Assembly (NCBI GenBank): GCA_001247695.2
Contig: LGRX02028911.1
Span: 1 to 64,000, forward strand
Length of the DNA stretch: 64,000 nucleotides
Direction: 5' to 3'
Origin: Cymbomonas tetramitiformis
Taxonomy: Eukaryota; Chlorophyta; Pyramimonadophyceae; Pyramimonadales; Pyramimonadaceae
Shown here: positions 1-64,000 of the stretch, one piece after another
Numbering within the stretch: the stretch's first letter is position 1
Layout: the number at the start of each line of letters is the position of its first letter
Position numbers and translations under genes: made by a program
The notes under the pieces: generated by a model
Seen by the model: only the letters and a program-made list of their open reading frames with translations
The model's database searches: none
What the model was told of the DNA's origin: nothing

Positions 1-31
1 TAATGTCTACCTAGGCCCTAGGTAGACATTA
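1..31. repeat. perfect 15-bp inverted repeat with 1-nt centre
   Basis: Positions 1-15 and 17-31 are exact reverse complements around a single C at 16. It lies inside element A and is immediately followed by GAAGAC motifs. It could form a cruciform, but nothing shows a function. Confidence 0.85.
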
Positions 32-480
32 GAAGACGCGTAGAAGATCGTCAAAAAAATGAGGAAGACGCCCCGAAGAGGGGTGTTAAGACGTTTTGTG
101 GAACTTCTACAAGTATCAGATTTCCAGAAGACACTTCTTCCTCAAAGACATCTCTAAGACAACCGGAAGATGTACAGAAGATATCTGGGGTATCTTCCGC
201 AAGCACAGTCAAGAAGACGTCCGGAAGATGTCAAAAAAATGTCTTCCGCGTGTCTTCTGTGTGTCTTCCGCGTGTCTTCCGCGTGTCTTCCGCACCTCTT
301 CTGGGTTCCGGAAGACATATATTTCCCGAAGGCGTCTGGAAGATGTACAGAAGGTATCTGGGGTATCTTCCGCAAGCACAGTCAAGAAGACGTCCGGAAG
401 ATGTCGGGAGATGTCTTCCGCGTGTCTTCTGAGTGACTTCCGAACGTCTTCTGAGTGTTTGTCTTCAGGATGCCCTCCGC
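32..480. repeat. GTCTTC/GAAGAC motif array of element A
   Basis: The hexamer GTCTTC or its complement recurs every 8-25 bases in both orientations, often as CGGAAGAC or GTCTTCCG. Two segments, near 165-240 and 345-410, are near-identical copies of each other. The open frames over this stretch are low-complexity artefacts of the repeat. The same motif recurs in the element's introns, at about 2363-2455 and 2995-3050, and at its right end. Confidence 0.8.
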
Positions 481-517
481 ACTACCTTGACCAAGTGTCC
501 TTTGTATAGGAGATATA

Positions 518-1490
518 ATGGCAAGTAAACGTGCCGCGCATCTCCAAAAGGGGGAAGCGCCCCCAAAGACCAAAATGTCGTCCTTCAAACGAGCGATGCT
601 CACTAAACCCCCCCCCTGAATCCGCGGCGGAGGTCTTCCGTCAATCCAAGCCGGAGGTCTTGAAGGGGAAGATGGCAGCGGTGCACGATTGGTTGTCTAC
701 GGTGTCGCCATCCCGCGAGCTGGATCATGAGATGACGGCATGGCTCGGGGAATCCGTCTACATTCATGCGCATTCCCCTGCAACAAGGTGCTTGCTTGTC
801 TCCATAACCCACATGCATCTATCATGCACATTTATGCAGTTTGGAATGCATACAACCGAAGATGTGTGGCGGAGCATCTTCTGCGCGACTTCCGGACGTC
901 TTCCACGTGTCTTCTATGAATTCACCATCACAATGTTTTCGCAGGGCTGAAGATCATGAGGACGCGGTTCGTATTTGCGTGCCGCGTCAAAGCAACCGGC
1001 CACCTTTCGGCTTAGCCGAGCCCACTAATGTGCATTTCTCGGTTCAAGAGTTTTTTGGCTATGTGCAAGCAATTTCAGACTTGCATGAACCGGGCTTTAA
1101 GGAGCATACGTGGGAGGACATTTTCTCCGATCCATTGGACTTGGCCGATGATCCGGGCACGGTGCACTTTCGACAACATAAGTGGCCGCTTGAGCCTCCC
1201 ATTGGCGTCAACCTCCAAGGAATGGTGTTGAAGATACGGGATGCAATCGCATCGGGCGAACCATATCATCGTCCTCCGGAGCTTGTGAGTGATGGGGATA
1301 GGCGGATGAATCCGCAAAGACTTTCACCTTCACCTCCGGCCCCGATGGATGAAGTTGTGGACATGACCTATACCGAAGTCCATGAGCCCGAGGACCCTCC
1401 CTCGGAGATGCCAACACGAAGGTGCGAACCGGTTGCCACGGCATGCCCGTATCTCCATGAAAGATGTATGCCTGCACGCTCCATCGGAAG
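518..1490 (+). CDS. putative accessory gene of transposon A, function unknown
   Basis: An ATG at 518 follows an A-rich leader and opens a basic N-terminal peptide (MASKRAAHLQKGEAPPK...). A run of nine C near 605-615 puts it one base out of frame with a continuing sequence (ESAAEVFRQSKPEVLKGK...) that runs to about 760. A second likely exon begins after TTTTCGCAG at about 948 and encodes a segment with NVHFSVQEFFGYV and, later, Pro- and Glu-rich sequence, to about 1490. The sequence between the two parts contains GTCTTC motifs, as the element's other introns do. I recognise no domain. In CACTA elements a second gene often encodes a TNPA-like DNA-binding protein, but that is only an analogy. 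Confidence 0.35.
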
Positions 1491-1544
1491 TCGTTCCGAA
1501 GACGTTCCGAGCGTCTTCTGCGCATCTTCCGGGCTCATGGACTT

Positions 1545-2040
1545 CGGTAAATCTAACGTAGAGCAAAATGACAATAGCAGAATCTGAAATCAAGCATTCC
1601 AAAACTGAAATCTGAAATCCACCGTAGAGCAAAATCAGCCAAACCTGAAAATCGGAAATCTAATGTGGAGCAAAATGACACATATAAAAATCTGAAATTG
1701 GTTTGTAAAATCTGAAATCAAGCATTCAAAAAACTGAAACCTGAAATCTAACGTAGAGCAAAATCAGCCAAAATTGAAATTTGGAAAATCTAACATAGAG
1801 CAAAATGACAAATGCAAAAGTCTGAAATGGAGCATTCCAAAAACTGAAAACTGACATCCAACATAGAGCCAAATTAGCCAAAATTGAAAATCGGAAATCT
1901 AACGTAGAGCAAAATGACAAATGTAAAAAATCTGAAATCAAGCATTCAAAAAACTGAAATCAGAAAACTAACGTAGATCAAAATTAGCTGAGATTGAAAT
2001 TTTGGAAATCTAACGTAGAGCAAAATGACATATGTAAAAT
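1545..2040. repeat. ~110-bp tandem repeat, about 5 copies
   Basis: The landmark GAGCAAAATGACA recurs near 1560, 1668, 1798, 1907 and 2018, a spacing of 108-130 bases. The unit is AT-rich and alternates CTGAAATC, AACGTAGAGCAAAAT and AAGCATTC blocks. It lies between the accessory exons and the transposase exons of element A and has no coding potential. Confidence 0.85.
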
Positions 2041-2290
2041 TGCACTTTCGCATTTCCCCTTCAATTTCAACAAATGCACACAATCTTGATTATTGCTAAT
2101 CAATTACAAATGGTCATCACAAATCACAATGGTCAAATGGGGGCAAGGCCATAAGAAGATGTTGCGTCCGAACGGCACGAACACCGGACCGAAGACGCTC
2201 AAGTGTCACGAAGGCGTTGAAAATGCCACAAGCGGGCATCATGAGCGTGCTAGCGTCTTAGGATAGAGACGACGGGGCTACTCGAAAAAC

Positions 2291-3871
2291 ATGCTTGAAG
2301 ACTTGATCGGGCAGTTGACGGTCATAACGAGAGAGCTCACTTCGGAGCTTGTAGACTGTAAGGTACGGAAGACATCTGGAAGACATCCCGAATACGTTCC
2401 GAGTACATTCCAAACGTCGTCCTTATTAATTACCTTTTATTTGGTGATTTTGCAGGATGTTCCTAAGCTTCAAAATCTGGTGGATGAGTTCTTCAAGTCA
2501 CTCGAGCGCGATGGCTCACCTGACTGGTTGGTCATCAACACGCATTTGCTTTCCCACTTCCCCGACCAACTCCTCATGTATGGTCCAATACGGGGGACAT
2601 GGATGTACGTGTTCGAATCATTCAACGGGAAGATTCGAAGGTGAGTGAAGAACAATGCATATCCGGTTCAGAGTGTTATGCAAGGCTTCGGGCGGTACCG
2701 GATGGTACATGTGGTGCGAGGGTTAATCTTGGTACTTCGTCGCCGGCGGGAGGCAACCACCAATCCCACCCGGCCACCCGTGCTCCGGTTCTTGACCACC
2801 GCACCGTTGAGGGCGCCGAACACCGTGGTTTTGGGAACACAAGGCAAGCGCCATGTACTCTCCCGCGCTGAAACGAAAGCGCTGGAGCCGTGGATGCATG
2901 GCAACGTGCCCCAATACCGCAAGTTGAAGGCAAAATTCGACGACTACGTCACCTACTGCAAGAGGTAAGTAAGAAATGAAACCCATAAGGTGCCTGGAAG
3001 ACGTTTCATATATCTTCTAGGCATCTTCCACACGTCTTTGGTAAATACATGTCTTGACACTGTGCACGTATACATTCGCAGGGAAAACCATATGGTTCGG
3101 AGACGTATTGGCGCACATGCCGGAGGGTCTCGCCTGATGGATGTGCCGCTGCATATGCACGGTAGCGACCCCAAGGTCTGGCTGGGGAGACCATTCACGG
3201 AGAATGAAGCGGCACTCGTCGAAGCGGGCCTCCTCGCGTGTGTCAATCTTTCGGCTCGGTCGTGGTTCGAGGAGTTTGCTATCGCACGGCAGCTCAGGAC
3301 AAGACGAAGAAAACTTGTCAACGTTAGTTACTTCCGAGCCTTTTTCTCTGGAGAAACATCAAAGGCCCGAGGAAATCGAGACTGACCGGTGCGTCCGTGC
3401 ATTACGTTTTGGTGAATGTGCGCAGAATATGTACCGAATGTCTGCTGCGTGTCTTCTCGACGTCTTCGGGGATTCTTACTATAGAGTATTGTGGCTCCAA
3501 CTCGCAGGTACGCCATGGTAGATAGCATCTACAAGGTCGACTTGGCCGCGAAAGATTACATTCTTGTGAAGGGAAAGTGGTTCCCTGAATTCAACCAAGC
3601 GACGACAAAACGGTTTGCCAAGCTAAACTCGAAGTACGGGCCGGACAATACCGCAAAGGTGGTGTACACATACGACCCGGATGATCCCGAGACACCTTGG
3701 GACACTACTGATCCATTCATCCTGGCGGCTCAAATTGAGCACCAAGTTGTAATCAAGAAACATCATGTGATGAAGACGGCGGTGGTATTTGATTTAAAGG
3801 CTGACTTTTTCGAGTGCATCGACGATGATGGTTCACGACCGAAAGGTGCAAGACGCAAGAGGCGATCATGA
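2291..3871 (+). pseudogene. CACTA-type transposase, C-terminal part (DUF4218 + DUF4216-like)
   Basis: The first exon, 2291-2362, ends at a GT donor. The intron 2363-2455 ends TTTTGCAG. Exon 2 (2456-2964) encodes a DUF4218-like block: THLLSHFPDQLLMYGP followed by WMYVFESFNGKIRR. An in-frame TGA at 2642-2644 interrupts the continuation VKNNAYPVQSVM. A GTAAGT donor after 2964 and an acceptor before 3082 keep phase (R/ENHMVRRR). The last exon begins at about 3507 after CTCGCAG with a DUF4216-like block (YILVKGKWFPEF ... TDPFILAAQ). The catalytic Transposase_21 core is not visible upstream, so the gene is partial or decayed. Introns carry the element's GAAGAC motif. The stop could be a mutation or a sequencing error. 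Confidence 0.7.
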
Positions 3872-4169
3872 TAATACGCGGGGCATCGTACTTAGTGGTC
3901 TGTGTGTTGAATAGATGCAATCGTACATGTATGTGTAGATAGACCTATCAATTAACTTAGCCGTATATCATGTATCATAGCAACAGAGCATGATGACAAC
4001 CCTGAAGTTGTTAGGAAGATACCCGGAATGTCTTCCGTATGTCTTCCGTGCGCCTTCTGAATGTCTTCTGTGATTACGCGACTAGTGTACGTGTGGTATG
4101 AAGTAGCTATGTGGCCAAATTGCATAATCATCACATATGTGTCGATAACACATGTCAGAATGTATTCTG

Positions 4170-4433
4170 GCCCAGAAGACATTCGGAACATCTTCCGGGT
4201 ATCTTCCGGGAAGACTGCCCTTGCATGTCTTCCGGGAAGATGTCTTCCGAAATCCGGAAGACATTCCGCACATCTTCGGCACGTCTTCCCCGAAGAGTGT
4301 CTTCTGGTTTCCAGAAGACGTTCCACTCAGAAGACGTCTTCTGGAAACCAGAAGACGTCATTTCTACGAAGACGTCTATAAGACGTTCAGAAGACGTCTT
4401 CTAGACGTCTTCTGATTTTCCCAGAATGTAGGG
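4170..4433. repeat. palindromic GAAGACGTCTTC-rich right end of element A
   Basis: The last 260 bases of element A hold dense inverted GAAGAC/GTCTTC pairs, including the palindrome AGAAGACGTCTTCT near 4329-4342 and again near 4390-4403. The position matches the subterminal repeat arrays of CACTA elements, which bind the element's own transposition proteins. Binding here is inferred, not shown. Confidence 0.6.
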
Positions 4434-5440
4434 CTAGTCGCGTGACTAGTGCGAAGTCAGATCGCACTAGTGATGCGACTAGTGCGATCGTAAGAATTCT
4501 GAAAACCCCGCCTCGTACGATGAGAAAAACTTCCAAAATTATAACCACCCTATTTTTTGGGCATGATATGTTTAAAATAATGTAAAAAACATCAAAACAA
4601 TGACCTTCAAAAAATCTTCCAATTCAAAGCGCATCTTCCAATTAAGAGCGATCGTCGTTTAGACCTCTGAGATGTGGTGTCCGATAAATCAATACATCTG
4701 ACAACAACTCAACCTTAAAAGGTCTGATGAAGAGCTGATGATCTCTGCTGCACTGTATTTTTTTTGATGTGCACTACTGAAATGCCTCGTGATATAATAA
4801 TCTCACAGAATAGGCATTGTTCAATGGCGGTATGATCAGATATGTAATGATCAATGAAGACAAGATGACCGGTATGGCTTATTCAGCAGGCATGACTACC
4901 TCAAAGAGATGCCAATACACGGATACATTTCAAGACATAAGGGCAATAGACTTATTATGTAGCCTTCAAAGGCAGCTAGCATTTACGCTGCATTGGTCAG
5001 CTCGGTGGCTTTGACCTATCTAGGTGTTGTACTCAGGCCGTAACCTGCATATTGCATTGAGTACTCTTGACATCTTTAACTCCTATGCTGTTATGGCATT
5101 TAGAATTTCTACGGCATGGTCGGCTAGACCGTTGCTTGTTAAGGTGCATATGAAGACATACGTGTTCGTGCTTGCAACCAAGTTCTTCTTGGCATCGTTA
5201 GGCACATTTTGAGCTATCGAATGCCTTGATAGGGGGTGTCTAAGGGGTCCAAATTGGCGTTTGTGGGGGGTAAATCGATCGATTTCAATGTCGGATCCGC
5301 GTAGCGTAACTTGTCCAATTTTCGGTTTGGGTTTCTTTTGGGTTTCACCCCAAAACTTTGCCAATACTCAACCATTGTTCGGGAAACTTTGAAAATATAT
5401 GGAATACGTATAGATTTTTAAGTAGCCGGATCGGCTGGGC
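4434..5440. other. intergenic, no gene seen
   Basis: Positions 4434-4495 hold four ACTAGTG or CTAGTC copies in both orientations with GCGATCG-like spacers, a small palindromic cluster. Beyond that the sequence is AT-rich. The short frames near 4817 and 5024 show no recognisable protein. Confidence 0.5.
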
Positions 5441-5450
5441 TTGTATGCAG

Positions 5451-6661
5451 GCCCTGTTCACGCATACTTGCCGAGCTGGAGAGACAGGCGTGGCGGGCAC
5501 CGTTACTGTGCGTACTGCGGGGTGAAACTGCCCGCACGAGCAGAGCTGCTAGAAAATCATGGGATATGTCCCGGAAACGTGTTGTGCAGAAACGTTTTAA
5601 CAGTGGTTCCCGCAGATGTGATGCTATTCGTCAACGATCTGCGCAAATCAGTCTTCAAACGAGTTCGGAAGGCGAAGGGGGTTGCAGTCTGGGGTCTCAG
5701 CTATAGCAATGCCACTTGGCCACGGTCAGTCTTCAACTACATGTTCAACGATTGGCTCGAGTCAAAATGCATAGAGTCTACCACAAAGGGTGGAAAGGCT
5801 GCCTGTGTAAAGACTGTCCGAACTATTTGGGAGCTTCGCACTATCGAGCACTTGCTCGACTTCACTGTTTTAGAGAACGGCAAGTCATATCTAAACGCTG
5901 TTACAAATATTAATGGCACTATTTCGGTGGTTATTCCTCCCTTAGTGATTACCCACAAAAGTTCTGGTGTCAGCAACGTAAGCATGTCTGAGTCAATCGC
6001 TGTCCAGTACGGTACGGCTGTCGTCACTCTCGGAGGCGAGATCCAGTATCACGAAAATAAGAGCACGTTTCAGGGTGTTGAAATTCAGTCCCACCCGTTT
6101 GGGAGCATGAATTATGGCTTGGCGGAGCCAGGCAGCGTGAATTGTGCTATCGCACGGCGGCTTTTGACGGCTCGCTGTCGGGCTATCCCTCGGTTCATGT
6201 GGGCTCTCGGCTATTCTGTGAAACAACGGTTGCGTCATGCTCTAGGCATCACGGTCGGTCACGACGTGGAAGACTGGAAGACACTGTCTTATTTAGACAG
6301 GACTGCACTCCAGCAGTCAGTGGCAGCGACAACGGTCGAGGTTGAAGCTCAGGCCCAGGCTCCGGCTCCGGCAGTCGGCAGTGCAGAGCAGGAGCCTCCT
6401 GCACGACAACCCATTGTCGCACATCAGAGGCGACAGGAAACATCAGAAGAGGCAGAGGCTCGGCGGGTTGCGAAGAGAAAAGCAGTGGCAGCTAAAATAA
6501 AATCAAATAAGCTGGCACGTCGATATGAGTGTGCACACCTGCCATCGATACGTACGTACGTGCAACACACGTCATCGATGCTCAGGTATCTTCGGGCGTA
6601 TCTCCCTCCACTTCCTCTTCTTGCTCATCTTCCTGTGCATCTTTTGCTGCTTTTTTCATAA
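5451..6661 (+). CDS. uncharacterised protein with N-terminal C2HC zinc finger
   Basis: An open frame of about 400 codons has no ATG at its 5' end. A good splice acceptor (TTGTATGCAG) ends at 5450, so this is probably the last exon of a longer gene. Near the start is YCAYCGVKLP...H....C, a C-x2-C-x12-H-x4-C zinc-binding pattern. A mixed alpha/beta body follows, then an Ala/Pro/Gln-rich stretch around 6330-6400 and a basic tail (VAKRKAVAAKIKSNK). I do not recognise the family. It converges on and overlaps by 80 bases the transposase-like gene on the other strand. It may be that element's partner gene, but no shared terminal repeats were found. Confidence 0.5.
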
Positions 6662-9337
6662 CACTCTTCTCCCACTTAGTAAGGATAGGAACGTGTTCAC
6701 GCACGTGGTGAGCGACGTGTTCCGCACGAAGATTCTGCCCGATCATACCAACACGCTGCTTTTTTATTCCACCTGACTTCTTATCACGATAGACCCTCAT
6801 ACGCTTATTGGTGAAGGCGTGAGCAAAGACTTGGCCCATCTTGTTCAAGTGCTCTCCGCCCTGTCCACTATACTGCCTGAGGTTGCACCCATGCCTTCTT
6901 ATGATCTCGGGAAGGTGGAGACTGATATGCAGGTACAAAGAGTTGACTGCTGGCAAGCCATCGCCGATTGCGTCCACCATCTCCGTGGCTTTCGCGTAGA
7001 CCTCTTCAGCATGTGCCACGCGATGTTCAGGTGTGTCCTCCACTGGCCTCCACATCAGCTCGAAAAAACAATATATTGATAGCCATATATCTTCGTAAGT
7101 ATCCTTTCTCGACTCTGGTGTGTGCAAAGCGAGGAAGTCGGCGTAGTCCGCCAATACTGTCGCGCTGTGCTCGCCAATGAAAGTGGTCTTGTCGTCCCTG
7201 CTGTTTGATGCTCGCATGGCGTCGAAGGGTTTCACGTTCTTACTGAGACTCACCCCCTTTTCTTGCAACAAGGTGCTCAGAGTTGCAGCCTTGTCTTCGG
7301 TGTCCGCGTGGATATGGACGGTGAACATGAACGCCATGTCGATCAGCCGAAGCAACCAATGAAGCAGGCACGCCACGCATGCCGAAATCACATCAAGGTA
7401 AGGTTTGCGCGGAGTCCAAAAATGCAAAAACTTTTCAAAAATCTTTTATTTGATAAATAGGTTGCCCATAGCACCCTGTACATATTGCGCACTTCAGGTA
7501 TCAAATTGACCACGTTAATGAAAAGTTGTGGTCGATACTGCTCGGTCACCCCCCATACTTAACCATACTTAAGCGCAAACTTAAATCGCTCGCATCTCAA
7601 AATCTAGATTTTGAAAAGTTTTTGCATTTTTGGACTCCGCGCAAACCTTACCTTGACATCTATAGTGCCTTCACATTCCCACACCGGAAATACTGGTACG
7701 CAGTGCAGATAGTGTCCGAAGTGTTGCCGTACTTGTTCCTTTCTGCCTGACTTTGTGCTTGCGAGTTTATCGTTGTCGACGGCTGCCTGATTCCGGAAAT
7801 GTTTCCCGCAGGCCGAGCATGTAAACGGAGGCTCTGCGCGGTGCACAAGCTCAAGTATCTTTTGGTACGTCCGCAACTCAAACGTCTTCGAGGTATCGAG
7901 CAAGTCGTCTTTGTCGCTGAAGCAGAAAGGACAAGGATACCCCCCGTGAACCCCGTAGTGTGCCAGGGATGCACATATAAAAAGTAGATCCCCACCATGG
8001 GTTAGTTTGAATGAAAACTTGTTGTTGGCTACGGTCAGGGGAGACTTGGCAATGGTGGCCAACTGACTGGTGAGGTCTGTGGTGTTTGCAATCAGGTTTG
8101 CATAATTGTCAGCTCCACGGAAGAAAACGACGGTGTACATCTGAAAAGGTGAGTTGTTGAAAACTCCACCCACGACCTTCAACTTGAACGTGACCCTAGT
8201 CACTTTAATTCCGCGATGAATGCCATGTGCATCGCCACTGACGAACAATTCTAAGTTGATGATTTCGGTAGCTGGAGTCGTGGACACTATGGTACGCAAA
8301 AAACCGCGGTTCATTTCACTTTCTATCACTTGCTTCAGCTTCGTAGGGAAATCAACTTGAGCACAAGTTCCTAGTTCGTTCTCCTTGAGGTCTAGCTTTG
8401 CAGCAACCTCATCTCTTAGTGACCTGACAGCGTAGTTCGACGGCAACTTTGGAGCTTTGATCTGCCATTTAACCGTTCCATCGCAGGACTGTTTGTGTAA
8501 AACGTACCACGTCGTTGCGGTAGTGCTGTCTCGGTCAAAACTTTTGGACAACATTTGCCGTAGCATGCCATATTTTTGCTCACTGATACCGAGTCTGAAG
8601 CGGATAGAAAGCCCGATTGTAGGTGTCCAATTAGTGATGATCTGGTTCACTGCTCGTTGCGTGAAGTAGTGCTCTATTTCACAAAGGACGTCGTTGTTGT
8701 TGGCGTGTTTGTCCAGGTAGAGCAGCAGCTTTGTGTTTTTCTGGTTGCTGAGAATTCCAAGAGCTGCAGGTATTGCCAGGCGATGCCGAGAAAGGAAAGC
8801 CACAAGGATCTCGATGTACACCGGCAGTTGAGTAGAGTGTTCACTCGACGGACTGTCTTCAAGCATAGACTGCAACAAAACTGGCTCTGCTTGTAGCAGT
8901 GCTTCAACCTGTTCGGCCATCCTCGCATTGCGCTTGCGTGTCGCTTCAGCCTTCTCACTGGTGGATGTCGCTGGGGCTCTGGAGAAAACCCGATCGGGTT
9001 CTTCGACTTGGGCACGTGCGTGAAGGCGGGACTTCATATGTCTGTAGCTGTCTGCCTTTCGTTCGAGCTTAGTCTCACACTCTGATAAATTGTTCCATGC
9101 CTCACGCGCATCAGCTTTTGCATCCTTAAGAGATTTCTTCAAGGCAGTGATGGAAGACTCTTTCGCTGCGATCTCGGATCTCAACTTGGTATTTTCGTTT
9201 GTCAAGTCTTCCAACTGTTTTAAAAGTCGTTGAATATTTTGCCTCGGCTTGCCAGATTCAGCAGTCCCAGAAGGTGGCTCTTTCTGCGCATGTGTGTTAC
9301 CCTCATTCGCAACTTTCTTTTTCTTCTTGAAACCCAT
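6582..9337 (-). pseudogene. DDE transposase-like protein of unassigned DNA transposon, split by a 262-bp insertion
   Basis: The 5' part (ATG at 9337) has a Lys-rich start (MGFKKKKKV), a long coiled coil (residues about 35-110) and candidate acidic catalytic positions in FVSGDAHG and THGGDLLF. YPCPFC and a CSACGKHF zinc pattern follow. The 3' part, read below 7394, has YLHISLHLPEIIRRHG and GQGGEHLNK, the likely third acidic residue. GGD...YxCPFC proteins of this kind occur in uncharacterised transposons of many eukaryotes. The two parts are in different frames, but deleting the 262-bp element at 7394-7655 plus one 4-bp ACAT copy (266 bases) joins them in frame, giving about 829 residues. So the gene was intact when the insertion happened. 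Confidence 0.65.
7394..7655. mobile_element. 262-bp MITE / introner-like element with 47-bp perfect TIRs
   Basis: Positions 7394-7440 and 7609-7655 are perfect inverted repeats that start CAAGGTAAGGTTTGCGCGG. They are flanked by ACAT at 7390-7393 and 7656-7659, a 4-bp target duplication. Removal restores the host frame. On the gene's strand the element begins CAAG|GTAAGG, an excellent 5' splice site directly after the duplicated target. A possible acceptor (TTTTGAAAAG) lies just inside the far repeat and would splice in frame, adding about 13-15 residues. Nonautonomous DNA transposons that supply splice sites are known as introners in several algae; that behaviour here is inference. Confidence 0.8.
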
Positions 9338-9886
9338 ACCTAGGTTAGGGTTTTGTCCAGTGTTCCGTGTAGAATGGTTGAAAATCGTTGTTCACTTGAA
9401 TATCAATGATTATGAAGTTGATAGTATTCGTCGTGATTTGTCATTGGCACTAATCCGCATGAAACAATAAGCACTCTTGAACATTGAAGTTTAGACCATC
9501 ATTACACCATCGAACCCTAATTACAACAATTATTGTATGCCATCACACGACTTGAATTGCGCTATTATATATTCATATTTATTAGAAATCGCGAGTCTAG
9601 TTGCATTAAAAAGCTAATGCGTGTCGTTACGTGACCCATGTCGTCGTTGCTCACTATGTATACGGCGCTTACATATACCCTATAAAAAACAGCATTATAT
9701 GTCATCTTAAATGCTATGTAACGCCCTAAATATTGAGAATCGCAAAAAATGGAGCTGATCATTGGTTTTCCCAACATCGAAATAGGTTAGCAAGAGATCC
9801 ACAATGATACAATTGGCTCATTTGCATCGGAGTTAGATACCCAAACCCTCCGCGTCCGCTTTTTCGGCGTTTCGTGGCGATGTGTT
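9338..9886. other. upstream of transposase-like gene, nothing recognised
   Basis: AT-rich sequence of about 550 bases. It should contain the promoter of the minus-strand gene starting at 9337, but I see no defined element. A CTAGGTTAGGGTTTTG telobox-like string lies near 9342-9356. Confidence 0.4.
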
Positions 9887-10680
9887 ACATGGGATAGTTT
9901 TCCGCGAGGAAAACGCTCGTGAAGTCAAAATAGTCGTGAAAATAGCGGTTTTCCCGCTATCGAAGGGTCTGAAAACCTGCGAATCTTTCAAAAAGGAGAA
10001 GGTAAGTAAACGAGTGTCGTTGAACACTCTTCTATTGTGTGGCATCCCGGGTTTTAACCGAGACCTCCAAACCGCAGTTTGGCGCTCTGTTTGAGCTAAT
10101 GCCACGTTCGCAATGCAAACTGAAAAAAACTGTCGTCAAAAAGATAGGGTTGCGAAGAGATCACCCATCTCTTCGAAAAGTTAACCAAAGGAAGTGATGA
10201 AAATACTTACATGGGGTAGTTTTCCGCGAGGAAAACGCTCGTGAAGTCAAAATAGTCGTGAAAATAGCGGTTTTCCCGCTATCGAAGGGTCTGAAAACCT
10301 GCGAATCTTTCAAAAAGGAGAAGGTAAGTAAACGAGTGTCGTTGAACACTCTTCTATTGTGTGGCATCCCGGGTTTTAACCGAGACCTCCAAACCGCAGT
10401 TTGGCGCTCTGTTTGAGCTAATGCCACGTTCGCAATGCAAACCGAAAAAAACTGTCGTAAAAAAGATAGGGTTGCCAAGAGATCACCCATCTCCTCGAAA
10501 GTTCAACCAAATGAAGTGATGAAAATACTTACATGGGGTAGTTTTCCGCGAGGAGGACGCCGGTAAAGTCCAAACCGCCGTTAGAATAGCAGTTTTACCG
10601 CTATTGAAGGGTCTGCCGATCTGTGAATTTGTGAACAAGAGAAACTTCGAGTGCAAACGCGTATGATTAAGCGTAGCTAG
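9887..10680. repeat. 322-bp tandem repeat, two full copies and a diverged third
   Basis: Copies start with ACATGGG(A/G)TAG at 9887, 10209 and 10531, a spacing of exactly 322. The first two are nearly identical over their length; the third diverges after about 80 bases. Each unit contains GAAAGG-rich sequence and the palindromic-looking AAAATAGCGGTTTTCCCGCTA. The matching minus-strand frames in copies 1 and 2 reflect the duplication and resemble no known protein. Confidence 0.9.
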
Positions 10681-13359
10681 AAAATTGTCATGTTACTATA
10701 CAATATAAAGGAAATAAAATACAAATCAACTGTAAGAAGATCGTAGTGCACCATCTCGTCGAAACTTCCCAAAGCCAAAGAGCGTTCCAAGCGCTAGCGT
10801 AAAACTCTTCTAGAGTGGCCCACAACAAGGCGTGGACATTCTGAAACAAAATATTGTTACCAAATAAAATAAAATACTGCGCTAGAGCTGCTTTAAAATG
10901 CCCCAAAGGGGTTATTTCACCGCTTACTTGAAGCGCGGTCAAGTCCGAAGTGTTTCGAAAATTCAGGGGGCGCTCCACTATAAAGTTAATTTATATATTT
11001 TCAAGAGAAAATCTTGTGATGGTTGTATAATTTCTGCACACTGCGTTTGCCCCCTGAACTTTTCATCGTAAGTCTCCCACCAACTGCCGGAACTACTGTC
11101 CGCTCGTACCGGGGGTTGTATGAAATGTGTCCACGTCATCGGCACGAGTCATATTGTGTCCATGCATACGCGATCTTAGCACAGGTCACAATACAGTGCC
11201 CGAGCATATGCGATTTTAGCGTAGGTCACATTGTGCCTCAATTTATTACATCTGAGGAAATGTATTACTCATCTTTGTGAGTTTAGACAGCATTGTACTG
11301 ATTGCAACGCTTTTTCTGATGATTTATATATCACAAATTATACCAAATGTGGTGATCAGTCCAGTGCAAAATTTTGTCACCGGAATGTACAGGGATTGTG
11401 AATGATTGCAATCCAGCCGGAGGAATAATCTCAGCAGCTGTTCTGTACTAATGAATTCGTCGGAGTTATACTCATTTCGACGATTCGAAACCCATGTCAT
11501 TTGTAGTGATGACAACTCACATGAATATATAGGGGTTTCCTCAGAATGCTTTTATGTGATGTCAACATATTATGAACAATTCACTTGCATCCTAGGACGA
11601 AGGAGTTTCGCCTGGAAGGTTTTGCATGGTGGTCACCCAACAGTTATCAGCTGTTATTCGGGTGCCACATTCTGCCTTCAGTACTGGGACTATATCAACC
11701 AGTCCTACAGCGATGCACCTGTCCTTCCCACTCTTATGTATGGCTATAGTGCCAAAGTGTATCAGGTGGGATATATATATACATTATATAACTATCATCT
11801 TCTGATCCAGGATATGCAATTAAGCATGGTATCAGGTTATGTTATGTATATAGTTCAGCATTCCAAACTTACTCGAGAATGTAAATGCTGAGCAAAAGTC
11901 AACTTATAGTCATTGGGATATAGTTTCCCATCCGAGTTTACACTTTATTAGTGATGGTGGATTTAACGTTGTACAGATTTCAACGTTACTTGTGGATGCA
12001 GTGGTTTTATCAAAAGCAATCCATCAGAAATCACCATATCGGAATATTAAATGGATGTGTGTGTGTGATATATATATATATATATATCTTCTTTCATCAG
12101 GTTATGGGCCTGTTTCGCTTGGATTGTTTTATGGCATTTGGTAGGCGACTTTGGTTACGGTTGCATCTCCAACGACACCCGCGACTCCAGCGGCTTTCAC
12201 GTATCGCGTGTCTTCATTTGGCGTCTCCAGCCACGCCATCTCCAGCCCCTTGCATCGCCAACACTCGGCCTGCCGTCACTTGGCGGGTTCATCTTCTGGC
12301 GTGACGTATCTCGCCACTTTTGACTTCACGAGCATCTCCAGCTACGAGTTCGACATCATCTCCATCGCCTTTGCTTTTCTGGACAGCAACGCCCCTTCTG
12401 CAGAAAAAAATGGCTTACTGTACGACGTTTTTGACGTGACCGGCGGTTTCCTCGTATAAATCTACCCCGATTTGACCTTTTCATCACTTGAATTTGTCAA
12501 TTTTACGAAAAGTCGGGTTTTCGCTGTGACACCCTATCTTTCACTCGCAGAATTTTGCACGGTCTGCGGTCTGCAACTATGTCCACTGCACGTCGGCATG
12601 CACGTAATGGCCGCTGTGCGTTCAGTCAGTGGTGCCATATCTCCGACTACGTCGACATTATCTTTCCCCTGGCTATGGTCTGGTGGTGTCTGGTGGTGCT
12701 TATGCGCCAGTCACCAACATCGAGTCCATCGCCTTCGCCAATGACGAGAACCCTGACCACACCGAGTTTGCTTCGTCTGCAACGTCCACCACTCTCCCCT
12801 CCACCCTGCGTGCTCCTTGGCCATTGTGTCGGGTGATGGTGTGTGGTGGTGCTGCGGCACCCACCCCACCGATTCTCCTCTCTGCTTTCACACTCGTGTG
12901 CAGCAGGGTGCGATCACGCCGCATCTTCCACCATCGCCCCCCTCAGGGTGTCTGCGTCCCTGCACTCGCTCTGGTGGAAGTGGTGGTGCACTACGTTGTT
13001 GCACCACACCGCGTGGGCATCATTGGTTGACGACATCCTAGCGGCGCTCGACTTCATCCACGATCGAGGACTCCGCCGCCATCCATCCTCGCCTCTGAAC
13101 GCCTAGTAGCCTCTGTTGGCCTGCGGGAGTATTCATCCCCGCAACACATGCAACCATGGGCGTAAGCCCCTAGAGCATGCATCTTGAGACCAGCGCTGGC
13201 GTAGCCCGTACTAGCTGGGTTGAAAAAGGCCCCTTTGGGTCTCGCATGATGCTTGTTTTGTTAGGGTTTTGCCTTTGTGGCCGACAATAGGATGTTAGGC
13301 TCAGCCTGGCAGGCGTGCATCGTGGCACCGCCTCACACCTTCGGGGTGCGGAGAAGTGG
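10681..13359. other. unassigned region
   Basis: No convincing gene. A minus-strand frame at 10688-10978 contains a Trp- and Leu-rich stretch (ALLWATLEEFYASAWNALWLW) that might be an exon. A (TA)n run sits at about 12067-12088, followed by an acceptor-like TTTCATCAG. Sequence from 12130 to 13100 is C-rich with biased codon-like composition in several frames and may be a decayed retroelement gag. Confidence 0.35.
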
Positions 13360-13640
13360 TGTCACGGGGAGACAGACTTTTGCCCCCCATAAATTTGGGG
13401 TGACTGTCTCTTCCTGTGTCACCCCTCGCCATGTGGTATAACTTGCATCTCGCCTGTATGTGTGTTCGTTTCGCTCTGCGATAATAAAACAACCTAAGTA
13501 TTTTATTATCCACCTTAGTCTCTTTCCGGAGTCCAACTGTTCCGTGCCTGCAGTGATATCTCTCTCTCTCTCTCTTCTTTCATCAAAAGGTGTGCACCCC
13601 GCTACCCTTAAACATTTCGATATGTACCAACCTCCTATCA
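13360..13640 (+). mobile_element. LTR-like fragment (possible solo LTR of a copia relative)
   Basis: It begins GGTGTCACGGGGAGAC, resembling the junction of the intact copia element's 3' LTR (GGTGTCACGGGGGAC at 29457). Its layout (GGGGA, CCCCCCA, a short stem, then TCACCCCTCG) is shared with 19817-20083. An AATAAA lies near 13481 and a (CT)n run near 13558. The right border is not defined. Confidence 0.35.
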
Positions 13641-13781
13641 ATAAATGAAAACTAATCGAAATATCGATAGTATCGAAAATATTGAATATCGATATTACCA
13701 TGCCCTGCTCTGGAGCAGAGAAATGGGGGCACAACCCCTGGTCAGGACCAGCGGGAGTGGGCCAGTGGGGAAACCCTGCAT

Positions 13782-14249
13782 ATACCTCAATGACGGTTAG
13801 CCCCCACACGGGTGTGGGCAGGTCGGTACCACCGAGTTCACTGCTTGTGGCGGGCTCTAGCGCGACGTAGATGGCAAGGGGCAGGTGCCCACTTGCGAAG
13901 GACATAAGGTGGGAGGTGTGGAGTGAATTTGGGAGCAAGGGCTTGCCCTGTGCCGCCCTACTTTTAGTGCAAAATGGTGTTATATAAGGTTGTCGAAAGT
14001 GGCCCCGTAGGGGGGGGCTGGGGCTGATTGGTTGAGGTGACTAATCTGGCCGCATAGGCCGAATCACTTCGATTCAAGCGGCGTGTAAAGCATCCCAAGA
14101 TGCTAGAGGGTTGCCGAAATAAAGTATTTGGGGTGGTTGTTGGGGAAGGGGGCAAGGTGAGAGCTTAAATTCGAGGGCACATCTGAGGGCCTCGGTGTCA
14201 CGCGTGAATGGTACCAAGGCTGCCAAAAACCCGAACGTCATAGAGATAT
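13782..14249. mobile_element. ~467-bp MITE, copy 1
   Basis: This is nearly identical to 14389-14855, offset by about 607 bases. The right end reads CGTCATAGAGATAT. The left terminal repeat is diverged (ATACCTCAATGACGG). It has no coding capacity. Confidence 0.75.
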
Positions 14250-14388
14250 CAGCTCCGGATTGAAAGTGGGAATCCTAGCGGCATGTGCATCACAAATGAT
14301 GTAAAACATGTCCCAAAGGTTCACTCGACCCCTGGGGGGGCTTGGAACCCCGTGGATCCGCCATATTTGGGGGAGGGGCTGGGGAACG

Positions 14389-14855
14389 ATATCTCTATGA
14401 CGGTTAGCCCCCACACGGGTGTGGGCAGGTCGGTACCACCGAGTTCACTGCTTGTGGCGGGCTCTAGCGCGACGTAGATGGCAAGGGGCAGGTGCCCACT
14501 TGCGAAGGACATAAGGTGGGAGGTGTGGAGTGAATTTGGGAGCAAGGGCTTGCCCTGTGCCGCCCTACTTTTAGTGCAAAATGGTGTTATATAAGGTTGT
14601 CGAAAGTGGCCCCGTAGGGGGGGGCTGGGGCTGATTGGTTGAGGTGACTAATCTGGCCGCATAGGCCGAATCATTTCGATTCAAGCGGCGTGTAAAGCAT
14701 CCCAAGATGCTAGAGGGTTGCCGAAATAAAGTATTTGGGGTGGTTGTTGGGGGGGGGGCAAGGTGAGAGCTTAAATTCGAGGGCACATCTGAGGGCCTCG
14801 GTGTCACGCGTGAATGGTACCAAGGCTGCCAAAAACCCGAACGTCATAGAGATAT
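14389..14855. mobile_element. ~467-bp MITE, copy 2, with terminal inverted repeats
   Basis: The ends ATATCTCTATGACG and CGTCATAGAGATAT are inverted repeats of 14 bases. The body matches copy 1 with a few substitutions and one length change in a G run. A TA or AT duplication at the ends is possible but cannot be separated from the repeat itself. The superfamily is undetermined. Confidence 0.75.
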
Positions 14856-16737
14856 ATTGCATATTGACACAGGAGAGGAGACGGGAGGGTCCAAAGCACC
14901 GCGCCTTCATTCATTCAAGAGAAATTGATCCTTTCGGTGCAATAATGCAATTATTCATTCAACTTTCAAGAGAAAATTTTGGCTGGCAGAACGCGGGCAC
15001 GTCTGACAGCGAGAATTGGGATAGCCATATGTTCAAGCCAAATTACAGACTGAAACTTGTCTGATACACCAATTTCTTGATGAAGAACACTAATCTGAGT
15101 AGATTCCAGTGGCACTTGGGACTCACCTGGGCTAGCTCGCCCAACGATACGGCCTTTGCCTACAACTCGGTGGCTTGCACAACGCAAAATATGGTGGTGC
15201 GCGGAGGGGCGCTTAGGAAAGGGCATTATGCAGCTGCTGTCACTGTATGCCTCCTTCTTATTTTCGCTGGATCGTGGGGCTTTTTCGCGCCTGCTTTGTG
15301 CGTGGCTACTATCGCTCTCATCTTTATATTCGGTCTTCCTTTTTGGCGTCTTGTGTTTGCGCAGATTGTTTCACGCACGAGGATAGGGTCGAAGAGTATC
15401 CTTTTAGTTCAAAAACTGCAATGACAGCTGTCTGCAGGCATGAAGAATGTGTAGGCTTTATTTGATAGTTACTAGTCGAGATATTGGGAACCTGCAATAT
15501 AGCTGCACTTTAAGTTGCTCTCGTTTTCACGCTTCGAGCCCTCGGGCCGTTATGACGCTTCGAGCCCACATAAGGAGTATTGGCATCCTCGACGCGAAGT
15601 AATTCTTGTTCGATTCACAAGGCCGCGTTCACCGTACATATGCGAGTCGTTTGACCCTGTAGCTGTCATAACTCGATAACAGCGGCATTCAAGGTGCTCA
15701 TAAGTGCACAGTTTAGGCAGCAAATGGCTATTGATGTCGTGGAAATAATGCACGCCAGGTATCGGCGTATAGTGTTTTTAACAAAGGGGATGCGCGACTG
15801 GCTGGGACCTTTACAGCTGAACAGGTCAGCTTCAGTTTACCCACTTGATTCCTCAACTTTTACACTTTGGCAAATGTCTTTCGCCTACTGATGACGGTGT
15901 TAAAGTCCTACCGATCTGAAACACGAACATAGTGTGGGGTTCAAGTTCCAAGCATGCGAACATTCGTCGTGAAAGTTCTCTTAAGAAGGTGATTACGGTG
16001 GTGAATGGGCAGTTCGATTCGCGGATGCGCTCCCGTGCATCGCGGGACGTGGCGTTGGAGTTGGTCGCGGCAGAACCAGAGGGTAAGAGATGTGTGACTT
16101 CTGAACGAGGTGAGGACACGCAACCCTGTGGATTTTCACCGTTTTCCACCCGATTCGACTGAAGCAGTCGCGTGACGGACCGTGTATGTGAAAAGCCAAA
16201 GATTCGTGGCGCCCAAAGTTGTTCAGCACTGTGCACGTGCTGTCAAGCCAAATAAATTGGATTTTGTGTGTGAACCCACTTGAGCTGCCAACTTGAAGTT
16301 TGATTGTTTCAGAAGTAGCTTAGACGATAATCAGTCTATTGCGATAGTTACAAACATTAAGCTAGCCACGGGTGATGGTTGGCCGCAGGATCGGGCTCGA
16401 GCACTCCCAGCGATCTCAAGCAGAAAATGAGACATCAAGCGGCAGAAGCTGCATTGCGCAGAAATGTGAAGCCTCTTGAGGCCGCTAGGGAACACAAAGT
16501 GATTAATTTTGTAAGGATATCACCTTATTTAGGAGTACTGCCACTAACCCTTTGAGTTGGGTCGGATGCACTGCTCGGTCTGCCTTGTTTTGTCGCACAT
16601 GCACCGTGTCCGGTGCACGAATGCACACTTTCGGTATAGTATTAAGCCAAAAACTTGAAGAGCCAAAAGAAACGCAATATCCATAACGTCGTCAATTCCC
16701 TTACCGACATCATCTTTGATAAAGGATTTGAACCACC
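14856..16737. other. unassigned region with a possible small membrane protein
   Basis: A plus-strand frame from the ATG at about 15191 to 15424 (MVVRGGALRKGHY...) encodes two hydrophobic segments, AVTVCLLLIFAGSWGFF and LCVATIALIFIFGLPFW. It could be a small membrane protein or an exon. No homologue is recognised. The rest holds nothing I can support. Confidence 0.3.
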
Positions 16738-17006
16738 TCATTTATCATTATCTGCCTGAAATTGTGATTCCTCGCTCTCCTCGATGGCTTTCAAAGCCTC
16801 TTTGGAGTTGTCCGGCACACCCTGGTCTGTGCTCTTACGTGCTTCAGTACTATCCGCACCCATTGTTGGGAGGCTGGCGACCCCGAGTATTGGGGTAAGC
16901 CATGTGAGTGAGAAACAAGTAGCAAAAATACCCGCATTTTGGAAAAGGGGTGTGAGGTCCTCCGGCTGACGTATATACAAAGGGTAAAACCCAAAGAGTC
17001 CTGTGG
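16738..17006 (-). CDS. hypothetical exon with hydrophobic segment
   Basis: The frame follows an acceptor-like CCACAG at about 17007 and encodes LFGFYPLYIRQPEDLTPLF, a hydrophobic stretch (AGIFATCFSLTWLTPILG) and an acidic tail ending QADNDK. A further hydrophobic frame (IDDVMDIAFLLALQVFGLI) lies just downstream in another phase after a GTAAGG donor-like site. This may be part of a host membrane-protein gene; the family is unknown. Confidence 0.3.
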
Positions 17007-17019
17007 ATCCAACCCGCAA

Positions 17020-18280
17020 TCTATGTAACTACTCATTGTGACCGCCTCTCAAGTGGCGATGAATGAATCCAACTCTGAAATACGACTCGGCTTACGAACT
17101 CACTCCTTCCGTCATCGCCAGCTACAACTACAGCTCGAAATCTTTTTCACAAGTGATATTTAGTGCATATAACGAAGTATTCTATGCGACGTAGGGGAGA
17201 GCAAACGACAACAACAATATGGAAGTGAGTCGGAAGTTAGAACGCCTTTCGGAAGACGGTGTGTTCAACAATTGCCAAGTTAACCTCCAAAACAAAGGAG
17301 CGAGGCAGAGAGATGGGCGCACACCAATCCAGGGGACCCATATGAAGAGGAAGATGAACGTCCATCTTGAAAGGCCATTGCGTAGAACCGCACCACTCAG
17401 AAAGGCACCTATAGCTCAACCCATGTCGCATAACTCCTTCGTTGAGAAGCTCATGTTCTTCAGATTTTAAGCAAGTTACAAGTCTCTTGTGCCCCCTGCG
17501 AAAATCATTGCTGGCAGCCCCGAGGCTCGAGAATAGCACTGATGTCGCGGACCTGTTGACTGGGCGCCGAATTATCCCAAGACACCACAACTTGCTTGCT
17601 TTTCGGATTCTTCGCAGAGGCATACAATGACCGCAAGAAGCAATGTTGTAAAAGTTGATAACCTCCGTTAGTTGATCGGCACTACTTGCTTTTTAGACTA
17701 GTAGGGCATACCTGATGTCACCGCGATGAGTGAAAACAATCGTTGCTGCTCGCTTAATCCAGGTACAAATGTGCACCCACCCTGGATAAGCAGATCCCGT
17801 GCTAAAATACGTGAAAGCGAACACTAAATGTTAGCTCATAAAGGATCCACTAAAAGGTGCTGCGACGGACCAATGGAAGCCCAATGCAGTGTTGGGCCAC
17901 ACATCATCAGCCCTGGTCCTCTGGCCACAAAAGGGAAAAGCTCGATAAGCAGTTGCTTCGGTGATATGCTGACACCTTTCGGCGTGTAAGCGCATAGGGT
18001 TGTCCTCAAGGCAAGGAGAAGTGAGCCATGTTTAGGGTTTTTAGAGTTTTAGGGTTTTGAAATGTACGAGGAGAAGTTTGCATCGAGCTTCCTAGAGTCC
18101 TCCGTGCTTGCTATTCGACCTGGTGGTGGCGTTCGAGTAGTTTCTCAGAGAATGGAATAACGTTTCACACCAGTTGTGACGTTTGTGGTGTGCACCAATG
18201 ACACAGAGTCTAAGCTTTGGAGTGCTAAGAAGTACGGTGGATGAGAGAGCCAAGCAGAGAGGTGTCTACGCAAGAGGAAT
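17020..18280. other. unassigned host region
   Basis: A minus-strand frame at 17237-17623 has an Arg/Ser-rich start resembling an organelle transit peptide (RRPVNRSATSVLFSSL), but no recognisable mature domain. Near 18031-18058 is a degenerate TTTAGGG/TTTTAGGG series (telobox-like). No supported gene. Confidence 0.35.
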
Positions 18281-19243
18281 TTACGGAGTTGCCAGAAAAC
18301 ATGATCTGAAAGAGAAAAAGGTTGCGACTCTCGCCTCCAACAAACACACGCGTAGGACGTCCGTCGCCGCGACGACAGCTGCCTCCGTGCCTTCCTCCCG
18401 TATGAAATACACATTTCCAAAGCGGCCTCGGAGTTCCTGGAAGACATTCTTAGTGATAGTGCTCTTTACAGCCGGGTTCACGGAGTCATAATAGAACTCT
18501 AATATGTTTCCCTTGAACTCGTCTGCACTCATGATGATAGTCTTGGAGTCGGCGTTCCAATACTTCTGCAGCGATGCAGATGTCGGTGTGCTACCTTTAA
18601 GGGTAAGCAAATGTTCAGCCACGTTAGAAAAGACTCGAAGGTTGGCGGCAAGTCGGCATGTGTCTAGGCAAATTGCGTGATATGGCGAAAACTTGCCTGA
18701 TAATAAGCGTTGGACTTCGAGGTGGAAGTTACTTTTTTAAGTACGCTGAAACAGCAGCGCAGCTAACAGCCGCAAAACGCGCGGTTTCGAGGGGCTGTGC
18801 GTTTGATTTTAAGCATGGACGAGTGCCTCGTTCTGCCTCAATGCTACACGACAAGATGTTTTGAAATTTCCGGTATTTTTCTTGGGTGTTGGTGAGGCCT
18901 CCCTCACACCTGGCCCGTAGCCAGTAACAACGCGGAGCTTCCAGCTGGTCTCGCGCTCTAGTTCCTCGAGCTGTTGCTGCAAGCGTTCCTCTGCATCTGT
19001 AGACAGCACGTTGCCGAAGTCTAGTACGTCGCGAGCACCACCATCATTCGGCAGCAAGACCTCCTGCTCGACATCCCGGAACGAGGGAGGAGCATACGCC
19101 AGGCTTGGCGGTGGTTGTGCCAAAGTGAGAATCGTCGCTGTTCCTGCTGCTGCCATTCCGAGTAAGAATACATGAATAGGAGACTCTTTGCTATTAGAAG
19201 TGGCATAACCTACAGCTTGCACAGGAGATTTTCGCTTTACCAT
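18281..19243 (-). CDS. TL15: thylakoid lumenal 15 kDa-type protein (TPM-like fold), nuclear gene
   Basis: Exon 1 (19243-18910) starts MVKRKSPVQAVGYATS and carries a hydrophobic lumen-targeting segment ending SLAYA, an A-x-A cleavage site, before PPSFRDVEQEVLLP. It then encodes DVLDFGNVLSTDAEERLQQQ and WKLRVVTGYGP. The donor is CCAG|GTGTGAGG. The acceptor CTTAAAG|GT at about 18594 keeps phase and gives STPTSASLQKYWNADSKTII. FKGNILEFYY, FQELRGRFGNVYFIREEGTE and AAVVAATDVLR follow. This order matches plant thylakoid lumenal 15.0 kDa protein 2. The last 25 residues to the stop at 18281 look unlike the family, so a further intron after DVLR is possible. It is the only confident host gene here. Confidence 0.8.
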
Positions 19244-19264
19244 CGTAGAGGAGGGAGAGCGCAC

Positions 19265-19816
19265 GGCGGTGGGTGTCGACTTTCTCCGAAAAAGTTCGAC
19301 CCACTGCGTGCTTTTTGCTCTTTGATTAAATCCATAAGGGTGCCTGTGGGAAGGGCTTATTCGTTAGCTATGGATCTTATTTTTCGGCCAAAATGAAAAA
19401 CGCCGAAAGGAAATCATATTCAAACTTAGTTCACGCATCAAGTATACTATGTCCGACCTGAACTGCAGGCTAGGAAGGCTCGCGAATGGCAACACATAGG
19501 AAGCGCTCATGCTGTTAATCGACAAAAAAGGATTGCAATAGGTTCGACTGCACGGCACAATGCGACCATACAATGCGCTCTTGATGTTCCGGACCAAATG
19601 ACGAAACAATCGCACAATTTATGACTTTCTCACAAAGCTAGCTCGAGGGCACACGCAGAGAAGTCGCAAAACCTAAACTGAACCTAAACTTTTCACCTGA
19701 CGCAAAACAATACGGTCGGGATACGGTCGGGAAGTCTGACGTGTCGCCGGCGATTGCCTCTTAGATCGCCGGCCGGTGTTGGCTCGATATGGCCCTACAG
19801 AGTATTTCCCGGTACA
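19265..19816. other. upstream region of the TL15 gene
   Basis: About 550 bases between the TL15 start and LTR-like sequence. The TL15 frame stays open for about 30 codons upstream of its ATG but lacks another ATG, so a short 5' exon is possible. No promoter motif is identified. Confidence 0.35.
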
Positions 19817-20083
19817 TCTCACGGGGAACCCGATCTTTCCCCCCACTGTAAGGGGGGGCAGGGGGCCCTCCGTCATTCACCCCTCGACCTGAAGTGTCAC
19901 CAGCCGTGTCACCGTTCATTGTCACCGTTCCGTCTCACCGTTGCAAGTTGCATAAGACACTGTGTATTATTTGACTCGTCCGCCTCTGCGTTTCTGTGTA
20001 TTCGTTCGGCTGCGAAATATAATATCTATATTGATGAAGAAAGAGATATATATGAATATATATATATATACAACGTTGTATAT
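19817..20083 (+). mobile_element. LTR-like fragment cut by the copia insertion
   Basis: This shares the layout of 13360-13640: TCACGGGGA, CCCCCCA, a G-rich stem and TCACCCCTCG, then repeated TGTCACC. It ends in an AT-rich (TA)n tract, into which the copia element inserted with TATAT duplication. Confidence 0.35.
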
Positions 20084-20438
20084 TCACGGGGGACTAGATA
20101 TACCGTACTGCCCCCTGTATGACATTCCTCGATGCATGTGACAGATGACTTCATTATTATTCGGCTCGAGACCGCGAGTCATAGCGACAGAGACCGCGAG
20201 TCACAGCGATAGTGACTGCGAGCCACGTGTTAGAGTACTCGAGCATCACCATAGCCGTACTCGTACAGACTTACACAGCGCACGTAGCATAAGCTACTTA
20301 GACTCTCAGACTCTCATATGTTATATCTTTACAGACATATTATCACCGTTTGAGCCTCATATTTATGCGTACAGCGATAGTATTAAAACACGGATATATA
20401 GAATATTCTACCCTATATGTGTTTCATACTATCCATTA
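20084..20438 (+). repeat. copia 5' LTR
   Basis: 355 bases, starting TCACGGGGGACTAGATATAC and ending ATCCATTA. It contains nested GACCGCGAGTCA repeats and differs from the 3' copy by T/G near 20150 and length changes in TATCTTTACAGACATATTATC. The usual TG...CA ends are not evident. No clear tRNA-complementary TGG primer site follows (GGTTATGTTAGACC). Confidence 0.92.
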
Positions 20439-20878
20439 GGTTATGTTAGACCACAACGCACCACTGCCATCTCTGATGAAACGACAAATTTCAAATTAGC
20501 CGCTAAAAGCACTTTGAACTGGCAGTCAGCGAAAATGTTTGAAAATTGCGACTTGCTTTTACGCTAACCCTCCGCAGGTCGGGCCGGTTTCAATTTTAAC
20601 TCGCCGAAACCTTTTATGATTGGGAATTCTTTTACGATTGCCCTCTCGGCCTTTCATTTAACTTAAATGTTGAAACGCGACCGTTAGTTATCACATCGCT
20701 CTGCCAAAATTTGAGGGACGCCTTAGATTTTAGGCAAATTACGAGCATTTACCGCGGAAGCGCTGGCCAATTTTTTGAAAATTAACAAAACTTAGAGAAA
20801 ATCTTCATCTCAACCCCTAGGAGAACGTCTTGCGCAACATCGTCGCCTTCACCGCCACCAACGGTCCGAAGGTCTACC

Positions 20879-23800
20879 ATGTCAACGTTCACACCAACAA
20901 CAACTCCGGGATCCCAACCGCCAACACAAGAACTTCAACCACGTTCTCAACGACGATTATTTACTTCACGACAACCTCTTCCCCCATCTCCAACAAACGA
21001 AGAAATCGCCATCACCATCAACGCCCTTCTTCAAGACCTCCATGCCGTCACCGCCAAAGCGGATGAGCTCTCCACCACCGTCACCTCGCTTGTAGTAGCA
21101 TTTCAGCGCTCATCTGCTCAGTCCGACGAGATCCACGAGAATTACGTCACGAAGGAAGAACTCAACGACGTCAACCAACTCAACGAGACCATCCTCGACG
21201 ACTTAATCAAAGTCCGCGACGAATGCGTCAACGTCACCTCTCTGGCTCGCACTGTTGCGAGTAGAACTACTTCATCTTCGACGCCATCTTCAGTCGTAAT
21301 TACTTCGGACAAGATGTTCGACGCCACCAAGGAATTGGAGACTATTCCAGAGGTTACGCCATTGCAACATCGAGATGGGCGACCACTTCCTCCAACCAAG
21401 ATCAAGCACATCATGGACGACAACTCCAGCGCCTTCAACACCCGCTCCACCGCTCCTGACGTCACTCCGCTCCTGAAGCAGTTGAAGACCGCCTATTATG
21501 CCCTCACGGACATTCACGAGCGACAACAACAACGTGAACTCCAATTGAACTTCCTCACCGCGGGCGGCGACATTGTGTTCAAGAAGTTCTGTGAGGCCCT
21601 GACCCGTGTGCTCACCGCCACCCGACCTGGACACGCCCCAGCACTACTTAACCTTCAACGAACACCGACTGAAGGACGAGCCCTACGACGGTATCTCCAA
21701 TGGCCTTCTAGCTCAACTTCTACTTGCGGCCACTTGTGGCAACACACAAATTGTGTTGTCACAAATTGTGAAGGACTCCCCCCAGGCTCAGGTGGACGGC
21801 AGACTGCTTCTACTGCACGTGCACTGCCGCCTGATCACCTACCCCCCCTCCACGGACCACTCCAACCTCACCAAGGCCAAGGCCCTCCGAATCTCTGAGT
21901 CCGAGGACCCCGGCTTGAAGCTGAACACCTTCGCCACCCTCATCGGCAACCACAGGCAGCTTCACCCCGCCTTCTCTGGACAGCAGGAGCAGGAGGTCCT
22001 CATCGACATCTTACGGGCCTCCCAGGACACGGCCGAGCACCTCTTTGACATCCCCCTGTACTTCGATGTCATCCGCACCTACGAGGAGAACAACCGCATG
22101 ACCTCCTCTGGCTTCCCCGGTGGTCTTCAGAAGTTCATTGAGGCCATCGGTAATGTGTGGTTCACCCGGGGCTCTGCCCACCATTCCCAGCTCCCTGGCT
22201 CTTCATCCCGCCCCCGAGCTGCCTCCATGACGGGGGAAGTCCGTGAGGGAGGGCGGGGCTCGGCTGACACCACCAAGCCGAAGGAGAAGCACCCTAATGG
22301 CAAGGGCGGCAAGGGGGGCAAGGGTGGCAAGGGTACGCACCCTCGGGCCACCACACCGCCTCCATCCAGGCCCCGATCACCACTACGGGGCGGCACCAGA
22401 GCTACCTTCATTGAGCACGAGAGGGCCCTGTACAAGGCCTCCAAGCTCAAGCACGCCGGCTCCACCAACAAGGACTCCACCCCCTCTGGCACCTGGGACA
22501 ACTTCAAGTTCACCCCCTCCGACCCCAGTGACAAGTCCATCGGCCACCCCTGCCGCTCCTGCAAGTACAAGTACAACAAGACCGTCACCCACTCCCTCGG
22601 CAGGTTCGGCTGCCCCTGCACACTGGCTGAGAAGGCCGACATGTGGGTCAAAGCCGGCCCCCCTCCATCTGTGAACCATGTCTCTGCCCCCCGTCCCTCC
22701 ACACCACCCGCACCCCTGCCACCCCACCTCACCCCCCTCCGACAGTGCATCAGCCAGCACCGCATCCGAGCTGGCAGCTCTCAGGCAGGAGGTTGCACAG
22801 CTCAGAGCAGCCACCCCCTCCGCCCCCCCCAAACCGCTCTGAGTTTCACCATCCAGCTAAGGCAGTCAGCTTCCAGGCAGACCAGGAGGATGATGAGACT
22901 GAGTGGCCCGCCCTCACCAGTAAGCCCTGGATCCCTCAGTTCTCTGGCCCCTCACCTCACCCACCCCCCTCGGCTTCAGCCAACCACTTCTCCCCCAATC
23001 CCTTCAGCTCCCTATCCCCCTCCGCCTCTCCACCCGACACCCAGTTCACCTTCCCCCAGCTGGAGCCCACCGCCCTCTTTGCATTCAGATACTTTGACAC
23101 CGTCACGGCTACTGACTTGAGAGAGGACCCGGACCACGAGGACCCGGCTTGGGAGAGGACAAAGCGGCAGAGGAAGCGGGACAAGGAGAAGCAGAAGAAG
23201 GCCATTCAGCAGCAGCAGAAGCTTCAGCGGCAGCACCAGGTAGCTGAATCACTGGCTTCGGCCAACAGCACCGCCACCGCCCCAGTCCAGACAGACATCA
23301 CCGTGGACTGCAACACCCAGTGCCCTGTGCCCTACCTGACTGACCTCTTGACCGGCAGCACCTCAGTGGCCTCCACCATCTCCGAGGACACTCTGGACAC
23401 TGCCTCCGAGGACACTCTGGACACTGCCTCCGAGGACACTCTGGACACTGCCACCGAGGACACTCCGGACACTGCCACCACCCCTCCCACCTCCACCGCT
23501 CCCCTCCCACCACCATCACCACCCCCCGACTGCCACCAGCCTGAGCCTCGGGCCATTGGTATCCCCCCAGCCACCACAATTGCACCTGACACTGCATGCA
23601 TTCATATTGCAGTGCCTGGGATGGGGATGCATTGGGAGGGCACGCATACGGACCCAGTTCACATTGCTGCCGTACACACCGCCACACCACAGCCTGGCTG
23701 TAACACTCCCTCGGTCACACGCACCCTAGTAGCCATTGCCATGCACTGGATCTCCTTCCACGTTGCTGTGCTCCTCGCACTTTTACACATAACACTGACA

Positions 23801-24883
23801 TACACATTCTATATGTCACCTCGGCCGGCTATCACCTTCTCACAGCCGGCCTATGCCAGTGCCACGGCACCGGCCAATGCCTCACCTCAGCCAGCCTCCG
23901 GTGGTGCCACGGCACCGGCTACTGCCTCACCTCAGCCGACCTCCGGTGGTGCCACGGCACCGGCTACTGCCTCACCTCAGCCGGCCTCCGCCAGTGCTAC
24001 GGCACCGGCCAACCACACACCACATTTGCCCTCCGGTGGTGTCACCGCAGCTCCCACCACACTCTGTGAGCCTGCAGCTGCCTCCACACCGCCCCTGGGA
24101 CACAGTGCCGATGAGGCGCTTGTGGGCACGCCCACCGATCACACCGTCTGTACTGACGGTGCAACCACCGCTGACACCTCTACATCTCTCAGCACAGCTC
24201 TCGGGGCCGACACTACAGTGGCCTCCGAGCAACCGCCTACACTCGGTGCCCCTGACAGCTCCCTAGCCCCCTTGGAGTGTACATACCCCGGGCTTGAGAG
24301 TGTTGGCCGGTGGGCCGATGTCTCCGACTCAGGCTCTGAGTCAGACACCGAGGGCTATCCGCCCCAACACACACCTCCTCCTCCTCTTCCTCCTCCAGTA
24401 TCCGACACTGACGGTACGGTGCCTGCTCAGCCCACTGCCGATAGGGCAACTACACGGGCTACAGCGGGCACCCTGCCTGCATTGGTGGACACTGACCGGC
24501 TGGCTGCTACCTCAGACACACACATGCAGCCCCCGGTCCCGTCCACAGTGCAGGCCTGTGCCGTCACACCGGATTTCCAGTTCCCTCCTATCCCTGAATC
24601 TCAGGAGGACACCTCGGAGACCACTACTAAGTGGAAGCAGTTCATGGCAGACACCCCGATCCGCACTGACACACCTCGGCCACGGCCAGACAGCTCACCC
24701 TCCCCAGAGCACTCTCAGTGGGATTTCTCAGTTGTGCCATCTCCCTCCTTCCAACAGCTTAATCAGTTCCTGGAGAACTACACCCTGACTCACCCCTCAT
24801 ATTGCACCAGTGACCCTAATGAGGATTGGGCCCAGTTTGAGGTCTTTGATGACCACCATTTGGGCCCCTGGGGTCAGCATTGA
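20879..24883 (+). pseudogene. copia Gag region, long and repeat-containing
   Basis: The ATG at 20879 opens MSTFTPTTTPGSQPP. The frame changes near 21630 (into DLDTPQHYLTFNEH), near 22740 and near 22840, the last two in C runs. The order is: a helical N-terminal part, a Gag-like middle (FNEHRLKDEPYDGISN), a Gly/Lys linker (GKGGKGGKGGKG), a possible Cys motif (HPCRSCKYKYNK...GCPC), a short coiled coil (ELAALRQEVAQLRA), four SEDTLDTA-type repeats at about 23381-23470, one strongly hydrophobic segment (FHVAVLLALLHITLTYTFYM) near 23757-23820, and 15-residue SGGATAPATASPQP repeats. It ends at TGA 24881-24883, in the same frame as pol. Confidence 0.75.
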
Positions 24884-27800
24884 GATCTACGACCCTGCGG
24901 TTGCAGCGCCGTGGGGAGAGACCTCAGCTGCACCGACAGTGCCCCGCACTGTCCCCACGGCACACCGGTCTTCCTCCCCCTGCTTGGGAAAGGCCGCCGT
25001 GCCTCCAACACGCACGGACACCTCCTTGTAGATTCAGGAGCCTCACATCTCCTCCTGAACAACAGGGAGCTCTTCACTGAGTTGTCCCCGTGCACCTCCA
25101 GCATGACCACAGCCTCGGATCAGCATTACAAGCCTCACAGTGTCGGCACAGCCTCCATTGATTTCCAGTACACCGACGGCACTTGGATCACACTCCCCTT
25201 CCTCCAAGCCTTCTATGATCCAAATGCCCCAAACCTCCTCTCAGTCCGCCAGATGCTCAGACACGGGGCCCGCTCCCCTGACTTCATCGACCTCACATGG
25301 CACCACGGTGCTTCTCTCTTTGACCTCTATGACACTGGCAGAGACTATGTTGTACACCCCAGCAGCTGGCGAGCCACCCCATCTGCCCACTCCATAGCAC
25401 AGAGGAGACCCCTCCTGCAGCCTGCCCCTTCGGAGCTTGCAGAGAAGGGCACAGTCGACTGGATGGTTGCTAGGTCCGCCTACAGAGAGTTTGCTCAGCA
25501 CAGTCCACATGGCTATTGTGACACAGACCTCTACACGGACGGCATCCCCTACCCACGGGGTAACACACAGTGCCAGCACTACTACTCCCTCGAGGACCCT
25601 GCTGAGGATCATGTCTGGTGCGGGCGCTCTTTCTGGGCCAACCCGCCCTTCATCAACTCCATCATCCAAAGGATGTTGATGAAGATGCTAGAGGACTTCT
25701 GGTTAGACCCTAATAACACCTCATACACGGTGTGTCTTCGGAAGTCACCATCTGCAGCCTGGTGGCCACTCACCTATCACTTTCAGGAGATAGCCACCAT
25801 CCCAGCAGGCACACCCGGCTTCTTCTCCCGCCCTCGAGCTGGTACCTACTCCCCCCAGGACCTCACAGATGCAGGAGAGGAGGGCGGTGCTGACCGTGTC
25901 TTCATCCAGGGGGCCCCGTTCGACACCATCATCCTTTTCAAGGATGCCACCACAGTCCCCAGGATTGACCCTCATCAGTACCTCCATGCCTGTCTGGGCC
26001 ACTACTCACACCAGTACATTGCTCACCTCTTCTCACAGGGGCTTCAGTTTGCAGTGCCCAGACGACACCTCTCCATGAAGACACTCAGGACTATCCTGTC
26101 AGGCTACGGGTGTGCTCATTGCAACACCTGGAATGCCAAGCGCCCAGGACCCTTTAATGTATTTGACAGAGCCAACCGCAGACCACCTCCAGCTTTGCCA
26201 GCCAGCCACCGGCCTGTCAAATGGGAACAGTCCAGGCCATTTCAGCACATATTTGCTGACATTTGGGGCCCATGCAAACCCCCTGGCTACGACGAGTCAG
26301 TCTTCATCAGTGCCTTTAAGTGCCCCGTCACTAAAAAGGCCTTCGGGTATGCCTCACCTTCTAAGGGAGGCCAACACTTCCACCTCCAGATTGTCCTTGA
26401 TGACATTCAGTCCCACGGCTTCACACCAGAGACCATCACATTCCACACAGACTGTGCCACAGAGTACACATCGGAGGAGATGAAGACACTCCTCCGACAG
26501 TACCGCATGCGTCATGAGACCGGTCCGCCATACATGCACGAGTTCCAGGCTCAGATTGAGGTGCTCTGGAGAGACATGCAGAAGATCATGAACAGCACCA
26601 TGCGCACATATGATGCCCCGCTGTACACATGGCCTCTTGCTGCACTCCATGCCATTAACACAGTCCTCAATGTCATGCCTAACAAGCACATTGGGATGGA
26701 CACACCTCACCTCAGATACACTGGCCGTCACTTCGACTACACCGAGCTCCGGCCCTTCTGGTCCGAGTGCAATGTCTGGCAGGACCCCGCACAGCGCTCT
26801 AAGGCAGGAGCTAAAGCTGACACTTCGGCTAAGCTACAGCCTAAGAGCAAGCCCTACCGCTATGTCGGGAATCTCACACCTGGCAACTATCTATGCCTTG
26901 ACACAGTGAAAGGAAAACTCAAGGCTCTCTCTAGGCCTACGTTTGTCACTGACCCTGCTCTCATGGCTAAGACACTTGCCAACACACACAACACCCTGGT
27001 TGATCCCGCCTCCACAGCTATCTTCACAAAGAAGCTGTACCCCATCCGACGCCCCGCAGCCCTCTCCTCCCCCGACATCCTCGAGCTTGCATGCAGCACC
27101 CACGAGTCAGAGACCTTTGCCTATGTCAAGGTCCAGTGTGCTAAACTCAGACATCCAGTCTGGGTAAAGCTCATACACTATCTCCAGCTGGCCAAAAGCC
27201 ACTATGCCACTCTCATCAGCTTTCTCAAGCACAGACACAAACATGGGGCACCTAATGTCTTTTACCCGTGTTTTGCTATGTGCTCGGCTAAGCCAGCTGA
27301 CCGACAGAAGTATCACCCTGCAGTCATCGTGTCTGTAGACCATAAGCCTCAGGTCCAGCACAGATACCAGGTGTACTTCGACTCTGCTGACTCACACTCC
27401 ACCCAGTATGCAGACACCGATGCTGTCATCATCTCCCCAGACCAGAAGGCCATGCTCCTTGCCCTCAGGGATGCAGACTCGGACCCCGCAGACTTCCCGA
27501 GTGATGCCTTCATGGACGAGCCAGACCCTGCCACATACAGACAGGCTCGGCTCAGCCCTAATTGGAGACAGTGGCACAAAGCCATTCAGTCAGAGATCGA
27601 CGGCATACTTCAGCCAGACAGGGCCGATCCAGTCACCGCCTTCCCTCCAGGCTCCACCGTCCTCCCCAGTAAGTTTGTCTTTAAGCTCAAGAAGCTGACA
27701 GACGGCTCCCTTGACAAGTTCAAGGCCAGATGCACCACCAGAGGAGACATGGACCGTACCTTCTATGAGGAGGCGGAGACCTTTGCCCCTACACCTCAGC

Positions 27801-28785
27801 TCACCACCTTCAGACTCCTACTAGCGCTCTGCCTAAAGCACAGACTCATGCCATACCACTATGATGTCTCTCAGGCTTTCCTCCAGGCTCTAATACCTGA
27901 GGATGAGCGGTACTATGTCAGGTTTCCGAAGGGGTACATTCATCCCAAAGGATATGTAGGTGCCTATATGAAGAAGGCACTCTACGGACATCGGACCTCA
28001 GGCAGACTCTGGTCAGAGACCGCACACAGATTCATGACAGACCGCTACCCTACACTCAGCAGGTCCACATATGATGAGTGCCTATACATCGGCTGGATTG
28101 ACACTCAGCTCTTCATAGTCCTCATCTATGTTGATGACTTCATTGTGGCTTGTGCCGATGAGCTGTCCAGAGCCCGCTTTCACACTGACATCATGTCCAC
28201 ATTTCAGGCCACCTACTCTGGTGTCCTCAACCAGTTCCTCCAGCTCAGAGTTGATGTTCAGACTGAGACACTTCCTACAGGAGAGTCATACCCGACCAGG
28301 ATTGAGCTTTCACACGAGCGGAGCATCACAGATCTGTGTGCTAAGTTCAGCATAGACACGGATAAGCAGCCACCTCGATCACCGATGACAGAGGGTCTCT
28401 CCCTCCCCATTCCCTCACCTGATACCATTGACAGGTCCATTGAGACACCCCTCAGATCCTTGATCTACTCTCTGCTCTGGTTAGCCAGGACAGTCAGACC
28501 CGACATATATTACCACGTCACATATCTGGCTCAGTTCTGCCACCAGCCCACAGTTGAAGCCCTCACCGCTGCCAAACGGATTCTACACTATGCCTATTCC
28601 ACCAGGGACTACACACTAGCTATGGCTATTGACTCTGCAGCACCCCAGCTCACCGCATTTTGTGACTCAGACCATGCAGGAGACACTGCCACACGGAACT
28701 CAGTTTCCGGCTACTGTCTCTACTTTCACGGTATGCTCATTGACTGGTGGTCAAAGAAAGCAGAAGTCATGCACTGCCCTTCACT
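24884..28785 (+). CDS. pol: copia Pol: protease, Dam-like methyltransferase, integrase, RT, RNase H
   Basis: Pol is in frame with gag after a single TGA and has no ATG before the protease (HLLVDSGASHLLLN), so its expression needs readthrough or a frame change. Next comes an extra domain of about 140 residues at 25440-25860: CDTDLYTDG, QHYYSLEDPAEDHVW, GRSFWANPPFINSII and FFSRPR, resembling phage Dam N6-adenine methyltransferases. Then come the His-Cys zinc region (LHACLGHYSHQYIAHL ... CAHC), integrase residues (FADIWGP, HTDCATEYTS, QAQIEVLWRDM), RT with FKARCTTRGD, YHYDVSQAFLQ and IYVDDFI, and RNase H (FCDSDHAGDTATRNS). A shift near 28780 moves the end into another frame. Confidence 0.88.
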
Positions 28786-29273
28786 CTACAGAGGCAGAGT
28801 ATGTTGCCATGTCAGAGGCATGCACCTCCGCCCTGGCCATCTATAACACACTGACAGAGTTCTTTCCCTCAGATGAGCTCATCACCATCAATGTAGACAA
28901 CTCAGCAGTTCAGACTCTAGTCACTCAGCGGGCACTCTCTTCTAAGCTCAAACACATTGCGGTTCGGTACCACGCGGTTAGGAACTGGTGTCAGGGGCCC
29001 CTCAGGAAGTTTACACCGGTCTGGATTCCGACTGATGACAATCAGTCTGACATTTTCACAAAAGCCCTCCCTATCACCAAACACGGGGTTCCCATTATTG
29101 ACAAGTTCACTGCCCGCCTATTGGATATTAAGGACCGGCGTGTTAAGCTGGTTGAGAAGCTACGAGCAGCTGAAGCACAGCAGCTACATGCCCAGCAGCA
29201 ACAACTACAACAACAGCAACGACAGGATGAGATTGTCCTAGCATCACTGCAGCGGCAGAACTTGATAGGGTGA
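28780..29273 (+). pseudogene. copia RNase H C-terminal part, shifted frame
   Basis: This continues RNase H in a second frame from about 28780: LHSTEAEYVAMSEACTSALA, NVDNSAVQTLV and DNQSDIFTKALP, the normal copia ending. It is followed by a Gln-rich tail (QQQQLQQQQRQ) and a stop at 29273. The shift is a single-base change near the tctacagagg region. Rejoined, the enzyme would be complete. Confidence 0.85.
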
Positions 29274-29459
29274 CCCGAGGCGAGGGAAGGTGGGCCTCTG
29301 CGAGCATGTCTATTTCTAAAGACCCGGAGGCACCAATAGGACCAGTTCTTGCCAATGCAAATGCCTGATATATGCTTGCTCCGTTCTTCGAGTATTATGA
29401 TATTTGCTTGTCTTACATTACCATGCCACTGCCACACACATCCACAGAATGTGGTGGTG

Positions 29460-29812
29460 TCACGGGGGACTAGATATACCGTACTGCCCCCTGTATGACA
29501 TTCCTCGATGCATGTGACAGATGACTGCATTATTATTCGGCTCGAGACCGCGAGTCATAGCGACAGAGACCGCGAGTCACAGCGATAGTGACTGCGAGCC
29601 ACGTGTTAGAGTACTCGAGCATCACCATAGCCGTACTCGTACAGACTTACACAGCGCACGTAGCATAAGCTACTTAGACTCTCAGACTCTCATATGTTAT
29701 ATCTTTTACAGACATATCACCGTTTGAGCCTCATATTTATGCGTACAGCGATAGTATTAAAACACGGATATATAGAATATTCTACCCTATATGTGTTTCA
29801 TACTATCCATTA
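29460..29812 (+). repeat. copia 3' LTR
   Basis: 353 bases, nearly identical to the 5' LTR. A purine-rich GTGGTGGTG string precedes it and could serve as the plus-strand primer. Confidence 0.92.
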
Positions 29813-31389
29813 TATATATATATATATATGAAGGGGCGGAAACGGACTGCGAGAAATACAGATCCGCTGTCCGGCTAAGCTCGCTGAACATCAAACTGAT
29901 AATCACATAAACAGTGTCTGGCCGAGGCTTTATGCTCTCGGAAACCCAGACAGTGAAGCAAGACTGTACTACTGTACTGTACTACTGTACAATACAGTGC
30001 TAGGATGTCACGGACACGATACGGAAGCAGGGTCAGGCTAGGGGCTAGTCAGAGCTCATAATAACTAAGCCTAAACCCGAAGTCCAGCACACCACCCGTG
30101 GGTGTGACTACCTAGCAAAGCAGGTACAGGATATACAGCCACGAGATAATAAACAAACACCTAACATTCACTTCGGTGGAAACCGATCACTTCTAGCTGG
30201 GTGCCGGGGTCTTGACCCGGTCATCCCACTACTGGGCTAAAGCTAATCAAGCTGCCAGGACAATCGAAGCAAACTCAGCCACTTTGAGGCTGGTCAGCAT
30301 GGCTGAGTTCAGCGGTCGGGATGTAAGCACAGTTGAATCCCGAAGTGAATTGTAAGCTGTCTGTTTCAAATTGAGCACCACCAGACCCAAGTGGGTAAGG
30401 TGGATCGACAGCAGAAAGTAAAGCAACCGAAGAACTGAAACAAGTAGAACCCCACGGCGGTTTGAGCATTGAAGAAGGAGATAAAAGAACTCCATCATCT
30501 GGCGGCCAATCACGGATGCCTGCAGCACCAAGTGGTGGAATCGAAGCAAAGAGATCTCCAGTAGACCGACGGGCGGTGGCTCCGGGCTCAACCAGGCCCC
30601 TGTCACCACCGCCCACGGCAACCAGAGATGCCGTAGAGCTGGCCAGCAGAGAACAGCAAAGCACTGAAGACATTAATGCACACCGGAGAAAGCTCGGCGG
30701 AGTCCGGGGACGGCACATCGGAGCCAGACCGCCACCGGCCGCTGGCGATGCTCCCCCGTCAGAGTCATGCTCATTGCTCAAGAGCGCCGAAGGAGCCAAA
30801 AGCCACTCGCTGCCCGCCGTCAGAGTCATTGTCAGAGCCGTGGTCATTGTCAGAGCCTTCAGAGTCAATGTCAGAAGTCTCAATCCTCATGCCAGCAAAC
30901 AGCGGAGCCGGTGCAGAGTCGCCGAGCTGGAGCGACGGGACAGAGCCAGGCAAGCCGAGAGAGCCAGGGACAACCACTGGCGGGTCATGAGCCGCAGGCA
31001 CACCACCAGCCACGAGTGCAGAGGGATGCCGAACCGCAGGCGGTGGCGGAATCAAGCCCCGTGCATCCGAGTGGAATGTGGCCAGACCAAACTGAGCCAT
31101 GCCGTCCTCGTCAGCTGCCGCATCCTGAGCGGAAGCCGCCGCATCCTGAAAGTGCCGCAGAGACGTGGTGTGCCAGGGGCACTACGACAGATGCTCGGAA
31201 ATATGTTTTTGATTGAACGTGCAAAGGTACACAATTCGGATTTTATAATATACTGGATCAGGGCCAGATTGAGGTACAAACGATAATTCGGTTCCGAGTT
31301 CTGAATGCTAAACACTTCTCAAGTGCTCCACTTATTCACTCGTCACTCAGGTTGCAGGGTCAACCACTCGAGAGCCGATGTCACACTTC
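29813..31389. other. unassigned, probably parts of older retroelements
   Basis: A (TA)n tract at 29813-29829 opens the region. Several overlapping frames on both strands at 30250-31290 have low-complexity content, for example repeated SES/SEP on + and an acidic SEGSDNDHGSDNDSDGG on -. I cannot decide which, if any, is coding. The end of the interval may be the left part of the gypB 3' LTR. Confidence 0.3.
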
Positions 31390-31394
31390 GGCTC

Positions 31395-31822
31395 TGTAGG
31401 AGTCTACACTTTGACTTCTTCTCTTCTTTACGGTTTCGGACTTATACTATTCTACACTTATTAAACGACCGCACGAGGTATGCTTACGGTTGGTCAACTA
31501 CAAGACTTCGGTTTCGTAAATCTTAATAGCTATGCTTTTGCTTTCAAGTGTATGCTTTCAATACACAATATACAGCGGATACGGCTCTTACTTTTTATGT
31601 TACAATTCTCAGTTCAGTTCATCTCTCCGAAACGGGTTACTCTTAGAGTTCTTATACATTCAGGAACTCTTTCCATAACTCAACTGTACTGAGTACTCCG
31701 TACAACAGTCTAGGCACCTCACATCAACATCATTCTGATCGGTCCTACTGTACTCCGTACTGAGTACTCCTGCGTTTTATACTTAGCCGTTTTTCTTGCT
31801 CTTGTGCTTGCCTCCTAGCACA
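31395..31822 (-). repeat. gypA 3' LTR
   Basis: Reads TGTAGGAGTCTACAC ... CCTAGCACA on the plus strand, so both strands show TG...CA ends. I saw no difference from the other copy. A tract of C after 31827 (purine run on the element's strand) is the polypurine primer. Confidence 0.95.
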
Positions 31823-31846
31823 ACTCCCCCCCCCTTAGGGAAGGTC
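31823..31846 (-). other. gypA polypurine tract
   Basis: On the minus strand the sequence is a run of G with flanking A (AAGGGGGGGGGGAGT), immediately before the 3' LTR: the expected plus-strand priming site. Confidence 0.75.
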
Positions 31847-32543
31847 ACGTCCACGCTGACCACGTCGGACCAGTAAAGTTTTTATACAGATCTTCTACTG
31901 TTGCTCTGAATGATTATACAGGTCTCAGCCGCCTGTTGTCTGGGATGACATTACACTTCCCAAGACACACCGCAATAAGGAGATCGACCTCTTAAGCACA
32001 AGGGTCGGCCTCTCACCGGTCTGCCATCTGCACTACCAGGCTCCCCCAAGGCTCAAGGTTTCACATCCATTACCACGCTCAAGGTTTTAAACCTCCCAAC
32101 ACGGTACACTTACAGGGGATGACAATAGGTTTGCCAATTACCTGACAGTTCTCGGGATGCCGGCCCGGAGGAAAGGTTTTAAACCTTCACCGCCTCCTCG
32201 GAGTGCTAGAGCTTTTACCCAGATCTCCAACTGCTGCCCGGTCGTGCCAGGTCCGGAGCCAATGCTCTCGTGAAATGGATTATACAGATTTCCACCTGTT
32301 GCCTGGTCGCGCCGAGGCTAGAGCCACTGCTCGCTTGGATAGATTACCCAGGTTCTCACCTGCCGCTTGGTCATACCAAGGCTTAGAGCCACTGCTCAAA
32401 TGGATTATACAGATTTCCACCTGTTGCCTGGCTGTGCCGAGGCTAGAGCCACTGCTCTCTCGGATGGATTACCCAGGTTCTCACCTGCCGCCTGGTCTCG
32501 CCAAGGCTGGAGCCACCGCTCTTCCCGACGCTCCCCAACGCTC
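31847..32543 (-). other. gypA 3' untranslated region with short repeats
   Basis: Between the pol stop and the polypurine tract is an imperfect repeat of about 60 bases (GGATTATACAGATTTCCACC / GGATTACCCAGGTTCTCACC alternating) at 32270-32520. No conserved protein lies here. Confidence 0.6.
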
Positions 32544-34270
32544 TCAATCGCTAAGACCACTCGCGTCAGATTCCCATCCGCCCTCAGGTATGATCGTCAC
32601 CTCCGCTCGCACTCCCGCTAACGCTATCGGTTCCGGCTCAAACTCGGGCGGGTCACTCTCAACAACAGCTGACTGGACTAAAACGCTCATCTCGCTCAGA
32701 TCCTCCCTGACAAGCAGTTCAGACAGGAACGCATGCACCTCTTCATGTAGGGTCAGGTTGTGGAAAAGCTGTTTTAACAGTGCTGACGGAATCCCATACA
32801 AATTCTCTCGCGCTCCCATGCCCTTCGCGAACACACCTCCGGCTCTCATCGCGCGCCCTCCTTGCGCTACTTTCTCGTGCCTACCGTGCTGCCGGAAGAA
32901 CTCGCAAGGCGTATCGGAATCGCACACTCGCAAGGGTGTGCGCAACGGAACGTTGGTCCAGATGTGCGTGGGCTTCCTGTATGCGGTCCCGTATTTGCAG
33001 TACGTGACGAGGTGCGGAGCTGGTAGATTGCTCATGCAGCGACGCGTGTGCAACCCGTGGGGCTCTCTTCCCCTCGGGTTCTCAATGAAGTATGCTTCGG
33101 GCCTCAAGTACCGGATGATCTCCAATGTCCTACGAACTCGCCTGTCCGCAGCACGCAAATCTCGGATGCCTACCGTCTTCGCTTGGCTGTACTCTGTGCA
33201 AGGTGGGCTAGCCCAGACTACGTCGAAGTGTCCTGGTCTGAACTGTCGATAGTCCCATCGCATGATATCCTCGCAATGTGTGGGGCCCCACTTGGGCTGA
33301 ATGTCTACAGCAACTACTTCGCTGTTGGGAAATTGCTTAGTGAACTGCCTCTCGACTGACCCGGTCCCACAAAACAATACAAGAATCTTAGACTGGCCGA
33401 CTGGCTCCTTCTCAAGTGCTGCGGCTCCGTTGACTGGCGGCAGGGTGCTCTGAGCAGATACTCTCGCGAAAGTTCCTACTTCCTCATCAAACCTCTCCTC
33501 TGGCACCCATGGCATTGCTCCGTCTACCTTGAGCTCCTCCGATAGCGTGGTCCATACCGCTCCTGCGGACTCGTCGCGTCTCTTACGGACCCTAAGCTTC
33601 TCTCGCTCCACTCTCTTAGCCTCGATCCTCTCAAACTCCAACAACGCTCGGTTGGGAACACCGGGCCTGCCGGCTCCGTCCCACTCCAGATCCTCTCGGG
33701 TCTTCCACTCGTTCTCACTGCGGGGCATTCCTGTCCACTTGACCAGGTACTCTGTCCACCTCCTGCCCTGGCGCTGGCGCGTGCGCGAACGCTCCACCCT
33801 CTCGACGTGGGTTTCCTTGCGCCCGCTGACGTCCAACGGAGGAGGGGGAATCTCCTTAGCTCTCTCAACGAAGCGGCTGCCCGACTCTACTGGCGAAAGC
33901 CGGTCCACGGTAAACACATCGTGCACTTTCCACTGCTTAGGCGTCTGCAACCTATAGGCCGACGGTGCGCCTCTATCGCTCGCGGGAAGGGCCATCTGCC
34001 TGTCGCTGTGAAAGACTTCCAGCACCCGAAGGGGCCCAAGGCGCTTCTTAAGCAATTTCTTGTGCAACCCGCGGTCGCCCGGCTGGGTGAGGTGCGTGGC
34101 ATCCACCCAAACCTCATCGCCTACTGCGTAACTCCTGGACCTGTGACGCGCGTCGTACTGGGCGATCTGTTGCTGCTGAGCTAAGAGCAGCTTCTCCCTA
34201 GCGAGCTGCAACTGGCGAACAAACTGGCGGGCTGTCTCGTGGGCTGTACCCTTTTTACTGCCGCGCCCCT
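32544..34270 (-). CDS. gypA Pol C-terminal part: integrase tail, chromodomain, C5-cytosine methyltransferase-like
   Basis: In frame from GTAHETARQFVRQLQ, it encodes the integrase tail (YAVGDEVWVDATHL), a chromodomain (RRWTEYLVKWTGMPRSENEW) and, after a linker, a methyltransferase-like domain. Motif I is ILVLFCGTGSVE; motif IV is VVWASPPCTEYSQAKT with the Pro-Cys pair; motif VI is AYFIENPRG (ENP rather than ENV). TYCKYGTAYRKPTHIWTN and LYGIPSALLKQLF follow. The last two blocks resemble phage cytosine methyltransferases. Stop at 32544. A one-base shift in a G run near 34270 separates it from the preceding frame. Activity is unproven, but the key Cys is present. Confidence 0.85.
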
Positions 34271-36911
34271 CCCCCCCTTAGCTCGGCCTCTCCGTGATGC
34301 AAGTGCTGCCTCCACGAAGAAGTCCAGCTGAGAGGCCGGAGCGTGACCATACGTCAGTTCAAAAGGGGTGAATCCCGTGACGGCGGAACGAGAGTCATTA
34401 ATGGCGTACTCGACCGGGGTACACCATAAATCCCAATCGTGCTGGTTGGCGTCGACGTACGCGCGCAACATGCGTTCGACCGTGTGGTTTGTGTGCTCTG
34501 CCTGCCCATCACCTTGTGGGTGGTACGGCGTGGTAGAGGCAACCTGGACTCCCATCAACCGATGTAGCTCGAGATGCATCTCATCCCTGAAGCGGGAGTC
34601 CCGATCACAGACGATCTTCATGGGAGCGCCGTGCAAACGCCACACTTGGTCGAAATACATGCGCGCGATCTGTGCAGCTGAGCTGTCAGCGTAAAGCATG
34701 GGAACTACGTGCACCATCTTGGACAACTTGTCCGTGAAGGTAGCAAACGCGTCGTACCCTCGCTCTGTGCGGGGCAGCCCAGTGACGAAGTCGATACTAA
34801 CCACTTGCCACAGTCTTACTGGGACTTGCAGGGGGTTAAGCTGACCGTCTGGATACCCGTTGCGTGGCCGGGTCTGTTGGCACACAACGCAGGATTTGCA
34901 CCAGTCGGTGACATCCTTGCTCATGCGTGGCCACCAAAAGCGACGGGATACTCTGTCCAGTGTCTTATCCCTTCCTGTGTGCCCTGCTGCTGGGGACTCG
35001 TGTGCTTCGCGCATCACCAGCTCTCTGAGGGGGGAATCCTGAGCTAGCACTAGCTGATACCGCCCTTCTGCCACTCGCCATATCATGTCGTCTACCATGC
35101 GAAATGTGTCTGTCCTCTGATGTGGGGCTGCGATCAGTTCCTCCTTCAACGAGCTGAGGTACTGGCTGCGTTCGTATTCCGCTTGCAAGGCGCGGACGAA
35201 CTCATCAGCCTTCAGTGGGCCTGATGCTGCCCTGGCCCTTGCTGCAACCCCTGTAGTGACTAAAGGCTCGTCGGGTTCTGCCTCACTGTCCTTTCGCGCA
35301 GGCGGCGCTCGGGGCTTTGCCCTGCTGGCTGCTGGGGCCCACACCAGAAGGACCGGCCAGCGCAGCGGGGGTCGACCTCCATCAGGGGACTCGAAGAGGT
35401 GGTTGGGACGACCTTTTTCGTCCTTCGTGTCAAAGACTTTGACCGGATGAAGCCCATACTTGGGGTGAATCAACCGCCTCCAGGGGGCGTCATAGTCTGG
35501 TAGAAGGAACATCGCCGAGGTGTTTTCCGGATCGGCGCGCCACTCAGCAAGGAAATGCCGAAGAATTCTTTCTATCAAGTCTGAATCCTTCGTGTAAGGG
35601 GGGTTGCACCAAACGTGTTTCCCGCGCCACTTTTCCTTCAAGCAATCGGTCCAATAGGTATCAACCTGCCGGTTAACGCCCATGGAGTCGCAACACGCGT
35701 CAACGTCAAACACCCCGTACTGGGCTGCTATCTCCTCAAAGCGCTCCCTGATCAGCTTCCAGTCCTGGCGATCTACGACCTGGTCGTAGTGGGAGCTACT
35801 TTCTGGGGGCTTAACGGGCTCAGGTACCTTTCCGGCTGCCTTTGGATGACTCTGGGCCTCAGGGTGGGGGAACTTCGGGTGACTCTGGACTTCTGCTGTG
35901 GCCTGTTCCCTAGCTCGGTCTGCTCTGGTCATGACTGCTAGCGATTCGGCATCCCTCAAGGATTTCTCGCCTACTGCTAGGGTGGCAGCTGCGTCCAGCC
36001 AAAGGGCCGGCGACTCTACCCACGTGAGCCCATTCAGATGGGTGAGCTCACCAATGACCGGTGCTGGACTGGTGGGAGGGAAGGACTCGTCCTCGGAATC
36101 ACTATACTCGAAGGTGGCGCCTAAGACAGATGTGGGATCCTCGTCCCCTTCGCATCTCTTGCCTTTCGGCTCAGAGTACTCGGGTCCATCAGATCCATCG
36201 GTGGTGCGATCCACTGCCCCGAGGACAGAGGTAGGATCCTCGTCCTCTTCGGACCCCTTGCCTGCCGGTGCGGAGTCTCTGGGCCCATCCGTGGCGCGAT
36301 CCACAATCCCTTTTTCCTTCAACCCTTCTCTGGCTGACATTTCCTGATAGTCTGGTCGCCGGGACTGCGCGTCTGGTACTACTAAACAGCGCCCTGGCAC
36401 GTGCTCCATCTGATGAACTCCTACCTCTACCAAGTCCTCGTACCAGCGAGCCTGACGTCGGCTGAGCTCCCTAGCTGGGGCGAAGAGCCACTGAAGGGGT
36501 TTATGGTCTCCCATGAGCTTAAATGATGTGAAAATCAGATAATGTCTCCAGGTGACCGTGGTGCAGTGATGGATGGCACAAAGCTCCCGTTCCCCAGCGT
36601 GATAGTTCTGCTCTGCGCTGGAGAACTGCCGGCTTTCAAAGGCCAAGGGCTGTAAGCCTCGTCCCTGATCCTGCATGAGTACACCCCCTAGTGCTACTCC
36701 ACTGGCATCTGTCTGCACAAAGAAGGGTCTGGAGCCGTCTGCTGCACCCTTTTGATCGGGTAGGGCCAAGGCTGGGGAGGAGATCAAGGCAGTTTTTAGC
36801 TGTTTAAATGCTGCCTTTTCATTCTCGCCCCAGGTCCAGTCCACGCCGGATTTGGTGAGGCGGGTCAACGGGTACGCGATATCTGCGAAGTTCTGGATGT
36901 ACGTACCTCCG
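34271..36911 (-). CDS. gypA Pol middle part: RNase H, Dam-like N6-adenine methyltransferase, integrase
   Basis: Opens YIQNFADIAYPLTRLTKS, then RNase H (FVQTDASGVALGGVLM, AEQNYHAGERELCAIHH, GDHKPLQWLF). An extra domain at about 35250-35790 carries GVFDVDACCDSMGVNRQVD, YWTDCLKEKWRGKHVWCNPPY and FLLPDYDAPWRR. DVDACCD and NPPY fit the cofactor and catalytic motifs of Dam-type adenine methyltransferases. DIRS retroelements carry such a domain at the same place after RNase H. Integrase follows: HESPAAGHTGRDKT...CKSCVVC, SIDFVTGLP, KIVCDRDSRFRD and HPQGDGQAEHTNH. A 4-base GTAC duplication near 36906 puts this out of frame with the RT part. Confidence 0.88.
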
Positions 36912-38311
36912 GTAGAAGCCACACATGCCCAGAAACTGTCGCACGTGTGTGACAGTTTCTAGGTCTGGCCAATCGCGTACCGACGCAACCTTATCCTGCT
37001 GTGGACGACATCCATCCCGATCCACCACATGCCCTAGGAACCGGACTGATCGCTTGCACAATTTGACTTTCGACTTTTTGAGGTAGACTGAATTCTTTCG
37101 GCATGCCTCCAGGACCTGGCGGAGGTGGTCGAGGTGTACCTCATGGGCGCTCTTACCCGGAACCTCAGCCGAGAAAATCATGATGTCATCTACAAATACT
37201 CTGCAAAAGGGTAGGTGCCCGAGGTACTGTTGCATCATCCTTTGCCAGGTACTTGGGGAGTTTGACAATCCCATAGGCATGACCAACCACTCGTACGCTC
37301 CAAAGTGCGTAGTCATTGCGGTTTTCTCCACGTCCTCTGCTTTCATAGGGACCTGCCAAAATCCCCAAAGGGCATCCATCGTAGAGAAGACGGTAGCCCC
37401 TTGTAGATCATCTAAGAGACTCTGGACATCCGGGAGGGGGTACTTGTCCTTGACTGTGATCTCATTGATCTGTCTGTAGTCAATGACTAGACGCAACTCC
37501 TTGGGATTACTCGGCTTGGGGACCATCAGCACAGGGCAGCCCCACGGAGAGGCCGAGGGTCGTATGTACCCTTTGGCTAAGAGCTCATCTAGCTGTTGCC
37601 GGAGTTGCCGCAACTCCTCCTGCGACAGCTTGTACCCTCGCCGGTGCAAGGTGTTCCCATTCCAATCTGGCCTGAGCCGGACGCCGGACTTGAATTCCCT
37701 TGACTGGACTGATTCCGGCAGCTCTGTGCAAATGAAATCTGCGAACTCCTTTTCCAGGTCCCTAAGCTGCTGCCAGATTTCCGGCGACACCGTCTCGTCT
37801 ATCTCGTCCTCCGGCGGTTCCGGGGAGGCCTGAGCAGTCTGTGGGGCTGGCGGCGAGGTAGTACCTGGCGGGGCGGCCGGTACCGGCGGGTCTGTGGTCT
37901 GCGGAGCTGGCGGCGGGACTGGTGCCGAGGCTCGCGACTTCTGACTCTGAGGACTCGGGACAGTGGGGACTTTTGGTCCCGGTGGCTGCTCGGTGGAGGG
38001 GCCACTTTCAGCACCAGGCTGACCGACTGCTGCGACCTGGTCACGCCAACGCACTCGCTTACGCCGTGCTCGGGGTCGTCGCTCCGCGACCAGACCCCGG
38101 CCCTGCTGGAGCGCCGCGGCTGCCTGCGCGTGCCAGGTGGGTGGCTTCCCGGCCGCGTGATCCTCTATCGCCTGTCTACGCACCGCTGGCGGAAGCAACG
38201 CAAATGCTCCGTTCGCCTCCTGTTTGCTAGCGAAAAAGCTGAGAGGGTCAGGGTGATCCCCGGCCTCGTCGACCGTACTCGCAAATCCCATCTGGAAAAT
38301 GGCGAGGCGAT
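36912..38311 (-). CDS. gypA Pol: reverse transcriptase
   Basis: After a Pro-rich linker (PPAPQTTDPPVPAAPPGTT) come Ty3/gypsy RT blocks: GYKLSQEELRQLRQQLDELL, YIRPSASPWGCPVLMVPKP, LRLVIDYRQINEITVKDKYP, FSTMDALWGFWQVPM, YEWLVMPMGLSNSPSTWQRM and the catalytic FVDDIMIFS, ending VRQFLGMCGFYRRY. All residues needed for polymerase look present. It joins upstream, across the 4.6-kb insertion, to the frame at 42897 (MHRL / AIFQMGFAS). Confidence 0.92.
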
Positions 38312-38379
38312 CCGGGATCGTTCTTTTCGTGATCCGGAACGGGATCGATCCCGGGAGGGAAGTTTCTTACGGGATCGAT

Positions 38380-38500
38380 CCTGGAACGCCCCGGGTACGG
38401 GAACGATCCTGGAACGCTCCAGGTACGGGAACGATCCTGGAACGCTCCAGGTACGGGAACGATCCTGGAACGCTCCAAGTACTGGAACGATCCTGAATCG
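38380..38500. repeat. 28-bp minisatellite GGTACGGGAACGATCCTGGA...
   Basis: Three to four tandem copies contain GGAACGATCC and TGGAACGCTCCA, a partly palindromic unit. Related ACGATCC and GGAACGC strings also occur near the other end of insertion C (42785-42870), as subterminal repeats would. Confidence 0.85.
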
Positions 38501-39250
38501 ATGGGGGGACACTCATGATAAGTCCAAGGGTCGATTCAAGCATTCAAGGCAAGTACCATGAACCGCACATTAAAAAAAAGGTAGACTTTCACAAGGCTAG
38601 AAAGCAGGAGGCAAATTCAAAAAGAAAAAAATCAACAAATCCACATAAATAGATACACCTTTGAGTACACAAGCTACTTCATTTGCATATGTTCATACGG
38701 TCTCCACTAAGATGGTATCACTGGCTATTATACTCTTCTTCTTTCTCATCTATACTTCCCACTCCTATAGCGTTTTGGTGTTGGGGTATTTTTGTCTAAG
38801 TTGCAAGCCACTTGGTTGGTTGCGCAAGCTTCACACGCGATTGTGTCGTATTCCATCTTTTAACTTGGGTAAACATTCTTGAATACTCCTTGCTGAAGGT
38901 GTTTGGCACCTCTGTCTGCACATGCGATAGTGCCACAGTGAGTAGCAGTTGAAAAGAACTTATGCGCAAAAAACAACAAAGGGTAAATAAGTACTTACCA
39001 CAGCTTGTGACTTCGTGCATGAGTTCTCATTTATTTCATACTCGACGGCCTAGTCTTTCAAGCTTGGGCCACTGGCCATCTGGCTTCTAGAGTTTTCTTT
39101 CCCTTTTCTTCTATTGCTCGTGCTGATTTTTTTGTCTTATTATCCGCATTTTTTTCTTTTTGGGAAGGTGATGCTTGCTTGTTGGTCTCCGAGTAGCGCA
39201 CGTCCATGTTTTGAGTGGCCATCCTGAGGAACGAATCGTGGTAAAGCTCA
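38501..39250. other. AT-rich part of insertion C
   Basis: Short frames only. The minus-strand frame at 39058-39300 encodes a Lys-rich peptide (KEKNADNKTKKSARAIEEKGKK) after an upstream (GAGCT)-type tract. No homologue is recognised. Confidence 0.4.
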
Positions 39251-40320
39251 ACACACATAAGCTGACATGCTGAGCTCAACTGAGAAGCAAAGCAAAGCAA
39301 ACAGCAAAGTTGGGCAAAGCTGAGTCGAGTTGAGCAGAGCTTAGTCGAGTTGAGCTAAGTTGAGCTAAGTTGAGCTAAGTTGAGCTTAGTTGACACGCGG
39401 ACAGGAGCAAAGCTGACACGCTGAGCTGATATAAGCTAACAAGCTAAACTAAGCGGAGCTGACAAACCGAGTTGAGCTGACACACAGTTACAGGTACGGG
39501 ATAATACAACATAGACTGGAATATGTGTGTATATGTGTGTGCCTGTCGTGTTATTCCTATGCTAGGATACGCGTGTACCTCTCTGTGCGTGTGCTATGCC
39601 TGTGGTAGGATATATGTGTATCTCTATACCACTGTTATGCCTGTGATAGGATATGTGTGTTTTTTTTTCAAAAGCTAAGCTAAGCTAAGCTCAAAAGCTA
39701 AGCTCAACTCAGGCGTTGAGTTTGGCGCTAAGTGCTGAGCTAAGATAAGCTGAGCTGAGTTGTTTTCACTCATAGAGTTGAGGTGAGTTGAGTTGAGTTG
39801 AGCTGAGTTGAGCTTAGCTGACACGCTGACGTGAGCGAAACTGACACGCTTAGCTGATATGAGCTCAAAAGCTAAGCTCAACTCAGGCGTTGAGTTTGGC
39901 GCTAAGTGCTGAGCTAAGATAAGCTGAGCTGAGTTGTTTTCACTCATAGAGTTGAGGTGAGTTGAGTTGAGTTGAGTTGAGTTGAGCTGAGTTGAGCTTA
40001 GCTGACACGCTGACGTGAGCGAAACTGACACGCTTAGCTGATATGAGCTCAAAAGCTAAGCTCAACTCAGGCGTTGAGTTTGGCGCTAAGTGCTGAGCTA
40101 AGATAAGCTGAGCTGAGTTGTTTTCACTCATAGAGTTGAGGTGAGTTGAGTTGAGTTGAGTTGAGTTGAGTTGAGCTTAGCTGACACGCTGACGTGAGCG
40201 AAACTGACACGCTTAGCTGATATGAGCTCAAAAGCTAAGCTCAACTTTGGCGTTGAGTTTGGCGCTAAGTGCTGAGCTAAGATAAGGTGAGCTGAGTTGA
40301 GTTGAGTGAATGCGTAATAG
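39251..40320. repeat. AGCTGAGTTGA satellite with 174-184-bp higher-order unit
   Basis: Pentamers GTTGA and AGCTA/AGCTG run throughout. From 39661 the landmark GGCGTTGAGTTTGGCGC recurs at 39712, 39886, 40070 and 40249, giving units of 174, 184 and 179 bases. The length differences come from different counts of GTTGA. The matching minus-strand frames (QLNSTQLNSTHLN) are repeat translations. Confidence 0.92.
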
Positions 40321-40637
40321 AGTGAGTAATGAATTTTTAGTGAGTGGTCCGGAGTGTGGGTTGTGAGGTTATGAGAGCGAATACAATTACCTTAATGCAC
40401 GTTCGTTCTTCACAGTCCCGCTCCTTTGAAGTTTCTGCCTTACCATACCCAACACCCCATGCTGTGTGAGAATGGCTTGGTTCCAAAACCTCAAAGAACA
40501 TAGTGAAAAATAACATGCTTATCTTGATCTTATGTAAGACCAGAAAGTGCGCAGTACCATACCATACTTTTATAGTAATCACACATATCCTAAAAGATCT
40601 AAAACACGGGAGCACATATGTGGAAAATTATTTTTGC

Positions 40638-40923
40638 ATCAAAATATTACACCTCTTTGTGGCGCAACGGGAGACAAGTGGTCACAGACACAAGAGTGTC
40701 AGACCTACTCAAACCCAAGATGCCATACATCACAACAAGGCCAATACCTTGTTGCTCGCGGATTAAGGGCGCTCCAAACAAACCCGCAGACCAAGGGTGC
40801 AGGCGCCTTCTTCTACAAGAGTAGAAAGCGTGACCACAATGGTTCCTTCAATGGCGCAATCACCAATGTGTGGCCAAGGGAGTTCGTTTTTGCAACGCCA
40901 CAAAGGAGGTGTAATATTTTGAT
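40638..40923. mobile_element. ~286-bp MITE-like element inside insertion C
   Basis: ATCAAAATATTACACCTC with TTTGTGGCG at 40638-40665 is repeated in inverted orientation at 40896-40923, with one mismatch. No clear target duplication. The interior is noncoding. Confidence 0.55.
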
Positions 40924-42896
40924 ACCTATGCTAAATAAAATATTTCTCATAGGGTTGCAGGATTTGCACCGACCAAATAAGATATGCAAACAGCTTATGT
41001 GAAAACCGAGCTTACAGTTGATATTCGTTATAGAATACTAAAAGTCAATAGCTAAAATAAGTCTATACATTAAAACAAAACAGTTTGATAAAAAGAAAAT
41101 AAAGAAAATAAAAAATAAACCACCACTCTAAGTGGGGAAGGATTACCTAACTATTACCCAGCAGTTCAATCGCAATGGTTCCACCGCGAGCTGCGAGCTG
41201 GTTCAAGGCACAAAGGATTGCACAATAACAGTGTCCTCCCCACTAAATCGCATATTTAGACTGAGGAACTCTAGGTTCTACCTACAGTGAAGGCAAGGAG
41301 CGATGTTGCTGTCCTAGGCACAGCAGTTCAATCGCAATGGTTACCTGGCACGATATATCATTTAAGTAATATATCAGGTATACGAGGCATATACCTGTGT
41401 TGACTATGCAAGGCCATCCCTCATCGAGTCGTTGAACAAGTGAAAAGCTCCCTGCCGTCACTATCCCGACACACACCCGACTCTCTTAATTAAAAGAAAG
41501 ACTAAACCAAGTGCGATGCAATAAAAAGCTCAAACAAGGACAAGAGCGTACCTTAAATTGGCTGGGTTGGGTTTCACCCCAGGGCGTGCCGAAGGCTAAC
41601 GCACTCCCAGCCTCATTTGAGCGAACTGTCTATCTAAAACAAAGTTCGCATCGTCGGACCTTAAAAACTACAAGCACCTATATCACGATACTCGCAATTT
41701 ATGCAAGTGCAAATCGCGCTACAAGTTGCACTGCTACTAACTGTAGTAGCAATGACTGCAAAAGACATGCTACGGAAAGCATGGAGACATACCTTAGATT
41801 CCCAGTGTTTCCACACCACCAGAGCCCAAAAGCAATTGGGGTGGTAACTGGGATCGGTGCGTCGGATATTTATATCCCGCCTCCTCGCCAAGAGCCATGG
41901 GGCGGTTGTCATGCAATTTTGAGTTGCGACACTTGGAACCTAGACTGGGCCTTTTTAGAAGCTAAAAAGGCCCAGTTTTTCACGATCCAGTAAAAACAAG
42001 CAAACAGGCACACACACTTGTAAAATTCTATCGAAGAATTCAATTTGAAAGCACATTTTTCCAACTAGCTAGCCTAAAGGCAGATAACGCACACAAAACA
42101 AGTACTTAAAAATCACTTAATCATCACGTAACGTGGGAGCTCCTAGCCCCACATCAAATGTCGCGCGTCCCTATACCAACTCACCTGCCCTTCAAGATAT
42201 CACTATGATTCAAGGTGCGCAGGTTGATCCAGCTTTCCGATCTTACTAAAAGGTTGTGAGCGCACCTGGCGGGAATGATGTCCGCTCATTCCGTGTGTGA
42301 CCAACTGCTTCCAACCATTTTCGAAAACGTGCTCATGGACTTCATCTGCGAACACTGTAAGTGAATTACGAAAGGAAAATAGGTGCGCAGGCAGGATCTA
42401 CTCTCAAAATCTCGCACGAAAATTATGGGGTAAATCATAGTTTTGGGCAAGCGACAAAGTGCGTGGGTGTGTGGGTTACGTAAACACCAAACGCATCTTG
42501 CTTGCGGCGACCACGCTATGACCAACCACCTGCGGAAAATATACGGTACGCGAAAATATCAGAAACTATTTTATACTAGCAACACAATACATCAAATTAT
42601 CTAGGCTGATCTAATCAGAGTTTGCAGTATGGTTTTCGGCTCACGTGCTTTCAAAATTCGGAGACGCACGTAAGACTAAATGGGAAGTCAAGAGCTCACG
42701 ATACTGTGTCCATGCGCCATGGCGCGCCAGTGACATTTCTGCTGACATCCGATGTCATTGACATTTCTGATGTCATCGATTACTGGAACGCGAAGAAACG
42801 GTGCAGTGCGTTCGGGATTTCCGATGACGGTTTACGATCCAAAGCGAAACGAGAACGCGGATCGCGGATCATCACCATCGTTATGAGCACGCTCTC
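40924..42896. other. right part of insertion C
   Basis: No supported gene. A perfect 15-bp hairpin with a 3-base loop lies at 41944-41976 (ACTGGGCCTTTTTAG ... CTAAAAAGGCCCAGT), followed by T5. Splice-like GGGTTTCACCCCAG occurs near 41570. Frames here are short and unrecognised. Confidence 0.45.
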
Positions 42897-43325
42897 AGGC
42901 GATGCATGAACGGGGATCGTGACGTGTCGTCTTTGTTACACGAGCGCTCCGCAACGGGGGGGAACGGGGAACAGTCGATTACGCATTCAGAACTGAACGC
43001 CGAATTCCAGATGCCCTGTGGCCTAATATCCTCGACCACCGCCCCTACTCTCTGCAAATGACACGCTCCTTCCACGTCACTGTAGCCGGACTCGGAACTG
43101 TCCGAGACCAACCCTCCCGGCCCCTCAGACTCATCAGCTCCGTCCGGCACCGTTGCGCTGGGACGCACGCTGACTTCACTATCCTCGGACCCGGAGGAGG
43201 GTTCTGACGCTAGGCCTGCTACAACATCGTTGGGGGAATCTCCGTCGGAGTCTCCCCCCCCCTTGCTGCAGGCCAACGCGCCAAAAGTCCCATCGGGGCC
43301 GAGGTAGACGACGAAAGCCTGCTCC
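42897..43325 (-). CDS. gypA Pol linker between protease and RT
   Basis: Open throughout. It joins the protease frame across the CACTA-like insertion (LRTLRNRE / EQAFVVYLGPDGTFGALA). It is mostly acidic and Ser/Gly-rich (SGSEDSEVSVRPSA, SDSSESGYSDVEG) and ends SPFMHRL at insertion C. The first 15 residues look structured; the rest is probably a flexible linker. Confidence 0.75.
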
Positions 43326-43368
43326 CCCTACAGATCTGCAACCCTTGGGAAAGCTTTCCATAGGCATG

Positions 43369-44560
43369 GAAACGGGTGAAAACCCTATGGAAAAGCCCTA
43401 TGGAAAAGGGAAAATGAATACTGGAGGTTATCTCGAAAACAAAAAATTTGAGTTTCCATCCCTATACTCACCCTTGGGAAGGTTTTCATTATTTTCCAGG
43501 GCATTCCATAGGGTGATTGTGCTTTCCATAGGGTTTTCCAAGGCATTCCATAGGGATGATTGTGGCGTCCATACCTATGGAACGTTTTCCATAGGGATGG
43601 AAGGAATCGTATGGAAAATATCGTATGGAAAACCCTATGGAAACCCAATGGAAAGTCCTGGAATATCAAGCGTTTTCCGTACCTATGTCATCCCTATAGC
43701 ATTCCTATGGAAAGCCGTATGGAAAACCCTGTGGAAAAACACACGGATATGTTCCATCCCTATGATCACCCTATGCTGGCCCTATGGAACCTAATAGGTC
43801 ATACCTATGGAAATCTTTTCCCCAGGCATGGTACCCCTTGGGAAACCTGTTTCCATACGGACGGTGTACCTATGGAAGCGAATTCCATAGGCATGGTATC
43901 CCTTGGGAAGCAATCTTCCATACGGTCGATATACCTATGGAACATTTTCCACAGGTATGGTATCCCCTGGGAAAGATCTTTCCATACGGACATTATGCCT
44001 ACGGAAGACGGGCCCATACACTTAGCGTCCCTTGGGAAATAGGTTTCCATACGGCCGACATACTTATGGAAAGGTTTTCCACTGGGTGGCTCACCTTTGG
44101 GAAAGATTATTCCATAGGATGGCTATACCTATGGAAACACAATTCCATACGTGCTGTATACTTATGGAAAGGTATTCCATACGGTTATTATACGTATGAT
44201 TCCGTTAACAGCATCAGGAGTATACCTATGGAAACGCTTTCCGTAGGGTGACCCGCCCTATGGAATTCATATTCCATACGGTTATTATACTTATGGAGAG
44301 CATTTTCCGCAGGTGTACTATACCTACGGAAAGCTTTTTCCCCAGGGATACCATGCGTATGAAAACCGTATATTATAGGTATGGAAAACATCTTTCCCTA
44401 CGTATGTTATCCGTATGGAAACTATTTACTATAGGCATAGTATAGGTATGGAACCAGTAGATATATATGGTTTCCATAGGCACGATATAGGGATAATATC
44501 GGGATGCTATACGTATGGAACTTAATTAATATTTACTTTCCATAGGCACAGTAGTGGGGC
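43369..44560. repeat. CCTATGGAAA/TTTCCATAGG motif array, left arm of B
   Basis: Dozens of copies of CCTATGGAAA and its complement, plus CCTTGGGAAA and TTCCATACGG variants, in both orientations at intervals of 15-40 bases. Pairs flanking 20-30 bases make many potential hairpins. The long frames here are repeat artefacts. Confidence 0.92.
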
Positions 44561-46010
44561 AGTATAGGGATACTGTACGTGTAGCACTGACTGTGTAGCA
44601 TACATATTGCACATTAGCAACATGCAGTGTGTTCACTATGTTTCCACTATGCGAGATAAACAAAATACTCGAGCATCTTTACTACGATTAACATGTATCT
44701 AGCTAGGCAGAAAGGAATACGAATGGGACTATCAAATTTTATCATACCAACGAATACACAAAATTATGTTCTACTCGTGCACTTTCTATTTACAATACGC
44801 AAAATAATGTTCTTCTCGTGCTCTTTCTATTTACAAGATGCCAACCTAAACGTTGACGTTGTACTCGAGGCCGTCGATTTTCTCCATCTCGCTTCGCTCC
44901 AAAACAACCGATCTAAAATGGAAAGTAAAGAGCCAACACTTAGTAAAAAAGCGGAAACGCACAAAAGAATATTCTATTGAAAACATAAAGGACTTATCAA
45001 CCTAGAATGTTTGAAGGGATGCTTGAAGTTGACGTTGTACTCGAGGCGGTCGATTTCCTCCATTTCGCCCTCCTCGAAAACAGCCAATCTGAAAAGGAAA
45101 GTAAAGAGCCAACACTTAGTAAAAAGCGGAAACGCACAAAATAAACCTTTATTGAAAACATAATTAACAACCGAGCAACCTCAAATAAATGCGAATATCA
45201 ACGCGAGATGAAAACCTAATATGACTTCGCCACGCGAACGTTTTCAGCGGATCTGAAAAACGAAACCAACCAACTAACGTTTAGTAAAGAAGAAAGAAAA
45301 TAGCAGTCGTCAACGAAAGAAGCAAAGGAAAGTAAAAGGGGGATGTGGAGTGAGTTGGATTTGAACCAACTATTTCGAGTGCAAAGGACTCGCGGGAATT
45401 TCCCGTTCACTCCTAGTCAAAGTTTCACGCATGCCAAGTATGAGCGCGCGAAGCACACACAAAATAATACACACGCATAACCAAAACATGCACTGCAAAC
45501 CAGTGCCATATTGCAACCTGTGAGAATTAAAAATATCACAGCACGCAACTCACTGGCGAGGCTGCTGCAACATTGCTGACGGCGAACTGTGAAGAGTGCA
45601 ATAACGTGAGTTTGAACTTGACCGTTCAGAAAAATCGAAGTGCTCAAAAACTTTGCCGTTCAGAAGTCACATCGGATCGACTCGTCATGCGAGCACGATC
45701 GACGATGACGACGATGATGACGATGCGATGCGATGTCTCAGACTCTCTCACATGACATTGCATCGGAGATAATCGACTTATAAAATTTAAACTGGGATTA
45801 AATGTAATCGACCCTTCGTAATGGTCTAGAGGTGGCCGTCGTTCTCAGTCTCAATCGAACCTATGAGATCCCGATTTTTTTTGAAGTTCCAGAAATAAAA
45901 TCTCGACTAGCCAAAACAGCGCATACAGGCCGCAATTTTGTTTTTTTGCCCCCCTCGTCAGTGAACAAATGGTTTGTTTTCTTGGGGGTGATCGAACAAG
46001 CTCATTTTAT
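44561..46010. other. B left arm, motif-free segment with duplicated blocks
   Basis: Two diverged direct copies of about 135 bases begin GTTGACGTTGTACTCGAGGC, at about 44855 and 45027 (172 apart). A shorter duplicated block, TCTCGTGC(A/T)CTTTCTATTTAC, is near 44775-44836. There is also a tRNA-like sequence (separate entry) and (GACGAT)n at about 45700-45740. This stretch lacks the CCTATGGAAA motif and might be an older insertion into B. Confidence 0.5.
45346..45413 (-). tRNA. tRNA-like sequence (tRNA pseudogene or SINE-type head)
   Basis: On the minus strand, GGAGTGA pairs with TCACTCC (7-bp acceptor). The arm GTTGG-TTCAAAT-CCAAC is a perfect T arm with a 7-base loop containing the B-box TTCAAAT. 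CGAGT-CCTTTGC-ACTCG forms a 5-bp anticodon stem. The D arm is short and odd (CGGGAAATTCCCG), and base 33 is C rather than T if the anticodon is TTT. At 67 bases it is shorter than normal. A decayed tRNA or a tRNA-derived element is more likely than an active gene. Confidence 0.5.
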
Positions 46011-46920
46011 TTGGGGGGGTTTTTGGCGGCGGTAGGGGGTCTTCCATAGGGGTTTCCATAGGGATAGGCTCTGGATTTCCCATAGGGCACACCACTTTTT
46101 CCACAGGCTCCGGATTTTCCATAGGGTACATTGGTGATGTTTTTTAACCTGTTTCCAGGCCATTCCACAGGTATGGACGCCACAATCATAGGGATGATCT
46201 CTGTGGCATTCCTTAACAGTGTAATTCTGCATTTTCCATAGGCATTTTCCAAGTGCGGCGTGTTGCTGTTGTAGGGTCCAAAAAGGGCCTGTTTTAACCT
46301 GCCCTATTTTTCATTTTTTTAATTCCATCCCTATAAATAACCTATGGAATCCCGAAAATGGGGTGAGCCAACCTATGATCACCCGGTGGAAACGATTTCC
46401 ATTGGGGCCTGTGGCAAATTTTCCAGAGCCATTCCATACGATTTTGAGATAGGGGATTTAAAAGTGCCCTATGGAAAGGTTTTTGCCCTATGGAAAGCCA
46501 ATGGAAATGCGTTCCCATAGGTTTTACATAGGGTTTTTCCATCCCTGTGTAATTATTTCCAGCCCTACGGACGCCACTATTATAGGGTTAACACCTCGAC
46601 CGTTCATAGAATATCAACCCAATATCCCTATGGAAAGTTCAAGTTATTTTCCCATAGGTTGTATAGGGTGGGCATCCCTATGGAACCAGAATACAGCATT
46701 CCTAACGTATGTCCACCCTATGTCCACCCTACGTTCATGGTATGGAAGGTATTGAACACCTTCCATAGGGATGTCATTGGGCGGACCGCCCTATGGAACA
46801 CATCGTATTGTTTCCATGCCTATGCCCACCCTACGCCCACCCTATGACCACCTCATGATCACCCTATGCCTAGCAAATGAAAAGTTAAAAAGGAAGCAAC
46901 GGTTCCAAGTAGTCATGCGT
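46011..46920. repeat. motif array upstream of the B transposase gene
   Basis: The CCTATGGAAA/TTTCCATAGG motif resumes at 46041 and continues to about 46870, with CACCCTATGCC forms at the gene-proximal end. It would include the promoter and leader of the transposase gene. Confidence 0.8.
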
Positions 46921-46972
46921 GCTGGTATGGATGGTGTGTTGTGGGCCAGTATTAAACAACCACGGGGTCGAC

Positions 46973-48862
46973 ATGCCACCATGTCCTTGCACCGTGTGCC
47001 GACTACAAGTTGAAAAACCTCTTCGAACGATACAACGACATACGAAGCTATACAAGAGATGGCAAGGAGCGGTATACATGGGGAAAGTAGTAGTGAAGAC
47101 GATACTTCAAGTGATGACGGGGGTGACCGTAATGGTGGTGATGGTGGTTCCCTTGGAGGTGATGATGACATGGAAGATGCCAATGCAGAAGCGGACGAAA
47201 TTCTCCAGGATCATTTGAGAAAGCTGGAAGAACATTGTGCCCGTCTCCTAAGTCCTGCTGCCAACGATGAGGATATGGATAACCAAGAGGTACCCCTCTT
47301 TCTGTATTTCCCAAGGGTGGGCGTACGTATGCCAACAGGTGGGCATAGGTTGGGAAATCGTTGAACGTTTCCATAGGGTGGGAACAGGCATTCCCAGAGG
47401 CGGGTATAGGTAGGGCGCTGGGTAAGTATGCCTATGGAAAGCATTGGACGTTTCCAGTGGGTGGGCATAGGGCGAGCATTGGGCGGGCATAGGTTGGGAA
47501 AACATGGAATGTTTCCATAGGGTGGGCCTGAGCATTCCCAAGGGCGGGTATAGGTGGTTCACTGGGTAGGCATGCCTATGGAAAGCATTGGATGTTTCCA
47601 TAGGGTCGGCATAGGGTGGGCATAGGACGGGCATAGGGTGGACATGCGGAGGGAAATGCCTTTTTTTTATTTTGCAGTTCCTGTAAAGTTGGGGATGCCT
47701 CTCGTGATTTCACAGGTCGTTGATCACGTCTATGCCGAGAAGGTTTCAACAATGCATCGTCTTGTCATTGATCTGCTGGAAACGAAATCCGAGCACAATG
47801 CTACCCAATCCATGTTTGATCAAATCTTCAATCTCATGCGGCAAACGGTGATTGGCAACGTTGACATCATCGGCAATTAGAGACGAAATGGTTTCCCGAC
47901 CTCCTTCAAACAAGCTTTGTCTATGTGGAAGGATTTTGCCCTGCCGTACCATACCGCCGACGTTTGCAGGAATGAATGCATGATCTTCACTCCGGGCCGG
48001 CATGACGACCTTACCCAGTGCCTCCATTGCCACAAACTTCGGTGTCACCCCAGCTCTCGACGTAACGGACGGCTTATTCCGGGAAAGCCGTACAAGGTAT
48101 TTAGGTTTTGGCGCTTGGACGAACTCCTGCCGATGCTATATTTGATACCAGAGATGGCCGAGCTCTTGGTATCATGGAAGATAACTACACCCGCGGAGAA
48201 CGACGATCTGCCGGTTGTGACTACGTTTCATCGTAAGTGTATCCCTCCCACATGCTCACCCTATGCCCACCCTATAACATCCCTATGATCACCCTATGTC
48301 CACGCTATAACATCCCTATGATCACCCTATGTCCACCCTATGCTCACCCTATGCCCAATTCACAATTGCCTTGCATCCTATGTTGACCCTATGCCCACCC
48401 TATAGCCGCCCTATGTCCACCCTGTGCCCACCCTATGCTCACCCTTTGGAAAGTATGTGTTGCAGGTACGGCGAGCTTCTGAAAATTTATAGCATCCCGA
48501 TTGGCAGGAAACAATTTGTTTTCCTCAAAGTAAGATGGTTTCCATTGAAGGCAGCATTTCAAGATACCGTGGCGAACAATATGATGTTGAGGTCGGACTT
48601 GCCATGGGACCTTTCCGAGGTTTTCATCCAAGCATTTGAGATTGAGTGCTTGGTGTGCATTGTACCCATTCCATGGAACTTTGACCGGTTCATCACGACC
48701 AAGAGAATTCCAGCTGGACGACCCGATGCAAATAGGTTGGTATATTATCTCGGCGAGCACAAACTCGGTTTCAATGATCCACCATGGAGATATGATAAAG
48801 ACAAGATGATGCTCATACTAGATAGGCATGTAGATTTTGTGGGCGACTTACATGACGAATAA
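46973..48862 (+). pseudogene. CACTA-type transposase of element B, internally deleted
   Basis: Exon 1 starts MPPCPCTVCRLQVEKPLRTI, the Cys-rich start usual in CACTA transposases, then shifts frame near 47050 into an Asp/Ser-rich stretch. Intron 47290-47677 (GTACCC...TTTTGCAG) is full of the CCTATGGAAA motif. Exon 2 (47678-48232) encodes PVKLGMPLVISQVVDHVYAE, an in-frame TAG at 47878-47880, then SFKQALSMWKDFALPYHTA and RNECMIFTPG...CLHCHKLRC, the N-terminal Transposase_21 signature. Intron 48233-48465 holds CACCCTATGCC repeats. The last exon (GELLKIYSIPIG, FLKVRWFPLK) is DUF4216-like. The catalytic core and DUF4218 are missing. Confidence 0.75.
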
Positions 48863-49981
48863 CTTGTTCATTTCATAGATGGAATTATTCTGTATATTAA
48901 TATGTATATATGTAGTAAAAGCCCTATGGAAAGCCTGGATATATCATGAATCATCACCCTATGCTCACCCTATGAAACCTGAATGGTTATACCTATGGAA
49001 ACCCTTTCACAGGTACGGTATCCCTTGGGAAACATGTTTCCATACGGATGATATACCTACGGAAGACCTTTCCACTGGGTGGCTCACCCCTGGGAAAGCT
49101 CATTCCATAGGCTGGCTATACCTATGGAACTCGGTTCCATACGTACGGTATACGTGTGGAAACGTATTCCATATGGATACTATAGGTATCGACTTTGCCA
49201 CCTGTATCAGGAGTATACCTACGGCATGCTCACCCTGTGTTATCCCTATAGCTAACCCTATGGAAACCCCTATGGAATTACGTCTTTATTGACCGAGAAT
49301 ACGCAGAATGAATTGTATATTTCCATAGGTATACTATCCCTATGGGGGCCCTATGGAAAGCCCTATGGAATTACGTTGATATTCCCGAGAATACGCAGAG
49401 TGAATTATACGTTTCCATAGGCCTACCATACCTATGGCATCCCTATGGAAGGCCCTATGGAATTACGACTTTATTCCCGAGAATACGCAGGGCGAATTGT
49501 ACATTTCCATAGGTGTACTATCGCTATGCCCGCCCTATGGAAAACCTTGTGGAAAACTCATAGTATACGCTAAGTTTCCATAGGTGCGCTATCCGTACGC
49601 CCGCCCTACGCCCGCCCTTGGACATGCCTATGGAAAGCGTATGGGAAAGTTATATTTTCCATAGGGCTTTCCATCGGCCCCCTATGCCTATAGCCGCCCT
49701 ATGGAAGGGTTTACATTTTCCATAGGGTTTTCCATAGTCCTGGTTATGCCTATAGTCGTCCTATGGAAATGTTTACTTTTCCATAGGGTGATTATACGGC
49801 CTTCCATGCCTATGGAACGTCCTTTTCCATAGGCATACAGCCCTATAGAAACCCTATGGAAACTCCAAAAGGGGGTATCCCTATGGAAATACCCTATGGA
49901 AAACTTTCCAAGCCTTTGGAAAATATTTCCGGATTTTCCCGAGCGTTCCCAAGGGCGGGCATAGGGAGGGCACAGGGATGA
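48863..49981. repeat. CCTATGGAAA/TTTCCATAGG motif array, right arm of B
   Basis: Same motif as the left arm, up to the right terminal repeat. Three partial copies of a unit with GAATACGCAG(A/G)(A/G)(T/C)GAATT and TTTCCATAGG occur at about 49295, 49389 and 49480. Confidence 0.88.
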
Positions 49982-50024
49982 CATGCCTATGGAAAGCTTT
50001 CCCAAGGGTTGCAGATCTGTAGGG

Positions 50025-51912
50025 TCCTCTCTGTTTCGGAGGGTCCGCAGGTCCCGGCGAGCCCGACGTTGGCTCAAAAGGACTCCCTGTACCAGTGCCA
50101 TTGCCGTGTCCTTGGACCGACTGGGGTCCGGTGACCCCGGCGAACAGCCGGTGATGACGACCTCTTCCCTGCCCTTGGTGAACCGGACCGAACCCCAGTT
50201 CTTATAATCCAGCGTAACCGGGGAAAGGTTCGCCAGCCAAGGACCCCCCAGGATGACATCCACCTTGAGGTCGAGTGGCATTACCCGAAGCTCAACCTGC
50301 TGGCCGTAAGACCCCTTCGACGTCTCAGCAAGGAGCTTGGGCCTGATGCAGGAATTAGCATCATATGTGGTGCCGTCAGCCACTCGAACCCGCATGGCTT
50401 GCTCGTGGCGCACCGGCTTGACGCCGGAGAGCCTCTGCAGTGTACTCTTTGCGATGATATTGGTGGATGCTCCCGAATCCACTAACACCTTGACTCTGAC
50501 GCCCGCAATCCAGGCCCAAAACAGCAACAACGTCGGTGTGCGACTGTGCCTGTCGAAACTCCTCGGGCGCGCTCCCATCGAGGACACCGCTGCCAGGGAC
50601 TCACACCAGCTCGGACTGATATCGCCGTCCTGCATTATGCAGTCCAGGCGGGTGACTGACGTTTCTGCGTCGGAGTCACAGTCCGGGAGGCAGTAAGTAC
50701 ACGCGTCCGCTAGCAGGCCGATGGCGACTGCTTTCTGAACTGCGCTGCGCTCTGGGAAGTCTGGGGGGGACACCGCGACTTGGACTGACGCTGCAGCCAG
50801 TTTAGCCGCTATGTGCTTTCTGACTTGCTCGTCCCGGTGCATCAGCTCATTGTCTTGCTGAAGTTCCCTATTCTCCCTTTCCAACTCCTCCTTTACGAAG
50901 GCGTGGAAGTCCGCATGGCGTTCTGTTGAGGTAGAAGCCGGGTCCCTACCCTCCAACTCGTACCTGCGCTGCAATCGAGAGGTTCGAAGCGCCTTGTCTT
51001 CAGGAGTCAGCCATGGTCTGCGTTTCGGGCCCAAAGCCTGGCGAGCCCTGCTTCGGGTCAACCACGGCCGACTGGGCTTTGAAGTTCTCTCTGGTGGTGA
51101 GAGTTCTTCTCCCTCGGCAGGCTTGGGTTTGGCAACGCGAACAAACCGTCCGAACTCCTGATCCAAGATGGCTTTGCGTCGGCGATTGAACTCGCGCACC
51201 CTGACGAGCCGCTTCAAGCGCTTATCTAACTCTTCTCGATTCAACTGGGGCTTACTAGTCGTGGGTCCAAGCTTCTGGCTCATCCGCCTTTGCCCTGCCC
51301 TCCAAAGCGCAAGGGACTTGACCGGCCGGACCTCCGACTCTTCCAGCTTTAGATACCTTTCTAGCGCCCTGATGGCGGAACGCAGGCGAGCACTTGGCTG
51401 CTGGGCCTGAAAGGCTTTCCTAACTCTGGGGGGTAAACGCTGAGCTCTGAACTTCCAGTGCCCGCGAACTCTCGCAACATCCGACCCCTGGTTCTCCAGG
51501 TGCTGTTGGTAGACTGCCCGTGGCTCAACTGTGTGGCTCGACCGGTTTTTACCCCGGGTGTCCGCACCGGTGATCCAACAGAGCAGCTCCCACGGCTCCT
51601 CGGGACGCGGAACTGAGGCGGTTGCTGGGGTTCTGGCGGACTTCCAGAAGTTTGCCTGCTCTCTTTGGACGCGCTGCTCGACCTGTTCCCGCTCAGGAGG
51701 CTCTGGGCTTTCCGTGCGGGTGGCGGCTAGCATGTCTAAACCTTCCTGCTCATACCTCTCGACTCGACTCTGGCTCTTGAGGTGGCGCCTGGCGCTGCCA
51801 CTAAGGTGTCTCCCACACCTTCTCCACCTATCATGCAGCACCTGCATCGCTGTGGACGCCGGCGCGGGGCCCTTTTGTCCCCCTGACCCCGCAGTGACGG
51901 GGCCCGCGCCCT
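50025..51912 (-). CDS. gypA Pol start: basic region and aspartic protease
   Basis: In a different frame from gag, whose TAA is at 51913-51915, so expression probably needs a frame shift in the overlap (about 51913-52105). It has long basic Arg-rich helices (KRLKRLVRVREFNRRRKAIL, SRPWLTRSRARQALGP) and then a retropepsin: VKVLVDSGASTNIIAKST, a flap-like VRVADGTTYDANS and LKVDVILGGPWLANLSP. The frame is cut at 50025 by transposon B. The protease active-site DSGA is intact. Confidence 0.85.
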
Positions 51913-53851
51913 TTACTGCGGGGAGGACGCCCCGGGCTGGGGAGCGTCCTCCTGGACAAAATCCAAACCGATGGCAGCCAAAGCTTCCTCCACCGACTCG
52001 TCCCCTATCAACGCCAGGGTGTCCTCCAGGAGGCACTTGGCCCACTCCTTCGGGCGCTGGCTCGCCTGCGGACAGTCGCGGGCATAATGGTCCATGCTCT
52101 TGCACAGACGGCAGCCCTCGTACTCTGGGGAGCCGAGTCGTTGCCCTGTGGGTGTCGGAGCGCCAGCGGATGTCGCCATGGCTAGCAGCTCCTCCGTGAC
52201 ATCTACGTGGGCCAGCAGCTGGACCGAGCGGCTCGTCTTATCCTGGCTCTGCCGCAACTCCCGCTCAGCCTCTATGGCCCAAGTCAGGAGTTCGTGGCGG
52301 CCTTTACTGGCCGTCCGGCTCAGAGTCAGGACCGAAGCGCCTTTTCTCTCGGCTATAAGGAAGACCTTCCTCCTTATCTCCGGTATCAATCCCGTAAGGA
52401 ATATCTCCAGCAGCTCCTCTTCCGGCACCGGAGAGGTGAGCTCGTGGGCAGCCAGCATGCTCACGATGTCGTGAGCAAGGTGCACCCCGTCCCAGAACTC
52501 GCGGACCGTGCGAGTCTGTCTGTCCTGACTTTGACGCACGCGACGCAGGAACGGACCGATCGACGCCATTTCCCCCTTGTCGGGCATCACCAGCTGCGCC
52601 AAGGGAACCACTATGACGTCCAGGGTGAGGTTCTTACCTTCCCGAGCCTCTGTCAACACCGAAGAAAGCTCGCGGTACTCGGAGCTGAGTTTGCCGAAGC
52701 AGTGTCTGGCCACTTCTGACAGCAGGGAGTGGTCCGACAACACCTTCTCCTCACCAGGGTAGAAGTCTTCCAAATTTCTTTACGGCCCGCAAATGATATT
52801 TCCGCTGGCCCGCTTTCGGCCAAAACGGTCAAGGAAGAAAAATGCCCGCCGCAGGCGCGAAATTTTAAAATTAAGTATGGGGGTTTGATAAAAAGTGGCA
52901 TAAAATGCCTATATTTTTGGCCGAAGTTTGGCCGGCTCATATTTTTGTGCGGCCCTGGGGCGAAAGCCCCTTCGGCCCGCTTTCGGCCCGGAGCGAGCTT
53001 CTGCGGCCCCGGGCCGGCCCGCCACGGTAAGACTTCTACCCTGCTCCTCACCCCCGCTCTCTAGTGGTCCCAGACGCGCCATCTCCATGGCGTAGCGCAC
53101 CGGCTCCAGTTCCCGAACCTCCCTGACCTGCCGAACAAATCGGAGGAGCCGACCAAAGACGTGGGACGACCCCTCCACCTCTGTGTGGTATTTGTCCACT
53201 GCCTTCTCCATGGCTCTGGTGGCCTCCTTGAGAGCGTGCTGCTCGTCCTTACGACTGTAATGGCTCCGGGGCTCCCTGTAACGAGAGGAAGACGAGAAGG
53301 TGAACTGGCTGTCGCCATCCCCGTCTTCGCCATCGCCGCCAGGGTCCTCGTCCGGACTCCCCGGGCCTCCCGGCCCTCCAGGGTCACCGCTCCCCGAGCC
53401 ACCAGGACCACCATGACTGCTGGCACCGGGCATCTCCGAAAGCTCGTTTGGCTCCGAGTGCTCCAGTTGAGGGACCATCCCCCCCCCGTCTCCCGGTGTG
53501 TCTGCCGCCTTAGGAAGCGGAGGTGGCATCACAGCCGGAAAGTGGTCGAAAGCACCGGGCCACACGTCCGCGGCGCAAAACCCACACACCGGCAGGTACA
53601 CCTTTTTCATGAACGCCACCACACTTCTCTTAGCGCTTGCCTGACACGCCCACATACGCACCGGGCTCTCCTCGTGCCCGCACCCACAGCGAGCGCAGCT
53701 CTCTGCGACGGACGCCAAGGCCGTCGTGAGACTGTGAATCACCTGGGCCCCGAGGACCCTGTCCTCGTCCGAGAACTTTGCCTTCAGGCACTGCCTGATC
53801 TGGTTGGTAGGGTGTAAGCACCCGGCGACCTGACCAAGGGCGCGATACCTC
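51913..53851 (-). CDS. gag: gypA Gag, C-terminal half with zinc knuckle
   Basis: Opens RYRALGQVAGCLHPTNQIRQ, with a possible zinc cluster (CARCGCGHEE ... WACQ ... CGFC), a Gly/Pro/Asp-rich linker (GGPGGSGSGDPGGPGGPGSP) and a charged helix. After the hAT-type insertion (52755-53043) come Gag-like helices (FWDGVHLAHDIVSMLAAHE, LLEIFLTGLIPEIRRKVF) and a CCHC knuckle (CRLCKSMDHYARDCP). Stop TAA at 51913. The insertion plus duplication is 297 bases, so the frame is unaffected. Confidence 0.8.
52755..53043. mobile_element. 289-bp hAT-type MITE in gypA gag
   Basis: The 15-base inverted ends CAGGGTAGAAGTCTT (52755-52769 and 53029-53043) are flanked by CTCCTCAC at 52747-52754 and 53044-53051. An 8-bp duplication and CAGGG ends identify the hAT superfamily. 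The interior is rich in TTCGGCCC and noncoding. Deletion rejoins GGEE / KVLSDHS. Confidence 0.92.
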
Positions 53852-55093
53852 AAGGTACGGCTTACGCGGAGGCGATTTGAGACAAAAGTGTCAGAGCTCA
53901 AAATCGCGAGATACAGGCGATTAAAGTTTAGGTTGTGGCTTAGGGCAGAATTGGGGTTGTGACGAATCCACGCGACACAACCATCCTATGGCCAAATCCA
54001 ATATCTCATGATCCCCTATCGCGACAGTGCCCTGAGACGACCCAAACTCGAGCATGGACACATGTTACAGTCCGATCAAAAGAATTGCGACGGCTGAAAT
54101 TGGTCCAGAAAACAGCAAATATTAAATATGAGCTATCTGAAGCAAAATATTCCTACCGTATCCATCTTCCATCCCTACTATTGGCGAGTAGAGGTCTGAA
54201 ATATCAGACGTCCGACATGTCTGTCGATGTGGCGCAATAAACTGCCGTTTTTTACTATTAGTCTAATGCTCTATAATTTGATCCATCTTGACCGTAAACA
54301 AAAATTATTATAATGTTTGATTCAATCCTGTGTACAGTAATAAAGCGATCGCGGGTGGCGTACGCTGCATTTGGTATGGAATGGCATTTATACAAAGCTT
54401 TTGGGTCAAGTAAGATTGCGAGAGTGAGAAACGCTAACCTTCTTAACCTGGACAGCGCCCCGTAAGTTACTCTCCAGCGGCTGCTGTTTTCGGTATACTC
54501 GCGTATACCAAACACAGCATAACTTTGCATATGAGTTCTAATACGTGTTAGAAACAACATATTTTTTGCGCGAGCAAGATCCGTGCAGTAATCAGGATGC
54601 TGAACGGTTCTTGTGAGGGTAGGGGGGGGTAATGGGCGTGGGTCGAGCCAGCCATCTCGACTCACGCCCAGCAGAGACGCATACAGCACTGCACAACATG
54701 TCACATATATCACATACGCATATGCAACATATTTTGAGCAGCTCACAGTGCGCCGTTACCTCTAGCGGAAACGCGGATGGCAACCGCGTCCACATTTCCG
54801 CAAGGATTTATTCCATCCGCGCTCTCGCCTGCAAGCGAGTATGCGCATGGGATGAGGGGAGCGTTAGCAAAAATAGTATTTCGTATGCGTTATCTTTCCG
54901 GAATAAATTGCACAGAGTGAACAGTCAGCCACACATTTCGCAGTGGGCTGACGCATTCATTTGGGTAAAGCGGGCAGAATTTCAGGATTTTGAAACCTCC
55001 AAAGATGCGATATACGTTATCATCCTAGGCGAAACGGGTACCAACCCACTCAGTATGATTATGTGATAATATTTAATAGCAATAGTCCTAGAA
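53852..55093. other. interruption of gypA gag, origin unresolved
   Basis: The two gag halves lie in different frames and stops separate them. At 53851 the sequence CAAGGTACGGCTTACGCGGAG closely resembles the end of the 7.4-kb inverted-repeat element (CAAGGTAAGGTTTGCGCGGAG), preceded by ACCT. This suggests an insertion of the same family, but I could not find its other end. No gene recognised. Confidence 0.4.
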
Positions 55094-57783
55094 TTACGGG
55101 GCTGCCGAACGGGGCTGTCGAGCAGCGTCGTAAAACAGGCGCTGGGCTTCGATCCCCGAGTTGGCATACCCGACCACGTGTTTCCGGAGGGCGTCGCAGA
55201 CCTGTATAGGAAGGGAAATAAAGTCCCATGAGTGCGGTGGAGACGCTGTCACGTCCGCGCGCGACTCCTCCGGAGGGCTTTGAACGTCCCGGTTCTCGAC
55301 GTCACAGGTGACGACGGAAGTCGGCGCTACCAGCTCATGTCCCTCTCGGGAGATGGGCGTCTCCTGAACCGGACTCGACGCTGCCGCTGAGGGCCCCCGA
55401 GCGTCTGACTCCACGGGCCCTGGGGGCGAGGCCTGAACCAGGGCGAGCCTTTGGACTTGTGACTCTATGACCGCCTGCAGCCTCTCCTCCAGCTGGGCCT
55501 CAGCTGCCGCTCGCCGCTCCTCGGCGGCTACCTGCTGAGCGACGCTCTCGTCGACAGCCAACTGCCGGGCAGTCTCCCGGGCTTCTGCGGCCAGCCGGTC
55601 TGCAGCCCAGCGCTCTTCGACAGCGCGTCGCTCGGAGACCCTGCGTTCCTCGGCAGCGCGCTGATCGGAGATCCTGCGCTCCTCGGCAGCTCTTTGACTC
55701 TCTTGGAGTTGCCGAGACAGCTGTTCCAGGCGAGCCTCGGCAGCTGCCTCCCGAGCTTGCGACTCCTTCTGCCAGGCTTCCTTCAGCTCTTGCAGGTCCT
55801 GACTGTTCCTGCTCGAAGTGGACTCCGGGGACGACGACGTGTTCCCTGAGGAAGTCGGACCGGGGTGCGGGGCCGATGGTGCTCGACTGGGCTTCCGGGT
55901 GCGAGGCACCGGGCGACTGGGGCCGCTCGGCTTAGGCGCCTGAGTCCTGGGCCTCGGACGTTCCGCGGGATGCTCTTCCTCCGATGAGGACGAGAGGGGA
56001 GCAAACCGGTTCGACCAGTTCCCACCGGGGGCTGCGGAACTCGGAGGTGCTGCACCTGACTTCCTAAGACCCCTGTGTGACTTCCGGGTGCGGCCGCTCA
56101 TTCTGACGGCCGCGATGACCGCTCTCCTTACCTCCTGGAGGTCCGCCCCTTGGCGTACCAGCTCCCCTGGTCTGCCGGCGTTGATGGCAAAGACAGAGAA
56201 TCTACACCTCCCAAGGGAGTTGTGAGGGTCCTCGCGCTTTTGTTGCATCAACACCCTGGACTCGGAGACTGACTGCTGGTGGATCTCCAGGCGATAAGTG
56301 CCGTCCTCGGAGAGCCCATAGTCCTTGAGCTGGAACCACATTAGCCCTGACAGCGGGTGGTCTTTCCCCAGGCGCTTTAGGCCTCGACGGATGTCCTGCC
56401 ACATAGACTCCTGGTCGGAATCCGAGCAAGAGCTGACACCGGATGAGGTTCCCGCCTTCCTTACCGGACGGCGGGCACTCGTTCCCTGGGACGAGTCCGA
56501 GCTGACTGGGGTCGTCCTGGGGAGCCGGCGCCACTCGCGAAGACACCTCCTGCCCATCTGGGTCATCCGGTGTCTCCGGGCTCCAACCCACCAGGTGCTC
56601 CTCTCCTTGGCGAGCATCGTCTGCTGGTGCCATGCCATGAAGACAGCTCCAGCTTGACGTCTGCCTCTGCGCCACAGACCCTGTGTCTGGACGACATGCT
56701 GGCGCCATGCTGCGAAAGAGGACTCGACCCGGCGCCGACTGCCTTTGTCAAACAGGCCTTGAAGTTGGGCGACCTGTTGGGTGACGTCATTCCACGCTTG
56801 GAATGCCAGGCGCTGGAGCTCGCGCTGATGCGCTGACTGGTCCGTCCTGGCCCTCCATGCGACCCACGCAAGCCGCGCTGTTGCGCGCTGACGAGATGGC
56901 AGGGAGACTCTCGCACGTCGTTGCGCTGAATTCAGCGCCCAGGTGCTCCATTGACGGAGGGCCAATGCGAGCATGGATTGACGTCGCTCTCCTCGCCAAG
57001 CCGGATTGGGCTGGATGCGAGACTCGCGCCCCCGTGACTGGACGACGTCTAGCTGCTCTGGGCGCCGGACATCATCAGACTCCCCTTCTGCCGGGGGACT
57101 CCAGTCACTGGCTCGGTAAACCTCAAAGCGCCCTGGGGCACTGATGAGATTCCCTTGCTCGCTCCCCACGAGGGAAGAGAGGGAGGATGCTGCCGGTCCC
57201 GACGTCGGTTCCTGACGGACGACCCTACTACTCGCACTCCTGCTGGACGCAGGGAGTGGGGAGAAGGGAGCTGCCGAGGGGTTCAACCCCTTAGCAGAGC
57301 GGTCCGAGTCCGACCCGGAGCCGGCGCCTGCCGCCGGCGGTGCCGGAGCCTCGGGCGACGCACGCTTCCGGCGCGCCGGCTGCCGTAGCGCCGAGCTCAA
57401 TGCGAGCTCGGACACTGGCTCAGCTCCACTGACCCTCGCTGGTGAAGGGGCTTTTGGTGGCGAGGCCCTGGGGGGCCCACCAGACAACCCTGGAGGGGCT
57501 CTCAGGGGCGTGCGCGCCGGTGTAACCTCGAGGGCTTCACCGCCGTATTGGCGCGCAAGCGCACGCCGCACTCCCCCCCCCTCTCACGGGAGCGCCAATC
57601 CCGGCTGTCTGACCCGCCCGCTGCGCCCCAGAACTCCCCAGAGCCTGGGCCGACCGACAGGCCCGCAGCGCGAGACCCCGACCGACCGGACCCCACGGCT
57701 GAGCCGGGGGCGGCGCCGGCCCGACCCCCCCCACGCCGGCCCGACCGACCGAGGCATTCCTCTTCATCTGAATACATGGGCAT
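55094..57783 (-). CDS. gag: gypA Gag, N-terminal half with Trp-rich helical repeats
   Basis: The ATG at 57783 starts MPMYSDEEECLGRSGRRGGG. A G run near 57580 shifts the frame into RRALARQYGGEALEV. A Pro/Ser-rich region is followed by helical repeats with spaced Trp (LAWVAWRARTDQ, LAFQAWNDVTQQ, SSFAAWRQHVVQTQ, AVFMAWHQQTM), resembling Sfi1-type repeats. Then comes a folded part (WFQLKDYGLSEDGTYRLEIH), a Ser/Pro linker, and a long Ala/Glu/Arg coiled coil (RAAEERRISDQRAAEERR). It ends near the unresolved interruption, after DFISLPIQVCDALRKHVVGY. It is unusually large for a Ty3 Gag. Confidence 0.7.
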
Positions 57784-58555
57784 AGTATGCGTGCTATGCG
57801 TGAGACCTAATCTTAGCTAAAGCCGAAAGTGTACACGACACACGTGGCAACTAGCACCCGCCGATCTAGAAATTTACCACTTGCGCCCGAGCACAAGTGG
57901 CTACACCGGCCGAGGCGCGGAGATTTCCGGAAAGGAAGATCCTAGAAAGCTAATAAAGCCCCATGGGGGACATCAAACGTTGCACGCTCGCAATTTAACC
58001 AATCGAAAAGCGGTTGGTGTGGCAACTAGCACCCGATCCTAGGAATACGCCACTTGCGCGCGAGCACAAGTAAGCACACCGGCCGAAGCGCGGAGATTCC
58101 CGAATAGGGGGGACTAGAAGGCTAAATTAAAGGTAGGGGAAACCCCGAACCAACCCCGAATTTCAGCAAAGGCTTACGCAAAATTGAAAAATTTGCGCAG
58201 CGCTTCCGCCGCGAAGGGTCGGAATTGCCGAAAAACGGAGGCGATTTGGTTTTCCCGCACCTGCGAGTCCAAAAGCACGGATATGCGTGCTATGCGTGTA
58301 TGCGTGCTAGGACTAAGGCAACGCGCGCACCTCAAAAGATTGTCGTCGAGCTAGATTTCTCCACACCGACGCGGCCCCAAGCAACCTGGAACCCTCAATC
58401 CCACACACCACCGCGCAACAAGAACGAGAGCACAGGCATTCTCGATTTCGTAGTGCAAGTACTCGCTAACTAATCGCACAAGGCGGGGCGGGTTGATCAG
58501 AATTTGCGCAAGAAAGACAAGGAAGCAACGTGAAAACACGAACTAATTACCATTT
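57784..58555 (-). other. gypA leader with duplicated block and primer-binding site
   Basis: A block of about 85 bases beginning GGCAACTAGCACCCG is present at 57846 and again at 58021, with several substitutions. Next to the 5' LTR on the minus strand is AAATGGTAATTAGTTCG: the TGG-start sequence three bases from the LTR is a plausible tRNA primer site. The tRNA is not identified. Confidence 0.65.
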
Positions 58556-58983
58556 TGTAGGAGTCTACACTTTGACTTCTTCTCTTCTTTACGGTTTCGG
58601 ACTTATACTATTCTACACTTATTAAACGACCGCACGAGGTATGCTTACGGTTGGTCAACTACAAGACTTCGGTTTCGTAAATCTTAATAGCTATGCTTTT
58701 GCTTTCAAGTGTATGCTTTCAATACACAATATACAGCGGATACGGCTCTTACTTTTTATGTTACAATTCTCAGTTCAGTTCATCTCTCCGAAACGGGTTA
58801 CTCTTAGAGTTCTTATACATTCAGGAACTCTTTCCATAACTCAACTGTACTGAGTACTCCGTACAACAGTCTAGGCACCTCACATCAACATCATTCTGAT
58901 CGGTCCTACTGTACTCCGTACTGAGTACTCCTGCGTTTTATACTTAGCCGTTTTTCTTGCTCTTGTGCTTGCCTCCTAGCACA
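58556..58983 (-). repeat. gypA 5' LTR
   Basis: 428 bases. I saw no difference from 31395-31822, including the small open frame both contain. It is flanked on the right by GGCTC. Equal length and no visible difference point to very recent transposition. Confidence 0.95.
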
Positions 58984-59432
58984 GGCTCAACGTTCAATTC
59001 CCGATCCGATCTCATTTCTAATTCCGATTCGTCATTCTCGATTCAGATGATATATCGACAGACTGACACGATGACTGCCCCACAGTACTGTCATACTACT
59101 GTACTGTCATACTGTCATAGTGTCATAGTGTCATACTGTCATAGCCCCGACATCTGATATTCGATTTCATTGTCTTTTCAACCCCGATGCGAATCTGACC
59201 ATTCTTCGAGGGTCTGACTGAGTGCCACGATGACACCCCCCACAGTACTGTCATACTACTATAGTGTCATAGTGCATAGTCATAGTGTCATACTGTCATA
59301 CCCCGGACATCTGGTATTCATTCTCATCGTGATTTCAAGCCCAATTTCACTGTCATCGTGCCAATCCCAGATTACCCCCGATGACACACATATAGACGCA
59401 TAGGCATATCGGCTCACGCTGTGCCTCCGGGC
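58984..59432 (-). repeat. part of gypB 3' LTR with GTCATAC/GTCATAG repeats
   Basis: Ends CTCCGGGCACA on the plus strand, next to the polypurine tract. It contains clusters of ACTGTCATA / AGTGTCATA at 59080-59145 and 59240-59300 within an imperfect duplication of about 175 bases. Confidence 0.55.
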
Positions 59433-59580
59433 ACAACTCTCCCCCCCTTAGGAGTGGTCTACCTCCTGGGATCACTCCGCTAAGGTACCCATCTAAGTTC
59501 CAGTTCTTAGGTTTTCTGGTTCCTTTCTGTTTCCAGTTCTTAGGTTCTCTGGTTCCTCTTCGAGCACAACTTGCCTGCCG

Positions 59581-61830
59581 CTACCAGGGCACCACTTTCA
59601 CGAAGGAGGGTGCCGCTTGGAATCTAAAGCGGGTCTTCAGTCTTGCGGAGGCGTAAATGTCGAAAAAGATGTCGCAGCAGGGGCGCTGGCACGCACGGGA
59701 TATACGCTCGCGGATTGGCCCGCTCCAGTCTGCTGCGGATGAGGTCCCAGCTGAGCAGTCTCTGGATGAGCACCGGTTGCCCATCTGCACGCACATGGTG
59801 TCGAAGCAGTACAGCGTAGCAGGGGCGTGGGTGGTGCTGAATTCGTCCATATGCAGGTGGGCTTCATGTATTGCGTGCCGTACATGCAGTAGGTACACAC
59901 CAGCGGGGGAGGAAGTTGACGCATCATGGGGCGAAGCCGCAGCGCGTTGGGGAAGCGACCTCTGGGGTTCTCCATGAACCAATGTTTTGGCTCCAAGTAG
60001 TCAATGATCTGCAATGCTCGCCGTACGATTTTGTCAGCCTGGGGAAGATCAGGGGGTCCTCCAGTGGTGCGCGCTTGACTGTACTGCCTACAGGGGGGAC
60101 TTGCCCAAACGACATCGAAGAATCCAGGCGGGTATTGTTTGTAGTCCCACTGTAGGATGTCATCCACATGAGTGGGATGCCAGATGTGTTCGGAGTCGAG
60201 GGTCACCACTGAAGCGGAGGGGAAGCAATTCAGGAATTCTCTCTCTACTAAGCCAGTGCCGATGAAAAGTACAAGAATTCTGGGCATGCGAGTTACTTCC
60301 GTCTGTATTGCCAGCAGCTCTGTCACCAGTGCCAACGACCCATCTTCCGTACGCTCTTGACGTTCCCACGGCAGAGGGATATCATGTTCCATCTGTTCGA
60401 GCTGGTCCAGTTCATCGCAGGGGTTAGTGATGAGGTGAGCCAGTGTCATTCCAGCTTGAGCAGAGTGACGGCCACGTTGCTCGCGTCGCCGAGTGGCTTC
60501 GTCGCGAACTTGTGCTTCCATGTGCAGTCTCGCTTGCTCGAATTCACGAAGCTGTTGAAGTGGACCTCCGCGTTCGAGTTTGTCACGCGTCCTCCATTGG
60601 TCGTGAGCTTTGGAGTAGCCAGTCCAGCGAACCTTCCACTCTTCCACCTCTTTTCCTCGAACAGACCGCACCCGACGTGCAAGAATACGCTCAACGTGTG
60701 CTTCCTTCTGACCGTCCACTACCACCTCTTCAGGTACTGCTAGGTGATCTCGCGCGGCGAAAGCATCTTGACCGCTGGTGTACGGTTTGAGGCGGTGTTG
60801 AGCGAACACGTCGTGTATCCGCCAGTGTGGAGGGAGGCGTAGGCGGTAGGCTACTGGAGCTCCCCTGTCAGCCTCTGGCATGGTCATCTGCACATCACTG
60901 AAGAAGCGTTCGGTCACAGGGACCGGTCCATGCCAGCGCTTGGTCAACTTCCTGCAGATGGAGCGATCCATCACCTTCTCTGTAAGATGTTTCGCTTCTA
61001 TCCAGACTAGATCTCCAACAGCATACTCCCGCTGTCCGTGCCTGCGATCAAACTGCTCGCGCTGTCGCTGTTGAGCCAGCTCCAACCGCTGCCTGGCGTC
61101 CCGCAGCTGCGACGAAAATTTCGCGGCCACCTCGTGTGCGGTACCTACTCCCCCTGTTCGTCGTCCAGCGGTGGACTGCGCGGCCTCCAGGAAAAGGTCC
61201 AACTGCGACAGCGGCGAGAATCCAAACACCAGCTCAAACGGCGTGAAGCCAGTAGATTCACTTCTGGAGTCATTGATCGCGAACTCCACGTTAGTGGTGA
61301 ACAGGTCCCAGTCTTCCACATTGGCGTCTACGAAGGACCTGAGCATGTCTTCAATAACTCTGTTGCTGTGTTCCGCTTGGCCGTCAGACCGAGGGTTGTA
61401 CGGCGTGGTGCGAGCCACTTTCACACCCATCAGTCTCATGAGCTCCTGCCAGAAGGCATCTTGAAACCGCGGGTCACGGTCAGAGACAATCTTCATAGGT
61501 GCGCCATGCAAGCGCCACACCGAGTCAAAGTAGATTCTGGCCACCACAGCTGCAGAACTGTCGCCGAAGTTCATCGGTATAACGTGGACCATCTTCGTCA
61601 GCTTGCACGTGAAGGCCACGAAAGCGTCATTACCTCTCTCTGATACCGGCAGGCCGGTGACGAAGTCCACCGCGACATCTTGCCATGGTCTGTTCGGGAT
61701 GCTGTGAGGGTTTAGCAGCCCATCCGGGTAAGTTCCCCGCGGTCTCACTGATTGGCACACCGCGCAGGATGCAACCCAGGTGCCCACATCCTCTGCAGCA
61801 CCACGCCAATAAAAGCGTCGCAGCACTCTT
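59581..61830 (-). pseudogene. gypB Pol: integrase, chromodomain, C5-cytosine methyltransferase-like
   Basis: After a one-base shift near 61830 the frame encodes the integrase zinc part (CAVCQSVRPRGTYPDG), catalytic core (VAVDFVTGLPVSERGND, KIVSDRDPRFQD, NPRSDGQAEHSNRVIED), tail (YAVGDLVWIEAKHL), chromodomain (EWKVRWTGYSKAHDQWRTRD) and a methyltransferase-like domain: ILVLFIGTGLVE, VVWASPPCRQYSQART, HWFMENPRGRFPN and TYCMYGTQYMKPTCIWTN. The end is frameshifted near 59790, where the expected last motif is readable in another frame (YIPCVPAPLLRHLF). Domain order is the same as in gypA. Confidence 0.85.
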
Positions 61831-63998
61831 ACTTTCCAGAGTCTTGTCTCGCCCAGTGTGACCTGAGGACAATGACTCGTGAGCATGACGAATCACTACC
61901 TCCCGAAGTGGAGAATCCTCCCCCAGCACCAACTGATATCTCCCTGCTGCGGTTCTCCAAACTACCTCACCCACCAGCCTGAAGTCCTGTAGGCATTGGT
62001 GTGGCGCCGCCTTCACCTTCTCTCGCAGCGAACGGAGTGATCCCTCTCGGGTGTACTCCGTTTTCAACGCACGCAGGAACTTCGAGTCCGACTGCTGGGA
62101 GATTGTGTCCCTGAAGGCTGCTGCCTCACCCGTCCTTATCACAGCGGGAGCCGTTCGCGGATGTCTCACGCGTGCCGGCTGTGGTTTGGCGGGAGGGGCG
62201 TGCACTATCAGAACAGGCCAGCGAAGGTCCAAGGCCTTCCCATCTGGGTTCTCGAAGAACTGATTAGGCTCGCCCTTATCATCGTGAGTAGGGACGACCT
62301 CCACGATCTGCATATTGGCCTTCCTGAAAAGTTTGCGCCACGCGGGGAGCTTGGACTGGTGATCTGGCAGGACGAAGACTGCTGAGGTGTTTTCTGGGTC
62401 CGCCTTCCATTCTGCGATATACTTGTTCAGAATCGCCTCCACAGTAATGTGTTTGGAGTTATATGGAGGGTTACACCAAATCCGAAGGCCCCTCCATTTC
62501 TCTGAAAGGCAGTCTGTCCAGAATCTATCCGCCTGTCTGTTGCGGCCGCCAAAGTCACAACAGGCGTCCACATCGAAGGGTCCAAACTTCTCGGCGTACT
62601 TCGAGGAGTACTCTGCTCGGACACGCCAATTCTGCGAGTCCTCTGGGAGGGAAGCCTGTCGTTTCTGTGGGTAAAGGACCGGGGATGGAGCTGACTGCTG
62701 GGGCGCCTTCTGCGGGGGTGGTGAGCTCGCTGGCACCTTCTCAGTGGGCGCCGCCGATGCGTCAGCTCGTGATGTAGGCGTTCGCGTCTTCGGTGACACC
62801 AACTGTGGGGGCGCTGGGGTCGTAGAGGCTTTCCCAGCGCGTGACATACTCCTCGTTATCCTTATCTGAGGTGGAGCTCGGTCAGGGGGTTCGTGTGGAG
62901 CTTCTGTCGGCTTCGCGCTATCAGCTTCAGGCCAGTCAGGCATGTCGAAGTCGAGGTGATCCTCCTTCATTCCCTTATAGAGCTTCGGATTAACGAGAGC
63001 GATGGTCTCCCCCATGTCCATGGCCTGTTCTGCCACGGAGAGGGTTTCCACTGCTGAGAGCCAACAGTCAACCGTCTGGGCCCAGTGGGGATGAGCCGCG
63101 GGTGGTGAGCTGGAGAAGCATTCAGACTCCAGCGTTGCCAGAGGGTCTTTCGGCAGGTCTGAGGTGGGGTCGATCACTCCTGCTTCCTTCAACCCTTCGC
63201 GAACGTCCTTGTCTTTGAAGTCGGGTCTTCTGGACAGGGCGTCTGGTACCAGCAGTAGTGCCCCCTTGATGTACTCCATTCGCGGGACTCCCACTTCCAC
63301 CAGATCCATGTACCAGCGTGCCTGTCTGCGGCTGAGCTCTCTGCCAGGTTCCATCAGCCATTCAAGGGGGCGGTGATCACCCTGGATGCGGAAGTTGGTG
63401 AAGATGAGGTAATGCCGCCAGGTGACGGTGGTACAATGATGCAGGGCACCTAGTTCACGCTCGCCGGTGTGGTAATTCTGTTCGGCGGCTGAGAACTGGC
63501 GGCTCTCGTATGCTATCACGCGCAGCCCAAGACCATCTCCATTGTCTTGCATAAGTACTCCCCCAAGAGCGATGCCGCTAGCATCCGTCTGCACCACGAA
63601 AGGCGCTGTGCCGTCTGCGGCACCCTTAATGTTGGGCAAGGCGAGCACTGGCGCTGATGTGAGGGCCTTCTTCAGCTCCTCGAAGGCCCACTGCTGCATG
63701 GGGCCCCACTCCCAGGGTACGTCCGACTTGGTCAACCGGGTGAGGGGCTGGGCGATCTCGGAGAAACAGTGAATGAATCTGCGGTAATACCCCGCCAGGC
63801 CCAAGAACTGCCTGACGTGGGTAACCGTCTCCAGCTCGGGCCAGTCCCTCACTGCAGCCACCTTGTCGTGTTGGGGTCTGCAGCCATCCGCGGAGATGCA
63901 GTGACCAAGGAACCGCAAGGATTTCTTCAACAGTTGACACTTGGATCTCTTGAGGAAGACGCCCTTCTCCCTGCACGTCAGGAGCAATTGTTTGACGT
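61831..63998 (-). CDS. gypB Pol: RT C-terminus, RNase H, Dam-like N6-adenine methyltransferase
   Basis: Starts inside RT (FLGHCISADGCRPQHDKV, VRQFLGLAGYYRRF). RNase H follows (FVVQTDASGIALGGVLM, NYHTGERELGALHH, GDHRPLEWLM), then a long acidic/Pro-rich linker and a Dam-like domain at about 62160-62640: GPFDVDACCDFGGRNRQAD, FWTDCLSEKWRGLRIWCNPPY and VFVLPDHQSKLPAWR. It continues to the integrase His pair (HAHESLSSGHTGRDK) before the frame shift. The window edge cuts the rest of RT. Confidence 0.88.
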
Positions 63999-64000
63999 GT

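Follow-up and report, generated by a model that had tools for sequence, protein, structure and literature searches.

Two putative DNA methyltransferase domains, one Dam-like and one C5-type, in a chromodomain LTR retrotransposon of the green alga Cymbomonas tetramitiformis

Introduction

Retrotransposons with a single methyltransferase (MTase) domain are known. In a 64,000-nucleotide stretch of the Cymbomonas tetramitiformis genome, here called the window, an earlier note, made from the letters alone, had described at 32544..36911 a Ty3/gypsy chromodomain polyprotein, GypA, with both a putative adenine and a putative cytosine DNA MTase. Does the element carry both domains, and on what would they act? 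We favour, with about even confidence, a reading in which GypA Pol carries two accessory MTases, a DIRS-type Dam-like enzyme and a phage-type C5-cytosine enzyme, that would most likely act on new double-stranded cDNA.

Structure of the GypA element

The window copy, GypA1, lies on the minus strand and spans 31395-58983 from LTR to LTR, which makes it much larger than the region originally noted. Its 5′ LTR (58556..58983, minus strand, 428 bp, TG...CA ends) is 100% identical to the 3′ LTR (31395..31822, minus strand), which is preceded by a G-rich polypurine tract, and a 5-bp target duplication, GGCTC, is read immediately outside both LTRs. The internal region, likewise on the minus strand, begins with a gag-end frame containing a CCHC zinc knuckle (51916..52779; PF00098, E 2.6e-4) and a pro frame for a retroviral-type aspartyl protease (49691..52237; PF13650, E 2.3e-7; linked with P0141 by tblastn), followed by reverse transcriptase (RT; 37026..37523 in frame 36822-38366; PF00078, E 3.1e-31) and RNase H (36428..36733 in frame 34184-36958; PF17917, E 2.6e-28). 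The integrase (34517..35035) combines an H2C2 zinc finger (PF17921, E 5e-24) with a catalytic core (PF00665, E 8e-5, 23.3 bits against a cut-off of 32.6) and matches the Ty3 structure 7q5b with E 1.3e-49. The chromodomain (33684..33809; PF00385, E 9e-8) lies in the last frame, 32547-34277. The two open reading frames with the MTase domains are located at 34181-36922 and 32544-34211. The domains follow one another as RNase H, Dam, integrase, SH3, chromodomain and C5, in agreement with the earlier note as far as it had listed them. LTR ends, short target duplication, polypurine tract and the Pol order protease-RT-RNase H-integrase-chromodomain, with Dam set between RNase H and integrase, all agree with the claimed class, and GypA is assigned from these features to the Ty3/gypsy chromodomain LTR retrotransposons (chromoviruses).

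Two insertions interrupt the window copy. A later insertion, ~6.7 kb long and bounded by terminal inverted repeats of 43 nt (43325..50023), recognized from the inverted match, its flanks and the broken P0141 match, disrupts the pro frame near 50024; a second, of ~4.7 kb (38289..43009), is seen as a broken match of both P0141 and P0124. The coding region falls into three overlapping pieces (RT, RNase H-to-integrase and chromodomain-to-C5), so that a single polyprotein is visible in other copies only: the claim of a polyprotein is borne out by copies L106 and L109, where one uninterrupted open frame runs from RT (RVT_1) to C5 (PF00145).

The Dam-like domain

The Dam-like domain of GypA1 (35333..35779, minus strand, FDVDACCD ... 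WCNPPY; limits chosen for comparison, as in GypA2) matches Pfam Dam (PF05869, E 2e-8, 34.5 bits against the curated cut-off of 28.1) and PHROG 111, annotated as 'DNA methyltransferase' (E 9e-12). Five GypA copies score 34.5, 31.1, 33.6, 37.4 and 47.7 bits with PF05869, all above the cut-off, and WCNPPY, an instance of the NPP[YF] motif, is kept in the copies examined; by score and motif, the domain is placed in the Dam family PF05869.

DIRS1-like elements carry an MTase directly after RNase H (PMC3266345), and GypA shares this position of the Dam-like domain. The parallel is closer than had been claimed: the Dam of a DIRS-like element in this genome, L118, is homologous to that of GypA1, with 39% identity across 159 aa and an E value of 2e-31 when the database size is set nominally to a million letters, and in both elements the domain directly adjoins RNase H. 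Viral relatives are distant, with 31-32% identity over about 60-90 aa in 5 of 42 stretches. DIRS elements differ from GypA in using a tyrosine recombinase, whereas GypA has a DDE integrase (H2C2 plus rve), LTRs and a C5 domain.

An AlphaFold2 model of region 35276-35830 reaches a pLDDT of 81.9, and the nearest solved fold is that of an RNA-cap adenosine MTase. The Dam-like domain could be read as an RNA MTase acting on an adenosine of the element RNA, cap-adjacent or internal, which would leave C5 alone to act on DNA. We regard this as rather doubtful: the sequence matches are to Pfam Dam and to a DNA MTase family in PHROG, a PDB profile search with the domain gave no significant match to DNA or to RNA MTases, and a solved phage structure of family PF05869 may be absent from the fold comparison. 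On the favoured reading, the domain would act on DNA rather than RNA.

The chromodomain and chromatin

In the GypA1 frame, the chromodomain (residues 135-176) precedes C5 (residues 268-428), an order found in all four GypA subfamilies examined and in the metagenome relatives P0006, P0012, P0030 and P0041. Another gypsy family of this genome, GypB, combines C5 with a PHD finger and an unassigned C-terminal domain, and a reader plus C5 therefore recurs in Cymbomonas. Loci L006-L025, considered as GypA copies, proved to be GypB and serve as a parallel only. The GypB C-terminal stretch had been read by eye as an amino-MTase ('DPWAGTG ... TSPWF'); this is not claimed, as a PDB search at E 10 gave no match and the other searches yielded only phrog_3906, a family without assigned function (E 0.17), and a Pfam entry of unrelated type (E 0.017).

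These pairings lend themselves to a chromomethylase-like reading, in which C5 acts after insertion: the chromodomain would guide integrase-C5 to marked nucleosomes, the target would be methylated, and copies would settle in, or build, silent chromatin. We consider this unlikely. A CpG deamination footprint was looked for in GypA copies by pairwise comparison and none was found; in GypA1 (three copies) the share of CpG is 0.154 among transitions and 0.240 among C sites that stayed unchanged, and in GypA3 the two shares are 0.230 and 0.269. The corresponding values for GypB are 0.31-0.37 and 0.21-0.22, but GypB is a different family. Where HP1 has its first aromatic-cage residue, the GypA1 and GypA2 chromodomains, as judged by eye, have a histidine. 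Plant chromomethylases have the chromodomain set inside the MTase domain, plus a BAH domain; in GypA, by contrast, the chromodomain lies outside C5, Pfam scans of the copies gave no BAH domain, and C5 is of phage type by PHROG, so that the suggested resemblance to chromomethylases reduces to a shared pair of parts.

The C5-cytosine MTase domain

The compact C5 domain of GypA1 (32697..33449, minus strand, LFCGTGSVE / SPPCTEYSQ / ENPRG) matches PHROG 757 'DNA methyltransferase' (E 9.6e-17; about 1e-16 in both copies scanned, GypA1 and GypA2), and on this sequence evidence it is a compact, phage-type C5. With PF00145 it scores E 1.3e-4 and 21.9 bits, marginally below the cut-off of 22; five copies give 21.9, 23.6, 19.9, 24.5 and 13.2 bits. 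In a fold search the top-ranked structures are DNMT3 (12-18% identity); a PDB profile search lists Dnmt2 first, then Dnmt1 and HaeIII, with no Dnmt3 among 34. Profiles and folds bear out both MTase domains of the earlier note.

Free-standing metagenome C5 proteins are up to about 50% identical to the GypA domain, and no retroelement sequence was found upstream of them. A scan of viral contigs that used just the C5 sequence of GypA1 gave no matches; an alignment-based scan found many, and 80 viral loci (IMG/VR L026-L105) were kept of 569, with a C5 29-39% identical to GypA. These free-standing phage-family enzymes (PHROG 757) have the same compact domain. A quick C5 tree, without bootstrap, comprised 96 of 141 prepared rows and no Dnmt3 rows; two viral sequences containing stops, those shorter than 150 aa and a pair of near-copies had first been removed, and the free-standing rows were then limited to the first 50.

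One or both domains might be catalytically idle, serving Pol as DNA-binding or tethering modules: C5 is short, with scant room for a target-recognition domain, PF00145 exceeds its cut-off in two of the five copies only, and motif VI is altered (ETP) in GypA4. This seems quite unlikely, since motifs I, IV (PC) and VI are present in GypA with that one exception, the catalytic motifs PPC and NPP[YF] are kept in the copies examined, PPC is invariant across 74 aligned C5 rows that share 36-99% identity with GypA1, and the predicted C5 fold is near complete, its alignment with DNMT3A covering 210 of 251 residues. Catalytic residues, whose loss the earlier note had named as the point to watch, are retained in every GypA1 and GypA3 copy examined, and both MTase domains are under constraint. 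In the favoured reading both enzymes would be active.

Recurrence of the two-domain arrangement

A second window copy, GypA2, also on the minus strand, has both the Dam-like domain (62194..62646 in frame 61633-63999, which leaves the window; PF05869, E 2.2e-7; PHROG 111, E 1.2e-10) and C5 (59730..60314; PHROG 757, E 1.6e-16; PF00145, E 4.2e-5, 23.6 bits), with a chromodomain at 60534..60698 (PF00385, E 5.4e-7). As the pairing is shared by this copy, by 12 of 12 GypA1/GypA3 copies examined and by a JGI metagenome ORF, P0132, it is not a matter of chance. The three frames and nested insertions of the window copy might suggest a chimeric assembly or neighbouring separate genes, but this is scarcely credible given the unbroken frames of L106 and L109, P0132 and 40 of 40 contigs; a single faulty copy as the source is rejected on the same contigs and frames and on the 12 copies.

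Comparison with known elements

The sources cited in this section were available in part, and statements on what they mention apply to that part. KnitGypsy-Dnmt3 of Klebsormidium nitens (de Mendoza 2018, PMC5890265) resembles GypA in being a Gypsy LTR retrotransposon whose Pol frame includes a C5 MTase, there under purifying selection; this C5 is of Dnmt3 type and said to be host-derived, and no adenine MTase is mentioned, in contrast to GypA, where a compact phage-family C5 follows a chromodomain and a Dam-like domain is present as well. SymbioDIRS-Dnmt3, which methylates CG, and SymbioLINE-Dnmt of dinoflagellates, with hundreds of C5 MTase copies per genome (PMC5890265), belong to other retrotransposon classes and have a Dnmt-type C5, with no second MTase mentioned. 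Ectocarpus transposons have chromatin readers (Tudor-Gypsy) or their own amino-MTase (Sola1 accessory gene), not joined in one element (PMC12477816). In Cymbomonas itself, three scaffolds at >10,000x coverage encode a chromodomain, RNase H and cytosine DNA methyltransferase (Burns 2015, PMC5741210); they are given as coding regions, with no adenine MTase or element described, and are likely parts of GypA or a sister family. In keeping with the earlier note, no published element carrying both MTases was found in this literature.

Proposed mechanism

On the favoured reading, the two MTases would most likely modify freshly made double-stranded cDNA while it is still within the particle or the pre-integration complex. 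The Dam-like domain would go along with RT/RNase H; C5, being attached to the integrase, would remain with the DNA up to insertion and perhaps beyond. The methyl marks might protect the cDNA, give it the look of host DNA or fix the chromatin state of the insert. A bolder version, less likely than not, is that GypA writes adenine and cytosine marks on each new copy and thereby labels its copies as a class that the host would treat as its own. On this view GypA arose in a bacteria-eating alga by acquiring its adenine MTase from a DIRS-type element and its cytosine MTase from a phage-type source; GypB may have come by comparable equipment on its own.

Conclusions

GypA is a recently active and very abundant family in the bacteria-eating Cymbomonas, and it keeps two unrelated MTases, intact and under constraint, in many copies. 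Nanopore reads exist for this alga (PMC10675990), and base-modification calls on young GypA insertions could directly test the self-marking of DNA by retroelements. That the Dam is common to DIRS-like elements and the C5 belongs to a phage family suggests that retroelement MTases have more than one source. GypA may put chemical marks on the DNA copies it makes of itself.

Domain architecture of GypA

On the minus strand at 32544-38366, three overlapping frames carry the pol domains of GypA1, one of two copies in the window of a Ty3/gypsy chromodomain LTR family. These comprise a reverse transcriptase (RT; PF00078, E 3.1e-31), an RNase H (Pfam, E 2.6e-28), a Dam-like putative adenine methyltransferase (PF05869, E 2e-8, 34.5 bits against a cut-off of 28.1), an integrase (H2C2, E 5e-24; core, E 8e-5), a chromodomain (E 9e-8) preceded by an SH3-like piece that follows the integrase, and a putative cytosine (C5) methyltransferase (PF00145, E 1.3e-4, 21.9 bits against a cut-off of 22). 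Phage profiles annotated as DNA methyltransferase match both enzymes more clearly than Pfam does (Dam-like domain, PHROG 111 at E 9e-12; C5, PHROG 757 at E 9.6e-17), and the two domains that the earlier note had read by eye are both recovered by profile searches. The anatomy is firm: GypA retrotransposons have LTRs, and a single Pol combines two methyltransferase domains that are unrelated to each other. The substrate of these domains we can only infer.

GypA2, a second and diverged copy at 59640-63999, has its domains spread over two frames and matches Dam (E 2.2e-7), chromodomain (E 5.4e-7) and C5 (PF00145, E 4.2e-5; PHROG 757, E 1.6e-16). Elsewhere in the window, a Ty1/copia element on the plus strand (20084-29812; terminal repeats 20084-20438 and 29460-29812, 98.6% identical) holds a Dam-like stretch between its protease side and integrase (PHROG 111, E 5.1e-5; PF05869, 25.1 bits, under cut-off), a third, distant member of a retroelement-borne Dam-like family.

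LTRs and insertions

Self-comparison of the window reveals that 31395-31822 and 58556-58983 are identical over 428 bp in direct orientation; both repeats have TG/CA termini with the five bases GGCTC immediately outside, and the 3′ repeat has a purine tract rich in G ahead of it. The repeats are read as bounding a single minus-strand LTR element, GypA1, of 27,589 bp. A gene model that spans protease to RT (P0141) exposes two insertions in this copy, the first bounded by 43-nt inverted ends and about 6.7 kb long, the second about 4.7 kb, which places GypA1 proper near 16 kb. The copy in the window is thus a young one, but broken. The insertion with 43-nt perfect inverted ends lies at 43325-50023 inside this young copy, and within the second a 184-nt unit is repeated four times in tandem (39601-40321). 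Read from the sequence, the box GGAGTACTCAGTAC is present twice per LTR and could have a regulatory role or be a target for modification.

Copies across the genome

The assembly searched spans 851.7 Mb in 25,745 contigs; excerpts of Gyaltshen 2023 (PMC10675990) give 914.3 Mb for the published assembly. Protein searches returned C. tetramitiformis P0001-P0003 at 97-99% for C5 and P0143 at 100% for Dam. A chromodomain-C5 query gave 9598 first-look candidates (not copy numbers), of which 78 were scored, all given as 100% identical; frames of 2753-2759 aa occur in 12 of these 78 GypA1 matches. Five of the 78, the window copy included (there at 34184-34277), have a broken frame of 577 aa in common, and this recurrence suggests either a defective lineage that multiplied nonetheless or a recurrent sequencing error. 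A query with P0123 gave 21,490 first-look candidates (again not copy numbers), and the 40 scored contigs belong to a third subfamily, GypA3. In all 40, Dam-integrase and chromodomain-C5 matches lie in a frame of equal length on the same contig, 15 of them in frames of 2613-2618 aa. PF05869 yielded 7257 first-look candidates, likewise not copy numbers, and all 150 scored were above cut-off. Among these is a fourth subfamily, GypA4 (L119), in which one 1316-aa frame holds Dam (47.7 bits), integrase, chromodomain and C5 motifs. Its PF00145 match is weak (13.2 bits) and its C5 motif VI reads ETP, against ENP in the other subfamilies examined; C5 activity is possibly altered.

Twelve GypA1/GypA3 copies were fetched, six chosen for long frames and four as best matches, so that the ten in which a single open frame contains the motifs of Dam, integrase and C5 do not represent a genome-wide share; the two with a split frame were both chosen for the 577-aa frame. 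The catalytic motifs named by the earlier note have not been lost: WCNPPY, SPPC and ENP are kept in all 12, while a regular expression for motif I was unmatched in one. In Pfam, single open frames run from RVT_1 through PF00145 at loci L106 (1604 aa; PF00145, 19.9 bits) and L109 (1628 aa; 24.5 bits). The JGI protein P0132 (1032 aa) reads Dam-integrase-chromodomain-C5 with no stop, matches GypA2 at 95-97% and, although taken from a different assembly, is probably of the same species. By blastp, six of 151 collected proteins match both domains (P0123, P0128, P0132, P0135, P0136 and P0138); no C5 match was found in other Dam proteins of this collection, such as P0134 and P0140.

Origin of the two domains

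The GypA Dam domain is 38-39% identical over 159 aa to that of L118, a local DIRS-like example (E 1e-31 to 2e-31), and the GypA2 Dam 31% (E 8e-22), with E values for a nominal database of a million letters; 500 shuffled controls reached at most 26.9 bits, compared with 107 for the Dam-L118 match. In L118, Dam is encoded after RT and a stretch resembling RNase H. Pfam supports RT and Dam and finds no match at the RNase H-like stretch or the downstream tyrosine-recombinase-like frame, both read by eye, and the DIRS label therefore rests on layout. Dams from viral contigs are more distant from GypA (31-32% over about 60-90 aa). The Dam-like domain is thus a retroelement-borne family common to several element classes.

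A quick C5 tree of 96 of 141 prepared domains (SH-aLRT without bootstrap, midpoint root) separates a set of 38 rows (SH-aLRT 95) from the other 58, which are free-standing, viral or Tudor-linked. The set unites all 20 rows with upstream retroelement sequence, five further Cymbomonas/EukProt rows and 13 others. The simplest reading would be one capture of a phage-family C5 enzyme followed by spread, with root and direction assumed. Four metagenome proteins are chromodomain-C5 fusions at 43-54% identity (P0006, P0012, P0030 and P0041; chromodomain scores of P0012 and P0041 slightly below cut-off), and the class thus probably extends beyond Cymbomonas. Three metagenome proteins of 414 aa (P0084, P0085 and P0095) carry the same broad C5 family behind a Tudor-like-looking stretch, with a weak Pfam Tudor match in P0095 only, of two scanned; they form their own branch with P0080 in the tree.

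Constraint and methylation traces

Between GypA1 and GypA3, integrase has a dN of 0.069, RNase H of 0.093-0.096 and Dam of 0.104-0.109; the chromodomain stretch and C5 each have about 0.22. In these comparisons dS exceeds 2 or is saturated, and finite values of dS give a Dam dN/dS of 0.034-0.053. Four GypA3 copies compared with one another yield six C5 ratios, five of them within 0.118-0.273 and one of 0. C5 therefore evolves faster than Dam, and both are kept.

CpG observed/expected is 0.84 in the window and in the GypA1 coding part alike. CpG sites are not overrepresented among the C>T singletons of GypA1 (1 of 13 versus 3.1 expected; 33 singletons in nine copies, a single copy holding 23) or GypA3 (6 of 21 versus 5.7 expected; 54 singletons in four copies), and CHG counts are too small to support a conclusion (4 versus 2.9 expected and 7 versus 3.9, respectively). 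The CpG null for GypA is weak because the copies are young; an excess is present in GypB, a separate gypsy family of this genome.

GypB is a second abundant family (L006-L025, e.g. L009:1085-8278) with the order RT-RNase H-C5 methyltransferase (GYPCQDLS, ENV)-integrase-PHD finger-additional C-terminal domain. Its frames are 2398 aa long on four contigs, and median dN/dS is 0.062 for C5, 0.057 for integrase and 0.026 for RT.

Relation to published elements

Excerpts of De Mendoza 2018 (PMC5890265) describe LINE, DIRS and Gypsy elements that carry C5 enzymes, note Dam-like enzymes in DIRS elements and contain no element with both. Excerpts of Burns 2015 (PMC5741210) report three over-10,000x scaffolds with chromodomain, RNase H and cytosine methyltransferase, as well as transcripts matching high-coverage Cymbomonas scaffolds; on these excerpts, that study saw components, not the element. 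The main text of Gyaltshen 2023 lacks the word 'methyltransferase', and in excerpt mentions chromoviral pol genes. A review, also in excerpt, places Dam- and Dcm-coding elements across the Ty3/Gypsy and DIRS clades, both taken together. No element with both methyltransferases was found in the literature searched, partly in excerpt and with subscription papers, preprints and Repbase entries outside its scope.

Retrotransposons with methyltransferases are thus already known; GypA is unusual in joining a DIRS-type Dam with a phage-type C5, a double arrangement that is open to experimental testing.
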